From NCBI RefSeq assembly GCF_900103215.1, contig NZ_FNGV01000008.1, positions 186,001 to 250,000 on the forward strand: a stretch of 64,000 nucleotides of DNA, read 5' to 3'. Position 1 is the stretch's first letter, and each line of letters starts with the position of its first letter. The DNA is from Kriegella aquimaris. Lineage in GTDB: Bacteria > Bacteroidota > Bacteroidia > Flavobacteriales > Flavobacteriaceae. The translations under genes and the position numbers were made by a program. Below, one piece after another: positions 1-64,000 of this stretch. The notes below the pieces were generated by a model that saw nothing but the letters and a program-made list of their open reading frames with translations, made no database searches and was not told the origin of the DNA.

Positions 1-442
1 TTGCCAGCTCCCAATGCGGTAAAGAACCTTCTTTCAAAACGGGGATATCACCTTCTTTAAAGACTTCTTCGTTGTCGTCTTCGGTGCTTCCGGCGGGTAC
101 TGACTCGTGGGGTACATTCGGTATTTGATAGAGCAGTTGCTGCAATTGCTCGGTTATGGCATTTAACTCGTCACCAAAGCGCTTTGAGTCTTCTTTAAGA
201 GTGCCGGTTTTTTCCTTTAAAACATTGGCTTCTTGTGCTTTTCCCGTTTTGTAGAGGTTGCCGATTTCCTTAGATAGCTTATTGCTTTCTGCCAAGGTAT
301 TATCTAGTTCGGTTTGAGTCGATCGTCGCTTTTCATCCAATAGGAGCACACTGTCGACGATGGGGGCCGCATCGATGTTCCGTTTTTGCAAAGCGGCTAT
401 GATTGTATCTTTATTATCTCTTAAAGTTTGAAGCTGCAACAT
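1..442 (-). CDS. serS: Seryl-tRNA synthetase, N-terminal part (cut by window edge)
   Basis: Charges tRNA-Ser (and tRNA-Sec where present) with serine in the cytoplasm. Reading the minus strand from an ATG at 442 gives a protein starting MLQLQTLRDN, followed by the long antiparallel coiled-coil tRNA-binding arm typical of SerS (charged helix with LDEKRRSTQTELDNTL) and the conserved turn QIPNVPHESVP near residue 115. About 147 residues are visible; the catalytic class II domain lies beyond position 1. A candidate promoter -7 element sits about 20 bp upstream. Recognition rests on the N-terminal arm alone but the pattern is distinctive. Confidence 0.93.
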   Translation of the reverse strand, partial: MLQLQTLRDNKDTIIAALQKRNIDAAPIVDSVLLLDEKRRSTQTELDNTLAESNKLSKEIGNLYKTGKAQEANVLKEKTGTLKEDSKRFGDELNAITEQLQQLLYQIPNVPHESVPAGSTEDDNEEVFKEGDIPVLKEGSLPHWELA

Positions 443-462
443 TCTTTCCTGATTTTACGGTG

Positions 463-470
463 CAAATTTA
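463..470 (-). promoter_or_regulatory. Candidate -7 promoter element of serS
   Basis: On the minus strand this reads TAAATTTG, an exact match to the Bacteroidota -7 consensus TAnnTTTG, 20 bp before the serS start codon. I see no clear TTG at the usual upstream distance, so the call is tentative. Confidence 0.35.
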
Positions 471-588
471 TACTAATCTTCCGATTATAAACGGATACTT
501 GGTGTACTGTTATGGTAAAATACGTGAATTTGTACGAATTTTATCCATTTTAAGACTGATGGGAATGAAGTTGAGCGATACCCCCTGG

Positions 589-1755
589 TTATTCGACAGG
601 TTTTTTGAAAAGTAAATGAAATACCAATACCAACAGGGAATAGACAAGTCCCAAAGTGGCTACACCCGTCCATTTATAGGTTTCCCAAGCCAAGGCTCCT
701 GTAACGGTTCCTAGCGCTCCTCCGATAAAGTAGCCGACCATATAGATGGTATTTACGCGATTTCGCGCTTCTGGATTTCTAGAGAAAATGATATTCTGAT
801 TCGTAATATGAAGCGATTGTAGCGCCATATCGATTAAAAGGACCCCTATGATCAAACCAAAAATTGATTTTTCAGAAAATAGAAATATGACCCAAGATAG
901 AATCATAACCATTGATGCTATGGTAATAAGCAAATTTTTATTCAAGTGATCGCTCATTTTTCCGACTTTTGAAGCGGCAAGAGCGCCGAAGATTCCTAAA
1001 ATACCGAAAGATCCGGTTACCGTGCTACCATAATTAAAAGAATCTTCCATCAAGAAAACCAAGGTAGTCCAGAAGGCACTGAATCCAGCAAAACCCAATC
1101 CTCCCCTCAAAGCGGCCAATCGTACCGAACGCTCTTTTTTGAAGTAATGTAGTATTGACTTCATGAGTTTTACATAGGTTCCTTTAAAATCGGGGTGAAG
1201 TTCTGGCAGATGTATTTTTAGTAAAACCCAATAGATAATCATAAGGCCCGAAGCCAAGTAATACATGCTTCGCCAACCATAATGTTCACCAACGAACCCG
1301 CTTATGAACCTGCTGCCTAGGATACCGATCAATAGACCGCTCATGACAATACCAATGGCGCGACCCACACTATTTTTATCGGCGAGTAAGGCAGCCATAG
1401 GAACGAATAATTGCGGAATTACCGACGAGGCACCAATGAAAAAGCTTGCAACAGTCAGCATAAGTAGCGATTTGGCTGTGGCAGCAAGAAGTAGTGAGAG
1501 TACAATGGCCAGAAAATCGACCATTATTATTCTTTTATGGGAAATTTTATCTCCCAAGGGGATAATGAACAGCAAGCCAAAAGCATAGCCCAATTGCGTA
1601 AAGAGAGGTATATTACTTACTTTCGATTCTGAAACTCCAAATGTATTGGCAATTTGGTTTAATAGGGGTTGATTGTAGTAATTATTGGCCACTACCAGTC
1701 CGGCCCCAATGGCCATTAGATATAAAAGGGAGTTGGTCAATTTCTTTTCGCCCAT
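589..1755 (-). CDS. MFS transporter, probable drug/metabolite exporter
   Basis: Integral membrane protein of the major facilitator superfamily with about 12 hydrophobic segments. The loop after helix 2 carries the MFS signature-like stretch PLGDKISHKRII, and helix 1 has the conserved NNYYNQPLL seen in YgaY/YnfM-like exporters. I chose the ATG at 1755 (388 residues), 8 bp after the stop of the upstream HTTM gene. A longer reading from 1794 is open but would overlap that gene by 31 bp. Close packing suggests co-transcription with ribF and the HTTM gene. Substrate unknown. Confidence 0.85.
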   Translation of the reverse strand: MGEKKLTNSLLYLMAIGAGLVVANNYYNQPLLNQIANTFGVSESKVSNIPLFTQLGYAFGLLFIIPLGDKISHKRIIMVDFLAIVLSLLLAATAKSLLMLTVASFFIGASSVIPQLFVPMAALLADKNSVGRAIGIVMSGLLIGILGSRFISGFVGEHYGWRSMYYLASGLMIIYWVLLKIHLPELHPDFKGTYVKLMKSILHYFKKERSVRLAALRGGLGFAGFSAFWTTLVFLMEDSFNYGSTVTGSFGILGIFGALAASKVGKMSDHLNKNLLITIASMVMILSWVIFLFSEKSIFGLIIGVLLIDMALQSLHITNQNIIFSRNPEARNRVNTIYMVGYFIGGALGTVTGALAWETYKWTGVATLGLVYSLLVLVFHLLFKKPVE

Positions 1756-1763
1756 GGTTCTCT

Positions 1764-3086
1764 TTAGTTTGTTGGGGCTGATGGCAGTATCCAATCATGG
1801 TGTTTGAAATGATGCCAGCGTTCGCTGGCCAAATCTACCTTTGGGTCTATAAAGGCCCTGTAAGGTTTACCGTTAACACTTACTTTGGAGTTTAAAACGA
1901 ACACTGAAATGTCTTCTCCTTTTTGAGCGTATTCTTTTTTTAATTGCTGGGCAAATTGCCATATAAAATCGGGATAAGCTCCAATCTTTTGTTTCTGTTT
2001 CGAGGTCAGATAGTCATTTAGGTCTACAATCGTCGATTTATTCTTTTCTCGGTTCACGACCTTGAATTGTATTTTGCCGCTTCGATTTCGTAGCATCATG
2101 CGCCAGCTCATGCGATGGCCTTCTTCTGTCCAAAGCACATCATCTTTAATAAAATAGTGCCGCAGGGGTAATGCTAACTGAATCAAAAAATAGAGGCTTC
2201 CGCCGAAAAGCGCAATATTTTTATAGGACGGTGGACTGAACTCCTGCTTTGTATAAGGTTTTTTTCCTTTGAAAAAGAGTTGTCTTATGGTTTCGGGTTC
2301 GAAAAAGAATACACTAAAGGCGAGAGCTAAATAGGGAAAAATTCCAATTTGAAAAACAACGGAATTAAAAACATGAAAAAATAGGGATGCGAAAAAGGCT
2401 ATTTTTCGCGTCGGTCGCCATAAAAGCGCGGGTACGATCAGTAGGTCAAACAAAATGCCCATAACCCCTACTATCCGATGCATCCAAGGTTGTTGAAGCA
2501 TCTCGCCGATCAGGTAATAATCTGCCTTGCTTTGCATTAATATCTTGATGATTCTGAAATCGACCCAATCTCCGTACATTTTGGCAATAGCGGCATAAGT
2601 GTATACGATGAATAGTTGAAGTACTATTATCCATTTGACGTAAGAGTACATCGCATCGGTCTTCAAGGCTGTATTTTTTTTAGCATCACAAGAGTAGTTC
2701 TGGTTTGCTGGAAAAAAACACATAAAAAATGAGATTAATATAAGTAGGTAGTAATGATTGTTGTAGGATGTTTTTTGCATTAAATAGACACCTGTCCACA
2801 ATATGGTGAATGCAATAATGCTGAATCGGTATTTGTACCCCAAGGCAATACAGAGACCCAAGGTTCCCATGACAAAGAAATACAAATACATGCCGTTTCC
2901 GGGTAACGGTTGTAGCCATTCAAAGCCTATGAAGTTAAAGGTGAAACGAGGTTCGACCAAGGTGCGTTGAATCCAGCCGGTGACCATGGCGCCATAGCAT
3001 TCTAAAGCCACTAAAATTCCAAATATTATTCGGAAAATGATCAATGGGGAATTATCGATTTTCGAAAAAAGCCACCGGTCTAGCAT
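1764..3086 (-). CDS. HTTM domain membrane protein (vitamin K-dependent gamma-carboxylase-like)
   Basis: 440 residues. The first 280 or so hold about seven to eight hydrophobic helices of the HTTM family, with typical pieces such as SPLIIFRIIFGILVALE at the N-terminus and KTSYNNHYYLL around residue 110. The C-terminal 150 residues are soluble and include a WRMMLRNRSG stretch often found in this family. In animals the HTTM domain carries vitamin K-dependent gamma-carboxylation; bacterial members mostly have no proven role. The start codon directly abuts the ribF stop at 3087, so the two are very likely one transcript. Confidence 0.82.
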   Translation of the reverse strand: MLDRWLFSKIDNSPLIIFRIIFGILVALECYGAMVTGWIQRTLVEPRFTFNFIGFEWLQPLPGNGMYLYFFVMGTLGLCIALGYKYRFSIIAFTILWTGVYLMQKTSYNNHYYLLILISFFMCFFPANQNYSCDAKKNTALKTDAMYSYVKWIIVLQLFIVYTYAAIAKMYGDWVDFRIIKILMQSKADYYLIGEMLQQPWMHRIVGVMGILFDLLIVPALLWRPTRKIAFFASLFFHVFNSVVFQIGIFPYLALAFSVFFFEPETIRQLFFKGKKPYTKQEFSPPSYKNIALFGGSLYFLIQLALPLRHYFIKDDVLWTEEGHRMSWRMMLRNRSGKIQFKVVNREKNKSTIVDLNDYLTSKQKQKIGAYPDFIWQFAQQLKKEYAQKGEDISVFVLNSKVSVNGKPYRAFIDPKVDLASERWHHFKHHDWILPSAPTN

Positions 3087-4019
3087 TTATTGTCTTATGA
3101 AAGCAAGCGAAGTTTTTTTGTCTTTTTGAAGCTGTATTTTTAGGGCATCGATAGAATCGAACTTGTGTTCATCACGAATACGCTTCAAAATATCAACCTG
3201 TATAGTAGTCTCGTAGAGATTTTCATCAAAATTCAGATAATGGACTTCAATGCTCTTCTCGGCTCCATTTCCTGCCACTGTAGGATTGTAGCCTATGTTC
3301 ATCATTCCGTATACCACTTTATTCTTAATGGTGCTCTTACAAACGTATACGCCATTTTTAGGAATCAACTTGTATGATTCTTCAATGAAAACGTTGGCCG
3401 TAGGAAACCCAAGCTGCCTACCTAGACCCTTGCCCTTTTTTACAGTGCCCGTCAGCATATATTTATAGCCCAAATATTTATTGGCCGTAAGTATATCACC
3501 TGTTTCAAGTGCTTTCCGTATTTTGGTGGAGCTGACTGAAACATCATTGATTTCTTGCGCGGGTATTTCCTCTACTTCGAAATCCAATGCGTTGCCAAAA
3601 GCTCTTAAGTCGTTAATGTTGGCGGTTCTATTTCTGCCAAAACGATGGTCGTAGCCAATAATAATTTTCTTGGTCTTAAGGCTGTTTACAAGAATATCCC
3701 TCACAAACTCAGTTGCCGATAATCGCGAAAACTCTTTTGTGAACGGGTGTATGATCAACTGGTCGATTCCAAATTCCTTGAGTATATTGGTTTTTTCAGA
3801 AACGGTATTCAGAAGTTTTATATTGGTGTCTTTCTGAAGTACCATTCTTGGATGTGGAAAAAAAGTAAGCACAGTCGATTTAAGCTCCGTTTCGGCACAG
3901 CTTTTGATTAAACGATCCAAGATTTTACGATGCCCAATATGCACGCCGTCAAAAGTGCCAATGGTGATGGCCGTGGAATGCTTTTTGTCGTATTTGGAGA
4001 TGCTTTGGACTGTTACCAC
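3087..4019 (-). CDS. ribF: Bifunctional riboflavin kinase/FAD synthetase
   Basis: Converts riboflavin to FMN and FMN to FAD in the cytoplasm. Residues 1-185 form the adenylyltransferase domain with TIGTFDGVHIGHRKIL (the GxFDxxHxGH nucleotidyl-transfer motif) and the STKIRKALETGD stretch. Residues 185-310 form the flavokinase domain with KGKGLGRQLGFPTANV, the PTAN motif that binds ATP-Mg and flavin. Length of 310 residues is normal for RibF. It heads a tightly packed minus-strand group with the HTTM and MFS genes and is divergent from the metzincin gene, with only about 50 bp between the two start codons. Confidence 0.97.
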   Translation of the reverse strand: MVTVQSISKYDKKHSTAITIGTFDGVHIGHRKILDRLIKSCAETELKSTVLTFFPHPRMVLQKDTNIKLLNTVSEKTNILKEFGIDQLIIHPFTKEFSRLSATEFVRDILVNSLKTKKIIIGYDHRFGRNRTANINDLRAFGNALDFEVEEIPAQEINDVSVSSTKIRKALETGDILTANKYLGYKYMLTGTVKKGKGLGRQLGFPTANVFIEESYKLIPKNGVYVCKSTIKNKVVYGMMNIGYNPTVAGNGAEKSIEVHYLNFDENLYETTIQVDILKRIRDEHKFDSIDALKIQLQKDKKTSLAFIRQ

Positions 4020-4042
4020 GTACTAAAAATAATAAAAAGACT

Positions 4043-4050
4043 TATATTTG
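4043..4050 (+). promoter_or_regulatory. Candidate -7 promoter element of the metzincin gene
   Basis: TATATTTG matches TAnnTTTG exactly. It ends 22 bp before the ATG at 4073 but only 7 bp before the GTG at 4058, which argues that the ATG is the real start. No matching TTG at -33 was found. Confidence 0.35.
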
Positions 4051-4072
4051 ATTCTGAGTGAAAAACCCCTTG

Positions 4073-7000
4073 ATGGCTACAAAACTACGTCTAGTTTTTT
4101 CAATTACCATACTATTTCTTTCCTTTTACGGCACGGCACAGCGTAATTTTTGGAAACAGGAAGCTTTACAAAATGATGTAAAGGGAAAAATGTTGGAGCG
4201 TTTTGAACTTAAAAAAGGAAAAGCATTTTCTTTAGACGAGAAAGCTTTTAAGCGGGGGTTGGAAACTTTTCCAGCAGCTAAAAGCTCTTTTAAAACAGTT
4301 TATTTTCCGGATGAAAATGGAGAGCTCATACCCTTTCTGGTTTCGGAAGCCCAAGTACTAGCTCCTGAACTTGCCGCCAAATATCCATCTATAAAATCGT
4401 ATAAAGGGCGCAGTCTGAAGAATGCGAATGACGTTATACGATTCAGTGTTTCGCATAAGGGTATACAGAGCATGGTCGTACATGGTGATGGGCAAAGCAG
4501 TACTTTTTTGCAAAAAGTTGGTGAGAATGCATATATGGCCTATAATAGGGATGCCAATAGTACTGAAGATATTGACTTCATCTGTGACACAGGGTCTATA
4601 GCAGGAAAGCAGTTACAAACCACCACGCAAAAGTTGGTCAATGATAAGATTCTTAGAAAATTTAGATTGGCGGTATCTGCCTCAGCTGAATATACACAAT
4701 TCCACGGCGGAGAAGTCGTCGATGCCCTTGCTGCCATCAATGCCACTGTGACGAGAATCAATCAGGTTTTTGAGAGGGATTTGGCTGTTACACTTCAGCT
4801 TGTTGCAAATACCGATGAGGTGATTTTTACCGATGAAGAAAAAGACCCTTATGACGGTAACCTGAATTCTGAAGTTCAGAATACGCTCAGAAATATTATT
4901 GGAGAAGAGAATTATGATATAGGCCATTTGTTTCACGACGATGATCCCGGTGGCAATGCGGGTTTTGTAGGTTCTGTCTGTGTAGATGATAAAAAAGGTA
5001 GTGCCTATGCATCGAGCCCCAGTCCTGAGGGAGACCTATATGATCTTGATTTTGTTGCCCACGAAATGGGCCATCAACTTGGTGCCAACCATACCTGGTC
5101 TTTTGAATCTGAGGGCACACAGGTGCAGGCGGAGCCAGCGAGTGGTACTACGATTATGGGCTATGCCGGTATAACTGGGGTCAACAACGTCGCTTCGAAC
5201 GGCAGTGATTATTTTCATCATAACAGCATTGTACAGATTTCTAGCTATTTGGCAAGCATCGGATGTGCTGAAATAATGAATCTTGACAATAACCCACCTG
5301 CAATAATTCCTATTGGAAATTTTGTGATTCCTAGGTCCACGGCATTTATACTCGAAGGGAGTGCGTCAGACCCCGATTCGGGCGATGTATTGAGTTATAC
5401 ATGGGAACAAATCGATGATGGAGTCGTGACACAGGCCACTTTCGGACCAACAAATCCGAGTGGGGCGAACTTTCGGTCGCTGCCACCTTCATTATCCCCA
5501 AAAAGATACTTTCCGAAGTTGACGAGCATATTATCAGGCAATCTTACCCAAACCATGCCCCTTGTAAATTCTAACTGGGAAACTGTTTCAGATGTAGGAA
5601 GGGAAATGAACTTTGCCTTAACTGTTCGTGACAATGCTCTTGGAGGCGGACAGGTGGTATCCGACGTGGTCAACGTTGCCGTGGTAGGTGGTGCAGGTCC
5701 TTTTATCGTTACTTCCCAAGCTGAAAGTGAGACGTATATTGCAGGTGATGTACAGCATATAATTTGGGATGTAGCCGAAACCCATAAAGCGCCTGTTCTT
5801 GCACAAACTGTAGATATACTGCTTTCTACTGATGATGGGCTCACGTTTCCCATTGTCTTGGCGGAAGATGTGCCGAATGATGGTGACCATAAAATAATTG
5901 TCCCGAATAACCCTACTTCCAAGGCTCGTATTATGGTCAGGGCCCATGATAATATTTTTTTTGCCGTCAACACCGCTAATTTTTCGATAACAGCATCACA
6001 AATTCTCCTCGATTTCGACAAGTTGGAATATGAGGTATGCCAACCCGACGATTTGGTGGTGACATTTAATTATGAACCCGTCTTGGATTTTACTGAGGAG
6101 ACCACTTTTACCGTGGTTTCACCTCCGACCGGACTAGATATTACTTTTTTCCCCGAAACCGCTACGAGTAATAATACTTCAGTTGACCTGATTTTGAGCA
6201 ATACTGGAGCGGTTTCAGAAGATAACTACAATATTGAAGTTCTTGCAACTTCTTCAAGTGTGACGAAAAAAGTGGTTTTGGAGGTGAGCATCTATGATGC
6301 CGATTTTCCAGATGTAGCGTTGCTCTCACCGGCAAATGGTCTCGAAGATACTTCTACGGGAATGCCATTGGAATGGGAGAGTGACAGTTCATATACCTCC
6401 TATGAGGTAGAGATATCTACTGACACCTCATTCAATACGATTGTCGAATCTGCGACCGTATTTTCAAATACCTATAGACCATCGGGGTTGATAAATGCAA
6501 CCACATACTTTTGGAGGGTGAAGCCGATAAATGCTTGTGGAGATGGGGACTTCGGGCCGCCATTTGGTTTTACCACAGTTCAGTTTAGTTGTAAAAATAA
6601 AGAGAGTGATGGGTTACCAATCGAGATAACGCCAATTGGGAAACCAACGATAACTTCGAGTATTACCTTTTTAGAGGATTTGCCTTTGGCGGATATCAAT
6701 GTGAATCTTACCGTGGATCATACTTTTCTCTCTGATCTCGCGATAAGTTTGACCTCCCCAGCGGGAACTACCGTGGTACTTGTTTCCAGTAGTTGTGGAG
6801 ACCTCGAAAATATAAATGCCACTTTTGATGATGATGCAGACAGTTTTGAATGCGATGGCAAGCCAGCAATAAGCGGAACGGTTAAACCATTAGGTTCCTT
6901 AGATGCTTTTAAGGGCGAATCGATTTTAGGTAAATGGGTTTTAGAGGTTTCAGATAACGTTCAATCCGATGGCGGTGCGCTCAGGGCTTTCTCTTTGGAT

Positions 7001-7843
7001 GTTTGTGTGGAAGGTGAATTCAGGCCTGATGCCGATAAAGATGGCATTTATGACGATGGTGACGATGCATGTCTGGGAACCGCTGAGGGCCAAGAGGTCG
7101 ATGCCAACGGATGTGCGGTTTACAGGTTCCCTAGCACTAATTTTTCTATTTCCGTACAGAGCGAATCTTGTAGAAACAACAATGATGGGCAACTGAGTAT
7201 TGTTCCCCAAATCGACTTGGAATATTCGGTTACCGTCACGGGAAATGGGGTCAATATTACTGAAGACTTTTCACGCACTTACACACTGGAGAATTTGGCG
7301 GCAGGTACTTATATGGCATGTATTAATGGAACCGATGGGAGTTTGAAATATCTTGAACATTGTTTTGAAGTAGTTGTTACACAACCAGAACCTTTAGTGG
7401 TTACTTCAAAAACCAGCCAAGATGGAAAATACGTGCAATTGAATTTGCAAGGTGCAGCTATCTATACAATTGACTTGAATGGAGAATTGCTGCAGACCGA
7501 GGCAAGCGAACTATTTCTGCCCTTGCAAAATGGTTCCAACAGTCTTAAAGTATATGGTGAGTTACCATGTCAGGGGGTTTATGTGGAAAAGTTTATAACA
7601 TCCGACCAACCTTTTATTTATCCGAATCCATTTAGAGCTTCGACGAATATCTTCTTAGGTATGGTGGTCGAAAAAGTTGAGATAACTATCTATGGGGCCA
7701 GTGGTCAATTGGTTAAAAGTGGAAGTTATATAGTTGACAGCGCAGAAATGACACTTGATTTTGATGCCTTGCCTGCTGGGATGTATTTTGTAAACTTTAT
7801 TGGAGGAAAAGTGCAGGGAACACTAAAAGTTATAAAACAATGA
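4073..7843 (+). CDS. Secreted reprolysin-like zinc metallopeptidase with P-domain and T9SS type-A signal
   Basis: Large secreted protease. From the ATG at 4073 it is 1256 residues; an in-frame GTG at 4058 would add five. A signal peptide ends at FYGTAQ. The metzincin zinc motif HEMGHQLGANHTW lies near residue 330 and the Met-turn TTIMGYAG about 30 residues on. Then follow Ig/FN3-like segments, a proprotein-convertase P-domain (VNLTVDHTFLSDLAISLTSP and GKWVLEVSDN), a calcium-binding-like DADKDGIYDDGDD segment, and a C-terminal type IX sorting domain with FIYPNPF and LPAGMYFVN. It is therefore expected at the cell surface or outside. The next gene overlaps its stop by 4 bp, so they are co-translated. 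Confidence 0.93.
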   Translation: MATKLRLVFSITILFLSFYGTAQRNFWKQEALQNDVKGKMLERFELKKGKAFSLDEKAFKRGLETFPAAKSSFKTVYFPDENGELIPFLVSEAQVLAPELAAKYPSIKSYKGRSLKNANDVIRFSVSHKGIQSMVVHGDGQSSTFLQKVGENAYMAYNRDANSTEDIDFICDTGSIAGKQLQTTTQKLVNDKILRKFRLAVSASAEYTQFHGGEVVDALAAINATVTRINQVFERDLAVTLQLVANTDEVIFTDEEKDPYDGNLNSEVQNTLRNIIGEENYDIGHLFHDDDPGGNAGFVGSVCVDDKKGSAYASSPSPEGDLYDLDFVAHEMGHQLGANHTWSFESEGTQVQAEPASGTTIMGYAGITGVNNVASNGSDYFHHNSIVQISSYLASIGCAEIMNLDNNPPAIIPIGNFVIPRSTAFILEGSASDPDSGDVLSYTWEQIDDGVVTQATFGPTNPSGANFRSLPPSLSPKRYFPKLTSILSGNLTQTMPLVNSNWETVSDVGREMNFALTVRDNALGGGQVVSDVVNVAVVGGAGPFIVTSQAESETYIAGDVQHIIWDVAETHKAPVLAQTVDILLSTDDGLTFPIVLAEDVPNDGDHKIIVPNNPTSKARIMVRAHDNIFFAVNTANFSITASQILLDFDKLEYEVCQPDDLVVTFNYEPVLDFTEETTFTVVSPPTGLDITFFPETATSNNTSVDLILSNTGAVSEDNYNIEVLATSSSVTKKVVLEVSIYDADFPDVALLSPANGLEDTSTGMPLEWESDSSYTSYEVEISTDTSFNTIVESATVFSNTYRPSGLINATTYFWRVKPINACGDGDFGPPFGFTTVQFSCKNKESDGLPIEITPIGKPTITSSITFLEDLPLADINVNLTVDHTFLSDLAISLTSPAGTTVVLVSSSCGDLENINATFDDDADSFECDGKPAISGTVKPLGSLDAFKGESILGKWVLEVSDNVQSDGGALRAFSLDVCVEGEFRPDADKDGIYDDGDDACLGTAEGQEVDANGCAVYRFPSTNFSISVQSESCRNNNDGQLSIVPQIDLEYSVTVTGNGVNITEDFSRTYTLENLAAGTYMACINGTDGSLKYLEHCFEVVVTQPEPLVVTSKTSQDGKYVQLNLQGAAIYTIDLNGELLQTEASELFLPLQNGSNSLKVYGELPCQGVYVEKFITSDQPFIYPNPFRASTNIFLGMVVEKVEITIYGASGQLVKSGSYIVDSAEMTLDFDALPAGMYFVNFIGGKVQGTLKVIKQ

Positions 7844-8517
7844 GAGTATTTTCGGTAATTATAGTCGGTATGCTGTTGTTTGGTTGTAAAAAGGATGCTC
7901 CGAAGTCACCGGAGGCAGTGTTATTGTCCTTACCAGCAAAAAACACAGAGTGTGCCCCGGTTCAAACTTCTAGTGAATCGGCCAATGTTGTTCGATTTAC
8001 ATGGTTGGCGGCCGATCATGCTGAAACTTATGAACTTCGGGTGACTAATTTAAACACGGGTACAACACAGACCAAGAGTACCCAGTTACTTTCCGAGACA
8101 CTGCCATTACAGAAGGGTACACCTTTCTCTTGGGTAGTTATTTCAAAAAACACAAAAGTGCAAAAAACGAGTACGAGTGAAAAATGGATGTTTTACAATC
8201 CTGGTGCACAAACTTCATATGCCCCTTTTCCTGCTGAGATAATATCGCCAAAATTAAGCGAATCTGTTTTTAAGGACATTAATAATGAGATTACCCTTGA
8301 ATGGTCGGGGTTTGATCTAGATAACGATATCGCCGATTTTGATTTATATTTTTCTACCGAAACGCCCCCAGCCACGCTAATTGGTACATTCGCCTCAGGA
8401 AGTTCAGCTAAAAAGGTGAGTGTCTCGTCAAAGACGGTATATTATTGGAAGGTGGTTACTAAAGATGAAAATGGTAATACCTCCGATTCAGGGATTTTTA
8501 GTTTTAAAGTCTTTTAA
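7840..8517 (+). CDS. Lipoprotein with fibronectin type III-like repeats
   Basis: 225 residues. The signal peptide ends in a lipobox, VGMLLFGC, with the acylated Cys near residue 16. Two beta-sandwich repeats follow (VVRFTWLAADHAETYELRV around residues 50-70 and ITLEWSGFDLDNDIADFDLYF around 150-170), resembling the FN3-like modules inside the protease encoded just upstream. The ATG overlaps the protease stop codon (ATGA), so translation is probably coupled. It may anchor or assist the protease at the outer membrane; this is inferred from context only. Confidence 0.75.
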   Translation: MRVFSVIIVGMLLFGCKKDAPKSPEAVLLSLPAKNTECAPVQTSSESANVVRFTWLAADHAETYELRVTNLNTGTTQTKSTQLLSETLPLQKGTPFSWVVISKNTKVQKTSTSEKWMFYNPGAQTSYAPFPAEIISPKLSESVFKDINNEITLEWSGFDLDNDIADFDLYFSTETPPATLIGTFASGSSAKKVSVSSKTVYYWKVVTKDENGNTSDSGIFSFKVF

Positions 8518-8525
8518 AGAATAGA

Positions 8526-9155
8526 TCATGTTCCGTTAAAAGTGTTCATAGTGTTTTTAATTCCCCCCAAAACAAAAGAATTAATGAGTTCGGCCGATTT
8601 AGAAAGGCGCTCCCCCATCTTTTTCTTTTCTTCCTCATTCCATTCGCCCAATACGTAATCTACCTGTCTTCCCTTGCCAAAATCAGAGCCTACGCCAAAA
8701 CGGAACCTGTTATAGGAAGTAGTCTGTAAAAATAATTGGGTGTCTTTTAATCCATTATGTCCACCATCACTTCCTTTGGTTTTTACGCGAATCGTTCCAA
8801 AGGGTAAATTAATGTCGTCGGTTACCACAAGAATGTTTTCCAAAGGAATTTTCTCTTTGTCCATCCAATATTTTATGGCTTTTCCACTTAGGTTCATGTA
8901 TGTGGAAGGTTTTAGACAAAGTACACTTCGCCCTTTAATTTTATAGGAACCAACGGCACCAAGCTTGGCTATTTCAAATGAAAATTGTTCTTTTTCGGCC
9001 AAGGCGTCTAAAATCTTGAATCCGATATTATGTCGGGTTTCTGCATATTCGGCACCGATATTTCCGAGACCGATGATCAAAAATTTTTTCATGGCTTCTG
9101 TTTCCGCAAGTAATGCCTTTTTATTTGTGAATATTGATTTTAAGAAGTGCAGCAT
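8526..9155 (-). CDS. pth: Peptidyl-tRNA hydrolase
   Basis: Releases peptides from peptidyl-tRNAs dropped by ribosomes. The core begins at MKKFLIIGLGNIG and contains the catalytic His in TRHNIGF, the STYMNLSG motif, the DDINLPFG loop and GSDGGHNGLKD, all Pth signatures. I start it at the ATG at 9155 (209 residues), giving the short N-terminal extension MLHFLKSIFTNKK I recall from flavobacterial Pth. A longer start at 9188 would run into the rplY terminator hairpin, and the ATG at 9092 would give the bare core. It follows prs and rplY, a commonly conserved order. Confidence 0.95.
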   Translation of the reverse strand: MLHFLKSIFTNKKALLAETEAMKKFLIIGLGNIGAEYAETRHNIGFKILDALAEKEQFSFEIAKLGAVGSYKIKGRSVLCLKPSTYMNLSGKAIKYWMDKEKIPLENILVVTDDINLPFGTIRVKTKGSDGGHNGLKDTQLFLQTTSYNRFRFGVGSDFGKGRQVDYVLGEWNEEEKKKMGERLSKSAELINSFVLGGIKNTMNTFNGT

Positions 9156-9181
9156 GATGATATGAAATGGATAAAAATACA

Positions 9182-9216
9182 AAAGCATCCGGATAGCTGA
9201 TTCATCAGGATGCTTT
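9182..9216 (-). terminator. Terminator hairpin after rplY
   Basis: Inverted repeat AAAGCATCC / GGATGCTTT with a 17-nt loop. On the minus strand it follows the rplY stop by about 25 bp and is followed by TTTTGTATTTTT, so it fits an intrinsic terminator between rplY and pth. Confidence 0.6.
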
Positions 9217-9241
9217 CGTATTAAAACTATACTAGTTTTTA

Positions 9242-9886
9242 CTAGCTTTCAGCGCCTTCGGCAGTTGCCTCTGCTCCTTCAGCAGTTGCTTCTTCTCCTT
9301 CAACTCCTTCTTCATCTTCATCGTCACTAACCACTACGGCCGCACGTTGCGTTTTAACCTGTACCACCACTGTTGAATCTGGGTGAAGAATGGTAAAATC
9401 GTCATTTAATAAAGACTCAACAAGAATGTTGTCGCCAATTTTCAATTTTGAAATGTCAACATCGAAGAAATCGGGTAAGTTAGCCGGCAAAGCCTTAAGG
9501 GCGAGCTTCCTTTTTCTAAACAATAATCGACCACCATTACGTACCCCTGGTGAGTTGCCTTGCAACCTAACAGGTATATCCATGGTGATTTCCTTGTCTT
9601 TGAATAATTGGTAAAAATCGACATGTAAAATTCTATCCGACACTGGGTGGAATTGGATGTCTTGCATGATGGCATCTACTTTTTCACCATTATCCAACTC
9701 AATCACGACTGTGTGCGCGTTGGGGGTGTATACCAAATCTCTGAACTCTAGTTCGTGTGCTGTTAAATGCAATGGTTTTTCCCCTCCGTACACTACGCAA
9801 GGAACCTTTCCAGCATTACGTAGGGCCTTCGTTGCCTTTTTGCCCACGCTTTCTCTTTCTGATCCTTTAATTGTAATTGACTTCAT
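9242..9886 (-). CDS. rplY: 50S ribosomal protein L25 / general stress protein Ctc
   Basis: Binds 5S rRNA in the large subunit. 214 residues: an N-terminal L25 domain ([20 protein letters not shown], then [16 protein letters not shown] and HVDFYQLF) and the C-terminal TL5/Ctc beta domain ([19 protein letters not shown]). The last 35 residues are very acidic and alanine-rich ([20 protein letters not shown]), a tail common in Bacteroidota L25. It sits between prs and pth on the same strand. Confidence 0.97.
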
Positions 9887-9957
9887 TATATATATTAAAA
9901 ATTAATAATTCGCTGTTTTGATCTTCTCAAGAATATTCTTTTCGAAGCGGTTACGGG

Positions 9958-10899
9958 TTACATCAGAAACTTCGAAGCGATCGAAGTATTGTGGTGTACC
10001 CTGTGCATTACATCGGCAAAGAGCTCGGCACAACTTAGTACCTTCACTTTACCACTTTCTTTTTTTATAGGAATTGAATCTGTTATGATCAACTCCAACA
10101 ATTGTGATTTTTCTATTTTTTCATAAGCATCTCCTGAAAGTAGCCCATGTGTTGTAATAGCGCGAACACTTTTGGCCCCTCGCTCCATCATTAAATCAGC
10201 TGCCCTGGTCAAAGTACCTGCCGTATCGACCATATCGTCTACCAATACTACGTTTTTACCTTGAACATCGCCTATGAGCTCCATGTGAGAGATTATATTG
10301 GCCTTAGCCCTTTGTTTGTAGCAAATGACCACATCGCACTGTAATGCTCTTGAATAGGCGTAGGCTCTTTTAGATCCTCCCATATCAGGTGATGCAATGG
10401 TAAGGTTATCAAGATTCAATTTCTTCAAATAGGGTAAGAACAAGGTAGAGGCAAATAGATGGTCAACAGGTTTTTCAAAAAAACCTTGTATCTGATCGGC
10501 ATGCAGGTCCATGGTAATAATACGGGTCGCACCGGCAGCCTCTAACATTTTGGCTACGAGCTTAGCGGCGATCGGAACCCTAGGTTTATCTTTTCTGTCT
10601 TGTCGAGCCCAACCAAAATAGGGCATGACCGCTGTTATGTGTCGTGCTGAAGCCCTTTTAGCAGCGTCGAGCATGAGTAACATTTCCATTAAGTTTTCTG
10701 AACTTGGGTGTGTAGACCCTATAATGAAAACACGGGTACCGCGAACAGATTCTTCAAAAGAAGGTTGAAATTCGCCATCGCTATACCGCGAAAAGAGTAC
10801 GTTGCCCAAATCGGTGCCATACGATTTCGATATTTTTTTTGCCAATTCAGAACTTTGGGTACAGGCAAAAATTTTGGGTTCAGGTACTTGGTATGGCAT
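9958..10899 (-). CDS. prs: Ribose-phosphate pyrophosphokinase
   Basis: Makes PRPP from ribose 5-phosphate and ATP for nucleotide, His and Trp synthesis. 313 residues, normal for the family. Visible motifs are FSRYSDGEFQPSF near residue 40, the flexible loop YFGWARQDRKDKPR (residues 94-107), TMDLHADQIQGFF, and the PRPP-binding loop VLVDDMVDTAGT near residue 218. The C-terminus HHNTSIASKFLM is typical for flavobacteria. It is divergent from the tRNA-Leu gene. Confidence 0.97.
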   Translation of the reverse strand: MPYQVPEPKIFACTQSSELAKKISKSYGTDLGNVLFSRYSDGEFQPSFEESVRGTRVFIIGSTHPSSENLMEMLLMLDAAKRASARHITAVMPYFGWARQDRKDKPRVPIAAKLVAKMLEAAGATRIITMDLHADQIQGFFEKPVDHLFASTLFLPYLKKLNLDNLTIASPDMGGSKRAYAYSRALQCDVVICYKQRAKANIISHMELIGDVQGKNVVLVDDMVDTAGTLTRAADLMMERGAKSVRAITTHGLLSGDAYEKIEKSQLLELIITDSIPIKKESGKVKVLSCAELFADVMHRVHHNTSIASKFLM

Positions 10900-11000
10900 G
10901 GGTAACGTATTGTTTTACACTTATTTGGCAAACCTTTTTCTAAGGGAGGTGCAAATTTAAAAATTTATTTGTGTTGCTAAAGGATAAATGTTTTTATTTT

Positions 11001-11032
11001 TTGTGTTTATCCCAACATTTTTTTTAATTTTG
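11001..11032 (+). promoter_or_regulatory. Promoter of tRNA-Leu
   Basis: TTG at 11001-11003 and TAATTTTG at 11025-11032 are separated by 21 bp, an exact match to the Bacteroidota TTG-N(19-21)-TAnnTTTG promoter. The tRNA starts 19 bp downstream. Confidence 0.7.
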
Positions 11033-11050
11033 CAGTCCTAATTTAATGCT

Positions 11051-11130
11051 GCTCGAGTGGCGGAACTGGTAGACGCGCTGGATTCAAAATCCAGTTCTTC
11101 GGAGTGCGGGTTCGATTCCCGCCTCGAGTA
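11051..11130 (+). tRNA. tRNA-Leu (anticodon CAA)
   Basis: The 5' GCTCGAG pairs with 3' CTCGAGT to make a 7-bp acceptor stem, closed by a G-U pair. The D-arm carries GGTAGACGCG, the anticodon stem CTGGA/TCCAG encloses TTCAAAA with anticodon CAA, a short variable arm TTCTTCGGA follows as in type II tRNAs, and the T-arm is GCGGG-TTCGATT-CCCGC. The discriminator base is A. CCA is not encoded. It reads UUG leucine codons. Confidence 0.97.
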
Positions 11131-11137
11131 CAGATAG

Positions 11138-11177
11138 AAACCCTGGTAATCATTTGATTATCAGGGTTTTATTTTTT
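11138..11177 (+). terminator. Terminator after tRNA-Leu
   Basis: Near-perfect 15-bp inverted repeat AAACCCTGGTAATCA / TGATTATCAGGGTTT with a 2-nt loop and one G-T pair, followed by TATTTTTT. It lies 7 bp after the tRNA and faces the end of the DUF6797 gene about 70 bp away. Confidence 0.85.
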
Positions 11178-11244
11178 AGATGGATATGTTTGAAATCTTC
11201 AAATACAAATAAGATAAAGTCTTTGCCTCTTTTCAACGATTTTT

Positions 11245-14200
11245 CTAAAGTGATCGTGTTGCTTCTTTCAGATTATGTATTGTATTCTGTATTTTGCCTT
11301 CGAAAACATTGCCTTGGACATCTTTGATTTTATAGGCAATCGTCATTACATCGACAGGTTCAATTTCCGGTAGCACAAGCTTGATGGTACGGCCATCCTC
11401 AAACATCATTATTTCACTGATTTTAAGGGCCTTGGTGTTGTAGCGTTTAGATCCATATTTACTGCTTCTCACAAGGTTCCAAGTTTGTACTTCAAAATTT
11501 GTTAGGTCTTCTAGGCTATCTATATCTAATGTTGCGCTAAAAGTCAGTATAACGCCATCCTTTTCGGCGGATAGGCTTAGCGGTGTAGATAACGGCTGGC
11601 CCGTATAACGAAGTCTATAAAATTCCCCTCCCTTTATCATTTGAGACGTTCCCCAGGCCGACATGCCACAGGCATACAAGTTTCCATCTGCTTGATTAAA
11701 ACGACCCCGCATTACACCAGAAAGAAATTTAATACCTGGTAAATCGATTACCCCAGCCTGTCTTTGCCCGTTGACTTTTTCGTGCAACACTAACTGCACT
11801 TTGCCGAAACCGTATGAAAAACTCAATAAACTACCGTTCAAGGGCCCCCACTTTTTGCTGTTGACCCATAAAAGCTCTGAGGGTGACCGGTCAAACTCCA
11901 TATCGATCCAGACCATGGGTGGTTGCATTGTGGTGCGTGTAGTGTCTTTTGGTGGGTTGTATCCCCACATATTGCCGTAAAATTTGTTTTGGCCCTCAAT
12001 CCAGTTCACCCGGTTCATGGGGTTCCAGAATCCTTGTTGGTCCGTTACGATAAAGCTGCCATCAGGATTAATGCAGACGCCGTTGGCTGCCCTGAAGCCA
12101 GTGGCTATAATATCGGTACGTGAGCCGTCTTTGCTGACCTTGAGCAAGGTGCCATGCTGGGGTACCAACGCCTCACGCGCATGCCGCCCACTTTTAGCAT
12201 AATAGAAATTGCCCTGCCGATCGGTCTGCAGACCCATGGCAAATTCATGAAAGTGGTCCGTTACTTGGTGGTCATTATTGAAATTTTCATAGAAGTCGGT
12301 TTCACCATCTTCGTTCAGATCTTGAAGACGTACGATTTGATCTCGGCAAATAACGTAGATTTTTTCCTTGACCACTTTAATGCCCAATGGTTGAAACAAA
12401 CCCGACCCGATTCTTTTCCATTTTAAGGTTTCTGAATCATCGGTTAGTCCGGTAATTGTCCAAACATCGCCATCAGTCGTACAGGCAACTGCGGTATTGG
12501 CGTCGTTCATAAAATCGATTCCGCTGAGTTTCATCCTGCTTTTCCAAGGGTTGTCAAAAGGAGGGGTAAGTTGATCAACGGCAAACGGACCTTCATCTTT
12601 TCCTTTAACAATGGTCGTAATAAGTTCTTGAGGATAATGCGGATCGCCGCCCTTGGTATATTTTGTCAAAGATTGCGGAGCTACGGCTTTTGCAACAAAT
12701 TGATCTAGTCCATCAGCACCCGCCTCGGTAATGAACAGTTTAATATTGGCCGATTTTTCTTTCTGAACTTCTAGAACGACAAATCCCTGGGAGTTCTTTA
12801 ATGAGGCACCTTTCCCTTTTATGGCGACTTTGGTTCCCTCGGGAGCAATTCTCATTTTTAAGGCCGTTGCAGACGGACTTATATTCAAGGTTCTGGTAAA
12901 TATGGTTTGTGATTCCATTTTTTCCATACCCAGTTGCTCTAAAACATGGGCATTGCCTACGGTATAGGAAATAATAGTACTGTTTTCATGATGGTAAATA
13001 CCTTCGTAATGAGCCCATTTTTTTGGCAACGGACCGAATCTGCGGCCATCGCGTGCTTTGAACCGAGGGTCTGCGAATGATCCATTTGCGGGATTTGCCC
13101 AAGCTGGTGAAACAGGTGTTTCAAAATGTAGCTTACCAATGGTTCTAGGGTATGTCTCGTGCTGATCATTCAACAGAATACCTTTCCAATCGATAAATCC
13201 TTCCCCGGTCCATCCGCCCGCCACACGCATTAAATCATGGTCGAAAATCATCCAAGCCTTGCCGTTCGAAATCCCTCCCGAACCTTCATCTAGGCGTACC
13301 GCAATACCTTTGTAGGCAAAGTTATTTTTTAGATAGTTTTCGTCCGGGTAAGGAGGAGGCCCCGCTGAATGAAATCGTTCGGGTCCGGTTTCGGCATCTG
13401 CCAGTTCATAGGTGTTCATAAAAAAATTCCCATAGTCCATATCGGACCAAGGATGGTACGGTTTTACTGCAGGACCTCGTGAAGCGCCTTCTGGTAATTG
13501 CGCCAAATAACCCGAACTCACTTTAAAATATTGTTCACTATTTGTTGGTCGTACAAATTTTTCCCTGATGTAAAGTATAACATCATATTTTTCTTGAGGC
13601 GTCAGCGTTATTTGTGGCGGCATAGACCCCGAACCCTTAGTGATTGTTTTATACATGGCATAGGGGTCGTTTCCGAATTTGAAGGATTGCTCCCAAAATT
13701 TTGTAGATAGCGGAATTGAGCCTTCCATCTCTGGAGTACCATGGCAATTGATGCAATTGGAATTAAAAACACGGGCACCGCGCTTCAAACTAGATTTATC
13801 AATGTCTTTAATGAAACCTTGGTGGTCTATATCTTTTTCATAATCGGCCAAATCGGAATCTGATAATATGTAATTGACTTCGGGTTTGTTTAATGGGCTG
13901 TATTCTTCAGATGCCCTAGTGGCGGTGAATTGAACTTTTGTGTCCTTAACAAGAATATGACCTGTCAACTTTTCTCCTTTAAAGTCCCTATTCAAAAGAA
14001 GTACATTTCCAGAAGGGGCTATAGCGGCAGAAAGCGTATTGTTTTCACTTTTTAAATTTTCAAGAGTTTTTGTTCCTTTTTGAAATGAAATCATTTGTCC
14101 TGTGTAGGAATTACCATTTCTCATGAGCTCAATAATACCATGGTCGTCATTGGTCTCATAATCCCATGTTCCTTCGAACCCTTTATCGTGCGAGCAATTA

Positions 14201-14256
14201 TATAAAAAGCCTACAGTGCTAAGTAGCATTATAATTCTCAGTAGATAATTCTTCAT
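11245..14256 (-). CDS. DUF6797 lipoprotein with c-type cytochrome and beta-propeller domains
   Basis: From the ATG at 14256 the protein has a signal peptide and lipobox (STVGFLYNC); the ATG at 14292 would only add a cytosol-like leader. The first 100 residues are a small beta domain (EGTWDYETNDDHGIIEL). A cytochrome c domain follows, with haem motif CINCH at residues 168-172 and GSGSMPPQ as the likely Met ligand. The middle is DUF6797. The last 450 residues resemble PVC-type glucose-dehydrogenase-like propellers (GIKVVKEKIYVICRDQI, GFRAANGVCINPDGSFIVTD, YGNMWGYNPP). It is probably an envelope redox protein acting on a sugar or glycan-derived substrate; the substrate is unknown. It lies 195 bp downstream of the fucosidase fusion on the same strand. 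Confidence 0.82.
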   Translation of the reverse strand: MKNYLLRIIMLLSTVGFLYNCSHDKGFEGTWDYETNDDHGIIELMRNGNSYTGQMISFQKGTKTLENLKSENNTLSAAIAPSGNVLLLNRDFKGEKLTGHILVKDTKVQFTATRASEEYSPLNKPEVNYILSDSDLADYEKDIDHQGFIKDIDKSSLKRGARVFNSNCINCHGTPEMEGSIPLSTKFWEQSFKFGNDPYAMYKTITKGSGSMPPQITLTPQEKYDVILYIREKFVRPTNSEQYFKVSSGYLAQLPEGASRGPAVKPYHPWSDMDYGNFFMNTYELADAETGPERFHSAGPPPYPDENYLKNNFAYKGIAVRLDEGSGGISNGKAWMIFDHDLMRVAGGWTGEGFIDWKGILLNDQHETYPRTIGKLHFETPVSPAWANPANGSFADPRFKARDGRRFGPLPKKWAHYEGIYHHENSTIISYTVGNAHVLEQLGMEKMESQTIFTRTLNISPSATALKMRIAPEGTKVAIKGKGASLKNSQGFVVLEVQKEKSANIKLFITEAGADGLDQFVAKAVAPQSLTKYTKGGDPHYPQELITTIVKGKDEGPFAVDQLTPPFDNPWKSRMKLSGIDFMNDANTAVACTTDGDVWTITGLTDDSETLKWKRIGSGLFQPLGIKVVKEKIYVICRDQIVRLQDLNEDGETDFYENFNNDHQVTDHFHEFAMGLQTDRQGNFYYAKSGRHAREALVPQHGTLLKVSKDGSRTDIIATGFRAANGVCINPDGSFIVTDQQGFWNPMNRVNWIEGQNKFYGNMWGYNPPKDTTRTTMQPPMVWIDMEFDRSPSELLWVNSKKWGPLNGSLLSFSYGFGKVQLVLHEKVNGQRQAGVIDLPGIKFLSGVMRGRFNQADGNLYACGMSAWGTSQMIKGGEFYRLRYTGQPLSTPLSLSAEKDGVILTFSATLDIDSLEDLTNFEVQTWNLVRSSKYGSKRYNTKALKISEIMMFEDGRTIKLVLPEIEPVDVMTIAYKIKDVQGNVFEGKIQNTIHNLKEATRSL

Positions 14257-14451
14257 TCGCTGTTGTTTGTAGAAGTCAAATGTATTCGGCACAATCGAGA
14301 TTGTTAAGGCAGATTTACCTTAAAAAAATATGATGTTAGTTAATTCAACTTGCTTTGCCACTTTAATGACAGTTGGTGTTTTAATAGTTCAGAGATGGTA
14401 GTTTTTAGAAAGGTACCTAAAGAAAATAACTTCAATAGTTTTGCCCTCGGA

Positions 14452-16806
14452 TTAAAAGACCTCAAAACTTTTAATATATAATTGGCTCGATTCACCGTGT
14501 ATCTTAAGCCTGATTTTATTAGTCTTAATAGGGTCGAAATTTTGAATTCTCTTTCTTCCTATGCTTTGACCTTCAGCTATTGGAACCCACTTATTTTTAA
14601 TCAAGGCTTCTACTGTATAATTCGTAATGTGCTGACCATATTTGATAGCTTCTTCGATGACTAAAAGGCTGATCTTTTGCTTCTTGGATAGAGTTATTGA
14701 TACTTCCTTCATCGGTTTTCCCGTTGTGGGTGTTACACTACCTAAGGGAGTGTCAAAAGTATTTTTTAAAATTTTACCGAAGTCCGATAGCCTTTCTACC
14801 TCCACTTTTGGTATTAGGCCACTGGTGTCGGGGGTCATGTTTATGAGAAGGTTTGCGCCCCTGCCAACCGATTCAGTATAGGCGGTCTTGAGATAATCAA
14901 GGTCTCGAAGGGTATTGTCTGAATTTGGCGCCCAAAACCAAGTGCTTCGTGTGTGCAAGTTGGCCTCGGCAGGAACCCAGCCAGCATTTTGCGGCCCAAT
15001 CCAATGTTTGAGTCCTTCGCCGGGTTTTACAATGTTCCATAAAGGGTAGGCGGCCCAGCCTTGCTCACTGCCCGACCATCGAATGTCGGGTTTGGTGCCT
15101 CCCATCACTACTGCGTTCGGTTGTAAATTTCGCACCATGGATCGAATGGCATCTCCATAAGCTGTTCCCAATGGTTTAAGAGTTTCGGCCACCATTACGT
15201 CCCAACCGAAAGGGTCATATGCTCCATCGAACCAAACGTATGAAACCTGGCCGTAGTTGGTCAAAAGTTCTCTTAGTTGTTCTAGAAATATGGGGAAATA
15301 ACCATTGATATCACCTACCAATTTTCGCTCTCCTTGTGGATCGGGGGTACTCGTACAGCCAAAATTTTTATCGCCACCGGAAATGTATAACCCAATTTTC
15401 ATGTCATATTTTCGACAGGCTTTGACAAATTCGGCCACCACATCGCCATTACCATCTTTCCAAGGGGAGTTTTTAACCGAATAATCGGTTGTTTCTGTGG
15501 GCCATAAGCAATATCCATTGTGGTGCTTGGCAGTTAAGACAATGTGTTCGGCGCCAAACGACTTGGCAGTTTTGACCCATTGTTCGGCATCAAGTTGTGT
15601 GGGGTTGAAAATGTCCACAGGAGGCACGGTCATAAAATCCGAAGCGGTATAGGTTGCCGGACCGAAGTGAATAAAGGCTCCCAATTGACGTTCTTGATAC
15701 GCTAGTTGTTGAGCCGAAGGTTTGTCACTAATATTTTTTGTAGTAACTGATTGGGGCCGGATAGCATCATCTTGGTTATCTGCCGCGATAAGTACTGGTG
15801 CCCAATCGCCCTCATGCTCTGGAGTGACTTCTGTAGATGCTTTCGTATCCTTGAAAAAATGTTGGAACAATTGCGATGGTGTTCCATCAAAAGTTGCCCA
15901 TTGTAGATCGCCACCAATTTTTTGGTCACTTCCCGTAAAATATAGAATGGTCTGCCCATTAAAATAACAGAGCTCTACATCGGAAGCGTTACTTTCCGAA
16001 ACTTCGGAGGGTCTTAAGGGAATGTTCTTATGGCTTGGGTCAAAGGTGACAAAAGGTCTATCTGCCGGAGCATCTTGCCAATGAACAAGGTCTTTAGATC
16101 TGGTGATACGGGTTTCATACCCATTTTCAAGGTCCTCTAGATAAAGTGTATAATACCAATTATCTTCATAATATAATGCTGGCCCCCCTACATATTTATC
16201 ACGACCGTAGATGGCGTCGGGTATGGCCTCCCAGTTTATCAAATCATCTGACTTCTCATACCGCAATGTAAAAGGTTTCCAACTTTTGTCATTGGTTTCA
16301 TAAAGTAAGATAAAGCTATCTTTTCCCCTGCAAACGGCTGTGTTGAAGAAGAATTCGTCTTTTGATGCCTTTAGTACGGTTTGCGGTTCGGTCCATGTTT
16401 TTAAATCGGCAGAACTGGTCATACTGATTTCCGTCATCTTGCGCCATGGCTTGTTTTCTCCATAGCTGCCTGCAAAAACATAAACGCGGTCATTATAGGT
16501 CAGTACAGTACCGAAGCCGTGGTTCTTTAAAGGAACCGACGCTATTTTATCGGAAGCAACATCACGAATGCGAATCTCATCTTCATGAAAATAATCTCCC
16601 GGCTTGGTATTAGGTAAATCCCAAAAACGCTGATGGTTTTCCAGCAGGTACAACTTGTCTTTAAAAACAAATGGGGAGGTTTCTACTAGCGGGGAACCTA
16701 GCCTGCCTTGTTTGACTATCGGATTCTCAAAGGCTTCTTGGGCATGTAAAACGGAACCTAGGGAGAATAAGAATATACAGCAGGATAATAAAAATTTTGT
16801 CTTCAT
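14452..16806 (-). CDS. Secreted GH43-like propeller fused to GH29 alpha-L-fucosidase
   Basis: 784 residues with a signal peptide ending at LHAQ (residue 23). Residues 25-330 form a five-bladed propeller of the GH43/GH32 kind (SPFVFKDKLYLLEN, SSADLKTWTEPQTV, SDDLINWEAIPDAIYGRDKYVGGPAL is split across blades, RSKDLVHWQDAP). Residues 365-690 are a GH29 TIM barrel: QLGAFIHFGPATYTAS, HIVLTAKHHNGYCLWPT, and YVWFDGAYD whose Asp527 is the expected nucleophile. The last 90 residues are a beta-sandwich typical behind GH29 enzymes. GH29 hydrolyses alpha-L-fucosides; the propeller could be a second hydrolase or a binding module. The exact substrate is unknown; marine fucose-containing glycans are a fair guess. 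Confidence 0.88.
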   Translation of the reverse strand: MKTKFLLSCCIFLFSLGSVLHAQEAFENPIVKQGRLGSPLVETSPFVFKDKLYLLENHQRFWDLPNTKPGDYFHEDEIRIRDVASDKIASVPLKNHGFGTVLTYNDRVYVFAGSYGENKPWRKMTEISMTSSADLKTWTEPQTVLKASKDEFFFNTAVCRGKDSFILLYETNDKSWKPFTLRYEKSDDLINWEAIPDAIYGRDKYVGGPALYYEDNWYYTLYLEDLENGYETRITRSKDLVHWQDAPADRPFVTFDPSHKNIPLRPSEVSESNASDVELCYFNGQTILYFTGSDQKIGGDLQWATFDGTPSQLFQHFFKDTKASTEVTPEHEGDWAPVLIAADNQDDAIRPQSVTTKNISDKPSAQQLAYQERQLGAFIHFGPATYTASDFMTVPPVDIFNPTQLDAEQWVKTAKSFGAEHIVLTAKHHNGYCLWPTETTDYSVKNSPWKDGNGDVVAEFVKACRKYDMKIGLYISGGDKNFGCTSTPDPQGERKLVGDINGYFPIFLEQLRELLTNYGQVSYVWFDGAYDPFGWDVMVAETLKPLGTAYGDAIRSMVRNLQPNAVVMGGTKPDIRWSGSEQGWAAYPLWNIVKPGEGLKHWIGPQNAGWVPAEANLHTRSTWFWAPNSDNTLRDLDYLKTAYTESVGRGANLLINMTPDTSGLIPKVEVERLSDFGKILKNTFDTPLGSVTPTTGKPMKEVSITLSKKQKISLLVIEEAIKYGQHITNYTVEALIKNKWVPIAEGQSIGRKRIQNFDPIKTNKIRLKIHGESSQLYIKSFEVF

Positions 16807-16964
16807 AGTACAACATTGTTTCAGGCAACATTGTAAATCTAAAGCTAAAATCTAAATCGGACTACGCGACTTTTGGCTAATAATGATGGAATTTTTGCTC
16901 CATTGAGGGCCCTAACGCCTCAAACATTTAAGAATTTTCCAATGAAGCTGGCCAAAGCGTATTT

Positions 16965-18092
16965 CTAAACTTTTATATAGATTCTCTTTTTATCCAACCA
17001 AAGGCCGATAGCCCAGCAAAGTAGCATGAAAACTAGGGCAAAAGCGAATGCCCCATAGTACGGGCCAATCCAACTAAAACCTTTTTCATAGATGTAGCTA
17101 TACAAGCTTTGATTTCCGTCTACACGAATAAAAAGCATAGTAATGGCAAGGTATTCAGATAAGAGATAGATGAACAGGGAGTTCTTTCCGAAAACCTCGA
17201 AAAAATAATAGTTCACTGGTTTTTTGACGAATTCTATGGAGTAGATAAGTATCGATAATACGATGATATCAAGTCCTGTGGTAAGAATTACGAAAGAGCT
17301 TGTCCATAACTTTTTGTTTACCGGGAAACTCATATTCCATAGATAGGCAAGTACGAGCAAACCAGCACCCACCATGAGCATTTTGGATAATTTTTCGTAA
17401 TTGATTCCGCCTTGAATAACAAATTTACCAACCAGATAACCGCCGATCACATTGCAGATCGCGGGTAGGGTACTCAAAAGGCCTTCGGGGTCAAATGGAA
17501 TTCCATCTCCTCCATAAAGATGACTGTCTCCCAAAAGAAATCTGTCAACCGTTCGTACCAAGTTTCCTTCTAAAGTGTAGTCGCCGAAGGCGCTGAGCAA
17601 TCCCCAGTAGCCGAGTAAAATAACACCCGAGGCAATAATAAGCTGACGGTTCGTTAGAAAATAGATCATAACGGCCCCGATAAAATAGCAAATCGCTATT
17701 CGCTGCAATACCCCTAAAATTCTTGTTTCACTAAATGGAACCATCGTCAGGTCTCCCGAATCCGTCCATGATACAAAGGGAAACCAATACATGAGGTAAC
17801 CTAGAAAGAAGATAATCAGGGTTCGCTTTATGATTTTTTGAAAAACTTCGGACAGCGGTTTATCTGCCCATCGGGTTTTTACAAAAGCAAAGGCGTTTCC
17901 GACCGCAAAAAGAAAAGAAGGAAAAACCAAATCAGTTGGGGTGAACCCATGCCAGTTCGCATGTAGCAATGGTGCAAAGGTAAAGTCCCAGTCTCCGGTT
18001 GTATTAACAATGATCATGAGGCAAATGGTCAATCCCCGGAAAACATCGAGAGCTTTGAATCTTTTCATAGTGCGTTGGTCTTTATTTGGCAT
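16965..18092 (-). CDS. HGSNAT/NagX-like acyltransferase membrane protein (DUF5009)
   Basis: 375 residues with about ten transmembrane helices. The opening KRFKALDVFRGLTICLMI and GFTPTDLVFPSFLFAVGNAFAF are diagnostic of the heparan-alpha-glucosaminide N-acetyltransferase-like family, where a His/Asp-containing first loop takes part in transfer of an acetyl group across the membrane. Start chosen at 18092; an internal ATG (MKRFKALDV) eight residues in, at 18068, is equally possible. It lies between the fucosidase and the sugar-acid operon on the same strand, consistent with modification or demodification of glycan fragments. Confidence 0.85.
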   Translation of the reverse strand: MPNKDQRTMKRFKALDVFRGLTICLMIIVNTTGDWDFTFAPLLHANWHGFTPTDLVFPSFLFAVGNAFAFVKTRWADKPLSEVFQKIIKRTLIIFFLGYLMYWFPFVSWTDSGDLTMVPFSETRILGVLQRIAICYFIGAVMIYFLTNRQLIIASGVILLGYWGLLSAFGDYTLEGNLVRTVDRFLLGDSHLYGGDGIPFDPEGLLSTLPAICNVIGGYLVGKFVIQGGINYEKLSKMLMVGAGLLVLAYLWNMSFPVNKKLWTSSFVILTTGLDIIVLSILIYSIEFVKKPVNYYFFEVFGKNSLFIYLLSEYLAITMLFIRVDGNQSLYSYIYEKGFSWIGPYYGAFAFALVFMLLCWAIGLWLDKKRIYIKV

Positions 18093-18292
18093 CTAAGTTA
18101 AGCGCTCCTGTTATTTTTACAAACAAATTGAAGGTATTATGCCCACTTTGTAAATCATCGGCTTCATATATGAGGGTATGTTGACCTTAATCGTGGTGTA
18201 ATCGTAAGTTTATCCTGAAATAGTAATAGGTTTTAGAGAAGCCATGTTGGCCAACTCTTTCTTTTATGGATGTATTTGGAAGTTGATCAGTA

Positions 18293-19321
18293 TTACTCGA
18301 CGGAAAGCGGAATCCCTTTTTCGTTGGATTCATAAATTTTTTCAAGAACTTTTAAATTTTGAAGATAGCTTGAGACTTCGGTTTCAAATGGATTTCCCGA
18401 AATAAGGTTCTTAATAAAATGGGATTGGGTATTAAAAACACAGTCCCCGGAGAAGTTTTGGTTCTGAAAAGTGTATTTATGCAGTCTCTCCGGTTCTCCC
18501 AAGGGATGAACTGTAATTTTTCCATCATCATAGAGGCGCAAACTTCCTTCATTACCTTCAATTAATACTGCTCCGAAAGTTAGCCTGGGGTCTTCGGTTG
18601 TATTTTCGTTGTATCGATTGGCATCTAAAAATCCTAAAGCTTGACTGGCGAAGTCAAAATGCACCCAAGCAAAATCTTCACCTTTTATGTTGGCGTTCAA
18701 GGTTCTTAGTTTGGCGTAAACTGTAATAATGTCGCCCATTAAATATTGAAATACATCTATGAAATGAACGCCGGTCTCATAGATGAGCAATCGTTCCATT
18801 TCTCTGAAATACGGTTGCCGGTTCATGTAAGCATCGGTCTGCCAACCATCGCCCATGCGCATTCGTAAGTTGATCGTATGTAATTTTTGCCCTATCGTAT
18901 TTCTATCTAAGAGTTTTTTTAATTCGCGATGCCACGGCTGGAATCTAAAATTTTCGTGTACCATCATTCTCACTGCAGATGTCTCGACAAGTTTTGCAAT
19001 TTCCGTTGACTCGGCCAGTGTGGGAGCCAGTGGTTTTTGACAGATGATATGGATGTTATGCTTTATGGCAAGCTGGCAAAGTTCTAAATGTGTCTCGGGC
19101 GGTGTAATGATATCAACGAAATCGGGTCGTTCGTTCAGAAACATTTTTTCTACGTCGCTATAGGCATTTTTGAATCCGTATTTCTCTATAACCGTTTGAG
19201 TGTGTTCTGTGGTCGAGTCGCAAACACCTACAATGTCAACATTTTCTAAGCGTTGCCATGCCTCAAAATGAAATTGGCTAAAATAACCTGCTCCAATGCA
19301 AACTCCTTTTAGTTTCACCAT
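18293..19321 (-). CDS. Gfo/Idh/MocA family oxidoreductase
   Basis: 342 residues. The N-terminal Rossmann fold shows GVCIGAGYFSQFHFEAW with the GxGxxx dinucleotide motif, and IICQKPLAPTLAES, where the usual EKP motif reads QKP. The catalytic-domain stretch ETGVHFIDVFQYLMG contains the conserved GxHxxD pattern. Family members oxidise or reduce sugar and inositol hydroxyls with NAD(P). It is the last gene of the five-gene sugar-acid operon, 10 bp after the transporter, so it probably interconverts the imported compound. Confidence 0.88.
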   Translation of the reverse strand: MVKLKGVCIGAGYFSQFHFEAWQRLENVDIVGVCDSTTEHTQTVIEKYGFKNAYSDVEKMFLNERPDFVDIITPPETHLELCQLAIKHNIHIICQKPLAPTLAESTEIAKLVETSAVRMMVHENFRFQPWHRELKKLLDRNTIGQKLHTINLRMRMGDGWQTDAYMNRQPYFREMERLLIYETGVHFIDVFQYLMGDIITVYAKLRTLNANIKGEDFAWVHFDFASQALGFLDANRYNENTTEDPRLTFGAVLIEGNEGSLRLYDDGKITVHPLGEPERLHKYTFQNQNFSGDCVFNTQSHFIKNLISGNPFETEVSSYLQNLKVLEKIYESNEKGIPLSVE

Positions 19322-19331
19322 GCGGTTGATT

Positions 19332-20600
19332 TTAATAGGTCGAAAAATGTTGTTGTGGTTTCATATGGTACCATAATGCAATTGCAATAATATTCAATAT
19401 CGCGCCAACTACGAAGAATGGGGTTGTAGATTCCGTCCAGGCCTGTAGGTAAGGAAAAGCCAATGCGGTCAAAAACGCTCCGATGTTTCCTGCCATATTC
19501 ATGGTGCCTGATACGGCTCCCGAATGTTCTTTGCCGATATCGACACAGAAGGCCCATGATGGGGGCAATGTCATGTCGGCTCCGAAAATGGCAATGCTTA
19601 AAAATGCAATAGCTCCCACGGCACTGTCCATATAAATGCTTCCGATTAACCCTAAAGCTGCTAGAAAGAATCCGATAGACGCTGGAAGAATTCGAGATTT
19701 GTCCCAATTCCCTTTTTTGTAGATGCGATCACTGAGTGCCCCAGATGTCCAATTTCCGAAAGCTCCAAAAACTAAAGGTATTGCGGTGTAAAAACCAGCT
19801 TCTAATGTGTTTAGGCCATACTCACTTTTCACGTGCGGAAAGAGCCAGGTAAGTGCAAAGAAAAAGGTAAAGTTGCTACAAAAATATTGCCCCATGGCCA
19901 GCCATATATTCTTTGATTTTAATAAATGTCCCAAGCTTATTTTTTTGATTTCCGCTTGGGTGTTTTGTTGCTGTCTTGTCGAGAGAATAAATTCTTTTTC
20001 TTGTTTTGAAATGCCTGGATGGTCTTCCGGTTTGTCCCTAAAAAGCAGAAACCAAACAACTGCCCAAAGTACACCGATACCACCGAGAATTACAAATGAA
20101 ATACGCCATCCGAAATCATCAATCATCCAGGCGACCACGGGAAGGGCGAATGCAGCACCTAGGCGGGATCCGGAAAAATTGATACCGGTAACGATGCCTC
20201 TCTCCTGTAAAGGAATCCAACTGTAAATGGCACGTGACATGCCCGGAAATGCACCTGCTTCTCCTGCGCCGAAAAGAAATCGAACGACTAGAAGTGAACT
20301 GAAATTCCATGCCGCTCCCGTTAAAGCGGTAAATCCTGACCAAATGGCCACTATCGCCGAGAGTACCTTGCGAGGGCCTAAGGAATCCGACAACATGCCG
20401 GCAGGGGTTTGAAAAAGTGCGTAACCCAATGAAAAGGCGGCCAAAACCCATCCCATTTGTTTATCGCTGAGGTCTAAAGCACCTGAAATAGGTTCTTTGG
20501 CGACCGAAATACAAACACGATCTACATAGAGTAACAAAGCCAAAAGAAAGGTGCCCATTACCATAAAATAGCGCTTGGGAAAGTGTTTTTGTGTTTTCAT
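19332..20600 (-). CDS. MFS transporter of the anion:cation symporter (sugar-acid) type
   Basis: 422 residues, about 12 transmembrane helices. The N-terminal part LLYVDRVCISVAKEPISGAL, the loop MLSDSLGPRKVLS and GAGEAGAFPGMSRAIYSWIP are typical of the ACS family that imports galactonate, glucarate, tartrate and similar acids. It starts 7 bp after the DUF1537 kinase gene and is followed 10 bp later by the Gfo/Idh gene, so it is the likely uptake system for the acid degraded by this operon. Confidence 0.9.
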   Translation of the reverse strand: MKTQKHFPKRYFMVMGTFLLALLLYVDRVCISVAKEPISGALDLSDKQMGWVLAAFSLGYALFQTPAGMLSDSLGPRKVLSAIVAIWSGFTALTGAAWNFSSLLVVRFLFGAGEAGAFPGMSRAIYSWIPLQERGIVTGINFSGSRLGAAFALPVVAWMIDDFGWRISFVILGGIGVLWAVVWFLLFRDKPEDHPGISKQEKEFILSTRQQQNTQAEIKKISLGHLLKSKNIWLAMGQYFCSNFTFFFALTWLFPHVKSEYGLNTLEAGFYTAIPLVFGAFGNWTSGALSDRIYKKGNWDKSRILPASIGFFLAALGLIGSIYMDSAVGAIAFLSIAIFGADMTLPPSWAFCVDIGKEHSGAVSGTMNMAGNIGAFLTALAFPYLQAWTESTTPFFVVGAILNIIAIALWYHMKPQQHFSTY

Positions 20601-20607
20601 GTTGGTT

Positions 20608-21993
20608 TCATTTCAAAAGTGTGATCAATTCTAGGAGTGCGTTATTATCACCAACATTTCCTGGAAAGACGATATAGGGCAACCCCGGAAATTTTGCTTC
20701 TTTACCTAATTTCCAAACGGGTACGCCTTTGAGTACTTGGCCAAGAATGGTTGCACGCCGAACCCCTAGTCCTTTGGTAGCTACATCGCTAGAAGTGATG
20801 CCTCCTTTCGCTACAAGGTATTTGGGTCTGTTCTCAATTTGTTTTATGATAGCAATAAGTGCGTCGGAAACGCGATTGACAATTTCAAGACTTTCGTTTT
20901 TGGTGCTACCTTTAACTACGGTTCTGCTGGTAAATAGCACTACATCTTCTCCCGTGGCTATATGTCGGTCTATTTGGCTTACCAACGATGCCAGTTCTTT
21001 GCTAAAAAGAATAGGATTTAGAACATTGGACACTTCCAATTCTAGGAAAACAGCATTACAATTTTTTTTAACATGTTCCAACTGGGCAGTCGTTTTTGGA
21101 ACGTAGGAGCCGACTATGACAAGCGCTCCGTTTTGAGTAGGCTTTCCTAAGATTTGATTTTTGCTCAAACAAGAGCGTAAGGCGATTCCCGATATCGCAT
21201 TTATGAAAGACGCAGCAGTTCTAAAAATGAACGAACCCGTATTTTGGAGAATGACCAGCGCTATGACCTGTAAATCATTATAAGATGTGGCATTGACCAC
21301 AATATGGGTAGTATTAGGTTGTTCTAGTATGGTCTTTATTGCTTCTGGTGCTTGCTGTCTCAGCATTTGAACCGAGACACTGGCGATGTGATCAGGCGTT
21401 ACCTTCCCTTCCGATTTTTCAATAATCCATTCCCTTAAATTGGAAGACTCGTATCCGAAGGTGTTGTCTTTGGCAAAAGGTGTTTCCGCAGCGGGTATAA
21501 ATTTATCACCCTCTTTTACATAATGTATATCATTGTGGGTGTAGCGACCGCCTTCAAAAAAAGCGGGAATCAGTAGGTGTTTCGCATTTCGTAAATGTAA
21601 TCCTGTTGCAAGGGCATTGACCTCGTTGGGGTAATGACCCCTTAAAGTAGAGTCACTTCGGCTAATTACAATAAGCTTTTTTTGATGTTTGGCCGCTAGT
21701 TTATGCAGCCGTGTGCCTATTAGTTGGCCTAATGTATCAGCAGCCTCAGCGTGAAGACTTCTGGAATTTGTCAAGATAAAAAATACAGGACTTGAAAGGA
21801 GTTCTTTTTCTAATATTTCTTCCGTCCATTCTGTAATTACCGGAACATCGTAAACCGTTTGTGTGCCGGTAGGGTCATCATCTAAAATGACTATCGATTT
21901 TTGATTTTTTGCTAGTTCTGCACGTATTTCGGCTTCACGGCCAAGTAGTCGATTCCCTTCTTCAATTGATTGTAAAAGAGTTGTGCGCAGCAT
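20608..21993 (-). CDS. DUF1537 four-carbon acid sugar kinase
   Basis: 461 residues. The N-terminal domain shows SIVILDDDPTGTQTVYDVPV and FILTNSRSLHAEAA, the C-terminal ATP-binding domain YLVAKGGITSSDVATKGLG and PGNVGDNNAL, all hallmarks of the DUF1537 family (OtnK, DtnK and relatives). Characterised members phosphorylate four-carbon aldonic acids such as threonate or erythronate derivatives. Spacing to both neighbours is under 10 bp. The true substrate is not readable from sequence. Confidence 0.9.
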   Translation of the reverse strand: MLRTTLLQSIEEGNRLLGREAEIRAELAKNQKSIVILDDDPTGTQTVYDVPVITEWTEEILEKELLSSPVFFILTNSRSLHAEAADTLGQLIGTRLHKLAAKHQKKLIVISRSDSTLRGHYPNEVNALATGLHLRNAKHLLIPAFFEGGRYTHNDIHYVKEGDKFIPAAETPFAKDNTFGYESSNLREWIIEKSEGKVTPDHIASVSVQMLRQQAPEAIKTILEQPNTTHIVVNATSYNDLQVIALVILQNTGSFIFRTAASFINAISGIALRSCLSKNQILGKPTQNGALVIVGSYVPKTTAQLEHVKKNCNAVFLELEVSNVLNPILFSKELASLVSQIDRHIATGEDVVLFTSRTVVKGSTKNESLEIVNRVSDALIAIIKQIENRPKYLVAKGGITSSDVATKGLGVRRATILGQVLKGVPVWKLGKEAKFPGLPYIVFPGNVGDNNALLELITLLK

Positions 21994-21998
21994 AAATT

Positions 21999-22640
21999 TT
22001 ATTGTTTTTCCAATGCGATGACCCGTGCCGGTGCGCCATCGCCATTTTCCACCTTTAAAGGCATTGCTATAAGGGTGATTTTACTTTTTGAAAGCGCATC
22101 GAGATTGGTAAGGCCTTCCACGATTATAACATCATTTTTCATTAAAATGGTGTGGATTTGAGTAACCTCTTCCAAATTATTGACATCGGCAACAGAAGGC
22201 GGTTCAACTCCTAGAATGTTTACACCTTTTAGTCCTAGCCAATGGGCCAATTCGGGACTTATTCTCGGGAGGGCATTTCGATATTCATCGGTACCCAATT
22301 TTTTGCTCCACCCGGTATGGAGTATAATGCTTTGTCCTTTTTCAATCGATGCTGCTATGCTGTGTAAATGGCCAACTGTGATAGACTCTTTGGGGCTAAT
22401 ATCGGTCAAATCGACCACCCACGCCTCTGATATGAACCGATGTACAGGAGTTTGGTCAATGGTCTTGTCGTTTACCTCAAAATGAAGTGGTGCATCCATA
22501 TGAGTACCGCTATGTGAATATAGATGCAAGGTAGTAGCGTTCCAACCATCTTTGGCCAAAGTTTTGGCTGGTTCAATAAATACGCCGCTGCTATTCCCAT
22601 TAATGGGCAAGGTAAGATCAATGACTTTTTGGTCTATCAT
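21999..22640 (-). CDS. Cyclase family protein (kynurenine formamidase-like metal hydrolase)
   Basis: 213 residues. Carries the family metal motif HSGTHMDAPLHF near residue 43, a second His/Asp region around TDISP, and HTGWSKKLG followed by EPPSVAD. Family members are Mn/Zn hydrolases acting on amides or lactone-like compounds (kynurenine formamidase, isatin hydrolase). In this operon it could open a lactone of a sugar acid before phosphorylation; this role is inferred from context. Gap to the dehydrogenase gene upstream is 5 bp and to the kinase downstream 5 bp. Confidence 0.87.
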   Translation of the reverse strand: MIDQKVIDLTLPINGNSSGVFIEPAKTLAKDGWNATTLHLYSHSGTHMDAPLHFEVNDKTIDQTPVHRFISEAWVVDLTDISPKESITVGHLHSIAASIEKGQSIILHTGWSKKLGTDEYRNALPRISPELAHWLGLKGVNILGVEPPSVADVNNLEEVTQIHTILMKNDVIIVEGLTNLDALSKSKITLIAMPLKVENGDGAPARVIALEKQ

Positions 22641-22645
22641 CGCAA

Positions 22646-23725
22646 TTAGACGGTTGATAGTTTTGTTGTCTTAATAAATTCTACCACGCTTTGGGCGACT
22701 TCTGATGTAGAAGCGGTACCACGAAGATCTTTCGTCAAGTTGCCTTTTGCCGTTGTCGCTTCGATACCGTCCATAATGTTTTTAGCTGCTTCCGTTTCGC
22801 CCAAATGTTCTAACATAATGGCTGCAGACCAAATTTGTCCAATAGGATTTGCTATATTTTGTCCAGCAATATCAGGAGCCGATCCGTGAATGGGCTCGAA
22901 CATTGATGGGAAATCTTTTTCAGGGTTGATGTTTCCACTGCCGCCCAAACCTAAACTGCCCATGATGGCTCCACCAAGATCCGACAAAATATCGCCAAAA
23001 AGATTTGTTGTTAAGATCACATCAAAAATTTCCGGACGCAATACAAAACTTGCCGAGGCATTATCGATATACATTTTAGTATATTCCACATCTGGGTACT
23101 CTTTTGCCACCTCTGCAATCACTCTGTCCCAGTAGGCCAAGCTATTAATAAGTGTATTGGATTTAGTTACATTGGTAACTTTATTATTTCGTTTACGGGC
23201 CAGTTTAAAAGAATAATGTGCGATGCGCTCAATACCAAACCTGGTAAAGATACTGGTATCCATGGCCATACCTCCCGGCTTGTCTCCATGCATTATTTTT
23301 CCGCTCTGTACGAACTCCCCTTCATTGTTTTCACGAACAACCACAAAGTCTATGTCTTTTTCAGTTTTATAGCGAAGCGGACTCTCTACACCTGGAAATA
23401 ATTTTACAGGTCTGTAATTAACATATTGCTCAAAAGAGGTCCTTACCCGAAAGGTATAATCTTTTGCGGGTAAAGTATCGTCTACCTCTGGCAAACCTAC
23501 TGCTCCAAAAAAAATGGCATCAAATTTTTTTAGAATGTCCAAGGCATCGTCAGACATGAACTTCCCATGTTTCCTAAAATACCCAGCTCCAAAAGGGAAT
23601 TCTTCTTTATCAAGGTTAAATCCATATTTTTCCGCCACTGCATCTAGCACGGAAACTCCTGCAGGAACAATTTCGGTTCCTATTCCATCACCATTGACTA
23701 CAGCGATTTTGTACGTTTTTCCCAT
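22646..23725 (-). CDS. Isocitrate/isopropylmalate dehydrogenase family, tartrate/D-malate dehydrogenase-like
   Basis: 359 residues, soluble NAD- and Mn-dependent oxidative decarboxylase. Motifs are VNGDGIGTEIVPAG at the N-terminus, FVVVRENNEGEF, the catalytic Tyr/Lys region, DNASASFVLRPEIFDVI with NLFGDILSDLGG, and EPIHGSAPDIAGQ followed by NPIGQIWSAA, the last being closer to tartrate and D-malate dehydrogenases than to LeuB. It heads the five-gene operon with the kinase, so it may act on a phosphorylated four-carbon acid. No leu genes are nearby, which argues against leucine synthesis. Confidence 0.87.
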   Translation of the reverse strand: MGKTYKIAVVNGDGIGTEIVPAGVSVLDAVAEKYGFNLDKEEFPFGAGYFRKHGKFMSDDALDILKKFDAIFFGAVGLPEVDDTLPAKDYTFRVRTSFEQYVNYRPVKLFPGVESPLRYKTEKDIDFVVVRENNEGEFVQSGKIMHGDKPGGMAMDTSIFTRFGIERIAHYSFKLARKRNNKVTNVTKSNTLINSLAYWDRVIAEVAKEYPDVEYTKMYIDNASASFVLRPEIFDVILTTNLFGDILSDLGGAIMGSLGLGGSGNINPEKDFPSMFEPIHGSAPDIAGQNIANPIGQIWSAAIMLEHLGETEAAKNIMDGIEATTAKGNLTKDLRGTASTSEVAQSVVEFIKTTKLSTV

Positions 23726-23759
23726 TTTAACTTCCTGTAAATTATATTGATCTTTTTAT

Positions 23760-23767
23760 TTGCGCAT
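23760..23767. promoter_or_regulatory. Candidate LacI-family operator 1
   Basis: TTGCGCAT, one base from the palindrome TTGCGCAA with the central CG typical of LacI-family sites. It lies 35 bp upstream of the dehydrogenase start, where a repressor would block the operon promoter. Confidence 0.4.
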
Positions 23768-23885
23768 TTTTGCACAAGTCTATTTTTTCGTTGATGATAA
23801 GCTTGGTTATGGAGCAAATATATATAAATAATCGGACTGAAGTATAATTTTACTGCTTATTTCGGAAGTGCCTATTGACAAAAAA

Positions 23886-23893
23886 TTGCGCAA
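23886..23893. promoter_or_regulatory. Candidate LacI-family operator 2
   Basis: Perfect palindrome TTGCGCAA inside AAAATTGCGCAAAATTTT. About 160 bp upstream of the sugar-acid operon. Confidence 0.4.
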
Positions 23894-24098
23894 AATTTTG
23901 TTTGTTGGCTTTTTGAGGCTGTAGGTTGTAATCTTTTTTTTAGCGTAGGTTTATGGTGTTTGTAATGAAGTTGAGTTGATTGCCTCTTGCTATAAGATTT
24001 TACATAGAGGGGCTCAGATATTCTCAATTATTTTTCTAATCCTTTGAACGGGCATTTTGGTTTGTGCACAGTGATTGTTTCAGTAAATGGCGCTGTAG

Positions 24099-24106
24099 TT
24101 GCGCAA
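24099..24106. promoter_or_regulatory. Candidate LacI-family operator 3
   Basis: Perfect palindrome TTGCGCAA in GTAGTTGCGCAAATAG, 220 bp before the glycosidase gene. With sites 1 and 2 it would allow one LacI protein to control both directions. Confidence 0.4.
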
Positions 24107-24214
24107 ATAGTTGCTCTTTATTATTAAGATATTGATTGCTTTATTAATTTTTATTTAATAGTATTGCTTTAAATATGGCATCACAATGATAATTAAATAT
24201 AAAAAGACATATTG

Positions 24215-24228
24215 TGCAATTAATTGCA
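24215..24228. promoter_or_regulatory. Perfect 14-bp palindrome upstream of glycosidase gene
   Basis: TGCAATTAATTGCA, about 100 bp before the ATG at 24327. Shares the TTGCA half with the TTGCGCAA sites but has a different centre. Possible operator for an unknown regulator. Confidence 0.3.
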
Positions 24229-24326
24229 TTATTGTAATTCTGTGTATTGATGTGCCGTTTCGGTAGTTTATCTGAAACAGGTACTTTGTTAAGATAAAGA
24301 GGCAATAACTCCAACTTAAAAACTTC

Positions 24327-25433
24327 ATGAAAAAACACATTCTATTATCGCTACTTATCGTATTTGGCTGTTCAATTTCATTTGGAAATGAACCTCCACC
24401 CGAAAAAAAAGCAGGAAAAACCGTAGTAACCATAGTGAACGATAAATTTTTGATCAATGGGGAGCTCACCTATAAGGGGCGCACTTGGCAAGGACATAAA
24501 ATCGAGGGTCTATTGATGAATTCTCGAATGGTTCAAGGGGTTTTTGATGACTTGAATCCGGAAACTGTGGACCGTTGGAAGTACCCTGATACCAAAACAT
24601 GGGATGCCGATCGTAATACGGCTGAATTCATAGCTGCTATGGGCGAATGGTATGCCAAAGGGTTATTGGCCTTTAATATTAATTTTCAAGGGGGTAGTCC
24701 CGAAGGATACTCAAGAGTACAACCTTGGGAAAACAATGCCTACGAATCCGATGGTAGTTTGCGTCCAGCTTTTGCAAAAAGAATGGCACGCGTCATTGAA
24801 AAAGCAGATGAACTAGGCATGATAGTGAACTTAAGCCTCTTCTATTTTGGGCAAGATGAACGGCTAAAAGATGAACAAGCAGTTATTGCGGCAGTAGACA
24901 ATGCCGTTGCATGGATAAAGAAGAAGGGCTATACCAACATAATTTTGGAAGTAGCCAATGAAAGTAACAATAAGGCATATCAACACGCTATAATTGGTCA
25001 AGATAGAATTCACGAACTCATTCTAAGAGTAAAGAAAAACGCTCCCAATCTTTTAGTGTCCACAAGCTTTAACGGAAATACCCTTCCACCGGATAAAGTA
25101 GTAGAAGTATCCGATTATGTATTGATACACGGTAATGGGGTTGGTGATCCGGCCCGAATTACGGAGTTGGTCGCACAAGTACGCGCACTGCCATCATACC
25201 GTCCCATGCCGATAGTTTTTAATGAAGATGATCATTTTGATTTTGATAAACCATCTAACAATTTTGTCGAGGCAGTAAAAGCGTATGCCTCATGGGGTTA
25301 TTTTGATTTTAGGATGAAAGACGAAGGCTTTGATGATGGTTATCAGTCCGTGCCCATTAATTGGGGAATAAGTTCTCCTCGAAAAAAAGCTTTTTTCAAC
25401 AAGCTTGAAGAAATTACCGGAGGTCCACACTAG
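24327..25433 (+). CDS. Glycoside hydrolase-like lipoprotein (clan GH-A TIM barrel)
   Basis: 368 residues with a signal peptide and probable lipobox (LLIVFGC). The body is a TIM barrel with features of clan GH-A: LEVANESNN, whose Glu212 fits the acid/base, and MPIVFNEDDH, whose Glu300 fits the nucleophile. Trp-rich segments (VDRWKYPDTKTWDADRN, AYASWGYFDFRM) could line a sugar-binding site. No exact family can be named by eye. It is followed 44 bp later by the DUF5060 lipoprotein on the same strand and sits opposite the sugar-acid operon, so both may process one glycan. Confidence 0.72.
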   Translation: MKKHILLSLLIVFGCSISFGNEPPPEKKAGKTVVTIVNDKFLINGELTYKGRTWQGHKIEGLLMNSRMVQGVFDDLNPETVDRWKYPDTKTWDADRNTAEFIAAMGEWYAKGLLAFNINFQGGSPEGYSRVQPWENNAYESDGSLRPAFAKRMARVIEKADELGMIVNLSLFYFGQDERLKDEQAVIAAVDNAVAWIKKKGYTNIILEVANESNNKAYQHAIIGQDRIHELILRVKKNAPNLLVSTSFNGNTLPPDKVVEVSDYVLIHGNGVGDPARITELVAQVRALPSYRPMPIVFNEDDHFDFDKPSNNFVEAVKAYASWGYFDFRMKDEGFDDGYQSVPINWGISSPRKKAFFNKLEEITGGPH

Positions 25434-25477
25434 GCAAAAACTCCTATCAATAATCGAGAACATCAAAAAGCCAAAAC

Positions 25478-27352
25478 ATGAAATACTATTTTCTTAAAAC
25501 ATTTTCCTTTCCGAGTACATTGCTTTTTATAGTAGCCCTGTTTTGTTCCTGTACCTCCGAACCCGATTATGCGGTTCAGGGTGAACTAAAAAAATGGCAT
25601 AAAATAGAATTGGTATTCAATGGTCCTTCCGCAAGTGAATTGGATAGTATAAATCCTTTTTTAGATTATCGACTAGATGTTACATTTACCAATGATGATC
25701 AAACTTTTGTAGTTCCCGGGTTTTATGCTGCGGATGGTAATGCCGCAGAAACGGAAAGTGAGAAAGGCAATAAGTGGATGGTACGATTTGCACCTAATAC
25801 TACTGGTGTTTGGAATTTTGAAGTATCTTTTAAAAAGGCCAGTAATATTGCCGTTGCAGATGGAGCTAACGACGCGCCCAGTGCCAATTTTATGGATGGC
25901 GTAACCGGTAATTTTACTGTTGGGGAATCTGATAAAACGGGAATTGACAATAGATCGAAGGGTAAATTGGAATATGTTAATGACCATTATCTTAAGTTCA
26001 AGGATTCGGGTAACTATTTCATAAAGGTTGGCGTTGATGCTCCTGAAAATATTTTGGCTTTTGACGATTTCGACGCTACCACCAATGCCCTTGGCTTACT
26101 AAAAACTTGGGAGCCCCATCGAAAAGATTTTGATGAAGATGCCAGTGATCTGTTATGGCAAGGCGAAAAAGGAAAAAATTTGTTTGGAGCCATCAATTAT
26201 CTGGCTTCCGAAGGGCTGAATGTATTTTCCTTTCTGACGTTCAACGTAGATGGTGATGATCGTAACGTTTTTCCGTATCGGCTAAAGGTATCCGAAGAGG
26301 CCTATACTACCTATGCGAATGATAAAAAGAATAAGGAGGCTTGGCAGACCATGTTTCATAAAACACGTTTAGATGTTTCTAAATTGGAACAATGGGAGCG
26401 TATTTTTGATTATGGCGATAGAAAGGGAATGTTTCTACACTTTAAGACCCATGAGACCGAGACCGATCATTTAATGGATAATGGAGTTTTTGGGGTCGAA
26501 GGGAAATTGTACTACCGCGAACTCATTGCGCGTTTCGGTCATCATTTGGCCATGAATTGGAATATTGGCGAAGAAAACAATCAGCCAATACAAGAAGTGA
26601 TAAAAGTGACGGATTATGTTGCAAAACTTGACCCCTATAATTCGCATAGAGTGATTCACACCTTCCCTGATCAAGACTACCGATATGCTGAGTTGATAGG
26701 TGATCAATCAGCATTGACTGGAGCTTCATTGCAATTAAGCGAGGAAGATTTTAAGGATGTGCACCCTAGGGTTTTGAAATGGAGGGAAAAATCGGATGCG
26801 ACAGGTAAAAAATGGGCTATTGCGGTTGACGAACCTGGCAAAGCGAAGGTAGCACTTTTGCCAGATGAAGAAGACAGCGAGCACGATGATGCTCGCGGAA
26901 ATGCGCTTTGGGGAACGCTTATAGCCGGAGGCTATGGTGTAGAATGGTATTTTGGGTATGCGAGTCCCCATTCAGATTTGACTTGTCAAGATTATCGGAG
27001 TAGAGATCTTTTCTGGAATCAGAATAATCATGCCAAGGTGTTTTTTGAAAAGTATCTTCCGTTCTGGAAAATGAGCCCTTCCGACGATTTGTTGGGTGAT
27101 AAGGTATCCTATTGTTTTTCACAGCTTGGTGAGGTATATGCGGTTTATCTTCATCCCGGTACCGAAACGACTACATTGAACATGGGTGATTCGGGAAATT
27201 CGTTTTCGGTCAAATGGTATGATCCAAGAAATGGGGGAGACCTTATGGAAGGTTCCATTAAAGATGTGAAAGCCGAAGGACGTGTCGATTTGGGCTATCC
27301 TCCTAAAGAAAGAGAAAAAGATTGGGTGGTATTAGTAAGACTTCAAAAATAG
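25478..27352 (+). CDS. DUF5060 glycosidase-like lipoprotein
   Basis: 624 residues. Signal peptide with lipobox-like FCSC near residue 25. Residues 35-150 form the DUF5060 beta-sandwich (KKWHKIELVFNGP, NPFLDYRLDVTFTN, RFAPNTTGVWNFEVSF). Residues 165-520 form a TIM barrel (FIKVGVDAPENILAFDDFDAT, ALNVFSFLTFNVDGDD-like stretch, HHLAMNWNIGEENNQP, KWAIAVDEPGK). The end (VYLHPGTETTTLNMG, VKWYDPRNGGDLMEG) is a collagen-binding-like C-terminal domain found behind such barrels. GEENN and DEPG could hold the catalytic acids. Secreted polysaccharide-degrading enzyme, substrate unknown; paired with the preceding gene. Confidence 0.78.
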   Translation: MKYYFLKTFSFPSTLLFIVALFCSCTSEPDYAVQGELKKWHKIELVFNGPSASELDSINPFLDYRLDVTFTNDDQTFVVPGFYAADGNAAETESEKGNKWMVRFAPNTTGVWNFEVSFKKASNIAVADGANDAPSANFMDGVTGNFTVGESDKTGIDNRSKGKLEYVNDHYLKFKDSGNYFIKVGVDAPENILAFDDFDATTNALGLLKTWEPHRKDFDEDASDLLWQGEKGKNLFGAINYLASEGLNVFSFLTFNVDGDDRNVFPYRLKVSEEAYTTYANDKKNKEAWQTMFHKTRLDVSKLEQWERIFDYGDRKGMFLHFKTHETETDHLMDNGVFGVEGKLYYRELIARFGHHLAMNWNIGEENNQPIQEVIKVTDYVAKLDPYNSHRVIHTFPDQDYRYAELIGDQSALTGASLQLSEEDFKDVHPRVLKWREKSDATGKKWAIAVDEPGKAKVALLPDEEDSEHDDARGNALWGTLIAGGYGVEWYFGYASPHSDLTCQDYRSRDLFWNQNNHAKVFFEKYLPFWKMSPSDDLLGDKVSYCFSQLGEVYAVYLHPGTETTTLNMGDSGNSFSVKWYDPRNGGDLMEGSIKDVKAEGRVDLGYPPKEREKDWVVLVRLQK

Positions 27353-27373
27353 ATTCGAAAAAAGGTCTGCCCG

Positions 27374-27401
27374 CAAGAACGTGTTTTTAAGACTTGTTCT
27401 T
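27374..27401. terminator. Hairpin between the DUF5060 and lacI-type genes
   Basis: CAAGAAC / GTTCTTG 7-bp inverted repeat enclosing a T-rich loop, between the two converging genes and overlapping the last codons of the LacI gene. It could end both transcripts, but the T-tract is weak. Confidence 0.35.
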
Positions 27402-28409
27402 GTTGGTCGATTTTCGGATTATCAAATTCGATTTTAAGACTTTTCTTGATATTTCTTTGTCATAATTTGCAATCCGATCAATAACAAGTTTTGCAGATTC
27501 GATGCCCATTTCATAACTCGGCTGGTCTATACTGGTTAATGTAGGTTCTAAAAGTTCGTCGACAGGTTCGTTATTGATGCCAATGATGGCAAGGTCTTCG
27601 GGCATTTTGAGTCCTCGCTCCTTCGCTGCAAGCATAACACCAATGGCAACTTGGTCACTAAAGGCCAAAATGCCATCGGGATGTTCTGGGGAATACAGTA
27701 ATTTTCTTGCAGTACTAAGATTACCTTCTCTCGTGAAATCGGAGTATTCGATGAATTTTTCTTCAACAGGAATATTAGCATCTACCAATGCTTTTTTGTA
27801 ACCTAAAAGACGCGTGGTACTAATTTGTAGAATTTTTGGGCCGCCAATATAGGCAATGCGCTTGCAACCAACGGCAATCAAATGCTGAGTGGCATCATAG
27901 GCAGCTTTAAAATTATCAATTATCACTTTGTCAGATTCGACCTCATCACATAAACGATTGAAAAAAACTAAGGGTACCTTTCTTTTCTTCACTTCCAAAA
28001 AATGGTCGAATTCTTTAGTTTCACCAGCTAGGGAAACAATCAGCCCCGACACACCAATATCCAACAATTCTTTGACCAAAATCTTTTCTCGGTCGTATGA
28101 TTCATTTGATTGACAAATGATGATCTGCATTTGGTGCATTTCCAAGACTTTCTCGATACCCGAGATGGCCATCGCATACAAATGGTATTTAATCCCCGGT
28201 ACTATGACGCCTACGGCATTGATTTTTTTTGGCGCAAAAGGATTGATATGTTTTGTTTGGAAATAATTGTATTTCTGTGCCAAGTCGAGCACCCTTTCCC
28301 GTGTTCGGGCGCTAATGCGGGGGTTGCCTTGTAAAGCTCTTGAAACGGTAGAAATAGAAACGTCTAGTTCAGCCGCGATGTCCTTTAAAGTGGTTTGTTT
28401 TTTATCCAA
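27387..28409 (-). CDS. LacI family transcriptional regulator
   Basis: 340 residues. The N-terminal helix-turn-helix is TTLKDIAAELDVSISTVSRALQ with the hinge helix around residues 50-60, followed by a periplasmic-binding-protein-like effector domain (VGVIVPGIKYHLYAMAISGIE, GCKRIAYIGGPK, PDGILAFSDQVAIGVM, AIIGINNEPVDELLEPTLTS). These proteins bind palindromic operators and release them when a sugar or its derivative binds. It converges on the DUF5060 gene and is the only local regulator for the 18.3-27.4 kb region, where TTGCGCAA sites occur. Confidence 0.95.
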   Translation of the reverse strand: MDKKQTTLKDIAAELDVSISTVSRALQGNPRISARTRERVLDLAQKYNYFQTKHINPFAPKKINAVGVIVPGIKYHLYAMAISGIEKVLEMHQMQIIICQSNESYDREKILVKELLDIGVSGLIVSLAGETKEFDHFLEVKKRKVPLVFFNRLCDEVESDKVIIDNFKAAYDATQHLIAVGCKRIAYIGGPKILQISTTRLLGYKKALVDANIPVEEKFIEYSDFTREGNLSTARKLLYSPEHPDGILAFSDQVAIGVMLAAKERGLKMPEDLAIIGINNEPVDELLEPTLTSIDQPSYEMGIESAKLVIDRIANYDKEISRKVLKSNLIIRKSTNKNKS

Positions 28410-28555
28410 GTTGCTCGAAATGATTGAAACAAATATAACCCAAATTTATGTTTGTATTTTGAGGATTCATTGAACATGGCCTTCTTCAGCATATTCATCG
28501 AGCCGCCCGTATCGATTTTTGGTCAAAAAAAGGTTTTTGACAAACTTGCTTTATG

Positions 28556-29407
28556 TTATTTTTTAATTTTGATTAAAACAGCTTCGCAACTTTTTAAATC
28601 GGAATTTAATACGATATCTTCTGTGGTTTTACCATCGGTAATTTTAATGGACACCGTGTTCGGTGGAACTTTACCTAAATTATGTGCATAAAGAAACAAG
28701 TCATTTGATTTGCTTGGGTCTAATCTAATGGTGATGTGTTTTTTTCGATAGGTCAAAAGATGCTTTGAAATAATGGTCTCTCCGTTTAGATATATAGAAA
28801 CGATATCATTGTCTTGCCTCCCATGATCCCATATATCAATACTTATTTTCTCATCTTCAAAAACAAGCTCTTTTGTATATGAAATCTTTCGGCCTTCAAA
28901 CGATTGCCGGTGGGGAGGTTCTGCTATTTCCGCTATATTTTGTTGGCCATTGCCGTATTTTGAAGCATTTCTTCGGGCGTCGCCCTCTTCGTTTCGTATC
29001 GAAAAATAAGGTGTGGCAAATTTGGCCACTTGGTATTTATTGTCAGGAAAAAGTTCAATACCCACTACTTGGTAGGTGTCTCCAGAACTAATATTCTTGG
29101 CCAGATTTATACCGTCGGCAGTAAACGTATTTTTAAAAGTTCCTAATTCTTGCACAACCATGTCATCTCGAGCCAGAAAAAAGCGTATTGATTTTTTTGA
29201 ATCAATGTTCGAGGTTTTCCATGCTATGCTTGCAGGTTCGGAAATGGTCCAAACCGTACTCTTGTTAGGATGTAAAATTTCAATAGCCGATTTTTCTATA
29301 GTTTGATAAACCACTCCGGTGGTATTGGAAGTATAAGGGGTATGACTACAAATGAATTGGCACACAAAGAAACAGAGTAACAGAAAATTTCTATTTCTAG
29401 TGCACAT
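28556..29407 (-). CDS. Secreted protein with Kre9/Knh1-like Ig domain
   Basis: From the ATG at 29407 (283 residues) it has a signal peptide, NRNFLLLCFFVCQFICS; starts at 29455 or 29449 would add a charged leader. Residues 40-135 match the Kre9/KNH (GPI-anchored Ser/Thr-rich, PF10342) fold: IEILHPNKSTVWTISEPA, then SIAWKTSN and GDTYQVVGIELFPDN. Residues 170-283 are a second beta domain (VSIYLNGETIISKHLLTYR, HNLGKVPPNTVSIKITDG) seen in other Bacteroidota secreted proteins. The role is not known; an adhesion or wall function would fit the fold. Confidence 0.68.
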   Translation of the reverse strand: MCTRNRNFLLLCFFVCQFICSHTPYTSNTTGVVYQTIEKSAIEILHPNKSTVWTISEPASIAWKTSNIDSKKSIRFFLARDDMVVQELGTFKNTFTADGINLAKNISSGDTYQVVGIELFPDNKYQVAKFATPYFSIRNEEGDARRNASKYGNGQQNIAEIAEPPHRQSFEGRKISYTKELVFEDEKISIDIWDHGRQDNDIVSIYLNGETIISKHLLTYRKKHITIRLDPSKSNDLFLYAHNLGKVPPNTVSIKITDGKTTEDIVLNSDLKSCEAVLIKIKK

Positions 29408-29455
29408 ATTATAGTTAAGTCTATGTTTGGTTTCCCCGATTTCAATCATAATCAT

Positions 29456-29758
29456 TATCTAATTAACACATAATTGATGTAAATGTTGGCTAACAATATC
29501 TTTTTTTGATTAAATAATGCTTTTTGTGCTTTAAAGATGGCTTAAAATAGGCCGAGGAGAAGAATAAATTGTTTTTCTGATAAGCACTTCATAACCATTA
29601 TTTGCTGTGTACGATACGATAATTTCACCTTTCACAACTTCTTTTCATTTGAATTGTAAAAGATGTACTTAGTCGGATTTTTATCCGTTAAAAAAGAGGG
29701 GCTTAAATGAATTCCAAATCAACATAACCTCTACTAAAAAACTTAACCTACTTAAATT
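29456..29758. other. Intergenic region between divergent genes, about 300 bp
   Basis: AT-rich leader region shared by the KNH-domain gene (minus) and the T9SS type-B gene (plus). I see no exact promoter match, no hairpin with a T-tract and no small gene. Confidence 0.5.
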
Positions 29759-32062
29759 TTGAAAAGGATTTTCACAACCTTTTTGGTTCTATGGTGCTTT
29801 CAATTGGCTACGGCCCAAAAAGAAGCGGCTATCTGGTATTTTGGAAAGAATGCCGGACTCGACTTTAATTCTGGGTCTCCAGTGGTATTGGAAGATGGCG
29901 CTTTGAACACCGTAGAAGGATGTGCTACTTTCGCCGATGCCGAAGGCAATCTTTTGTTTTATACTGACGGTCGTACGGTCTGGAACCGCAATCACGACAT
30001 TATGCCAAACGGCACCGAATTAATGGGGCATTCTTCAAGTACCCAATCAGGTATCATCATTCCAGCACCCGGAAGTACGAATCGCTATTATATTTTCACT
30101 TCCTATTTTCAAGTACAGGGGGGGTTGCATTACTCCGAAGTAGATATGAATGAAAATCTCGGAATGGGTGGGGTTATCAGAAAAAATATTGAATTGCGTA
30201 ATCCCGTTGCCGAGAAACTCACGGCAGTTCAGCATAAGAACGGTAAAGATGTATGGGTCATCGCGCACGACTGGGGAAACGATGCTTACTTGGCTTATTT
30301 AATTACTGCGGCCGGTGTTAACCCGACCCCGGTTGTCAGCAATGTCGGTTTTAGTTTGGATTTTGTTACGGAAGGAAACGACGTTTTTAAAAGTAGAGGG
30401 TATTTGAAGACCTCGCCTGACGGAACAAAGTTGGCCGTTAGCCATGCTTTTGTCGGTGCTGAAATTTTAGATTTTGATACGGCCACGGGAAAAGTTTCGA
30501 ACCCTTTGGTTTTAATGCAATCCCAAAGCAGTGATTTTTATGGCGTTGAATTTTCACCCTATGGCAATGTGCTTTATGTATCTATTTTAAATGATGATAT
30601 CTACCAGTTCGATTTGAAGGCGGTCGATATTGTCAACTCAAAAACACCTTTGAATGTGCCCGGAAAAATGGCGGGTGGATTACAGATGGCGTTAGATGGT
30701 AAAATCTATGTCGCCAGCTTTCAGTCGCTTTCCGTAATAGAGCGACCAGAGCAATTGGGGTTGTCAAGTTCTTTTAAAGGAAATTTTATTGACCTGGGGT
30801 CAGGGGTCAGTACGCACGGCTTGCCACCTTTTATAACTTCTTTGTTCCAATTGGGTATTCAGGCCGAAAAGTTTTGTTTTGGTGATGCTACCGAGTTTTC
30901 GGTCATGGCCACCGAACCTATCGATTTTACGGAATGGGATTTCGGTGATGGGCACACCTCTTTAGTGCCGAGCCCCTCGCACACCTATGAAGCCCCTGGT
31001 GATTATACCGTAAGCGTTACCGTGACCATCGGCACGCGGATTAAAATTGAAACCAGACAAGTAACTATTTATGAAATCCCCGAAGCACAAGACGCTATTT
31101 TAGTGCAATGTGATTTGAATTCAAACGGAACTGCCTTATTTGATCTTTCGCAGATAGATGCCTATATTTTGGCTGATCAAAGCCCATTGGCATATCAGGT
31201 ATCTTATTTTGCTGATGAAATGGATGCCGCTAATGGGCAAAATGCTCTTTTAAAAACGGAATATCAAAACAAGGGTTTACAGGAAACTGTTTATGCAAGA
31301 GTGCAATCACGAGCTGCGGGAGATTGCTATGCCCTATCACAAGTGTCGCTGAAACTCTTGTCTTTACCGGAACCCAATTTGGAAGCTACCTATGTGGTAT
31401 GTCCAGATAATCCGGATTTGACGCTTGATGGGGGTGATTTTGATAGTTGGGTATGGATGAACCAGCAGGATGTCATAGTAGCCACGACCCGCTTTTTTCA
31501 AGTGACTGAAATAGGAGATTATAATTTAACGGTGGCCAATGAACTGGAAGGTAAAAGTTGTGATAAAACCGTTTATTTTCAAGTGAATCCCGCTTACGTT
31601 CCGGAAGACCTTACAGCCAGCGTAAATAATTTCGCAGACCAATTGATCATAACTGTTGATGTAGCGGGTGATGGTGATTTTCAATATTCCATTGATGGGC
31701 TATATTTTCAAGAGCGTAATTCCTTTGATGTGTTACCTGGTAAACATTCCGTGTATGTTCGTGATTTGGGCCAATGCCGAACCTTGTCGAAAGAGGTAGT
31801 CGCTTTGGGATATCCAAAATTCTTTACACCGAACAATGATGGGGCCAACGATTATTGGAATATCTTGGGAGCGGAACATTTTCCCAAATCCATTGTTTTT
31901 ATTTACGATCGTTACGGAAAGCTGTTGCAACAGATATCGCCGCTTGAGTTAGGTTGGGATGGTTCCTACCAAGGCCTGTCGATGCCATCTTCTGATTATT
32001 GGTTTCGATTCGTAAATGAAGACGGTTCTGTTTTTAAGGGTCATTTTACGTTAAAACGATGA
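29759..32062 (+). CDS. Secreted PKD-domain protein with T9SS type-B C-terminal domain
   Basis: 767 residues starting at a TTG; the next residues KRIFTTFLVLWCFQLATAQ form a clean signal peptide, which supports this start. Residues 25-370 are a beta-propeller-like region with repeated YFTSYFQ/KTSPDGTKLAVSHAF/EFSPYGNVLYVS blades. A PKD domain follows near residues 385-445 (TEWDFGDGHTSLVPSPSHTY). The last 90 residues are the gliding-motility-associated C-terminal (type-B sorting) domain: FFTPNNDGANDYWNI and IYDRYGKLLQQI. It should be exported by the type IX system and stay at the surface. Exact function unknown. Confidence 0.88.
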   Translation: MKRIFTTFLVLWCFQLATAQKEAAIWYFGKNAGLDFNSGSPVVLEDGALNTVEGCATFADAEGNLLFYTDGRTVWNRNHDIMPNGTELMGHSSSTQSGIIIPAPGSTNRYYIFTSYFQVQGGLHYSEVDMNENLGMGGVIRKNIELRNPVAEKLTAVQHKNGKDVWVIAHDWGNDAYLAYLITAAGVNPTPVVSNVGFSLDFVTEGNDVFKSRGYLKTSPDGTKLAVSHAFVGAEILDFDTATGKVSNPLVLMQSQSSDFYGVEFSPYGNVLYVSILNDDIYQFDLKAVDIVNSKTPLNVPGKMAGGLQMALDGKIYVASFQSLSVIERPEQLGLSSSFKGNFIDLGSGVSTHGLPPFITSLFQLGIQAEKFCFGDATEFSVMATEPIDFTEWDFGDGHTSLVPSPSHTYEAPGDYTVSVTVTIGTRIKIETRQVTIYEIPEAQDAILVQCDLNSNGTALFDLSQIDAYILADQSPLAYQVSYFADEMDAANGQNALLKTEYQNKGLQETVYARVQSRAAGDCYALSQVSLKLLSLPEPNLEATYVVCPDNPDLTLDGGDFDSWVWMNQQDVIVATTRFFQVTEIGDYNLTVANELEGKSCDKTVYFQVNPAYVPEDLTASVNNFADQLIITVDVAGDGDFQYSIDGLYFQERNSFDVLPGKHSVYVRDLGQCRTLSKEVVALGYPKFFTPNNDGANDYWNILGAEHFPKSIVFIYDRYGKLLQQISPLELGWDGSYQGLSMPSSDYWFRFVNEDGSVFKGHFTLKR

Positions 32063-32086
32063 CCTTTATCCTCTTTATTGGTTAAA

Positions 32087-33997
32087 TCAATGCCAAAAAG
32101 ATGCTGGCGATTTTTCCACTCCCATACCAGCATATTCCAATTGAAGCACTTCACCTAAAAAGTCCTCAAAATAATCGATTCGTACCGTATGCATACCTTT
32201 TTTTAAGGCTTTTAGTCCCTTTTTGGTGCTCGTGTTATGAGAACCGTCATTGTCAACGACCAATTCATCGTCGATGTACAGCTTACTACCGTCGTCTGAT
32301 TTGAGATAAAAGGTATAAATACCTGTTTCGGGCACTTCGATATAGCCTTTGTATTGAATGGCGTAATGGTCTAATCGTTCTCCTATTTTATCAGGATCTA
32401 GTTCTGTTGCCACTCCCGATTTTTTTGGAGATGAAAGCGTTGCGAAATTGGGTACCGAGGTAAAGTTGCCCTCGTAATACGTATACGACAGTCCTCTTTT
32501 GGGTCGTTTCGGTTTTACCGCAGCACTTGGTTTTATTTTTTCATATTTTTTATCAAAGGTGGCGCTGCGATATCCCTCATTATCGGTAAGCATAATTTTG
32601 ATATCCGTGCTATTGTTAAGTGTCAGTTTTTCAGGAAGAATGCTGGATCCCATTTCTGGATTTCCCCCGTTGGTTGTATATCTTGCTTGAATATTTTGGT
32701 ATGGATGCGAAGCTTCTACCTGAATTTCTTTGATGAAAATATCCTCTTTCGTCATTTCGATTCCGACAGTTGAAGGGGTTAATTCTATGGTTTCCGTACC
32801 GTGAAGGTTAAATTCAGGTGCCATAAACGCACTGTCATATCCCATTTCCCATTGCATTTCTAGAGGGTCCCATTCCGAAGTTTCTGAATCTCCGATTGGT
32901 TTTGTTGCGATAACTAGTTGTTGTTGGCTTTGGGGCGGTAGACTTAACTGAAATTTAGAGATGTCTGGTTGAATTTGGTGGTGATGGAATAATTGGCCTC
33001 TAAAATGAATGGTATCCTCCGAGGCATTATTCAACGTCATCAAAATTTTTCGTTTTTCATCCTTGCTAAGCACCAATGTTTTAAAATTGGTAGCATCGAT
33101 CAAGGCTTTTGCCATTATTTGGGTTGCTGGGTTGCTTACATCTTGGTCGATAATACCAGAGAGGCTTAGGTTGACCAACTTGGGGCCTTCATCGGTCATG
33201 GTTACCCATCCGACATGATCGAATTCACCGAATTTTGGTCCCCTTAGTTTACTGCCGCCACCGGTAGTACCTAAAACATAATGATTTTGATCATTCTTGA
33301 CATGGTGCATATAACGATGGGTGTGTCCGGCAAAAACGGTATATTTTCGGTCTGCCATAGAAGCCTCGATTTCGTCGAATCCGTTCATGTCTCCAAAGGC
33401 CCATAAAGGGTGGTGCATGTATATCATGGTCCACCGCACATCAGTATTTTCTGAAATGGTCTTCTTTAAAAATGTAATTTGATCGTCGCCCAATAGAACG
33501 CCGTCACCATCATTTGTGTTGAGTATCAAAAAAAGTACATCTTTATAGATAAAATGGTAGTAATCTTTTCCGTAGCGTTCTTTCCATTGAACGCCCATTT
33601 CGGCATTGGAATAGTCATGGTTACCAGCTACATAAAAGAACCGGGTAGAGAGCGGATCTAAAATACTGTCGAATTCGGCCCATTGTTCATCGATGAGCGA
33701 ATCATCTTTAGTATACCCTTCGATAAGGTCGCCAACACTCATGACAAACTCAGGATATAGTTTGTTTATTTTATGAAGCGCATCGCCGAAAACTCCCTCG
33801 CGATGGCCGCCTGTTCTGTCGCTTACGATGGCAAACTGAAAATTTTCAGGGTTATTATAAAAAGGTTTGCTGGTCCAAGGCTTTTTTTCCGTTTTTACGG
33901 TGTGGGAAAAGGCTTTGTTTTCGGTTTGAGCATGAGTTGTATCGATATGGAATGCAAGAATAAAAAGGAAGAGAATGACTTTTGTAAAGTTTGACAT
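32087..33997 (-). CDS. Secreted metallophosphoesterase with PA14 domain
   Basis: 636 residues with signal peptide ending at THAQ. The calcineurin-like phosphoesterase core has all metal motifs: FAIVSDRTGG, SVGDLIEGY, VAGNHDYSN, MHHPLWAFGD and FAGHTHRYMHH (residues 50-245). A linker and an Ig-like chitobiase-type domain follow (residues 415-490), then a PA14 domain (residues 505-630; VPETGIYTFYLKSDDGSKLYIDDELV), which usually binds carbohydrate. It may remove phosphate from or sense a glycan outside the cell. It runs divergent from dinB. Confidence 0.88.
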   Translation of the reverse strand: MSNFTKVILFLFILAFHIDTTHAQTENKAFSHTVKTEKKPWTSKPFYNNPENFQFAIVSDRTGGHREGVFGDALHKINKLYPEFVMSVGDLIEGYTKDDSLIDEQWAEFDSILDPLSTRFFYVAGNHDYSNAEMGVQWKERYGKDYYHFIYKDVLFLILNTNDGDGVLLGDDQITFLKKTISENTDVRWTMIYMHHPLWAFGDMNGFDEIEASMADRKYTVFAGHTHRYMHHVKNDQNHYVLGTTGGGSKLRGPKFGEFDHVGWVTMTDEGPKLVNLSLSGIIDQDVSNPATQIMAKALIDATNFKTLVLSKDEKRKILMTLNNASEDTIHFRGQLFHHHQIQPDISKFQLSLPPQSQQQLVIATKPIGDSETSEWDPLEMQWEMGYDSAFMAPEFNLHGTETIELTPSTVGIEMTKEDIFIKEIQVEASHPYQNIQARYTTNGGNPEMGSSILPEKLTLNNSTDIKIMLTDNEGYRSATFDKKYEKIKPSAAVKPKRPKRGLSYTYYEGNFTSVPNFATLSSPKKSGVATELDPDKIGERLDHYAIQYKGYIEVPETGIYTFYLKSDDGSKLYIDDELVVDNDGSHNTSTKKGLKALKKGMHTVRIDYFEDFLGEVLQLEYAGMGVEKSPASFWH

Positions 33998-34132
33998 GGC
34001 GATTATTTAAGCGGTAAAAATATTTTGTTTCACTTGAGCGGCTCTTAACTGGGTGTTAAATTATGGCTTTTTTAAAGTTATCATAATTTTAATTCTTTTT
34101 TTGAACCAATACAGATTGTTTTTTAACATCAT

Positions 34133-34140
34133 TATATTTG
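34133..34140 (+). promoter_or_regulatory. Candidate -7 promoter element of dinB-dnaE
   Basis: TATATTTG matches TAnnTTTG. It overlaps the first GGAA-N3-TTCC inverted repeat, so a protein bound there would block transcription. No TTG at standard spacing was found. Confidence 0.45.
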
Positions 34141-34169
34141 GAAATATTCCAAATAATAGGAAATATTCC
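34140..34169. promoter_or_regulatory. Two GGAAATATTCC inverted repeats upstream of dinB
   Basis: The 11-bp element GGAAATATTCC occurs twice (34140-34150 and 34159-34169), 19 bp apart, the first with arms extending to ATTTGGAA/TTCCAAAT. They overlap the candidate -7 element and transcription start. Placement and symmetry fit an operator of a dimeric repressor, possibly the damage-response regulator of this organism. Confidence 0.5.
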
Positions 34170-34177
34170 ATAAATTA

Positions 34178-34196
34178 GCATACCATTTTGGTATGC
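34178..34196. promoter_or_regulatory. 8-bp inverted repeat directly before the dinB start codon
   Basis: GCATACCA-TTT-TGGTATGC ends 1 bp before the ATG at 34198. In RNA it would fold into a tight hairpin beside the start codon; in DNA it is a further possible operator. Either way it may restrain dinB expression. Confidence 0.45.
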
Positions 34197-34197
34197 A

Positions 34198-35412
34198 ATG
34201 AACAAGACAATATTACATTTAGATTTGGACACTTTTTTTGTTTCCGTAGAGCGGCTTATTAATACAGCATTGAAAAATAAGCCTTTACTTGTAGGGGGGC
34301 TTAGTGATCGCGGTGTTGTTGCGGCCTGCAGTTATGAAACGCGGGGGTTTGGGGTACATTCTGGCATGCCTATGAAAATGGCTAAAGAGCTCTGCCCAGA
34401 AGCCATAGCAATCAAAGGCAATGCAGGTACGTATAGCAAACACTCTGATGATGTGACCGAGATTATCAAAGAACATGTACCGTTATTCGAGAAATCGAGT
34501 ATCGATGAATTTTATGCAGATCTTACCGGAATGGATCGCTTTTTCGGTTCTTATAAATATGCATCGGAACTGCGACAACGGATTATTAAGGAAACAGGAT
34601 TACCAATTTCTTTTGGTTTATCGGTCAATAAAGTAGTTTCCAAAGTAGCTACCAATGAGGCCAAACCCAACAATCAATTGAAAATCGACTACGGATTTGA
34701 AAAACCTTTTCTGGCTCCGCTATCCATAAAAAAAATACCTATGGTAGGCGATAAGACCTATCAAACTTTACGTAACCTCGGTCTGCGACAGATACGTACC
34801 ATACAAGAAATGCCGGTAGATGTAATGCAGCGTGTATTGGGCAAGAACGGTACCGTTATTTGGAAACGGGCCAATGGGGTCGATAATACCCCTGTAATTC
34901 CCTTTTGCGAGCGAAAATCGATTTCTACCGAGCGCACGTTCGATAAAGATACCATTGATGTGGTGATGTTAAACGGTATCCTCATTGCTATGACAGAAAA
35001 TTTGGCCTATCAATTACGGCGCGGCGAAAAACTGACGGCCTGTATCACCGTGAAAATTAGGTATTCCGATTTTAACACCTATTCCAAACAGTTACGAATC
35101 CCCTATACCAGTGCCGACCATATTTTGATTCCTAAGATTTTAGAACTGTTTAAGACGCTTTATAACAGACGTTTGTTGGTCCGTTTGGTGGGTATTCGGT
35201 TCAGTCATTTGGTATCGGGCAATTACCAGATCAATTTATTCGACGATACCGAAGAAATATTGAACCTGTACCATGCTATGGATTATATCAGAAAACGTTA
35301 TGGCGATAAAAGTGTTATACGTGCTTCGGCCATGGGAGCAAGAACCATTGGTAGAATGCACAACCCGTTCAATGGTCAGCCACCTATTGTCTTGGCACAT
35401 CGAAAACAGTAA
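34198..35412 (+). CDS. dinB: Y-family DNA polymerase (DinB/Pol IV type)
   Basis: 404 residues. Translesion polymerase with the palm metal motifs LDLDTFFVSVE (residues 7-17) and KSSIDEFYADLT near residue 101, the steric-gate region VVAACSYETRGFGVHSGMPM, the helix-hairpin-helix segment (IPMVGDKTYQTLRNLGL) and a little-finger domain with a beta-clamp-like motif NLFDD near residue 350. The usual dinB gene is shorter and stands alone; this one is paired with a second DnaE 60 bp downstream. The upstream inverted repeats suggest damage-inducible control. Confidence 0.92.
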   Translation: MNKTILHLDLDTFFVSVERLINTALKNKPLLVGGLSDRGVVAACSYETRGFGVHSGMPMKMAKELCPEAIAIKGNAGTYSKHSDDVTEIIKEHVPLFEKSSIDEFYADLTGMDRFFGSYKYASELRQRIIKETGLPISFGLSVNKVVSKVATNEAKPNNQLKIDYGFEKPFLAPLSIKKIPMVGDKTYQTLRNLGLRQIRTIQEMPVDVMQRVLGKNGTVIWKRANGVDNTPVIPFCERKSISTERTFDKDTIDVVMLNGILIAMTENLAYQLRRGEKLTACITVKIRYSDFNTYSKQLRIPYTSADHILIPKILELFKTLYNRRLLVRLVGIRFSHLVSGNYQINLFDDTEEILNLYHAMDYIRKRYGDKSVIRASAMGARTIGRMHNPFNGQPPIVLAHRKQ

Positions 35413-35471
35413 AATAAGTTGTCAGTTGGTAATTCATGATATTCGACTGACAAACATCAACGAACAATCAA

Positions 35472-38400
35472 TTGTATCTCAACTGTCACACATATTATAG
35501 TTTGCGCTACGGCACCTTTTCAGAGGTGGAACTGTTGCAATTGGCGCAAGACAATCAGGTGACCCAATTGGTGTTGACCGATATCAACAATACTTCGGCC
35601 GCACTTAATTTTGTTCGCAAGGCTCCCGAATATGCAATAAAACCTATACTTGGTGTCGATTTCAGAAATGGCGCCGATCAATGTTATGTGGGTATTGCCA
35701 AAAACAACGAAGGGTATCAAGAGTTGAATGATTTTTTGTCTGAACACCTCCATCAGCAAAAGGACCTGCCTTCGATAGCTCCACTTTTCAAACATGCGTA
35801 TGTTGTTTATCCTTTTGAAAAAGTGGTATTGACCGATAAAAAATCGTTTGCTGAACACGAGTTTATCGGTGTTTCCATTGCCGACCTGAGGCGTTTGCCT
35901 TTCTCCAGGTTGTTGGCGCTAAATGACAAACTGGTAGTGCAGCAACCCGTTACATTTCGCAATAAACGTGATTTTAATGCCCATCGACTGCTACGGGCAA
36001 TTGAAAGCAATACCTTGTTGAGCAAGCTTTGCAAGACCGAGGAAGCCGATGAGGAGGAAAAAATGTTTCCCATTCAAAACTTGGCGATGGCCTTTTCGGA
36101 GTACACTTTTATTTTGGAGAATACGGAACGACTACTAAACTCTTGTAGTATTCAATTTGACTTTTCTGCCGGACGAAAGCCCCAGAACCTAAAAACGTAT
36201 AATGCAACAAAGGAGGAAGACGAGGTGATGTTAGAGCGATTATGCCAAGAAGGGCTTCCCTATCGATATCCTGATGGTGGCGATGCCGTTATGGAACGCT
36301 TGAAAAAAGAATTGGAGCTTATCAAGACTATGGGTTTTGTCTCGTATTTTCTTATCAATTGGAATATTGTTTCCTATGCCCGCGAACAAAAATTTTTCTA
36401 TGTAGGGCGCGGTAGTGGAGCCAATAGTGTTGTGGCTTATCTATTACGAATTACCGACGTAGATCCCATGGAACTTGATTTGTACTTTGAGCGGTTCATT
36501 AACCTGTATAGGGCCAATCCACCAGATTTTGATATCGATTTTTCGTGGAAAGACCGTGAGGAGATTACGCAATACATATTTGATACATTTCCGAACGTTG
36601 CTTTACTTGGCACCTACGTTACGTTTAAAGATAAAGGTGTGGTGCGCGAATTGGGCAAGGTATTTGGTTTGCCCAAAAGCGAAATCGACTTTTTATCGGA
36701 AGGTAGGTATCGATTTGAAGATCTTGATGATGTTTCGCGATTGGTTATAAAGTATGGTCGCTTGATTCAAGGTATGCCCAATTACTTGAGTATACACGCT
36801 GGGGGTATTCTGATCAGTGAGAAGCCTTTGCATTGGTTTTCGGCCACTCATCTACCGCCCAAAGGGTTCGCGACCGTACAGTTTGATATGGTCATTGCCG
36901 AAGATGTAGGCTTGTTTAAATTCGATATTTTGGCGCAACGGGGGCTGGCCAAGATTAAGGAAACGATGGAAATACTAGAACGTGATCGTCCCGATGAATT
37001 TTCGAAAGTCGATATTCATAACATCATTGCATTTAAAAAAGACCCCAAAATCAATAATCTCATAAAAACTGCCCAGTGTATGGGCTGTTTTTACGTGGAG
37101 TCGCCCGCCATGAGAATGCTGCTCAAAAAATTGGAGGTAGACAATTACTTGGGATTGGTGGCGGCAAGTTCTATCATCAGGCCCGGTGTTGCCAAAAGCG
37201 GTATGATGCGCGAGTATATATTGCGCCATAGAAACGAGGGTAGGGCTGAAGAAAAAGCACATCCCGTAATGCTCGATATCATGCGTGACACTTATGGGGT
37301 CATGGTCTATCAAGAAGATGTTATCAAAGTCGCCCACCATTTTGCCGACCTTACCTTAGGGGAGGCCGATGTCTTGCGTAGGGGTATGAGTGGTAAGTTC
37401 CGCTCACGTGACGAGTTTCAAGAAGTAAAGGAGAAGTTTATTGAAAACTGTCGAAAAAAGGGAGAAGAAGACCGTATTATTTTCGAAGTGTGGGAACAAA
37501 TCGCCAGTTTTGCGGGGTATGCCTTTGCCAAGGGACATTCGGCATCTTATGCCGTCGAAAGTTATCAGAGTTTGTTTTTAAGGGCGTATTATCCTTTGGA
37601 ATATATGGTGGCGGTGCTCAATAATGGTGGCGGATTTTATAGTTCAGAGTTTTATGTGCACGAAGCCCGAATGTTAGGGGCTACCGTGCATGCGCCCTGT
37701 ATCAATAAAAGTTTGGCTGTCAACCGTATTTATGGTAAACAATTGTATTTGGGGTTTATGTACCTACGTGATTTGGAAGGTCGTGTGATGGAACGTATCT
37801 TGAAAGAACGGTTGTGTCATGGGGCGTTTGCCTCTTTAGAAGATTTTCTGGATCGCATCATTATATCAATAGAACAATTGAGTATTTTAATACGGATAGA
37901 TGCCTTTCGATTTACGGGAGTAAACAAACATGAGTTGTTATGGAATGCCCATATGTTTTTGAACAAGAGCGTGAAAATAGACCATCCGAAATTGTTTCCT
38001 CCCAAACATCAAGATTTTAAAATTCCTACCCTGCATACTACTGATCTCGAAATGGCTTTTACCCAGTGGGAGTTATTAGGTTTCTGTCTGTGCAGTCCGT
38101 TTGAACTCTTGGTCAAGCCGCCTAAAAATAAATCGGGAAGCAAAGATTTAAAACGTTATCTAAATCGGCACATCGATATTTATGGCTATCTGGTGACAGT
38201 AAAAAATACCAAAACCCATTCGGGAAAACAAATGCACTTTGCCACCCTGGTAGATCAACAGGGCGAGGTGTTCGATACGGTGCTTTTTCCACCTGTAGCG
38301 GCCCAGTATCGCTTTAGGGGCAAGGGAATTTATCGTTTTTACGGAAAAGTTGTAAGCGAGTTCGATTTTTTAAGTATCGAAGTCATAAAAATGGAAAAGC

Positions 38401-38525
38401 AAGATTATATACAGGACCCCCGGTACGCCGATATGAAAACGAGCACTAAGGTATTCCAAGAAAAGAAGAATGCAGTTAAAGCGCAATCACAAAAGGGGGA
38501 AACTAAAAAGAGCCCAATCAACTAA
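35472..38525 (+). CDS. dnaE: DnaE-type DNA polymerase III alpha subunit, probable error-prone copy
   Basis: 1017 residues, about 150 shorter than replicative DnaE. Starts at a TTG (MYLNCHTYYSLRYGTFS, the PHP-domain entry; the usual LHxHS metal motif is degraded here, so PHP activity is doubtful). The polymerase core keeps the GRGSGANSVVAYLL motif and the catalytic acids in NPPDFDIDFSW, then YQEDVIKVAHHFADLTLGEAD and FAKGHSASYAVESYQS. An OB-fold ends the protein (IDIYGYLVTVKNTKTHSGK). The pairing with dinB resembles the ImuB-DnaE2 mutasome, without an ImuA partner here. The last codons (ETKKSPIN and stop) lie inside repeat copy 1. Confidence 0.9.
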   Translation: MYLNCHTYYSLRYGTFSEVELLQLAQDNQVTQLVLTDINNTSAALNFVRKAPEYAIKPILGVDFRNGADQCYVGIAKNNEGYQELNDFLSEHLHQQKDLPSIAPLFKHAYVVYPFEKVVLTDKKSFAEHEFIGVSIADLRRLPFSRLLALNDKLVVQQPVTFRNKRDFNAHRLLRAIESNTLLSKLCKTEEADEEEKMFPIQNLAMAFSEYTFILENTERLLNSCSIQFDFSAGRKPQNLKTYNATKEEDEVMLERLCQEGLPYRYPDGGDAVMERLKKELELIKTMGFVSYFLINWNIVSYAREQKFFYVGRGSGANSVVAYLLRITDVDPMELDLYFERFINLYRANPPDFDIDFSWKDREEITQYIFDTFPNVALLGTYVTFKDKGVVRELGKVFGLPKSEIDFLSEGRYRFEDLDDVSRLVIKYGRLIQGMPNYLSIHAGGILISEKPLHWFSATHLPPKGFATVQFDMVIAEDVGLFKFDILAQRGLAKIKETMEILERDRPDEFSKVDIHNIIAFKKDPKINNLIKTAQCMGCFYVESPAMRMLLKKLEVDNYLGLVAASSIIRPGVAKSGMMREYILRHRNEGRAEEKAHPVMLDIMRDTYGVMVYQEDVIKVAHHFADLTLGEADVLRRGMSGKFRSRDEFQEVKEKFIENCRKKGEEDRIIFEVWEQIASFAGYAFAKGHSASYAVESYQSLFLRAYYPLEYMVAVLNNGGGFYSSEFYVHEARMLGATVHAPCINKSLAVNRIYGKQLYLGFMYLRDLEGRVMERILKERLCHGAFASLEDFLDRIIISIEQLSILIRIDAFRFTGVNKHELLWNAHMFLNKSVKIDHPKLFPPKHQDFKIPTLHTTDLEMAFTQWELLGFCLCSPFELLVKPPKNKSGSKDLKRYLNRHIDIYGYLVTVKNTKTHSGKQMHFATLVDQQGEVFDTVLFPPVAAQYRFRGKGIYRFYGKVVSEFDFLSIEVIKMEKQDYIQDPRYADMKTSTKVFQEKKNAVKAQSQKGETKKSPIN

Positions 38526-38585
38526 GACCAAGCTCTTTTACGAGAACACTATATGAAAATGAAAAATTTTACTTCGTATTAATTA
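38501..38585 (-). ncRNA. Candidate small RNA, repeat copy 1
   Basis: Minus-strand transcript predicted from the candidate promoter at 38591-38621 to the hairpin AAAAGAGC/GCTCTTTT (38506-38513 with 38532-38539). This copy shares an uninterrupted 34-nt core with the other three but its hairpin is reduced to 8 bp. Its 3' end is antisense to the last codons of dnaE. Ends are estimated from the promoter and hairpin. Confidence 0.4.
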
Positions 38586-38590
38586 CATGA

Positions 38591-38656
38591 CAAACATACC
38601 ATTGACTCACTTGTTTTAAAACTTTTTGATGTGAAGGTGGGCAAATTTGTGGTGTA
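38591..38656 (-). promoter_or_regulatory. Promoter and tandem operator of repeat copy 1
   Basis: On the minus strand the -7 element is TATGTTTG (38598-38591), an exact TAnnTTTG although it differs from the other copies. The -33 position reads TTT instead of TTG. Direct repeats TTGATGTGAA (38626) and TTGTGGTGTA (38647) are 21 bp apart, and the first sits 36 bp from the -7 element exactly as in the other copies. Confidence 0.4.
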
Positions 38657-38816
38657 GCAAGGCAAACTTGTTATGAGAATCTCAAATGATATCCAACAAC
38701 TGCCTTCAATAATTTTTGAGTTAACGAAGCTATGCAGAAAAAGAAGACAAAAAGAGCAAAGAGATTTCAATGCAGTCTTGAAAAAACATTAAGAATTTAA
38801 CAAGCTTTTACATCTT

Positions 38817-39386
38817 TTAAAGATTATAAACACATATCATGAGCACAATTTCATCATTGTTTTTTCCAAATCCTTTTCGAATTTTTTTGAAGGCGATTCG
38901 CATTTGTGATTCAACAGTTTTTATTGAAATTCCCAACTTATCGGCAATTTCTTTGTTTTTATAGCCTTCCTTTTTACTCAGTAATAGAATCTCTTTACAT
39001 CGGTCGGGTAAGCTATCTACCAAAATCTTGATCTTTTCTATTTTTTCCAACAGCTCCGAATCGTCTTCCTGTGTTTGTTCTTGAAGTACTTTGTGTTTTA
39101 TAAAATCCAACGTACCCTCTGTTTTTTTATCTCTACGCACATTTTGCATACAGGCATTGAACACAGATTTGTATAAGTATGCTTTTATAGAGGTTTTTAT
39201 ATCAAGTTCCTCGCGCTTGGTCCATAATTTAATAAAAACGCCTTGAACAATATCTTCTGCATCTGGAAGACATTGGGCGAATTGTAAAGCATAAACACAC
39301 AAAGGCCTATACTGTTGGTCAAAAAGTATTTTTAGCGCATGGCTATCGCTTTGCTGTATACGTGCCCATATACCTTCTTCATCCAT
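38817..39386 (-). CDS. ECF RNA polymerase sigma factor (SusC/D-linked type)
   Basis: 189 residues, cytoplasmic. Region 2 is ALKILFDQQYRPLCVYALQF followed by DAEDIVQGVFIKLW; region 4 is LPDRCKEILLLSKKEGYKNK with the helix-turn-helix EIADKLGISIKTVESQM. The family directs RNA polymerase to SusC/D operons and is held inactive by FecR-type anti-sigma proteins. Here it is divergent from fecR and susC rather than upstream in the same operon. Confidence 0.95.
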   Translation of the reverse strand: MDEEGIWARIQQSDSHALKILFDQQYRPLCVYALQFAQCLPDAEDIVQGVFIKLWTKREELDIKTSIKAYLYKSVFNACMQNVRRDKKTEGTLDFIKHKVLQEQTQEDDSELLEKIEKIKILVDSLPDRCKEILLLSKKEGYKNKEIADKLGISIKTVESQMRIAFKKIRKGFGKNNDEIVLMICVYNL

Positions 39387-39815
39387 TATTATACAACAAT
39401 TTTATTTGATATTATTTTCAATTCAGCGCTTCAGTTAATAGTGAAAAGTAACAATAAGTTTAAGTATACTATAATTTTTTTAGTAAATAGCACCTGCGCT
39501 AAACATAATATATCGTCCCAAGCGGTATAACATATTCGATTGACAAAAAATATGAAACGGCATTTCGGCATCTAAAAAGCAAATTCGAATGTACATCTTT
39601 TTTATAGGAACATTGGTAGTCCAAGAATTCAAATTCAGTAACTAGGGCAGTCTTAAGAGAATCCTCTTTTTTAAGATGTCGGAAATATAAAAAGCGAAAA
39701 CAGTAGAAAAAAGAAGGCTAAATAGTGAATAAATAAAAAAAGTTATAATTTTTTTAAGGGTATATCAATTTTTATGCATCATAACTAAAATTATAATAAA
39801 CAAATCTTTGGTGTA
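39387..39815. other. 430-bp divergent region between sigma factor and FecR genes
   Basis: Very AT-rich, no gene seen. It must hold the promoters of both genes, but I find no exact TTG-N-TAnnTTTG match, which would fit control by the ECF sigma factor itself. Confidence 0.5.
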
Positions 39816-40982
39816 TTGAAAACTTTAATACTGAAATTTCTTACTGATACCATCTCCATAGAAGAACTGAAAATTCTTCAAAAATGGCTTAGTAATCCTC
39901 AGAACAGGGATTATTTTGAAGAGATGATCAAGACCAATCAAAGGTTGGATTTTGCTTATCGAAAAATTGATGTGGAAACTGCTTACCAGCGCATCATAAA
40001 GGCAACTTCCGAAAAGGAGGGTGACGCTCCCAAAGGAGCGCATACATTTTTCAAATATGCGGCCGTAGCCATTTTGTTGATTACTACTTCTTTTGGTCTA
40101 TACACCTTTGTGCAAAAGGATGATAAGATGAAATCTGTTTCGGTGCCACAAGTAGCTGCTCCTGAATCTGAGATTGTGTTAGAGTTAGAAGATGGTAGCT
40201 TTAAGGTTATTGATGAAACTGAGAATGTCGCTATTACCAATGCCAAAGGTGATAAAATCGTACAGCAAGAATACAATAAACTTAAATATGCCGCATCTTC
40301 CACCTCAGAAACCAGTCTTGTATATAATAAATTGATGGTGCCCTATGGCAGGCGTTTTGTTATCGAACTTTCAGATGGTACGGTCGTTCACCTAAATGCG
40401 GGAACAAAATTAAGATACCCCAAAGTTTTTGCCGAAGCTGGTAATAGGGATGTATATCTTGAAGGAGAGGCTTTTTTCGATGTCGAGGAAAATAAGGCAA
40501 AGCCATTTGTGGTACATACCGAACGAATGAACGTTCGTGTTTTTGGTACGAAATTCAATGTTTCCAGTTACGATAACGAGAAGAGTACTTCTACTGTGCT
40601 AGTCGAGGGGAGCGTGGGCGTCTATGGTGCAACTGAACAATATAATGATACTGATAGGATGGTTATTTCCCCTAACCAACAGGCTAAAATGCAAAATGGC
40701 GAATTTACAATAGCGGAAGTTGATGTGGAGCGCTTTATCGCTTGGATGGATGGTAAATTATTCTTTGTTAATGACAGATTCGGAGATATTGTAAAGGTTT
40801 TGGAACGGAATTATAATGTAAAGATTATTAACAAGCACCAAGAGTTGAACGACATTCGCTATACCGGAACTTTTCAGGAGAAAACTTTATCCGAAATACT
40901 GAATGTATTTAAAAGAAATACAAAATTTGACTTTGAAGCAGGCAACGATGATAGCATCGTAATATTTCCTTCTTCGCTCTGA
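39816..40982 (+). CDS. FecR-family anti-sigma factor
   Basis: 388 residues from a TTG start, giving the usual opening MKTLILKFLTDTISIEE with LKILQKWL. One transmembrane helix lies near residues 80-100 (FFKYAAVAILLITTSFGLYTFV). The periplasmic FecR domain follows (MVPYGRRFVIELSDGTVVHL, LRYPKVFAEAGNRDVYLEGEAFFDV, VFGTKFNVSSYD), then a C-terminal STN-like DUF4974 domain (NRFGDIVKVLERNYNVKI-like stretch, YTGTFQEKTLSEIL). It holds the ECF sigma factor until SusC signals substrate binding. Confidence 0.95.
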   Translation: MKTLILKFLTDTISIEELKILQKWLSNPQNRDYFEEMIKTNQRLDFAYRKIDVETAYQRIIKATSEKEGDAPKGAHTFFKYAAVAILLITTSFGLYTFVQKDDKMKSVSVPQVAAPESEIVLELEDGSFKVIDETENVAITNAKGDKIVQQEYNKLKYAASSTSETSLVYNKLMVPYGRRFVIELSDGTVVHLNAGTKLRYPKVFAEAGNRDVYLEGEAFFDVEENKAKPFVVHTERMNVRVFGTKFNVSSYDNEKSTSTVLVEGSVGVYGATEQYNDTDRMVISPNQQAKMQNGEFTIAEVDVERFIAWMDGKLFFVNDRFGDIVKVLERNYNVKIINKHQELNDIRYTGTFQEKTLSEILNVFKRNTKFDFEAGNDDSIVIFPSSL

Positions 40983-41108
40983 AGCGAGATTAACAATTGA
41001 AAATATAAAATTATATGAAGCCAATGAATTAAATAAAATTGACAGCACACAATTCGATTTACGACATGACAGAACAACAGTCGCTAACCAACAAAATCAT
41101 TCCCAATT

Positions 41109-44100
41109 ATGAAAATGACCAACATCAAGAAGATGTTTGAAAAAACGACTTCGCAACTTAATCTGAAAATGAAGATGACCGTCTTCTTTTTAATTATTTC
41201 ATTTTTTCAAATGAATGCCAACGAAGGCTATGCCCAAATCACAAAAATTAGCTTGAACTTGGAAGAGGTAACACTAATAGAGGCCTTTAAAGAGATAGAA
41301 GGCAAAACTGATTTTCGGTTCTTTTATAAGAACCAAGATTTAGAGTTAAATCGAAAGGTAACGCTGAAAATGAAGAAAAAGCCTATCGATATAATATTGG
41401 ACAAACTTTTTCAAGATGGAGAGGTAACCTTCGAGGTGTACGATAAATATATTGTTCTTAAAAAGGTCGTTTCCACTGTAGGATCAAATGACATAAAGCC
41501 AATAATGGAATCGAAGCCCATACAATCTTCGGTAAGTGGTGTGATTGTCGATGAAGATGGGGTTGTCTTAGCGGGTGCCAGTATCGTAGAGAAAGGTACG
41601 GTCAATGGTACCCAATCCGATTTTGATGGCAACTTCACCTTAGAGGTAGGTAATGATGCTGTTTTGTTGATTTCATTTATCGGTTTTATATCTAAAGAGG
41701 TGCCCGTAGCAGGTCAGCAGAATATTAATGTAACCCTTACTGAGAATACCGATGCTCTTGACGAAGTAGTAGTGGTGGGTTATGGTACTAAACGAAAGAA
41801 AGATATCATTTCGGCAGTTTCAGTAGTTGATATTGAAGAAGTAAAGGATGTACCGGCTGCAGATGTATCAAGGATGTTATTGGGTCAGGCACCTGGTGTT
41901 AACGTTGCGTCAAGCTCAGGCCGCCCCGGCCAGAATCTTGATATTTCCATTAGAGGTTTGGGGTCATTGGGAGCAGGAAATGATCCGCTATGGGTAGTTG
42001 ATGGATTTCCTCTTGAATCTTCCGATGGTTTGAATCCAAACGATATAGAATCTATTTCCATATTAAAAGATGCGGCTTCGACCGCAATATATGGGGCTAG
42101 AGGCTCAAATGGGGTAATTCTCGTTACTACAAGAAAAGGGAAAGTAGGTAAGACCAGTGTTACATTAGATGTGACCACGGGTTTTCAGGATGTTCCAAAT
42201 TCACGTAGACTTGATATGATGAATGCCGTAGAATTTGGGGAATTTCAAAAATCGAGTTGGATCGATAGATATATCGCTGCCAATGGATCGGAACCTGCTG
42301 AAAGTGAAATTCCTGCAGGCATTCGCAATCCGGAGAATAACACGATTTCTACAGATTGGATGGATGAGATATTAGCTAATGCGCCCTTATTCAAGAAATA
42401 TGACCTCTCGATCGCTTCTGGTAATGAAAAGACAACATCGTTAATTACCTTGGGCTACATGAATCAAGATGGGGTCGTTATCAAAACAAATTTTGAACGC
42501 TTCAATGTTAGGGCCAAAGTAGACAATAAGATTACTGATAATATCACCGTGGGGGTTAATTTATCTGGATCCAAAACGAATGAACGAATTATCGGTGCAG
42601 GATCTAGACATACGCCTGTCGGACTTGCATTATGGGTAGACCCTAGAGAACCGGTTTATGAGGAAGATGGAAGTTTTAATGCCTATTTGGGTGATAAGGA
42701 TACTCCGGGTGACTTAATTTTTAATAGCGCCAACCCCGTACAAATACTGCATGAACAAAAAACCACCATGAACACAAGCAGGTTACTGGCCAACGGTTAC
42801 GCACAGTTCAAGTTTTTGAAAGGCTTTACGTTCAAATCAACGCTTAATGCTAGTATAGTCAATTCTAGATATAATCAGTTTACGCCATCAACTTTGTCAG
42901 GTTTTACATGGAACCAGCCGGCGCCGAATGATGCAGATCTGTCCGAGGAATATATGGAAACCTTTAATTGGTCTGCAGATCAATTGCTTTCCTACGCAAA
43001 GGTGTTAAACGATGTTCATAGTATTACCGCCTTATTGGGGTATACTTCACAGGAGTCTACAGTTAGGTCGATTGATGGAGATGGAACGAAATTTCCTGAT
43101 GATGATATTCGATTTTTGCAACAAGCAGAATCTTTGTCGGCCGAATCTGAAGAATCGAGTTGGAGTCTTTTAGCCTATTTTGCGCAGCTCAACTATGATT
43201 ATAAAAACAAATATTTAGTTTCTGCCACATATCGTAGGGAAGGAAGTTCCAGATTTGGCTCGAATAATAGGTGGGGTAATTTTCCTGCCGTTTCAGCAGG
43301 TTGGCGAGTCTCTGAAGAAGGTTTTTTGCAAGATGTTTCATGGCTGAATGATTTAAAGCTACGAGCTAGTTTTGGTGCCACGGGGAACAACGACATTGGT
43401 AATTACCCAAGTTTATCTACGCTTGGAACAACGAATTATATTACTGGCGGAAGTTTTCAAGCGGGTAAGATACTAAACTCACTTTCCAACCCGAACCTAG
43501 GTTGGGAGAAATCCGAACAATTTGATTATGGCATCGATTTAACGATGTTCAACAATCGCCTTAGCTTTGTAGCGGAATACTATAAAAAAACTACGACAGA
43601 CATGCTGTTGCCTGTGAATATACCCGTTATAACCGGGTTTGAGACCACCTTTACGAACATTGGTAAAGTAGAAAATACAGGTTTTGAATTAGGGTTGAAT
43701 TTTAAAACTAATATTACCGAAGACTTAAAGTTCCGTAGTAATTTCAATATTTCGTTCAATAAAAACAAAGTACTCGAAATTGATGGTGATAATGACGAAA
43801 TTAGAACTGGTGGTATCTATGGTGCACATCATGTTTCTCAGGTAGGCAGGCCAATTGCTATGATACATGGATATAGAAACATAGGAGTGTTCCAATCACA
43901 GGCGGAAATTGACGCTTCACCTATTCAAGATGGTGCCGTACCAGGTTCGTTCAAGTATTGGGATGCTAATGGAGATGGTGAGATTACCTATGACTTTCAA
44001 GATTATGTTGAAATAGGTAATCCACATCCAGAATTTGTTTATGCGTTCAATATGGGCCTAGATTATAAAGCTTTTGATTTTAATGTAGTTTTCACCGGAG

Positions 44101-44513
44101 CGCAAAACTATGAAGTTTTTACAGAAATAGAACATACCACTATGAATGTGGACGGGGTTTTCAATGTAGAGACGAAAGCAGCAGATAGATTTAGGTATAC
44201 TACCATGTCTGGTGATGCGGGTCCTACTTCCAATTTTTGGAAATGGGAACGCGAAGGAAACAGTTATTATATTTCTGATGCAAGCCATGTATGGTTGAGA
44301 AGCCTATCCATAGGGTATACAATTCCTATAAATGCAAGCTCCTTTCTTGATGGAGCCAGGATTTATGTTAATGGAGACAACCTTTACCTCTTTTCGGGTT
44401 ATGAATATGGTAATCCTCAACCGAACGATCGTAGTGGGTTAAGACCTGGAGTAGATGAAACACCTTATCCTCTGGCACGTACAATTTCTCTTGGGGCAAC
44501 ATTGAAATTTTAA
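41109..44513 (+). CDS. SusC/RagA-type TonB-dependent outer-membrane transporter with STN domain
   Basis: 1134 residues. A signal peptide ends near residue 42 (ANEGYAQ). Residues 45-115 form an STN signalling domain (TLIEAFKEIEGKTDFRFFYK), which marks transducers that act through FecR and ECF sigma. Residues 135-215 are a carboxypeptidase-D-like domain (SGVIVDEDGVVLAGAS). The plug starts at DEVVVVGYGTKRKKDIISAV and carries the SusC signature DISIRGLGSLGAGNDPLWVV, followed by a 22-strand barrel ending in ISLGATLKF. Imports an oligosaccharide or similar ligand together with the SusD protein 18 bp downstream. Confidence 0.96.
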   Translation: MKMTNIKKMFEKTTSQLNLKMKMTVFFLIISFFQMNANEGYAQITKISLNLEEVTLIEAFKEIEGKTDFRFFYKNQDLELNRKVTLKMKKKPIDIILDKLFQDGEVTFEVYDKYIVLKKVVSTVGSNDIKPIMESKPIQSSVSGVIVDEDGVVLAGASIVEKGTVNGTQSDFDGNFTLEVGNDAVLLISFIGFISKEVPVAGQQNINVTLTENTDALDEVVVVGYGTKRKKDIISAVSVVDIEEVKDVPAADVSRMLLGQAPGVNVASSSGRPGQNLDISIRGLGSLGAGNDPLWVVDGFPLESSDGLNPNDIESISILKDAASTAIYGARGSNGVILVTTRKGKVGKTSVTLDVTTGFQDVPNSRRLDMMNAVEFGEFQKSSWIDRYIAANGSEPAESEIPAGIRNPENNTISTDWMDEILANAPLFKKYDLSIASGNEKTTSLITLGYMNQDGVVIKTNFERFNVRAKVDNKITDNITVGVNLSGSKTNERIIGAGSRHTPVGLALWVDPREPVYEEDGSFNAYLGDKDTPGDLIFNSANPVQILHEQKTTMNTSRLLANGYAQFKFLKGFTFKSTLNASIVNSRYNQFTPSTLSGFTWNQPAPNDADLSEEYMETFNWSADQLLSYAKVLNDVHSITALLGYTSQESTVRSIDGDGTKFPDDDIRFLQQAESLSAESEESSWSLLAYFAQLNYDYKNKYLVSATYRREGSSRFGSNNRWGNFPAVSAGWRVSEEGFLQDVSWLNDLKLRASFGATGNNDIGNYPSLSTLGTTNYITGGSFQAGKILNSLSNPNLGWEKSEQFDYGIDLTMFNNRLSFVAEYYKKTTTDMLLPVNIPVITGFETTFTNIGKVENTGFELGLNFKTNITEDLKFRSNFNISFNKNKVLEIDGDNDEIRTGGIYGAHHVSQVGRPIAMIHGYRNIGVFQSQAEIDASPIQDGAVPGSFKYWDANGDGEITYDFQDYVEIGNPHPEFVYAFNMGLDYKAFDFNVVFTGAQNYEVFTEIEHTTMNVDGVFNVETKAADRFRYTTMSGDAGPTSNFWKWEREGNSYYISDASHVWLRSLSIGYTIPINASSFLDGARIYVNGDNLYLFSGYEYGNPQPNDRSGLRPGVDETPYPLARTISLGATLKF

Positions 44514-44531
44514 TATTTAAAAAACTAAGGA

Positions 44532-46046
44532 ATGAAAAATTTAATCAAGATATTTATAAGTTTATCGATTGTTTTTTCCATGTTTTCGTGTAGCGATGAT
44601 TTTTTGGACAAACCAAATCCTAATCAATTAGGGGAAGGAAGCTTTTATGCTTCTGAAGTGCAAGTACATCAAGCAGTTATGGGTGTTTATGGGCAAATGC
44701 AGGGCATCACAGGTAACCAGTGGCTTTACAGCGAAATGCTCACCGACAATACCACCGTTCATTTTGATGAAGGGAATAGGGGAAATGCACCCAATATTGA
44801 GTCTTTTGAATACTGGCAATATAATTCCGGTACAGGCCGAATGTATGATCTTTATAGGGATATCTACAATGCCATGGGCAATATTAACCTAACCTTGTCC
44901 AAACTAGGGGAAGCTGACATAGATTCCGGTGAAAAGGCCCGTTTTGAGGGAGAATTGCGATTTTTTAGAGCGTATTATTACTTTCTTTTAACGCAGTATT
45001 TTGGTGATGTGGTTATGATCACCGAACCATTAACCGATCCTTCAGCAGCATTTGAGTTAGAGCGTTCTCCAATTTCAGCGGTGTATACTCAAATTGAAAG
45101 TGATCTCGATATTGCAATAGCTGCTCTGCCTCATCCCGGTAATGTTAGTGCATCGGATGTAGGACGATTGACCAAGGGAGCTGCACTCACCCTTTCGGGT
45201 AAATTATGGTTGACAAGAAAAGATTTTGGAAAAGCCAAGACGGCCCTTGATCAAGTAGCAGCTATGGGGTACAGCTTATTGGGTAACTATGCCGATGTTT
45301 TTGACCCCACTAATAAAAACCATAATGAATCTATTTTTGAAGTGCAATTTCAAGGCGGAAATGACCTAGGTGAACATAATGGATTCATTTATAATTTTTA
45401 TCCAAAGTTCACAAATGGAGAGGTAACTGGTTTTGATGGAATAAGTGGAGGCGGATGGAATATTCCTACTTTGGATATCATTGGCGATTATGAAGATGGT
45501 GATGTGCGCAAGGCCATATCGATAAGTGAAGGGTACACCGATAAAAATACGGGCGAGTTTGTTGCGATTCCTTTTATTGAAAAGTACCATTACGAACATG
45601 CTATTCAAGGTCGTCCTGATAATAATTGGCCAATATACCGATATGCAGATGTATTATTGATGCTTGCCGAGACCATCAATGAGCAGTCGGGGCCGAACGC
45701 AGAAGCTTATGGCTATATTAACCAAGTTCGGGATAGGGCAGATCTACTTCCTTTGTCGGGACTTTCCCAAGATGAGTTCAGAACGGCATTGCTTCATGAA
45801 AGAAGAATTGAATTGGCCTTTGAAAATCATCGTTGGTTTGACTTGAGAAGAACCTTGAGTGCTACGGAACTTGTTGCGTTATTGAATTCTCACGGTGCCT
45901 CGGAAAAAGCCAACCAAACGACTCCAAGGGGGTCAGTAGGATTTTCGGCGGGAGACTATATATTTGATACACATGAAATATTATTTCCCATACCAAATAG
46001 GGAGCGGGTTGTAAATCCGGATTTAACGCAAAATGACGGCTATTAG
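44532..46046 (+). CDS. SusD/RagB-type outer-membrane nutrient-binding lipoprotein
   Basis: 504 residues. Signal peptide with lipobox SMFSC near residue 20, followed by the family opening DDFLDKPNPNQLGEGSFY. TPR helices (GELRFFRAYYYFLLTQYFGDV, KGAALTLSGKLWLTRKDF) and the C-terminal signature ALLHERRIELAFENHRWFDLRR then LFPIPNRERVVNPDLTQNDGY are clear. It caps the SusC barrel and binds the substrate at the cell surface. Translationally close to susC. Confidence 0.96.
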   Translation: MKNLIKIFISLSIVFSMFSCSDDFLDKPNPNQLGEGSFYASEVQVHQAVMGVYGQMQGITGNQWLYSEMLTDNTTVHFDEGNRGNAPNIESFEYWQYNSGTGRMYDLYRDIYNAMGNINLTLSKLGEADIDSGEKARFEGELRFFRAYYYFLLTQYFGDVVMITEPLTDPSAAFELERSPISAVYTQIESDLDIAIAALPHPGNVSASDVGRLTKGAALTLSGKLWLTRKDFGKAKTALDQVAAMGYSLLGNYADVFDPTNKNHNESIFEVQFQGGNDLGEHNGFIYNFYPKFTNGEVTGFDGISGGGWNIPTLDIIGDYEDGDVRKAISISEGYTDKNTGEFVAIPFIEKYHYEHAIQGRPDNNWPIYRYADVLLMLAETINEQSGPNAEAYGYINQVRDRADLLPLSGLSQDEFRTALLHERRIELAFENHRWFDLRRTLSATELVALLNSHGASEKANQTTPRGSVGFSAGDYIFDTHEILFPIPNRERVVNPDLTQNDGY

Positions 46047-46180
46047 CCTTTGATTATACTTATAAATTAGTATTTTACTGAGCATGATTGTTTCTAAACC
46101 TTTTAATGGTATATGTCATATCAAATTACCGGGTTTCGGGCAAGAAAGATTGATGATGATAGAAAAATATTAGTAAACAT

Positions 46181-49018
46181 ATGGAAGAATTTAATTGGAT
46201 ATTACAACTTTTGGGTCGTTTTCATCCCCTATTGGTGCATTTTCCCATAGGCTTGTTGGTGGTTGCTTTGTTCTTTGAGCTGCTTACCATTGGAGGAAAG
46301 CGACCTGCATTGCGAGAAGGCATTCATTGGATGGTCTACGTGGGCGCTGCATTTGGCGTGCTCGCTGCATTGCTGGGTTGGCTACTTCGTACGTATGACG
46401 ATTATAGCGGTGACTTAGTGACCAACCACCAAAATGTAGGCATTGCCACTGCTGTATTCAGTGTGATCACGGCGCTGTTATTGCGAAATACCCTCAATGG
46501 AAAATTGAGTGATTACCGTGTATATCGCTCTGGCCTTATGGTTACTGTGATATTGCTGGCGGTTGCGGGTCATTTAGGGGCAAACCTTACGCATGGAGAA
46601 GACTATTTGACCAGTGTGTTGCCCGGCAATAAAGATGCTTACGACAATAGTAAATCTGTGGCCTTGCTCGCTGAATTGAAACAATCTGATTCGTTATCAG
46701 AAATTCAGCAAGACAAACTGAACTTGGAGGTGAGGGCGATTTTTGCACATAATTGCTATCAATGCCATAGCGAAAACAAGCAAAAAGGAGAATTGGTGTT
46801 GGAACATAAAGAGGGCGTCTTCAAAGGTGGTGAATCCGGTCCGGCTATCGTCGCCGGAAAGCCTTCGGAGAGCGAGCTGTATCGAAGGGTTACGCTTTCC
46901 CCAAATGATGATGAGGTAATGCCAAAGAAAGGAAAGGTGCTTAAGGACAATGAAATAGCATTGATTAAATTATGGATCCAAAACGGAGCTCATTGGTCCG
47001 ATCAAGCACTTAAAGTGTTTCCTGAAGCGGCCCTGGCCCTTGAAAGTCCCGAATTACCAAAAGTTGAGGGTCAAAGCCATCCCGTTGATAAATTGATTGG
47101 TTCTTATTTTGAAAAAAATAGTATCGATTGGTCTGAAAGCGTTGATGATAGAACTTTTATTAGAAGGGTCTATATGGATGTAATCGGTCTGCTTCCTGAA
47201 CCAGAGGCCATTGCCGAGTTTGCTAACGATTCAATTCCAGACAAAAGAGGCGCACTCATAGATACGCTTTTAGGTGACACCCATAACTACACGCAGAATT
47301 GGTTGAGTTTTTGGAACGACCTTTTGCGTAATGATTATAGTGGCACCGGATTCATAACTGGCGGAAGAAAACAGATTACCGATTGGTTGTATTCATCGCT
47401 GCAGGAAAACAAATCCTACGATCAAATGGTCAAAGAATTGGTCAATCCCACCGATGCTTCAGAAGGTTTTATAAAAGGAATCCAGTGGCGGGGTGTGGTC
47501 AATGCAAGTCAACGTACCGAGATGCAGGCCGCGCAGAATATTGGCCAATCGCTGCTAGGGGTCAACGTAAAATGTGCCTCTTGCCACAATAGTTTTGTGA
47601 GTAATCTTACGTTGGCGGAAACGTATGGTTTTGCTTCCATTTTTGCAGATTCGGTATTGGAACTGAACCGTTGTGACAAACCATTGGGCAAAATGGCCAA
47701 GGTGAACTTTCTGTATCCTGAATTGGGAGATGTAGAGGCCGAGAGCGTTAAAGAGCGGTTGTCAAAGCTTTCCGAAGTAATAATCAAACCCGAAAATGGC
47801 AGATTGTATCGCACCATTACCAACCGTTTCTGGAAACGATTGATGGGCCGTGGTATTGTAGAACCGGCCGATGAAATGGACAATGAGCCATGGGACTCTG
47901 ATTTGTTGGATTGGTTAGCGTCTGATTTTATAGCTTCGGGGTATGATTTGAAGCATTTGATAAAGCAGATCATTACCTCGAAGGCCTATCAGCTGCCCAC
48001 TGCGCACTATGAAAAACTTGAAGATATCAAGTCTAATTATGTTTTTAAAGGTCCTGTTCTAAGACGAATGAGCGCCGAGCAATTCTCCGATGCAGTAAGT
48101 CAGGTAATCAAACCGATGTATGCGGCCGTTGCTTTCAATCCTAAAGGTGGAGAATTACCATCCTCAAGAATATGGCATCGCGAAATAAAGTTTGATCGTG
48201 ATGTATTGCCAGAACCTGGGAAAAGATATTTTAGAAAAACGATTACACTTCCAAATAAATCGATAACAAGTGCCAAAGTGTTGGTCTCAGTCGATCATTC
48301 ACATACACTTTACATCAATGATAAAAAGGCATCGGAAGGTTCTGATTGGACAAAAGTATACAGGTCCGATGTTACACCTCTCTTGTTGAAGGGAGAGAAC
48401 ACGATAGCGATAGAGGGAATCAATGAAGGAACCATTGCTAATCCTGCCGGGATATTATTTTCTATGAAAATAATATATTCTGATGGCAGCGAAATGATTT
48501 TGAACTCCGATAAAAGCTGGAAAAGCACTGCTGAAGAACCCGATCAGGGATGGACAAGTGTGGCGTTCGATGACAGCAATTGGGTAGAAGTGCGTAATTA
48601 TGGAACTTCAAATTGGGGGAAACTTATCGATTTTTCTTTTGAAGAACATAATGGGGAGTTTGCCCGGGCCAGTCTTGTTCAGCAACACCCGTTCATGAAA
48701 GCTTTGGGTCGTCCGAGTAGGGAAAACGTAGCAACCTCAAGGGATGATCAGGCAACACTTTTACAGGCATTGGAACTGACCAATGGCGAATTTTTTAATA
48801 ATGTCTTGGAAGAAGGAGCAGGGCAGTGGTTGAAAAGATATGACGACAATAGTGAAAAGATTGTTGATGAACTCTATCAAAAATCGTTGGGTCGAAAACC
48901 TACCGATGATGAGAAAGAAATAATGCTGGCCGTTTTAGGCAATCAACCAAAACAGGAAGCATTACAAGATATATTTTGGTCCACATTGATTTTACCAGAA
49001 TTCCAATTTATAAACTAG
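46181..49018 (+). CDS. Membrane-bound PSCyt1-DUF1549-DUF1553 cytochrome-like protein
   Basis: 945 residues. Residues 10-145 form a DUF2231-like membrane domain of about four helices (RFHPLLVHFPIGLLVVALFF). A planctomycete-type cytochrome C domain follows with haem motif CYQCH (192-196) and GPAIVAGKPSESELYRRVT. Residues 300-420 are DUF1549 (FIRRVYMDVIGLLPEPEAI), with a second CxxCH motif, CASCH, near residue 465. An inserted beta-sandwich (residues 680-830; VSVDHSHTLYINDKKASEGS) precedes the end of DUF1553 (YRTITNRFWKRLMGRGIVEP). Such proteins always pair with DUF1501 proteins; the next gene is one. Envelope location, unknown redox or hydrolytic role. Confidence 0.87.
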   Translation: MEEFNWILQLLGRFHPLLVHFPIGLLVVALFFELLTIGGKRPALREGIHWMVYVGAAFGVLAALLGWLLRTYDDYSGDLVTNHQNVGIATAVFSVITALLLRNTLNGKLSDYRVYRSGLMVTVILLAVAGHLGANLTHGEDYLTSVLPGNKDAYDNSKSVALLAELKQSDSLSEIQQDKLNLEVRAIFAHNCYQCHSENKQKGELVLEHKEGVFKGGESGPAIVAGKPSESELYRRVTLSPNDDEVMPKKGKVLKDNEIALIKLWIQNGAHWSDQALKVFPEAALALESPELPKVEGQSHPVDKLIGSYFEKNSIDWSESVDDRTFIRRVYMDVIGLLPEPEAIAEFANDSIPDKRGALIDTLLGDTHNYTQNWLSFWNDLLRNDYSGTGFITGGRKQITDWLYSSLQENKSYDQMVKELVNPTDASEGFIKGIQWRGVVNASQRTEMQAAQNIGQSLLGVNVKCASCHNSFVSNLTLAETYGFASIFADSVLELNRCDKPLGKMAKVNFLYPELGDVEAESVKERLSKLSEVIIKPENGRLYRTITNRFWKRLMGRGIVEPADEMDNEPWDSDLLDWLASDFIASGYDLKHLIKQIITSKAYQLPTAHYEKLEDIKSNYVFKGPVLRRMSAEQFSDAVSQVIKPMYAAVAFNPKGGELPSSRIWHREIKFDRDVLPEPGKRYFRKTITLPNKSITSAKVLVSVDHSHTLYINDKKASEGSDWTKVYRSDVTPLLLKGENTIAIEGINEGTIANPAGILFSMKIIYSDGSEMILNSDKSWKSTAEEPDQGWTSVAFDDSNWVEVRNYGTSNWGKLIDFSFEEHNGEFARASLVQQHPFMKALGRPSRENVATSRDDQATLLQALELTNGEFFNNVLEEGAGQWLKRYDDNSEKIVDELYQKSLGRKPTDDEKEIMLAVLGNQPKQEALQDIFWSTLILPEFQFIN

Positions 49019-49020
49019 AG

Positions 49021-50505
49021 ATGGCGATGGATGAACAAAACACACGTAGGGATTTTATAAAGAAAATGACAGCGGCAAGTTTGGCGGCTTCGGCGACCAC
49101 TATTCCGTTGGCCAGTTTTCTAAGTTCATGTACGGGTACGGTTCCAAAAATTCCCTCGACAGCCGACACCGTTATTTTATTGTGGATGGCCGGAGGCATG
49201 GCCCATACCGAAACCTTTGACCCCAAAGCGTATGTTCCGTACGAGAAGGGTGTCGAAAGCAAAAGGGTATTGAGTACGTTTCCTAAAGTGCCCACTGCTG
49301 TTGACGGACTCGATTTTTCGAAGGGATTGGAATCGATAGGAAGTGTAATGGACAAAGGTGCCATTATCCGTTCGTACAAATCCGCTGATTTGGGTCACAT
49401 ATTGCATACAAGACATCAATATCATTGGCATACTTGCTACGAGCCTCCACAATCGGTTCAAGCACCCCATATCGGCGCCTGGATTGCAAAAGAATTGGGA
49501 CCGGCCAATCCGGTGATACCGCCTTTTATTGCCATGGGACAACGATTTACCGTGGGTGAGGCGGAAGAGTTGAAAGCATTTCATTCGGCAGGGTTTTTAG
49601 GTAGTGAATATGGACCGTTTTTGATTCCTGACCCATCGGGCGGACTTGAAAGTGTACGTCCACCGCAGGGGATGTCTATCAAAAGATTCGAGGCCCGATA
49701 CAAACTTTATAAAGAATTGGCCAATAAGAGCAAGGTCATGGAAAGTGGCAGCGATTATCAAAGGGAATCGCTCATGCGTTCGATGGAACAGTCGTATCGC
49801 TTGTTGAATTCACCTGAGGCAAAAGTCTTCGATTTGTCAGAGGAGCCTAAAGAGGTATACGATACCTATAACACGGGGCGTTTTGGTCTGGGATGTCTTT
49901 TAGCCAAGAGATTGGCCATGAACGGTGGAAGGTTTATCAGTGTTTCTACCGAATATGAGCCGTTTTTAGGATGGGATACCCACGAAAATGGACATACGCG
50001 ACTTGTCAAGATGAAAGAACTTATTGATCGACCCATTGCCCAATTGGTGAAAGATTTAGACGAGAGCGGCCATTTAGACCGAACATTGATTATATTGGCA
50101 AGTGAGTTCAGCCGTGATGCCATTATGGAAGGGCGACCCGGCGAACAGGTCCAAGATCAGGTGCCGCAACCCGATGTTATAGAGGATGAGAAATTTTACG
50201 GAATGCATCGGCATTTTACCGATGGTAGCTCGATACTTATGTGGGGTGGAGGTGTTGAAAAAGGTTTGATATATGGTAAAACGGCAGACGAAAGACCCTG
50301 TTCCTCTATAGAAAATCCAGTTGTAATCGATCAAGTGCACCAATCTATTTATCATGCATTGGGCATGCACCCTGAAACACATTATACGATTGAGGGGAGG
50401 CCATTTTATACCACGCCTGACGGACATGGAAAACCCATATTGGATTTGTTCGGAAAACCCATGAAGAACTCAAAAAATCAAGATAAAGAGGCGCTGACCT
50501 CATAG
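49021..50505 (+). CDS. DUF1501 family protein, Tat-type signal (first copy)
   Basis: 494 residues from the ATG at 49021, three bases after the upstream stop; an overlapping earlier ATG at 48976 gives no signal. The N-terminus NTRRDFIKKMTAASLAASAT is a twin-arginine signal, followed by a lipobox-like LSSC. The body belongs to the alkaline-phosphatase/sulfatase-like DUF1501 family: VILLWMAGGMAHTETFDPK, GHILHTRHQYHWHTC and WDTHENGHTRLVKMKELIDR. It is likely folded in the cytoplasm and exported. Works with the PSCyt protein encoded before it; the reaction is unknown. Confidence 0.87.
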   Translation: MAMDEQNTRRDFIKKMTAASLAASATTIPLASFLSSCTGTVPKIPSTADTVILLWMAGGMAHTETFDPKAYVPYEKGVESKRVLSTFPKVPTAVDGLDFSKGLESIGSVMDKGAIIRSYKSADLGHILHTRHQYHWHTCYEPPQSVQAPHIGAWIAKELGPANPVIPPFIAMGQRFTVGEAEELKAFHSAGFLGSEYGPFLIPDPSGGLESVRPPQGMSIKRFEARYKLYKELANKSKVMESGSDYQRESLMRSMEQSYRLLNSPEAKVFDLSEEPKEVYDTYNTGRFGLGCLLAKRLAMNGGRFISVSTEYEPFLGWDTHENGHTRLVKMKELIDRPIAQLVKDLDESGHLDRTLIILASEFSRDAIMEGRPGEQVQDQVPQPDVIEDEKFYGMHRHFTDGSSILMWGGGVEKGLIYGKTADERPCSSIENPVVIDQVHQSIYHALGMHPETHYTIEGRPFYTTPDGHGKPILDLFGKPMKNSKNQDKEALTS

Positions 50506-50529
50506 TGCTATTCGAAATTAAAATGTTTA

Positions 50530-53295
50530 ATGAGTAAATATATTTGCCTACTACTAATTGCTTTTTTCTGGTCTTGCCAAAATTCAAAGGACGATGAAAT
50601 AAGTTTTAACCGCGATGTCAGGCCCATTTTAAACGATAAATGCCTAAGATGTCATGGGGGTGTCAAGGCCAGTGGTGAATTTAGTCTCTTATTTGAAGAA
50701 GATGCATTTGGCCAGACCCAATCAGGTGCAACTGCTATTGTTCGTGGCAATCATTCCAAGAGCGAATTATACAAACGTATCGTTCATGAAGATCCAGAAC
50801 TACGAATGCCATTTGATGCGCCCGCGCTTACACAAAAGGAAATCGACGTGCTTGTACAATGGATCGATCAAGGAGCGAAATGGGAAAAACATTGGGCGTA
50901 TGTTCCTCCTAAAAGAGACATCGAACCTCCGACTATAGATAGCCTGTCTTGGGCAAAAAATAAGATAGACCAATTTGTTTATGCTAAAATGCAGGAAAAG
51001 GAATTGTCCCCTTCGCCCGAGGCAGATAAAGCAACCTTGCTAAGAAGACTGTATCTCGATCTTATTGGTATACCTCCCACCCATGAAGAAGTTAAGGTCT
51101 TTATGGAAAACAGTGCTGAGGATGCCTATGAAAAGGAAGTGGACAAGTTATTGGCTTCATCACATTTTGGGGAACGTTGGGCAGCGATGTGGATGGATTT
51201 GGCCCGATATGCCGATTCCAAAGGATATGAGAAAGATTCCAATCGGGAAATATGGAAATTCAGGGACTATGTAATCAATGCATTTAATGAAGATATGCCA
51301 TTTGATAAGTTTTCAATTGAACAATTGGCCGGCGATCTTTTGCCGAACCCCACCGAACAACAATTGATTGCTACGGCCTTCCATAGAAATACGTTGGCAA
51401 ATGATGAAGGGGGTACCGATAACGAGGAGTTTCGAATAGCTGCTGTGGTCGAAAGAGTTGCAACGACCTATGAAGTTTGGCAGGGAACCACAATGGCGTG
51501 TGTGCAATGTCACAGTCACCCTTACGATCCTTTTCGCCATGAAGAGTTTTACCAGTCTATGGCATTTTTTAATAATGCCAAAGACAATGACTCCTATTTT
51601 GAAGAGCCTAAATTTTTTACCTATTCCGAAGAAAATAGAGAAGAAGTTGAATCACTTTTAGCCTATATCGACGCTGAACTTTTACCCGAAGACGCTGCGC
51701 CAAAGGAACCGTACCTGTATTCGGAAAAGGAAGCTGTATTGACCAGATTGGGTTACCGAATGCATGAGGCGGAGTCATTTTATGAATCAAGCTCCTTCAT
51801 TGAATTGGATGAAAGTTTGAGTTTGCTGTGGCAGGTACAAGATAGTTCTTGGGTCAAGTATGATCAAATTGATCTCGAAAATATCGAGCAAATCGGATTT
51901 TTTGCATCGGCGACCATTGGCTATGCGGGTGATATTTCAATCCACCTTGATTCGTTAAAAGGAAAAAAGATAGGAGCGGTTAAAATTACTAAGACCGGCG
52001 AATCGAAAAAAGGTGCCGATAATAGATATAATACCCGCGAATTTAAGGCGGCCATAGATGCCACAGAGGGCAAACATGATGTCTATTTAAGATTTTTTAA
52101 GGGAGAACGTTATGACGGCCATCTCTTTTATTTGGATAAGATGAGGTTTTATGAAAGAGAACCTCGGATGAAATTATATAGTACTGCTTTCAATCAAAAG
52201 CTCAAGAAACTTGCTGAGATTCCTGCCACATCGACACCGATAATTCAAGAATTACCACCGGTCGAAGCCCGCAAGACGCATTTATTCGAACGCGGTAGTT
52301 GGTTGACTTTGGGGAACGAAGTAGAAAGTGGTATTCCCAACATATATGGCTATCCGGAAACAGAAGAACCAAAAGATCGATTGGCATTTGCCCAATGGAT
52401 GATGAGTGAGAAAAACCCGTTGGTCGCAAGGGTAGCGGTAAATCGCTTTTGGGAACAGCTTTTCGGCTTCGGATTGGTCGAGTCGATGGAAGAATTTGGC
52501 ACACAAGGCGAAAAACCGACCCATCCGGAACTATTGGATTGGATGGCAGTTCGGTTTGAGACGACCCATGATTGGCATGTGAAACCGTTACTTCGCGAAT
52601 TGGTGCTTTCGGCAACCTATCGACAATCATCGGATGCCGATGTTGAAAAAATCGAAAAAGATTCCAGAAACCAATGGCTTTCCCGAGGTTTCCGAACACG
52701 CCTGTCGGCCGAGCAAATACGAGATCAGGTTTTGACTGTGAGTGGTTTGTTGAATCCTTTAGTGGGCGGCCCAAGTGTAACCAATAGTAGTGTTGATGGC
52801 GGTTGGACGGGCGTTCCAGATTGGGCGGTTAAAGGAGATTCTGCCAAGTACCGGCGCTCGCTCTACACCTTATGGAAACGGGTGACGCCCCCCAATGAAA
52901 TGCTTACCTTTGATAGTCCTGACAGATCGGTTTGCACTTCGCGCCGAATTCGTACGAATACGCCGTTGCAGGCCTTGAACCTATTGAACGACGAAACGTT
53001 TTTCGAAGCGTCGAATGCCTTGGCGGTACAAATGTTACAAGCCGATGCAGATCCCGAAGAACAATTGATGTTCGGGTATGCTAAAGTCATGGGACGAAAG
53101 ATAAGCGACAAAAAACTTTTGCTACTGAAAGAACTCTATCACGACGCCCAAGAACATTTCAAGCAAGAAAAGAAGGACTCGAATTTTCCGGAAGCCGCAA
53201 TTGAAAGAATAGGTGATGAAAAGAATAATCTAGCAGCACTGGTCATTGTTGCCAATGCCCTGTTGAATTTAGATGAATTTATTGTAAAAGGGTAA
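50530..53295 (+). CDS. PSCyt1-DUF1549-DUF1553 lipoprotein (second copy)
   Basis: 921 residues. Signal peptide with lipobox AFFWSC. Cytochrome C motif CLRCH (residues 38-42) and GATAIVRGNHSKSELYKRIV with the Met-loop RMPFDAPAL. DUF1549 (LLRRLYLDLIGIPPTHEEV, WAAMWMDLARYADSKGYEKD) includes a second haem motif CVQCH (324-328) in TMACVQCHSHPYDPFRHEE. A beta domain (residues 430-570) interrupts it, and DUF1553 ends the protein (NPLVARVAVNRFWEQLFGFG, TRLSAEQIRDQVLTVSG, RRIRTNTPLQALNLLND). Unlike the first copy it lacks the DUF2231 membrane part and is the classical planctomycete form. Paired with the next DUF1501 gene. Confidence 0.9.
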   Translation: MSKYICLLLIAFFWSCQNSKDDEISFNRDVRPILNDKCLRCHGGVKASGEFSLLFEEDAFGQTQSGATAIVRGNHSKSELYKRIVHEDPELRMPFDAPALTQKEIDVLVQWIDQGAKWEKHWAYVPPKRDIEPPTIDSLSWAKNKIDQFVYAKMQEKELSPSPEADKATLLRRLYLDLIGIPPTHEEVKVFMENSAEDAYEKEVDKLLASSHFGERWAAMWMDLARYADSKGYEKDSNREIWKFRDYVINAFNEDMPFDKFSIEQLAGDLLPNPTEQQLIATAFHRNTLANDEGGTDNEEFRIAAVVERVATTYEVWQGTTMACVQCHSHPYDPFRHEEFYQSMAFFNNAKDNDSYFEEPKFFTYSEENREEVESLLAYIDAELLPEDAAPKEPYLYSEKEAVLTRLGYRMHEAESFYESSSFIELDESLSLLWQVQDSSWVKYDQIDLENIEQIGFFASATIGYAGDISIHLDSLKGKKIGAVKITKTGESKKGADNRYNTREFKAAIDATEGKHDVYLRFFKGERYDGHLFYLDKMRFYEREPRMKLYSTAFNQKLKKLAEIPATSTPIIQELPPVEARKTHLFERGSWLTLGNEVESGIPNIYGYPETEEPKDRLAFAQWMMSEKNPLVARVAVNRFWEQLFGFGLVESMEEFGTQGEKPTHPELLDWMAVRFETTHDWHVKPLLRELVLSATYRQSSDADVEKIEKDSRNQWLSRGFRTRLSAEQIRDQVLTVSGLLNPLVGGPSVTNSSVDGGWTGVPDWAVKGDSAKYRRSLYTLWKRVTPPNEMLTFDSPDRSVCTSRRIRTNTPLQALNLLNDETFFEASNALAVQMLQADADPEEQLMFGYAKVMGRKISDKKLLLLKELYHDAQEHFKQEKKDSNFPEAAIERIGDEKNNLAALVIVANALLNLDEFIVKG

Positions 53296-53298
53296 CTC

Positions 53299-54756
53299 AT
53301 GGATATTGTAAACGAAGCACATTTTAGGCAAAGTGAATATAACACCCGAAGGCATTTTTTAAAGAAATGTGTGACCGGGATGGGGGCCGTTACACTCGGT
53401 TCGATGATGGGGGGAGCAAATCTTTTTGCTAAAAATTTGTTGTCCCCGGGCGGAGGTGCCGGAATGCCGCATTTTGTGCCTAAGGCAAAACATGTGATTT
53501 ATTTGCATATGGCTGGGGCACCTTCACAATTGGAACTTTTTGATTACAAACCTGAACTTCAAAAAATGAATGGGCAATCTTGTCCGCCTTCGTTGCTTGA
53601 GGGTAAACGCTTCGCATTTATTAGAGGGGTACCTCAAATGCTGGGGCCACAAAGTACTTTTAAGCAGTATGGTGAATCGCGTACTTGGGTATCCGATTAT
53701 TTGCCGCGATTTGCTGAAGTTGCCGATGAGGTTACTTTTCTCAAATCGGTACACACCGATGAGTTCAATCATGCGCCTGCCCAGTTTTTAATGCAGACCG
53801 GATCACCTCGAACAGGGCGACCCAGTTTAGGGGGTTGGGTTACCTACGGGCTTGGGTCGCCTAATGAAAATTTACCAGGTTTTGTGGTATTACTTTCTGC
53901 CGGAGGTCCGACAGGAGGGAAACGGCTCTGGGGAAGTGGTTTTTTGCCTACCGTACACCAAGGCGTGCAATGTCAATCAACGGGTACGCCAGTGCAGAAC
54001 CTTGGAAATCCGAAAGGTGTGGATAGTAAGATGCGGAAAAAATCCGTAGATATTATCAATAAAATTAATGAGCTGGAATACCAAGAAGCGCAAGATCCGG
54101 AAATATTGACCCGAATCTCACAATATGAAATGGCCTTTAAGATGCAGACTTCTGTTCCTAAAGTGATGAACATTGATAGCGAGCCAGATTATATTCAGAA
54201 AATGTACGGTGTTACCCCGGGCAAAAACTCATTTGCCAATAATTGCCTTTTAGCGCGTCGGTTGGTTGAAAATGGGGTTCGATTTGTGCAATTGTATGAC
54301 GATGGTTGGGATATGCACGGAGCGGGTCCTGGAGGAGGTGTTGGCGATGGTTTAAGACGAAAATGTAAGCAAATAGATCAACCTATATCGGCACTTTTAA
54401 TGGACCTTAAGCAAAGGGGAATGTTAGAAGATACCTTAGTGGTTTGGGGCGGTGAATTTGGTCGTACGCCCATGATGGAAGCCCGTACAGGCAAAAATTT
54501 TCTCGGACGTGATCACCACAACGAAGCTTTTACCATGTGGATGACCGGAGGAGGAATCAAAAAAGGACATACCCACGGTGAAACCGATGAAATTGGCTAT
54601 TCCGCGATTAGTGGTAAAGTACATGTGCATGATATACAGGCTACCATTTTAAATCAATTAGGATTGGACCATGAACGGTTGACCTATCGCTTTCAAGGTC
54701 GTGACTTTCGATTGACCGACGTACATGGGAATGTAATCAAAGATATTTTGACTTAA
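53299..54756 (+). CDS. DUF1501 family protein, Tat signal (second copy)
   Basis: 485 residues. Twin-arginine signal NTRRHFLKKCVTGMGAVTLG. The sulfatase-like fold shows HVIYLHMAGAPSQLELFDYK, TDEFNHAPAQFLMQTGSPR, DGWDMHGAGPGGGVGDGL, LVVWGGEFGRTPMMEAR and DHHNEAFTMWMTGGGIK, where Asp and His residues could bind metal. It begins 3 bp after its PSCyt partner. It is closer to the canonical DUF1501 form than the first copy. Confidence 0.92.
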   Translation: MDIVNEAHFRQSEYNTRRHFLKKCVTGMGAVTLGSMMGGANLFAKNLLSPGGGAGMPHFVPKAKHVIYLHMAGAPSQLELFDYKPELQKMNGQSCPPSLLEGKRFAFIRGVPQMLGPQSTFKQYGESRTWVSDYLPRFAEVADEVTFLKSVHTDEFNHAPAQFLMQTGSPRTGRPSLGGWVTYGLGSPNENLPGFVVLLSAGGPTGGKRLWGSGFLPTVHQGVQCQSTGTPVQNLGNPKGVDSKMRKKSVDIINKINELEYQEAQDPEILTRISQYEMAFKMQTSVPKVMNIDSEPDYIQKMYGVTPGKNSFANNCLLARRLVENGVRFVQLYDDGWDMHGAGPGGGVGDGLRRKCKQIDQPISALLMDLKQRGMLEDTLVVWGGEFGRTPMMEARTGKNFLGRDHHNEAFTMWMTGGGIKKGHTHGETDEIGYSAISGKVHVHDIQATILNQLGLDHERLTYRFQGRDFRLTDVHGNVIKDILT

Positions 54757-54845
54757 AAAGGGTTGGTATCACTAGTTCGGGAGTACTCAATTTACCTATG
54801 GGAAATCGATACAGATAAATAAACAGTTACTGAACTATAGATTTA

Positions 54846-55943
54846 ATGCAAGACGGTAAAACCGATAGAATAGACTTTTTGGAGACGACCACCAAAGCGA
54901 CAGCTGGCGCTGTTGTTATGCCTCATTTCAATATAAATTCTTCAAAACCTAAGATGTGCGAAATGGTCATAGGCCATAGTGATTTTGAATATAAAGTACA
55001 TAAAGAATGGGGCAATCTAGACCCGGCAAAAACACCGGTGAACAATTGTCACGAAATGATAATGGACAGCAAGGGGAGATTGGTCATGGTCGGTGATGAC
55101 ACCCATAACAATGTTCTGATTTATGATAAATCGGGAAAATTACTTGATTCTTGGGGCATTCGTTACAAAGGAGGGCACGGACTTTCATTATGGAACGATG
55201 GAGAAGAGGATTACCTGTTCATTTGTGATACGGATGGCGCCATTATCAAAACGAATATGGACGGACGTGAACTGATGTTTATCGGACACCCATCGGAGTA
55301 TGGTGCCTATGAAAAAGATGAGGCCTTTAAACCTACTGAAACTAGTATTGGTCCGAATGGCGATATCTACATTGCCGATGGATATGGTTCACAGTATGTA
55401 CTTCAGTTTACTAAAGATGGTGAATTCGTTCGTAAAATCGGCGATGGACGCGGAACCGATGATGGCCAGTTTCAGACGGCCCATGGGGTATGCATTGATG
55501 ATCGAGATAAAGAAAACCCAACTTTAATAGTGACATCACGGGCGGGCAATTGTTTTAAACGATTTACTTTAGATGGCAAGTACCTTGAAACTATTTCGTT
55601 GCCAGGTGCTTTTCCTTGCCGTCCGGTAATTCATGGTGAAAATTTATATGCAGGTATTTGCTGGTCTTCTGCTGTGAAATTTGAGAATGGCGTGGCTGAG
55701 AGTCATCCGAGTAAAAATAATCCGAACTCCGGGTTTGTTACTATTTTAGATAAATATAATAAGGTGGTCTCCAATCCGGGAGGTACTGCCCCAAAGTATG
55801 AAAATGGAGAACTACAGCCTATGTTGCAGGCAGAACCTGTTTTTAATCATTGTCATGATGTATGTATCGATGACGATGCCAATATTTATGTCTGTCAATG
55901 GAATGCCGATAAAACCTATCCCATAAAGCTGGAAAGGGTTTAG
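54846..55943 (+). CDS. NHL-repeat beta-propeller protein
   Basis: 365 residues, six NHL-like blades (NNCHEMIMDSKGRLVMVGDD, GPNGDIYIADGYGSQYVLQF, DDGQFQTAHGVCIDDRD, NHCHDVCIDDDANIYVCQWN). The N-terminus DRIDFLETTTKATAGAVVMP resembles a Tat signal in which RRDFLK has become RIDFLE, so export is doubtful. Propellers of this kind commonly sit in planctomycete-like PSCyt/DUF1501 clusters. It is the last gene of the plus-strand locus. Binding or sugar-acid lactonase-like activity is possible; no catalytic set can be named. Confidence 0.78.
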   Translation: MQDGKTDRIDFLETTTKATAGAVVMPHFNINSSKPKMCEMVIGHSDFEYKVHKEWGNLDPAKTPVNNCHEMIMDSKGRLVMVGDDTHNNVLIYDKSGKLLDSWGIRYKGGHGLSLWNDGEEDYLFICDTDGAIIKTNMDGRELMFIGHPSEYGAYEKDEAFKPTETSIGPNGDIYIADGYGSQYVLQFTKDGEFVRKIGDGRGTDDGQFQTAHGVCIDDRDKENPTLIVTSRAGNCFKRFTLDGKYLETISLPGAFPCRPVIHGENLYAGICWSSAVKFENGVAESHPSKNNPNSGFVTILDKYNKVVSNPGGTAPKYENGELQPMLQAEPVFNHCHDVCIDDDANIYVCQWNADKTYPIKLERV

Positions 55944-56056
55944 TGCCTGTTTTTGAATTAATGCCTTATTGGTTACAGTCGAAATGCTTTTGTCTATTCT
56001 TCAATCCTATTCAGGATTATAAAAAATTAATGAGACCCCGAAATAGAGAAGCATAA

Positions 56057-56141
56057 AACTAAAAAGAGCCTTGTCTAGTTAGACGAGGCTCTTTTACGAG
56101 AACACTATATGAAAATGAAAAAATTTACTTCGTATTAATTT
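56057..56141 (-). ncRNA. Candidate small RNA, repeat copy 2
   Basis: Minus-strand transcript from the promoter at 56147-56177 to a 15-bp hairpin (56062-56076 with 56081-56095, loop AGTT). Relative to copies 3 and 4 the stem has a compensated T-A to G-C change at 56073/56084 and one pair that is U-G on the plus strand but A-C on the minus strand. On the plus strand the hairpin could also end the NHL-gene transcript. Confidence 0.5.
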
Positions 56142-56146
56142 CATAA

Positions 56147-56212
56147 CAAACTTACGGTGAGGTTCCCAAAACGACAATTAAATGATGTGAATGCCTCTAA
56201 TTATGTTGTGAA
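56147..56212 (-). promoter_or_regulatory. Promoter and tandem operator of repeat copy 2
   Basis: Minus strand: TAAGTTTG (56154-56147) preceded by a 20-bp spacer and TTG (56177-56175). Upstream lie direct repeats ATGATGTGAA (56182) and ATGTTGTGAA (56203), 21 bp apart as written on the plus strand, with a third similar ATGAAGTGAA directly after. Confidence 0.55.
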
Positions 56213-56268
56213 TGAAGTGAATTTTATATTTTAGGAGTTAGTGAAGTAAATCGAAAATCTTAAAACAC

Positions 56269-56305
56269 AAACACCATAGGATACTTTCGGTTGCCTATGG
56301 TGTTT
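56269..56305 (-). terminator. Terminator after the S8 peptidase gene
   Basis: Perfect 12-bp inverted repeat AAACACCATAGG / CCTATGGTGTTT with a 13-nt loop, followed on the minus strand by GTGTTTTAAG. It lies 16 bp past the peptidase stop. Confidence 0.75.
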
Positions 56306-56320
56306 CTTGGTTTTAGGGTT

Positions 56321-58687
56321 TTACGAGTTTTCCTTTTTATTCTTAAAAGCCCAAGTTACCCTTCCTACTTCTTCTTTTTTATACAATTGTCGTATATAAA
56401 AATGGTGGGTTCCTCTTCTAAATTCCTTATTGCCTTTTACGATAAACTTACACTTAAATATTTGCTTTCCTAACTTTAAGTTGCAAAGGTAAAAAGTCTT
56501 TAAATTCGGAAGTTGAAAAGTTACCGTTTGGCTTTTTTTATCAATTTTGGCTTTTAGTCCCTTTAAACCGATTTGTCTATAAAAACGATAAGGTACCTGT
56601 AGCGATACGTTTGCTGATTTGGGTAGATTTCGAACAATCTCAATATCAAAAGGTCGTTCTCTGTCCGGCGATCCGACAATATTGATTGGCATTTCAAAGA
56701 TGGGGTCGTCTGCTTCAACGTTAATTACATTAAAGTTTCTCCATGTCGCATTATTGTTATTACGGACAAACGCCCTAAAATCGTCCCAATCGAAATTTGT
56801 AGCCGGTGGTAAAGGTGGCGCACCATCTTGAGGATGGTTGATTAGTCCGACAAAGCAGTAATGACCGGTAGCAGGTATGTCGTTTTTGTCCCATACAATA
56901 GGGTCGGTGACAACCATGGTGTCGCCTACAGGAACGTTAACAGCCCCAGATGTGCCTATAAGGTTCCATAAATTAGGTGTAACCAGAGTTGATACTTCAC
57001 TCCAATAAACTTGGGCGGTTACCCCATTTGCAGCGGTAAAACCCCTATTTTTCATTCTTACATAAATATAATTGTCTTGTCCCGATTCTACTTCGTAACC
57101 CAATGTACTCGAATTTTCAGTACCACTGCCTTCTCCGAAAGAAGTGGTCGGATCAGCTACTGGATTTGGGCGGGCGATAATATCTGGACTAGCGCTGATG
57201 CTGCCCGAAGAGGGAACGATGCCTGTGTCGCCTACGTTATCCCTCAAATAGATATCGGGGGTAATCTCTAAAGTGTCTTCTAGAATGGCCCTAAGATTGG
57301 GCATAACCCCAATATTGCCACTAACCCCTGTTCCTTGGGCTGTTCCTGTTGCTGAATTCGACAATAGAGACCGCATTTGCAAAGGCGATAAAATGGTGCC
57401 TGTTGAATCTTTATAGGCACCTTGCAAAATTAGGGCAGCACCGGTAATCATGGGTGATGCTCCACTAGTTCCACCAAAAGTACTTGTGTAATCATCGTTC
57501 ATGGTAGCGGTTAGGTCGTTGCCCAATGAGCCAGCACGTCTATTCGCATAACCTGAGGTGACAATATTTTCGCCCCAGCCATAGCAATCTATTCTGGAAC
57601 CAAAATTGGAGGAAGCCCATCTGTTATGTGGTAAGGCAGATAATGAGGCCCCGACCATAATGGCTCCCGAATCCATAAAATCGGCGTGGGTCCTGTTCAA
57701 TCTGAAATTACCGGCTACATCGGTAAAGCTATCCAAATTTCTATTGCCATTACCAGCAGCCTCAACGACTATGATGCCATTTGCTACCGCCAACCGTATG
57801 GCATCGAAATCGGCCATATCCATTTCAGAAGGGAGAAAGTTTCTTTGTACCTCCAGTAATAATACATCACCCACATTCATGTTAAGAATAGCTGCGACAA
57901 TGGCATCTGCCACGTGTAAGGCTGTATCTGAAGAAGCCTCATAGTGCGAAGCCATACGCACGTAAGCAATTGAAGGCGCTATGCCCACTATTCCAGCGGT
58001 ATTATCTACCCCGACTACTTCGCCTAAGACAGCTGTTCCATGGTCTCCGATATAGGTGCCTACCCCACTTCGATTATCGTTAAAGATCAGTGTTGGTGAT
58101 GCTGCGGCCAAATCTTCATGAGTAGGGATCCATCCTTGTTCCAAATCTATAAACCCGATTCCTTGACCTTCAAATCCTTGGCCCCAAGCCCAAATTGCGT
58201 CAATGCCCGTTGGTGCCGCACCCAAGTAACCTTGTTGAGCCGATAGATTATCATTGCTTGGATTGACAAAAGGATCAGTGACCGTATGTTCTTTGTAGGC
58301 AAAGTTTATTTCGTATAGGCTATTAAATTCTTTGATTAATTCATCAATGTTGCCCTCATAATTTCTATAATCCAGCCGCCAGTAGTTAGAAAGGCTTCGC
58401 AACATCGGAAAACCACTATTTCGCCCAGTTTTTTCAAGTTTACTAAGCTCTTTTATGGAGGCACTTTTAATCTGCCTTCTGACAAAACTAGGCTTGGAAC
58501 GATCCAACAGACCTCTTAGTTTTGTTAGTTTGAATTTTTCAACAAGCTCCTTGAGTTCCTTTCCCTCGAAATAAGAATATTTATCGGATAAATTAAGGAT
58601 AATAAAACCACTGAATTCTTTCCCTCCGGTTGAATCATTTGCTTTGAAACGATGCAAGAGACTTTCATTTTGTACTAAATTTTTCAT
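56321..58687 (-). CDS. S8 family subtilisin-like serine peptidase without obvious signal peptide
   Basis: 788 residues from the ATG at 58687; an in-frame TTG at 58726 would add 13. The triad is visible: Asp181 in IGFIDLEQGW, His216 in GDHGTAVLG, Ser408 in GGTSGASPM, plus oxyanion Asn in AAGNGN. The first 150 residues are a charged helical domain (KELKELVEKFKLTKLRGLLD) rather than a signal peptide, so it may stay in the cell or leave by another route. Residues 510-640 contain a CARDB-like beta domain (NYIYVRMKNRGFTAANGVTAQV). It lies between repeat copies 2 and 3 on the minus strand. Confidence 0.85.
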   Translation of the reverse strand: MKNLVQNESLLHRFKANDSTGGKEFSGFIILNLSDKYSYFEGKELKELVEKFKLTKLRGLLDRSKPSFVRRQIKSASIKELSKLEKTGRNSGFPMLRSLSNYWRLDYRNYEGNIDELIKEFNSLYEINFAYKEHTVTDPFVNPSNDNLSAQQGYLGAAPTGIDAIWAWGQGFEGQGIGFIDLEQGWIPTHEDLAAASPTLIFNDNRSGVGTYIGDHGTAVLGEVVGVDNTAGIVGIAPSIAYVRMASHYEASSDTALHVADAIVAAILNMNVGDVLLLEVQRNFLPSEMDMADFDAIRLAVANGIIVVEAAGNGNRNLDSFTDVAGNFRLNRTHADFMDSGAIMVGASLSALPHNRWASSNFGSRIDCYGWGENIVTSGYANRRAGSLGNDLTATMNDDYTSTFGGTSGASPMITGAALILQGAYKDSTGTILSPLQMRSLLSNSATGTAQGTGVSGNIGVMPNLRAILEDTLEITPDIYLRDNVGDTGIVPSSGSISASPDIIARPNPVADPTTSFGEGSGTENSSTLGYEVESGQDNYIYVRMKNRGFTAANGVTAQVYWSEVSTLVTPNLWNLIGTSGAVNVPVGDTMVVTDPIVWDKNDIPATGHYCFVGLINHPQDGAPPLPPATNFDWDDFRAFVRNNNNATWRNFNVINVEADDPIFEMPINIVGSPDRERPFDIEIVRNLPKSANVSLQVPYRFYRQIGLKGLKAKIDKKSQTVTFQLPNLKTFYLCNLKLGKQIFKCKFIVKGNKEFRRGTHHFYIRQLYKKEEVGRVTWAFKNKKENS

Positions 58688-58983
58688 TTTTAAATGATTT
58701 AAGTATTTGTTATTCAATTTTTTCAAACTTTTCTCAATGGTGATTCAATAGTGCTTATCGGAAACCATAAGTTTGGGTGCACTGTTTTTGAGGGAAGAAA
58801 AAAGGGGGTGTGGGTATTACTAAGAAATATATGGTTCAAATATATTGAAACTTAGTACCGGCTGGGGTTGATCTGTATGGATGACAGGATTTTTTGTATG
58901 GTTTGCGAAACGGAGAGCCCGTTCATAAAAAATGTACGGTCCGAACGAAAACATGGAATTTGAGGAGTGAGAAAATAGTCTAT

Positions 58984-59068
58984 AACTAAAAAGAGCCTTT
59001 TCTTACTAGAAAAGGCTCTTTTACGAGAACACTATATGAAAATGAAAAATTTTACTTCGTATTAATTT
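58984..59068 (-). ncRNA. Candidate small RNA, repeat copy 3
   Basis: Best-preserved copy. Minus-strand transcript of about 85 nt from the promoter at 59074-59104 to a perfect 15-bp hairpin with a 4-nt loop (58989-59003 with 59008-59022) and a T-tract on the minus strand (GGCTCTTTTTAG). As no plus-strand gene ends just before it, the hairpin is unlikely to be a plain gene terminator; that makes this copy the strongest case for a stand-alone RNA gene. Confidence 0.55.
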
Positions 59069-59073
59069 CATGA

Positions 59074-59139
59074 CAAACTTACGGCGAGGTGACCTAGACC
59101 GCAACTAAATGATGTGAGTGGCTCCAATTCTGTTGTGAA
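59074..59139 (-). promoter_or_regulatory. Promoter and tandem operator of repeat copy 3
   Basis: Minus strand: TAAGTTTG (59081-59074), 20-bp spacer, TTG (59104-59102). Direct repeats ATGATGTGAG (59109) and CTGTTGTGAA (59130), 21 bp apart, begin 4 bp upstream of the -33 element. Confidence 0.55.
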
Positions 59140-59304
59140 AGAATACTTTTTTGATGACCTGTTGAGAAGTAGGTTTTTAACTTAGGTGAAATTCTGTAGG
59201 GGTCGATTGTATTTACTGGCATTTGCACTCCAATTTTAATAGGTGATGGAAGCGTTTTTTTTGTAGTTTCATGCAGTAAACCAATTTATTAGAAAAACTT
59301 TCCC

Positions 59305-59769
59305 ATGACGAATTCCATAAAACTGCATGTCAATGGACACGAGCATGAAATCGAAGTTGCTCTTAATACCCCATTGCTATATGTATTGCGTAATCAACTT
59401 CAACTGAACGGACCTAAATTTGGATGTGGGTTGCAGCAATGCGGTGCTTGTATGGTTTTAAAGGACGGAGAGTCTGTGCCATCTTGTAGGCTACCCGTCA
59501 GTGCAGTATCAAAATCAAAGATTCGCACTTTGGAAGGGCTGGCTGATATAAACGGAAGCTTACATAAGGTACAGCAAGCTTTTATTGATGAACAGGCAGC
59601 ACAATGTGGGTATTGTCTTAACGGAATGATAGTGGCTGCAGTTGCATTACTTGAAAAAAATGATAAACCCAGTGATGACGAAATAAGAAAAAAATTAGCC
59701 CTGAATATTTGTCGTTGCGGTATTCATTCAAGGGTAATCAAAGCGGTTAAAAAAGCGGCATCTAATTAA
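59305..59769 (+). CDS. [2Fe-2S] small subunit of xanthine-dehydrogenase-family molybdenum hydroxylase
   Basis: 154 residues. Carries two iron-sulfur cluster motifs: CGCGLQQCGAC in a plant-ferredoxin fold (residues 43-53) with PSCRLPV, and AAQCGYCLNGMIVAA with NICRCGIHSRVIKAV in the helical domain. Closest in layout to the isoquinoline 1-oxidoreductase alpha subunit. It passes electrons from the molybdenum subunit encoded 7 bp downstream. It has no own signal, so it is probably exported folded together with its Tat-bearing partner. Confidence 0.92.
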   Translation: MTNSIKLHVNGHEHEIEVALNTPLLYVLRNQLQLNGPKFGCGLQQCGACMVLKDGESVPSCRLPVSAVSKSKIRTLEGLADINGSLHKVQQAFIDEQAAQCGYCLNGMIVAAVALLEKNDKPSDDEIRKKLALNICRCGIHSRVIKAVKKAASN

Positions 59770-59776
59770 TTAGAAT

Positions 59777-61978
59777 ATGAAAGCTACGCGACGCAATTTC
59801 ATCAAACAAATAGGATATGTGAGCATTGGGTTTTCAATGGTCGGAACCGTTGGTCTTGCAAATGGCGGTTTTATGCCTATCGACAAAACAGGTTCTTTAT
59901 TAGGAACCCCGGATAAAGATCAGATCAATGCTTGGTTGCAAATATTGGAGAATGGAAAGGTCAAGGTCTTGACCGGAAAAATTGAACTGGGTCAGGGAAT
60001 TCGAATTGCTGTCGCTCAAATGGCTGCGGAGGAGCTAAATACCGATTTAGATTTGATCGAAGTGAATATAGCCGAAACTGGGGTGACACCAGATGAAGGC
60101 TTTACGGCCGGAAGTAGTTCCATTGTATCAAGTGCTATGGCGGTGCGAAATGCAGCTGCTTCGGCACGCGAAATCATTTTGAAAATAGCTTCTAAAAAAT
60201 GGGGAATGGCCATTTCACAACTACAACTTAAAAATGGCAAGGTTCTCGGTCCGGAACGAGAAATGTCGTTGTATGAGCTTTTAGACGGCGAGCAAATTGA
60301 AAAAACGATAGCAAAAGCAACGGAATACAAGGGAAAAACAATTCGAAAGTATGTCGGGAGACCTATCCCCAGAAAAGATATAGAAGCGATGGTTAGGGGG
60401 CAGGAAGTATTTGTTCAAGACCTTCGATTTCCAGGTATGGTGCATGCTCGGGTGGTGCGCCCACCAAGTTATACCGCCAAATTGGTTACTATCAATGAAG
60501 CTGAACTCGAAAGGTCGCCCCACCTTTTGAAGCTGGTTCGTAAGGGGAGTTTTCTGGGGGTATTGGCAGAAGATGAATACCAGGCAATCCGGCTTATGGA
60601 AAAAGCCAAACAACTTGCAAAATGGAATGCACCGGAAAGGCTTCCCGGTAATATCAATGTAAAGGAATATCTGAAAACTCTTCCTGCTGATATCGAAACA
60701 CATGAGGAAAAAGGCGATTCGGATACTTCCTTGAAACAATCGAAAAAGCAACTTAGTGCATCTTTCTTTAAACCTTACCTGATGCATGCGGCCAATGGTC
60801 CGTCATGTGCCGTAGCTCTTTTTAAAGAAGGGGAATTATATGTATGGACTCATAGTCAGGGTGTTTATCCGTTACGGAGAACCTTGGCCAAATTAGTTAA
60901 AATGCCCGAAGATGCTGTTCATTTAAAAGCGGTTCCAGGTTCGGGGTGCTTCGGACAAAACGGTGCGAACGATGCTGCGACCGAGGCGGCACTTATGGCG
61001 ATAGAATATCCGGGGAGACATGTTCGCTTGCAATGGACTCGTGAAGATGAACATGGTTGGGAGCCCTACGGAACGGCCATGATAGTAGAATTGAAGGCAG
61101 GCCTTGATGAAAATGGCGAAATAGATGGTTGGAAATGTGCTATTTGGTCCGATGGACATAGCAACCGACCTAACGGTAACCCAAACACGCTTCTTCCTGC
61201 CCAGTTTTTGGAGGAGGGTTACGGGCATCCGGGAATTGGCTACCGCGGGGGAGCAGTGCGCAATGCGATTCCGTATTATGACATTCCCAATCTAAAGGTC
61301 GAGACACATATTTTTCAGGGGCCATTACGGGCTTCGTCATTACGGGGACTCGGCACCTATACGAACGTTTTTGCCATTGAATCGTTTATGGATGAGCTGG
61401 CGCGGATGTCGAATACCGACCCCATTGAATTCCGTATTCGACATTCGAACGATGAAAGGTCAATTGCCTGTATGAAAAAACTTCAAGAAAAGTTGGTAGG
61501 GATTTCTATTCGGGGAGGCGAAGGATTGGGATTAGCATTTTCCCGTTATAAAAATAACGCCTCTTATTGTGCTATGGCCGCTCATGTAAGTGTAGACAAA
61601 ATAACAGGAAGTGTACAGGTCAAGAAAATGTGGTCTGTTGTCGATGCAGGGGAAACTATTAACCCTGATGGGCTAAAAAACCAAATGGAAGGGGGTATGA
61701 TTCAATCCGCCAGTTGGGCGCTTAAAGAAGAAGTTCGTTTCGATGCACAACATATAACTACTCTCAATTGGAATTCATATCCCATTTTTAGATTTCCTGA
61801 TACCCCGGAAGTGGAGGTCGAAGTAATCGACAGGGTTGATGAGCCACCGATGGGCGCGGGAGAAGCAGCGCAAGGCCCTGCAACGGCCGCCATCGTCAAT
61901 GCAATTTTTGATGCTACAGGTGTACGGATTAGAGAATTACCGGTTAATAAAGAATTGATCAAACAAGCTAAAACTTGA
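59777..61978 (+). CDS. Molybdopterin-binding large subunit, Tat-exported (IorB-like)
   Basis: 733 residues. Twin-arginine signal ATRRNFIKQIGYVSIGFSMV. The aldehyde-oxidase/xanthine-dehydrogenase domains show KIELGQGIRIAVAQMAAEEL, the molybdopterin region VPGSGCFGQNGANDAATEAA, RLQWTREDEHGWEP, and MGAGEAAQGPATAAIVNA, whose Glu is the expected active-site base. Family members hydroxylate N-heterocycles or oxidise aldehydes in the periplasm. No cytochrome subunit is encoded beside it, so the electron acceptor comes from elsewhere. Substrate unknown. Confidence 0.9.
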   Translation: MKATRRNFIKQIGYVSIGFSMVGTVGLANGGFMPIDKTGSLLGTPDKDQINAWLQILENGKVKVLTGKIELGQGIRIAVAQMAAEELNTDLDLIEVNIAETGVTPDEGFTAGSSSIVSSAMAVRNAAASAREIILKIASKKWGMAISQLQLKNGKVLGPEREMSLYELLDGEQIEKTIAKATEYKGKTIRKYVGRPIPRKDIEAMVRGQEVFVQDLRFPGMVHARVVRPPSYTAKLVTINEAELERSPHLLKLVRKGSFLGVLAEDEYQAIRLMEKAKQLAKWNAPERLPGNINVKEYLKTLPADIETHEEKGDSDTSLKQSKKQLSASFFKPYLMHAANGPSCAVALFKEGELYVWTHSQGVYPLRRTLAKLVKMPEDAVHLKAVPGSGCFGQNGANDAATEAALMAIEYPGRHVRLQWTREDEHGWEPYGTAMIVELKAGLDENGEIDGWKCAIWSDGHSNRPNGNPNTLLPAQFLEEGYGHPGIGYRGGAVRNAIPYYDIPNLKVETHIFQGPLRASSLRGLGTYTNVFAIESFMDELARMSNTDPIEFRIRHSNDERSIACMKKLQEKLVGISIRGGEGLGLAFSRYKNNASYCAMAAHVSVDKITGSVQVKKMWSVVDAGETINPDGLKNQMEGGMIQSASWALKEEVRFDAQHITTLNWNSYPIFRFPDTPEVEVEVIDRVDEPPMGAGEAAQGPATAAIVNAIFDATGVRIRELPVNKELIKQAKT

Positions 61979-62001
61979 CTTAAATGAAAAGAAATGCTTA
62001 A

Positions 62002-62088
62002 AACTAAAAAGAGCCTTTTCTAGTAAGAAAAGGCTCTTTTACGAGAACACTATATGAAAATGAAAATTTTTACTTCTTGTTTTAAATA
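62002..62088 (-). ncRNA. Candidate small RNA, repeat copy 4
   Basis: Minus-strand transcript from the promoter at 62094-62124 to a perfect 15-bp hairpin with loop AGTA (62007-62021 with 62026-62040). The core matches the other copies, but the first 25 or so nucleotides differ. The hairpin starts 28 bp after the hydroxylase stop, so it could also serve as plus-strand terminator. Confidence 0.5.
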
Positions 62089-62093
62089 CAGAG

Positions 62094-62159
62094 TAAACTT
62101 ACGGTGATGTGCACTGAACTACAATTATATGTTGTGAACAGTGCTTTTTTTGTTGTGAA
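62094..62159 (-). promoter_or_regulatory. Promoter and tandem operator of repeat copy 4
   Basis: Minus strand: TAAGTTTA (62101-62094, last base off consensus), 20-bp spacer, TTG (62124-62122). Direct repeats ATGTTGTGAA (62129) and TTGTTGTGAA (62150), 21 bp apart. Confidence 0.5.
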
Positions 62160-62253
62160 AGAAGTATTTTGTGATGTACTGGATTTGAGGGTGGAATTAT
62201 GGGGTTTCGGCAGGATGTAAAGTTTTTATGTTTTTAGAAGTTTTTATTCAAAA

Positions 62254-62285
62254 AAAACCGCCCGGCTGTTGTGCCTGACGGTTTT
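62254..62285 (-). terminator. Terminator of the small secreted protein gene
   Basis: On the minus strand AAAACCG..GGC..GCC..CGGTTTTTTTT: a two-part stem with a 3x3 internal loop, ending in eight T. It lies about 20 bp after the stop at 62306. Confidence 0.8.
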
Positions 62286-62305
62286 GTTGCGCGTCGATAC
62301 GGTGG

Positions 62306-62833
62306 CTAATTCAAATAATTACCTTGTGCATCAAGTTTAAGGTTCTTTTTTGACCGATCTTTTCGCAATTTTACCTTGTAGTGCTTTTTTGGTTCTTTTC
62401 CATAACTATAAGAAACCTCATAAGAGCTCGAATAAAGGTCCCAGCCTGGGTGTTCTTTGAATATGGTATTTCTTACTTCGAAAGGAGGTGTTATTGCATC
62501 AAACTTTTCATGCGCGGAAACTACTTTTCCAGCATTATCGAATTGAGCGCGTATATAACCGTTTCCATTGGTGTCATCTTTAAACACGATTTCATATAAA
62601 TCAAGATTTTCTGCAAATCTACTGTCCTTATCAATGTTGTATTTCGCGACCCTATATTCCAATGCCTTGACTGGACGTGGAGTATTGTGGTCTTGAATAT
62701 TTTTAAGATATTCTGCATTTTGGGCGATTACCTCAACTCCTTCGATGTGTATTGTTCTCATACAATCTTCAGTTTGGGCACTACCAAAGTAAAATGTTCC
62801 GATTGCCAAAAGGCATACTGTTGTTGTTCTCAT
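62306..62833 (-). CDS. Small secreted protein, PepSY-like beta fold
   Basis: 175 residues with a signal peptide ending near FGSAQ. The mature part is a repeated beta-rich domain (YEIVFKDDTNGNGYIRAQFDNAGKVV and SYEVSYSYGKEPKKHYKVKLR, then LKLDAQGNYLN), reminiscent of the PepSY/BLIP-like repeats in Bacteroidota periplasmic proteins. The family assignment is by look only. Function not known. A clear terminator follows; the next gene upstream, 68 bp away on the same strand, encodes the 78-residue protein. Confidence 0.65.
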   Translation of the reverse strand: MRTTTVCLLAIGTFYFGSAQTEDCMRTIHIEGVEVIAQNAEYLKNIQDHNTPRPVKALEYRVAKYNIDKDSRFAENLDLYEIVFKDDTNGNGYIRAQFDNAGKVVSAHEKFDAITPPFEVRNTIFKEHPGWDLYSSSYEVSYSYGKEPKKHYKVKLRKDRSKKNLKLDAQGNYLN

Positions 62834-62901
62834 GATTAATTTTTTTATGGTTTTTATTTAGTCAAATCTTCTTTGATTCTTTATGGTGATAAGTTGCGTA
62901 T

Positions 62902-63138
62902 TCAATTAAATTCGGCATACGCCAATTGGCATCGTAATTTTGTCTTTTCAAAATGTCTTTGAAATTGAAGTTCGAGTACAGGTAGCGCTTTTGTGGTGGA
63001 ATTACAGGATCGAAAAGTGTTATTGAATGTTGCTTTTAAAAGCATCAGCATGTGGTCTTCCATTTTATTGAATAATTTTTGCAATTCTGCATCCTCTTCA
63101 ATGATTTCCATAACCGGTTTAAACTTGTGATTTTCCAT
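62902..63138 (-). CDS. Small hypothetical protein, 78 residues
   Basis: Not recognised. The sequence (MENHKFKPVMEIIEEDAELQ onward) is mostly helical and charged, with two Cys (SCNST, LRCQL), no signal peptide and no membrane segment. Support comes from an ATG start, a free 300-bp slot between two same-strand genes, and candidate operator repeats upstream. It could be a small regulatory or binding protein, but that is a guess. Confidence 0.4.
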   Translation of the reverse strand: MENHKFKPVMEIIEEDAELQKLFNKMEDHMLMLLKATFNNTFRSCNSTTKALPVLELQFQRHFEKTKLRCQLAYAEFN

Positions 63139-63184
63139 AATTGTCAGATTGGAGATTAGTAGTGTTTTATTTGAATACCTCTAA

Positions 63185-63248
63185 GTTGTGAAAGAATAAA
63201 GGGAAACAGAAAATGGATGAGTGAATGACCGAATTATCTTAGTGAATG
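63185..63248. promoter_or_regulatory. Direct repeats upstream of the 78-residue protein gene
   Basis: GTTGTGAAAGAATA at 63185 is identical over 14 bp to the distal operator of repeat copy 3. AGTGAATG occurs at 63220 and again at 63241, exactly 21 bp apart, matching the period of the repeat-unit operators. Confidence 0.35.
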
Positions 63249-63366
63249 GTCAAAATACGGGTGTAAGTATATACAACAGCATGTCGATGTATAATCAAAG
63301 AAGGTGAAAAGAAGATTTTGTGGAAAGCAATCATTTTTTAATATGGACAAAACACTAACGACAAAA

Positions 63367-64000
63367 TTAAATCGTACGAAAAAGCCTAAAAACGGTCTCT
63401 TTGTGTGATTTGCTAACAGGAATTTTGTTGTCACCGATAAAAAGCATATTGCCCTCAAAACCATCTACCAAATTGATATTGACAACGTAGCTTCTGTGAA
63501 TTCTTAAGAAGCGATCTTGGGGTAATTGCGCTTCAATTTTATTAAGTCCGACGGAATACATAAAGCGATCCGTTCTAGTGTATACGGTGCAATAATTGCT
63601 ATCGGCTTCTAAAAAAAGTATTTCTTCAATGGGTACGCGTTCAAAATGTTGGTTCTTTTTCAAGAACAGGCTGTCTTTAATTTGTAATACTTGGTTTTCC
63701 GTAGGTGAAAAAGTTTTTTTCCCCAATATTTGCCTTTCGGGAATTTTGATTGCAAAATTTTTAAGGGCCAACTCTATGGCTATGCTAACCTGACGATCAT
63801 TAAATGGTTTGAGTAAATAGGCATATGGCCTCACACTTTTGGCTCTTTCGATAAGGTAGCTATCAGCATGGGATGTAAGAAAAAGAAATGGAATATTATA
63901 TGTATCGTTTATAATCCGAGCAAGTTCAATGCCATCACGATCGCCTTTTAAAACGATATCGATCAATAACATATCAATATCTTGGTTTTTTGACAACAAA
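63367..64000 (-). CDS. LytTR response regulator (N-terminus cut by window edge)
   Basis: Two-component regulator. The visible part starts inside the receiver domain; DMLLIDIVLKGDRDG carries the phosphorylated Asp, FLTSHAD the Thr/Ser switch and YLLKPFND the conserved Lys. About 40-50 residues are missing. The C-terminal LytTR DNA-binding domain is complete (ILFLEADSNYCTVYTRTDR, DRFLRIHRSYVVNINLVDGF, IPVSKSHKETV). LytTR proteins bind pairs of direct repeats about two helical turns apart, which is the layout of the repeat-unit operators in this window. The kinase is not in the window. Confidence 0.93.
   Translation of the reverse strand, partial: LLSKNQDIDMLLIDIVLKGDRDGIELARIINDTYNIPFLFLTSHADSYLIERAKSVRPYAYLLKPFNDRQVSIAIELALKNFAIKIPERQILGKKTFSPTENQVLQIKDSLFLKKNQHFERVPIEEILFLEADSNYCTVYTRTDRFMYSVGLNKIEAQLPQDRFLRIHRSYVVNINLVDGFEGNMLFIGDNKIPVSKSHKETVFRLFRTI

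Follow-up and report, generated by a model that had tools for sequence, protein, structure and literature searches.

Described pathways closest to the locus

D-threonate is reportedly degraded by DtnK together with PdxA2, a pathway ascribed to Zhang et al. in 2016. The five-gene operon of Kriegella aquimaris analysed here, located within a 64,000-nucleotide stretch of DNA (the window), likewise encodes a DUF1537 kinase, for which DtnK is the top NCBIfam model, though far below its threshold. However, the operon is without PdxA2, and its dehydrogenase (DH) belongs to the tartrate clade and lacks the catalytic tyrosine.

Tartrate dehydrogenase TtuC/TDH (TIGR02089) includes the closest solved relative of DH, 3flk, and shares its active-site Arg, Lys and Asp residues. 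The operon enzyme differs by having Phe for Tyr, another specificity stretch and no glycerate kinase or pyruvate kinase partners.

In the three-step L-threonate pathway, the acid is oxidised by LtnD before it is phosphorylated, 2-OtnK and 2-OtnC acting afterwards (attributed to Guo et al., 2024 in PMC12540250). The resemblance lies in relatives of the operon kinase that accompany class II fructose-bisphosphate aldolase genes (loci L041-L043), whereas the operon has an Iso_dh family dehydrogenase, no dedicated 2-OtnC, and a Gfo/Idh protein and a cyclase in addition.

The D-apiose route comprises ApsD, ApnL, ApnO, OiaK and OiaC/OiaX. Its steps are given in PMC11747546. Common features are a Gfo/Idh protein possibly of the 5uhw type, a DUF1537 kinase and, in locus L094, a DUF5060 protein nearby; but the operon genomes have no RuBisCO-like protein, the kinase is not OiaK and an ABC transporter is absent from the operon.

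Operon structure and conservation

The genes are ordered dehydrogenase, cyclase, DUF1537 kinase, MFS transporter and Gfo/Idh/MocA oxidoreductase (GFO) (Table 1). The first-pass annotation described them as an operon with gaps of 5-10 bp; all the ORFs were found, separated by 5, 5, 7 and 10 bp, and the family names it gave agree with the Pfam assignments (Iso_dh, Cyclase, SBD_N plus NBD_C of DUF1537, MFS_1 and GFO_IDH_MocA). With the full gene order kept in 22 of 25 homologous loci, chance is a very poor explanation of the arrangement. The operon is real, conserved and common to marine Bacteroidota, and DH and the kinase co-occur in an identical set of genomes (5 of 395 in the phylum).

Table 1. 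Operon genes and neighbouring features (positions within the window)
Feature	Position	Strand	Length	Remarks
Gfo/Idh/MocA oxidoreductase (GFO)	18293..19321	-	342 aa	Closest solved relative 5uhw
MFS transporter	19332..20600	-	422 aa	Top NCBIfam model TIGR00893 (D-galactonate transporter subfamily), score under cut-off
DUF1537 acid-sugar kinase	20608..21993	-	461 aa	'DDDPTGTQTV' subfamily; under DtnK, OtnK and OiaK cut-offs
Cyclase-family (PF04199) metal hydrolase	21999..22640	-	213 aa	HSGTHMDAPLH motif; putative lactonase
Iso_dh-family dehydrogenase (DH)	22646..23725	-	359 aa	Tartrate dehydrogenase lineage; Phe138 replaces catalytic Tyr
TTGCGCAA-type palindrome upstream of DH	23884..23895	+		Candidate LacI operator; window scan consistent with chance
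DUF5060 + Collagen_bind_2 protein	25478..27352	+		Likely glycoside hydrolase; also in 11/25 related loci
LacI-family regulator	27387..28409	-		Homolog near operon in 16/25 related loci

The dehydrogenase has lost a catalytic tyrosine

DH passes the TIGR02089 cut-off marginally (470.6 against 470.4 bits), matches 3flk with 347.6 bits and is 45-51% identical to plasmid tartrate dehydrogenases, from which family it descends. The malate-binding Arg, catalytic Lys and metal-binding Asp residues are conserved (R95, R105, R131, K188, D221, D245, D249). The Tyr of the RExxEGxY motif, which takes part in the CO2-releasing step, is Phe in all 24 distinct operon DHs. The same position is Tyr in all 33 outgroup rows that could be aligned (one further row could not), as it is in G186 and G225, near relatives of DH found without the kinase. 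The stretch preceding the first Arg reads 'YTF' in nearly all operon copies and 'FTN' in L045; tartrate-type enzymes have forms such as SLI, LLI and LRL there.

The tree nests the Bacteroidota Phe clade (support 100/100) within the Tyr-bearing TDH clade and places L093, L098, L099 and L103 in a separate alphaproteobacterial Phe clade (90/96), so the Tyr-to-Phe change is needed at least twice. In L098, L099 and L103 a Tyr sits one residue later ('FY'), and Phe in these sequences may reflect a shift of the Tyr instead of its loss. Tyr-to-Phe mutants of ICDH and IPMDH retain some decarboxylation, an observation that counts against a non-decarboxylating DH. The Phe-type enzyme would be a natural test of the role of the catalytic tyrosine in the superfamily.

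Iso_dh enzymes in other loci

Iso_dh genes lie near those for a 3-oxo-tetronate kinase (OtnK) and a decarboxylase-type aldolase in three other operons, L093 and L099 with Phe and L084 with Tyr; the association is looser in L083 (Tyr). Two of the four members of the alphaproteobacterial Phe clade, L093 and L099, thus adjoin OtnK and OtnC-type decarboxylase genes. The Sulfitobacter operon L093 resembles ours in its Phe-type Iso_dh, DUF1537 kinase, GFO homolog (41% identity; L098 encodes another, 38%) and hydrolase of a lactonase-type family. It differs in that its Iso_dh comes from the other clade, a metallo-beta-lactamase takes the place of the cyclase, transport is of the TRAP type and an OtnC-type aldolase is present.

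The pairing of residue and kinase varies. L102 has a Phe-type Iso_dh with no DUF1537 gene listed nearby, no kinase was matched by the OtnK query within the stretches examined of L103 and L098, and Tyr-type enzymes stand alongside OtnK in L083 and L084. These patterns were counted against the favoured reading given below.

The kinase and its relatives

The only DUF1537 kinase of the genome has SBD_N (166.8 bits) and NBD_C (129.3 bits) domains and scores below the NCBIfam cut-offs for DtnK (86 against 450 bits), OtnK (37.9 against 350) and OiaK (27.7 against 700). A single-sequence search of the PDB gave no match and a profile search gave weak ones only (4xfm, 4xfr).

In the loci examined, the nearest plasmid kinases (33-42% identity) adjoin beta-hydroxyacid dehydrogenases or NAD(P)-dependent oxidoreductases. 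Kinases of 40-42% identity in L038-L041 have GarR/LtnD-family dehydrogenases or an NAD(P)-dependent oxidoreductase next to them, those of 36-40% identity in L041 and L042 adjoin class II fructose-bisphosphate aldolase genes, and L043 (33%) combines such an aldolase with an LtnD-type dehydrogenase. PdxA never adjoins this type of kinase in the loci examined; the PdxA neighbour in L042 goes with a different DUF1537 kinase.

Oxidation before phosphorylation as the favoured reading

We assign a probability of roughly 45% to the reading that DH oxidises its acid without decarboxylation before the kinase acts, replacing LtnD-type enzymes and not PdxA2. The operon would then serve to break down a short sugar or sugar acid. 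A lactone formed from the sugar by GFO would be opened by the cyclase-family hydrolase. DH would carry out an NAD+-dependent oxidation of one acid hydroxyl, presumably without decarboxylation since the proton-donor Tyr is Phe, and the kinase, judging by its family, would phosphorylate the resulting oxo-acid. Loss of CO2 would follow, yielding DHAP or a similar sugar phosphate. DH would thus occupy the position before the kinase at which LtnD-type dehydrogenases act in known DUF1537 pathways; a tetronate or a branched apiose-like acid is a candidate substrate.

This reading leans on the Phe/Tyr split, the two-clade tree, the L093, L098 and L099 contexts, the kinase neighbours, the LtnD precedent and the co-occurrence in 5 of 395 genomes. 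The enzyme of the final decarboxylation is not among the operon genes and has no obvious gene in the genomes, which was counted against it.

Lactone opening by the cyclase had been suggested in the first-pass annotation and gains some indirect backing, as lactonase-type genes occur in L093 and L098 (putative lactonases of the metallo-beta-lactamase family) and an amidohydrolase gene in L084. A sugar-acid context was absent in the one region examined for plasmid cyclase homologs.

More tentatively, the Tyr-to-Phe change may have made plain acid-sugar oxidases out of beta-decarboxylating dehydrogenases on two or more occasions, mostly beside sugar-acid genes (Gfo/Idh, lactonase-type hydrolase or DUF1537 kinase), providing DUF1537 pathways with a new entry around LtnD, OtnI and PdxA2. 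If the favoured reading is true, marine Bacteroidota enzymes annotated as tartrate dehydrogenase differ in reaction and substrate, one residue distinguishing the two kinds; algae-associated bacteria have an extra sugar-acid route; and DUF1537 kinases lacking both PdxA2 and LtnD are accounted for.

Alternative readings

It was proposed earlier that the kinase acts first on a four-carbon acid and that DH then oxidatively decarboxylates the phosphate in place of PdxA2. The underlying genome content was borne out. Both this genome and each of the 11 operon genomes have one PdxA, as do 10 of 10 genomes without the kinase; no catabolic PdxA2 besides this biosynthetic PdxA was found in the 11, nor did any of them have LtnD (NF043037) above the cut-off. 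There is also no aldolase or isomerase among the annotated genes at the locus (about 8.5-56 kb of the window). A RuBisCO-like protein (PF00016) is absent from all 11 genomes and an Aldolase_II protein from 3 of them, so some other enzyme must release CO2; each genome has one fructose-bisphosphate aldolase. DH, coming from a decarboxylating family and accompanying the kinase, would be suited to this step. A variant DUF1537 pathway without PdxA2, with an Iso_dh enzyme as constant kinase partner, is what stands of the proposal. Oxidative decarboxylation by DH after the kinase appears unlikely, given Phe instead of the catalytic Tyr throughout the operon DHs, the retained malate-binding Arg residues, the pairing of kinase relatives with other, pre-kinase-type dehydrogenases, and the Iso_dh enzymes found elsewhere with OtnK plus a decarboxylase gene.

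Breakdown of D-apiose, or of a branched sugar related to it, is a similarly doubtful alternative, in which GFO would be the sugar dehydrogenase, the cyclase a lactonase, DH the apionate oxidiser (possibly an oxidoisomerase) and the kinase an equivalent of 3-oxo-isoapionate kinase. The nearest solved relative of GFO, 5uhw (Agrobacterium radiobacter, with NAD+ and Mg), scores 214 bits by profile, is the sole PDB sequence at E<=1e-30 and ranks first by VIA Z (41.6, with 36.4 for the runner-up). The loci of GFO homologs in Rhizobium (L094) and Shinella (L095) have annotated genes for OiaX and a DUF1537 kinase, and a DUF5060 protein occurs in L094 as it does in 11 of 25 operon loci. Against this, GFO is just 31-32% identical to the L094 and L095 proteins (41% to the Sulfitobacter one), the kinase is far from OiaK, OiaC/OiaX is found in none of the 11 genomes, and the L094 DUF5060 protein significantly matches that of the window over a short N-domain only. 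Prediction of the structure of the DUF5060 protein, with a GH140-like fold in view, gave a mean pLDDT of 54.6, too low to inform.

ApsD, ApnL and ApnO are names that we assumed for unannotated genes of L094 and L095. We dropped apionate oxidoisomerase as the function of 5uhw; its relatives in these loci have a further protein beside them, which carries a 6PGDH-C domain and weakly matches ketol-acid reductoisomerase, and from that placement a sugar dehydrogenase seems likelier. In L091 and L092, GFO homologs accompany TPP-binding proteins, dehydrogenases and sugar-phosphate isomerases/epimerases, with no DUF1537 kinase listed.

That DH is an ordinary tartrate or D-malate dehydrogenase in an operon for tartrate-type acids is very improbable: the 0.2-bit margin over TIGR02089 and the identity to plasmid enzymes speak for it, but the Tyr-to-Phe change, the YTF/FTN stretch and the glycerate kinase and pyruvate kinase of tartrate operons, in place of a DUF1537 kinase, speak against it.

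Candidate regulatory sites

Operon genes were not mentioned in papers on Zobellia transcriptomics under the terms used. Many loci have palindromes resembling TTGCGCAA upstream of DH; within the window 3 were found against 2.2 expected. A genome-wide scan, which did not reveal the missing pathway enzyme, gave 28 sites against 10 for the reversed control. Two of these sites lie in intergenic DNA ahead of a gene, one at DH and the other at a G6PD gene.

Organisation and conservation of the operon

The five genes of the operon were confirmed at the positions and spacings reported by the first-pass annotation (see the table). Their products match the Pfam families Iso_dh, Cyclase, SBD_N plus NBD_C (DUF1537), MFS_1 and GFO_IDH_MocA. 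The dehydrogenase scores narrowly above the NCBIfam cut-off for tartrate dehydrogenase, and the DUF1537 kinase scores far below those for D-threonate, 3-oxo-tetronate and 3-oxo-isoapionate kinases. The host genome (6.06 Mb, 99.99% complete) codes for one PdxA and one DUF1537 protein. The operon represents a variant of DUF1537 acid-sugar catabolism that is conserved and uncharacterised, and all of whose enzymatic steps we infer. Titles and abstract openings yielded no description of it; the primary DUF1537 and apiose papers may mention it.

The kinase is present in 8 of 149 genomes (the host included) and at 15 named loci, including four Zobellia species, Maribacter, Croceitalea, Ulvibacterium and Flammeovirgaceae MAGs. 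All five genes occur in the same order in 22 of 25 related loci, the incomplete ones being L011 and L023, which run into contig ends, and L022, which has no match to the Gfo/Idh/MocA oxidoreductase. A beta-lactamase-family gene is inserted in L022 and L024, the dehydrogenase is broken in L031 and the kinase is split across two frames in L046. A LacI-family homologue is located near the operon in 16 of the 25 loci, a DUF5060 protein in 11. The latter has a long N-terminal extension in L014, L015, L018, L019, L020 and L026; that of L026 shows a weak GH115_C-like match with no stretch significant by itself.

Features with their coordinates in the window and in compared loci
Sequence	Coordinates	Strand	Feature	Remark
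Window	18293-23725	minus	Dehydrogenase, cyclase, DUF1537 kinase, MFS transporter, Gfo/Idh/MocA oxidoreductase	Gaps of 5, 5, 7 and 10 bp
Window	24327-25433		Gene for a 368-aa product, separating the operon from the DUF5060 gene	Without a match in Pfam or NCBIfam
Window	34198-38525		IMS-family (Y-family) polymerase gene, then DNA polymerase III alpha-type gene	Resembles the ImuB/DnaE2 mutasome pair
Window	41109-54756		TonB receptor/SusD pair, then PSCyt1/PSCyt2/PSD1 (DUF1549/DUF1553) and DUF1501 genes	Planctomycete-like, though the genome is of Bacteroidota
L044	4756-7773		Pair of sulfatase genes immediately upstream of the operon	Hints at a sulfated glycan source
L080	8538-9632		Plasmid tartrate dehydrogenase	Cys replaces the first malate-binding Arg, as in L077 and L083 of this group
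L084 (Pantoea plasmid)	779-5694		Tyr-type Iso_dh with 3-oxo-tetronate kinase, aldolase, Asp/Glu racemase and amidohydrolase	Possibly another uncharacterised acid-sugar pathway

Active site of the dehydrogenase

The best solved relative of the dehydrogenase is tartrate dehydrogenase 3flk. We compared 63 Iso_dh rows: 29 from the operon (24 distinct loci), 33 alignable others and L075, which could not be aligned. The operon enzymes retain the malate-binding Arg, catalytic Lys and metal-binding Asp residues, and differ from tartrate dehydrogenases in the specificity stretch ahead of the first Arg. At the Tyr position of the 'RExxEGxY' motif, 29 of 29 operon rows carry Phe and all 33 alignable others Tyr (LeuB and IDH of the relatives, plasmid tartrate dehydrogenases and the Pantoea enzyme). 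In this superfamily that Tyr donates the proton in the CO2-releasing half reaction, and its replacement by Phe impairs isocitrate and isopropylmalate dehydrogenases.

Of 395 phylum genomes taken in one draw, five contain the kinase and the same five contain the dehydrogenase (E<=1e-170), which bears out their proposed partnership. The next two dehydrogenase-like matches (1e-99, 1e-96) belong to genomes lacking the kinase, retain the Tyr and have no further operon gene in the 11 kb compared.

Among seven further plasmid Iso_dhs, L093, L098, L099, L102 and L103 have Phe at this position (followed directly by Tyr in L098, L099 and L103), and the position is occupied by Tyr in L100 and L101. The tree nests the Bacteroidota clade (100/100) within the Tyr-bearing tartrate clade and places L093, L098, L099 and L103 in another clade (90/96), so that the starred branches require at least two Tyr/Phe changes. 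L093 (Sulfitobacter) combines Iso_dh and an adjoining oxidoreductase homologue (41%) with a metallo-beta-lactamase-family hydrolase, a 3-oxo-tetronate kinase (OtnK) above its cut-off and an OtnC-type (decarboxylase-type) aldolase. L098 (Marinovum) has the same pair and hydrolase, with no kinase match within the stretch compared; in L099 (Rhizobium gallicum) both OtnK and OtnC are present. The association of Phe with a kinase has exceptions: L083 and L084 combine Tyr with nearby OtnK and OtnC-type genes, and L102 carries Phe with no DUF1537 gene listed.

Position of the dehydrogenase in the pathway

It had been proposed that the dehydrogenase takes the place of PdxA2, releasing CO2 after the kinase step. 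The absence of PdxA2 holds: each of eleven operon genomes has a single PdxA, as do 10 genomes without the kinase. In the same eleven, no RuBisCO-like protein (PF00016) and no L-threonate dehydrogenase (LtnD) above cut-off was found, Aldolase_II is missing from three, and the one F_bP_aldolase of each is presumably glycolytic. Therefore the eleven share no known terminal enzyme of DUF1537 pathways, unless the housekeeping PdxA or aldolase doubles in this role. This is the strongest remaining point for CO2 release by the dehydrogenase itself; the sequence nevertheless favours a dehydrogenase that would act ahead of the kinase, oxidising its substrate without decarboxylation.

The nearest plasmid relatives of the kinase (40–42%; Niallia, Ligilactobacillus, Priestia) all belong to dehydrogenase-kinase pairs; in the latter two, the next annotated gene is a GntP-type symporter. 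The paired dehydrogenase is of 6PGDH/GarR/LtnD type in Niallia (Pfam), annotated garR in Ligilactobacillus and above the GarR cut-off in Priestia. More distant relatives in Deinococcus, Rhodococcus and Arthrobacter neighbour a class II fructose-bisphosphate aldolase, resembling the published LtnD/2-OtnK/2-OtnC route (PMC12540250), in which oxidation precedes phosphorylation. In Rhodococcus L042, PdxA accompanies a different DUF1537 kinase without significant alignment to ours.

Possible substrates

The presence of OtnK and OtnC in L093 and L099 makes a tetronate a candidate substrate. Among solved structures, the Gfo/Idh/MocA oxidoreductase is nearest to 5uhw, the NAD+/Mg oxidoreductase from Agrobacterium radiobacter. 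Homologues of the operon enzyme in L094 and L095 have OiaX and a DUF1537 kinase annotated in their loci, and L094 also holds a DUF5060 protein. These observations point to a branched pentose, e.g., apiose, as one candidate.

Follow-up and report, generated by a model that had tools for sequence, protein, structure and literature searches.

Four short, closely related units lie in one orientation within a 64,000-nucleotide stretch of the Kriegella aquimaris genome (NZ_FNGV01000008.1:186001-250000; hereafter the window). The question they raise is whether they are repeats that spread without function or genes in their own right and, if genes, what controls them and on what they act. Our analysis leads us to propose, with a probability of roughly three in four, that they belong to a family of sibling small RNAs (sRNAs) that is controlled by a two-component system and blocks the translation of an mRNA encoding a CAP-domain lipoprotein.

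Four units and their relatives

The positions and shared orientation of the units agree with the preliminary description, as does the length of their unchanged core, since the longest string common to all four copies is exactly 34 nt (TTTTCATTTTCATATAGTGTTCTCGTAAAAGAGC). Read on the minus strand, a unit begins with two direct repeats (TTCACAACA / TTCACATCA), followed by a T-rich flank, a nonconserved spacer, the element TAnnTTTG, and a variable leader. After the leader comes a 26-nt core (TTTTTCATTTTCATATAGTGTTCTCG) and then TAAAAGAGC, which opens a hairpin of 14 to 15 bp, and lastly a run of T. The parts of each copy are as follows.

38501-38656, minus: sRNA unit copy 1 (operators, promoter, RNA, terminator), covariance-model E=8e-16
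38648-38656, minus: copy 1 LytTR-type repeat 1, TACACCACA
38627-38635, minus: copy 1 LytTR-type repeat 2, TTCACATCA
38591-38598, minus: copy 1 -7 element, TATGTTTG
38541-38566, minus: copy 1 invariant 26-nt core, antisense to the predicted target start region
38501-38540, minus: copy 1 terminator hairpin and U tract
56057-56212, minus: sRNA unit copy 2, covariance-model E=7e-17
56204-56212, minus: copy 2 LytTR-type repeat 1, TTCACAACA
56183-56191, minus: copy 2 LytTR-type repeat 2, TTCACATCA
56147-56154, minus: copy 2 -7 element, TAAGTTTG
56097-56122, minus: copy 2 invariant core
56057-56096, minus: copy 2 terminator hairpin, one A.C mismatch
58984-59139, minus: sRNA unit copy 3, covariance-model E=5e-17
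59131-59139, minus: copy 3 LytTR-type repeat 1, TTCACAACA
59110-59118, minus: copy 3 LytTR-type repeat 2, CTCACATCA
59074-59081, minus: copy 3 -7 element, TAAGTTTG
59024-59049, minus: copy 3 invariant core
58984-59023, minus: copy 3 terminator hairpin
62002-62159, minus: sRNA unit copy 4, covariance-model E=7e-17
62151-62159, minus: copy 4 LytTR-type repeat 1, TTCACAACA
62130-62138, minus: copy 4 LytTR-type repeat 2, TTCACAACA
62094-62101, minus: copy 4 -7 element, TAAGTTTA
62042-62067, minus: copy 4 core, first base A instead of T
62002-62041, minus: copy 4 terminator hairpin

The -7 elements had been read correctly from the start (TATGTTTG, TAAGTTTG, TAAGTTTG, and TAAGTTTA in copies 1 to 4). 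Two other details need amendment. The units had been called intergenic, which is not strictly true of copy 1, as it overlaps the last codons of a plus-strand dnaE-like open reading frame (ORF; 35472-38525). Likewise, the stem given as 15 bp in copies 2 to 4 measures 14 to 15 bp, with one A.C mismatch on the minus strand in copy 2. BLAST of copy 3 against its own 6.06-Mb genome retrieved the other copies (E=2e-50, 6e-33, and 5e-29), along with a fifth copy elsewhere (G000:C7:63190-63272; E=2e-20).

The family extends well beyond this genome. An exact scan with 27 nt of the core found at least 119 loci in Flavobacteriaceae of the Maribacter/Muricauda type, with named hosts that include Maribacter, Allomuricauda/Muricauda, Flagellimonas, Arenibacter, Cellulophaga, Eudoraea, Muriicola, Robiginitalea, Croceitalea, Pseudozobellia, and others. 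Such a scan is biased toward an invariant core; the BLAST and covariance-model sets, for which the core was not required, agree with it. BLAST of one unit showed that five other genera each carry several copies, and a covariance model built from 94 units had strong matches (E<1e-7) in 44 of the 250 Flavobacteriaceae genomes sampled, with few intermediate scores. Copy number in those 44 genomes was one to six, and in some relatives tandem copies were found about 300 bp apart.

Databases gave the family no name. The Rfam 15 scan of the window returned tRNA only and no RNA family for the units, while a permissive Rfam scan of six units gave chance-level matches, the best from Bacteroidota being BTnc231 at 21 bits versus a cut-off of 80. 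The earlier suggestion of a known family such as Flavo-1 is therefore not supported, as no Rfam family, Flavo-1 included, rose above its gathering threshold. We also found no account of the RNA in the open-access sRNA literature on Zobellia, Maribacter, Muricauda, and Arenibacter. Judged by these sequence comparisons, it is a previously uncatalogued RNA family from one clade of marine Flavobacteriaceae.

RNA genes on the minus strand

The units are genuine minus-strand RNA genes, and the initial reading of them as small-RNA genes with their own promoters and terminators is supported. Across 148 nonredundant units, double compensatory changes occurred in 13 of the 14 stem pairs, G·U wobbles numbered 272 in the minus-strand sense versus 41 on the opposite strand, and 121 units favored the minus-strand sense by wobble versus 6 that favored the opposite one; these counts of changes, like the Fisher-type tests reported here, come from related sequences and so do not represent independent events. 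Mean hairpin energy was -18.1 kcal/mol on the minus strand versus -13.0 kcal/mol on the plus strand. The hairpin and U tract form a conserved terminator, and the core ahead of it is single-stranded and invariant (UUUUUCAUUUUCAUAUAGUGUUCUCG). The strand had initially been left in some doubt because copy 2 is one of the few wobble exceptions, but the asymmetry in wobbles and the double changes across the family resolve it to the minus strand.

Could the units instead have spread without function, either as a passive interspersed repeat of the MITE or REP kind or as a mobile terminator cassette? The several near-identical copies in one orientation, and the tandem arrangement in some relatives, would be compatible with that view, and three of the four window copies directly follow a plus-strand gene, where the hairpin could end the transcript of that gene as well. 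We nevertheless give it very little credence. A MITE or REP would spread without position-specific constraint, whereas here the constraint is confined to functional elements: operators, -7 element, core, and stem are preserved, and divergence is seen in leader, spacer, and loop. Compensatory change in nearly every stem pair, a copy number that stays between one and six, and strict co-occurrence with one regulator (see below) all contradict passive spread.

Least probable of the readings that we considered is a functional product on the plus strand, such as a leader peptide, a start-codon-bearing element, or a bidirectional terminator. The stem of copy 2 does pair better on that strand, and the plus strand of the unit reads ATGAAAATGAAA. 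Against this, the wobble counts and hairpin energies point the other way, the operator and -7 element are oriented for minus-strand transcription, and neither frame nor length of the plus-strand ORF is conserved. Among the 141 units examined, there was no conserved reading frame on either strand; 120 of them lacked any ATG ORF on the sense strand, and the antisense MKMK ORF varied in length from 6 to 61 amino acids (aa).

A LytTR-type promoter and its likely regulator

In all four window copies, the operator consists of two direct repeats, each 9 bp long, at a period of 21 bp, in the form TTCACAACA-N12-TTCACAACA at a fixed distance from TAnnTTTG. A 22-position pattern of operator plus -7 element (four mismatches or fewer) matched 139 of 141 units versus 0 of 141 shuffled upstream regions; the pattern was built from a subset of the same units, which had themselves been gathered by the core alone. 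The constant spacing noted previously is upheld, with the value corrected: by recount from the start of the second repeat, the distance to the start of the -7 element is 37 bp rather than 36 bp, and it was exactly 37 bp in 79 of the 88 units aligned on the repeats. The supposed conserved TTG at -33 is better described as a T-rich stretch that flanks the operator on its right (TTCACAACAATAATTT), given that in the same 88 units conservation was confined to the T's (1.1, 1.8, and 0.7 bits), the base after them carrying 0.3 bits. The preliminary description had named conservation no higher than that of the spacer as a refuting outcome; the -7 element (1.6 to 1.8 bits) and the operators exceeded the spacer (0 to 0.2 bits). 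The RNA genes would be transcribed from a TAnnTTTG promoter that has no good -33 box.

Repeats of 9 bp that are 12 bp apart have the usual spacing of a LytTR operator (PMC6193735). If such an operator is taken as 9-bp direct repeats with a gap of 11 to 13 bp at a fixed distance from the promoter, the units conform with a gap of 12 bp; a search with a 13-bp gap, which served as a control for the 12-bp gap, gave near-chance matches. By its architecture, the operator is of the LytTR type. It resembles known LytTR operators in having 9-bp direct repeats 12 bp apart upstream of a promoter, and differs from them in that the repeat TTCACAACA is not of their ACC..CTTA type (PMC6193735) and in that a main predicted output is a small RNA.

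Which LytTR protein would use this operator? A Response_reg-LytTR gene that is more than 80% conserved lies directly upstream of the RNA gene in 35 loci, and in most of these a TPR-HisKA_2-HATPase kinase gene lies downstream of the RNA. Among the 250 genomes, the conserved regulator was present at 78% identity or more in 44 of 44 genomes with a strong sRNA match, six further genomes had a diverged regulator (60 to 75%) and no strong sRNA, and the remaining 200 had neither (Fisher value of 7e-43, which ignores phylogeny and is descriptive only). One conserved LytTR response regulator is therefore likely to regulate the RNA genes, and from synteny and co-occurrence we infer that it would bind and activate them directly. 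Two points weigh against this: the window's own genome, which carries the conserved regulator at G000:C16:277069-277818, is missing the RNA copy beside that gene, and it has 19 LytTR genes in all.

At its edge, the window itself contains part of another LytTR response-regulator gene (63367-63999), a paralogue next to copy 4; after it comes a small secreted protein (62306-62833) without a Pfam match, also near copy 4. Control of the RNA genes by this paralogue or by another of the 19 LytTR genes in the genome seems quite improbable. The paralogue carries a LytTR domain and is 1.3 kb from copy 4, but its identity to the conserved regulator is only 40%, and we set it aside as the regulator; both the synteny in 35 loci and the genome-wide co-occurrence in 44 genomes favor the conserved gene.

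Other elements lie near the regulator gene in related genomes. A short unit (ACCCCAAATCTTATCATT..AAGGCTATGC-hairpin) occurs near the regulator gene in L245, L247, L057, L074, L079, L080, L101, L117, L118, L144, L239, and L244. In L245 and L247 it contains the core-like string CATTTTCATATATAGTGTTC, and it is possible that this unit is a relative or ancestor of the core family. Where the regulator is diverged and the core sRNA absent (L253, L255, L256, L257, and L258), other promoter-plus-terminator units stand between regulator and kinase, several of them in L256. These units suggest a turnover of RNA outputs under an operator that is retained.

A CAP-domain lipoprotein mRNA as candidate target

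Taken as its reverse complement, the core reads GAACACTATATGAAAATGAA and includes a start codon. When 11 positive genomes were searched for this sequence without bias toward any gene (up to three mismatches, the sRNA genes themselves left out), eight of them (G250, G011, G212, G238, G032, G018, G143, and G026) had antisense matches at the start codon of the same orthologous gene. That gene encodes a secreted lipoprotein of about 158 aa with a CAP domain (PF00188; Pfam E=3.7e-13), and the sequence around its start codon is GAACACUAUAUGAAAAUGA. The duplex between core and start region had a median energy of -23.7 kcal/mol in 39 genomes with the sRNA versus -7.5 kcal/mol in 26 genomes lacking it (p=2.6e-9). 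For comparison, the best median among 200 shuffled cores was -13.4 kcal/mol, and the best duplex among 4534 other start regions, a minority of the genes in the genomes concerned, was -22.2 kcal/mol, a value that many CAP sites exceed. Transitions within the target window were wobble-keeping in 34 cases (for example, GAACAUUGUAUG for GAACACUAUAUG) versus pair-breaking in 7, alongside 27 transversions. The CAP site in the window's genome, AAGAACACTATTATGAAGAT, requires one bulged base to pair, at -19.8 kcal/mol. Based on this computed complementarity, we infer that pairing by the core probably blocks translation of the CAP-lipoprotein mRNA.

It is unlikely, though less so than the alternatives above, that the same RNA and regulator act in another way, either because pairing activates the CAP mRNA or alters its stability or because CAP is a minor target and the core mainly serves a protein or mRNAs other than this one. 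All 26 nt of the core are invariant even though the CAP site tolerates mismatches, and in about 10 sRNA-positive genomes the best CAP match does not pair; most of these matches are less than 50% identical and may be paralogues. In addition, two predicted targets of the sRNA Rfp18 in Flavobacterium psychrophilum have less mRNA when Rfp18 is lost (PMC9723704). Translational block is favored by the fact that pairing covers the start codon itself, where a block of initiation is the usual outcome, and by the lack of an equally strong, recurrent site among the 4534 other start regions, which represent a minority of genes. Our target search relied on a single pattern, allowed few mismatches, and would overlook targets that use part of the core. 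Because the core is invariant, further targets are likely, with none established. In G000, a gene for an M16 peptidase (L205) and one for a secreted protein (L207) also pair at their start codons; we do not claim them as targets, which would call for conserved pairing.

In the mechanism that we propose, a signal would pass from the TPR-HisKA_2 sensor kinase to its partner, the conserved LytTR regulator, which would bind the two 9-bp repeats with their 21-bp period and activate all RNA copies together. Each copy would yield a trans-acting sRNA of about 85 nt with a variable 5' leader, a single-stranded core, and a terminator hairpin. Pairing of the core over the AUG of the CAP mRNA would keep ribosomes off or speed up decay, such that the copies jointly lower translation of the lipoprotein when the sensor is active. 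Repression would thus be the sign of the regulation, with the copies acting additively.

Known systems offer points of comparison. Vibrio Qrr RNAs are multicopy sRNAs that are induced by LuxO and need Hfq and sigma-54, and the CiaR protein of streptococci is an OmpR-type regulator. The family described here has several near-identical copies per genome (one to six in 44 genomes), each with a regulator-type promoter (139 of 141), an intrinsic terminator, and predicted dependence on the regulator, as well as a conserved single-stranded core that pairs, by computation, with the start region of the CAP lipoprotein. The streptococcal csRNAs, several siblings under one regulator, act additively over RBS and AUG (PMC4507080). 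The proposed mode of action resembles that of these CiaRH-controlled RNAs, whereas phylum, regulator type (LytTR here), core sequence, and target differ, and there was no csRNA among the Rfam matches of the units. Listeria LhrC comprises multicopy sRNAs induced by the LisRK two-component system (PMC4132741). The likeness to LhrC and Qrr lies in multiple copies under a two-component regulator; we saw no relation to either in sequence or regulator. Rfp18, an sRNA of F. psychrophilum that acts on secreted proteins (PMC9723704), is similar in being flavobacterial and in having a secreted-protein target, but by its description it is strongly structured, pairs via its third stem-loop, and is conserved within Flavobacterium (PMC9723704).

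The promoter pattern is not limited to the core family. In eight genomes it occurred at 15 to 20 places per genome versus 0 to 3 for the reversed pattern. One set of these promoters precedes a second, unrelated multicopy RNA family of about 170 nt, with four copies at G000:C17:166-176.5 kb (L292, 166000-176500) and further loci in L264, L266, L268, L280, L284, L288, and L303. This RNA, which had no Rfam match, consists of repeated CCCAAATCG...CTTAACC/CTTGACCTA modules that resemble ordinary mRNA leaders, followed by a terminator, and it may act as a decoy for a leader-binding factor. The same promoter also precedes a conserved protein of 33 to 35 aa (MEAQMNQTQEDIQVYRNEFFSGIVMLTKKLFML in G250) in L293 (promoter index 1696, plus strand), L309, L276, L277, and L308; no Pfam match was found for this protein. 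Other matches lie before the kinase gene that accompanies the regulator, before kinases of the PAS type and the TPR type, and before a sigma-70-like factor (MELQIEDSVLVRDYISGDEKSLEILINRHNQR...; L296, L305, and L287), for which most of the eight genomes have similar promoters. For the sigma factor, and for the two kinase types where they lie away from the regulator locus, the family was assigned by reading the sequence rather than by profile search. Separately, a motif (TTTCATCGAAAA / GTTCATCGATGAAC) is common to the region upstream of the CAP gene (L313, L314, L315, and L320) and the vicinity of the second RNA family (L289 and L303), and is perhaps the site of another regulator. We tentatively suggest that the main direct output of the LytTR/HisKA_2 system could be RNA, namely the core family, the second family of about 170 nt, and the short units between regulator and kinase, together with the proteins of 32 to 35 aa, and that a persistent operator could have seen these outputs replaced over time.

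Among Bacteroidota sRNAs, few have been assigned a regulator or a target. In the open-access papers that we found, none links a multicopy RNA of marine Flavobacteriaceae both to a two-component system and to a conserved target, and here regulator, RNA, and target are all provided, as predictions from sequence alone, in genera such as Maribacter, Allomuricauda, Arenibacter, and Cellulophaga. The analysis also brings to light a regulon that includes at least two more types of RNA not catalogued before. Some of the host genera are culturable, and antisense control at the start codon becomes testable in Flavobacteriaceae.
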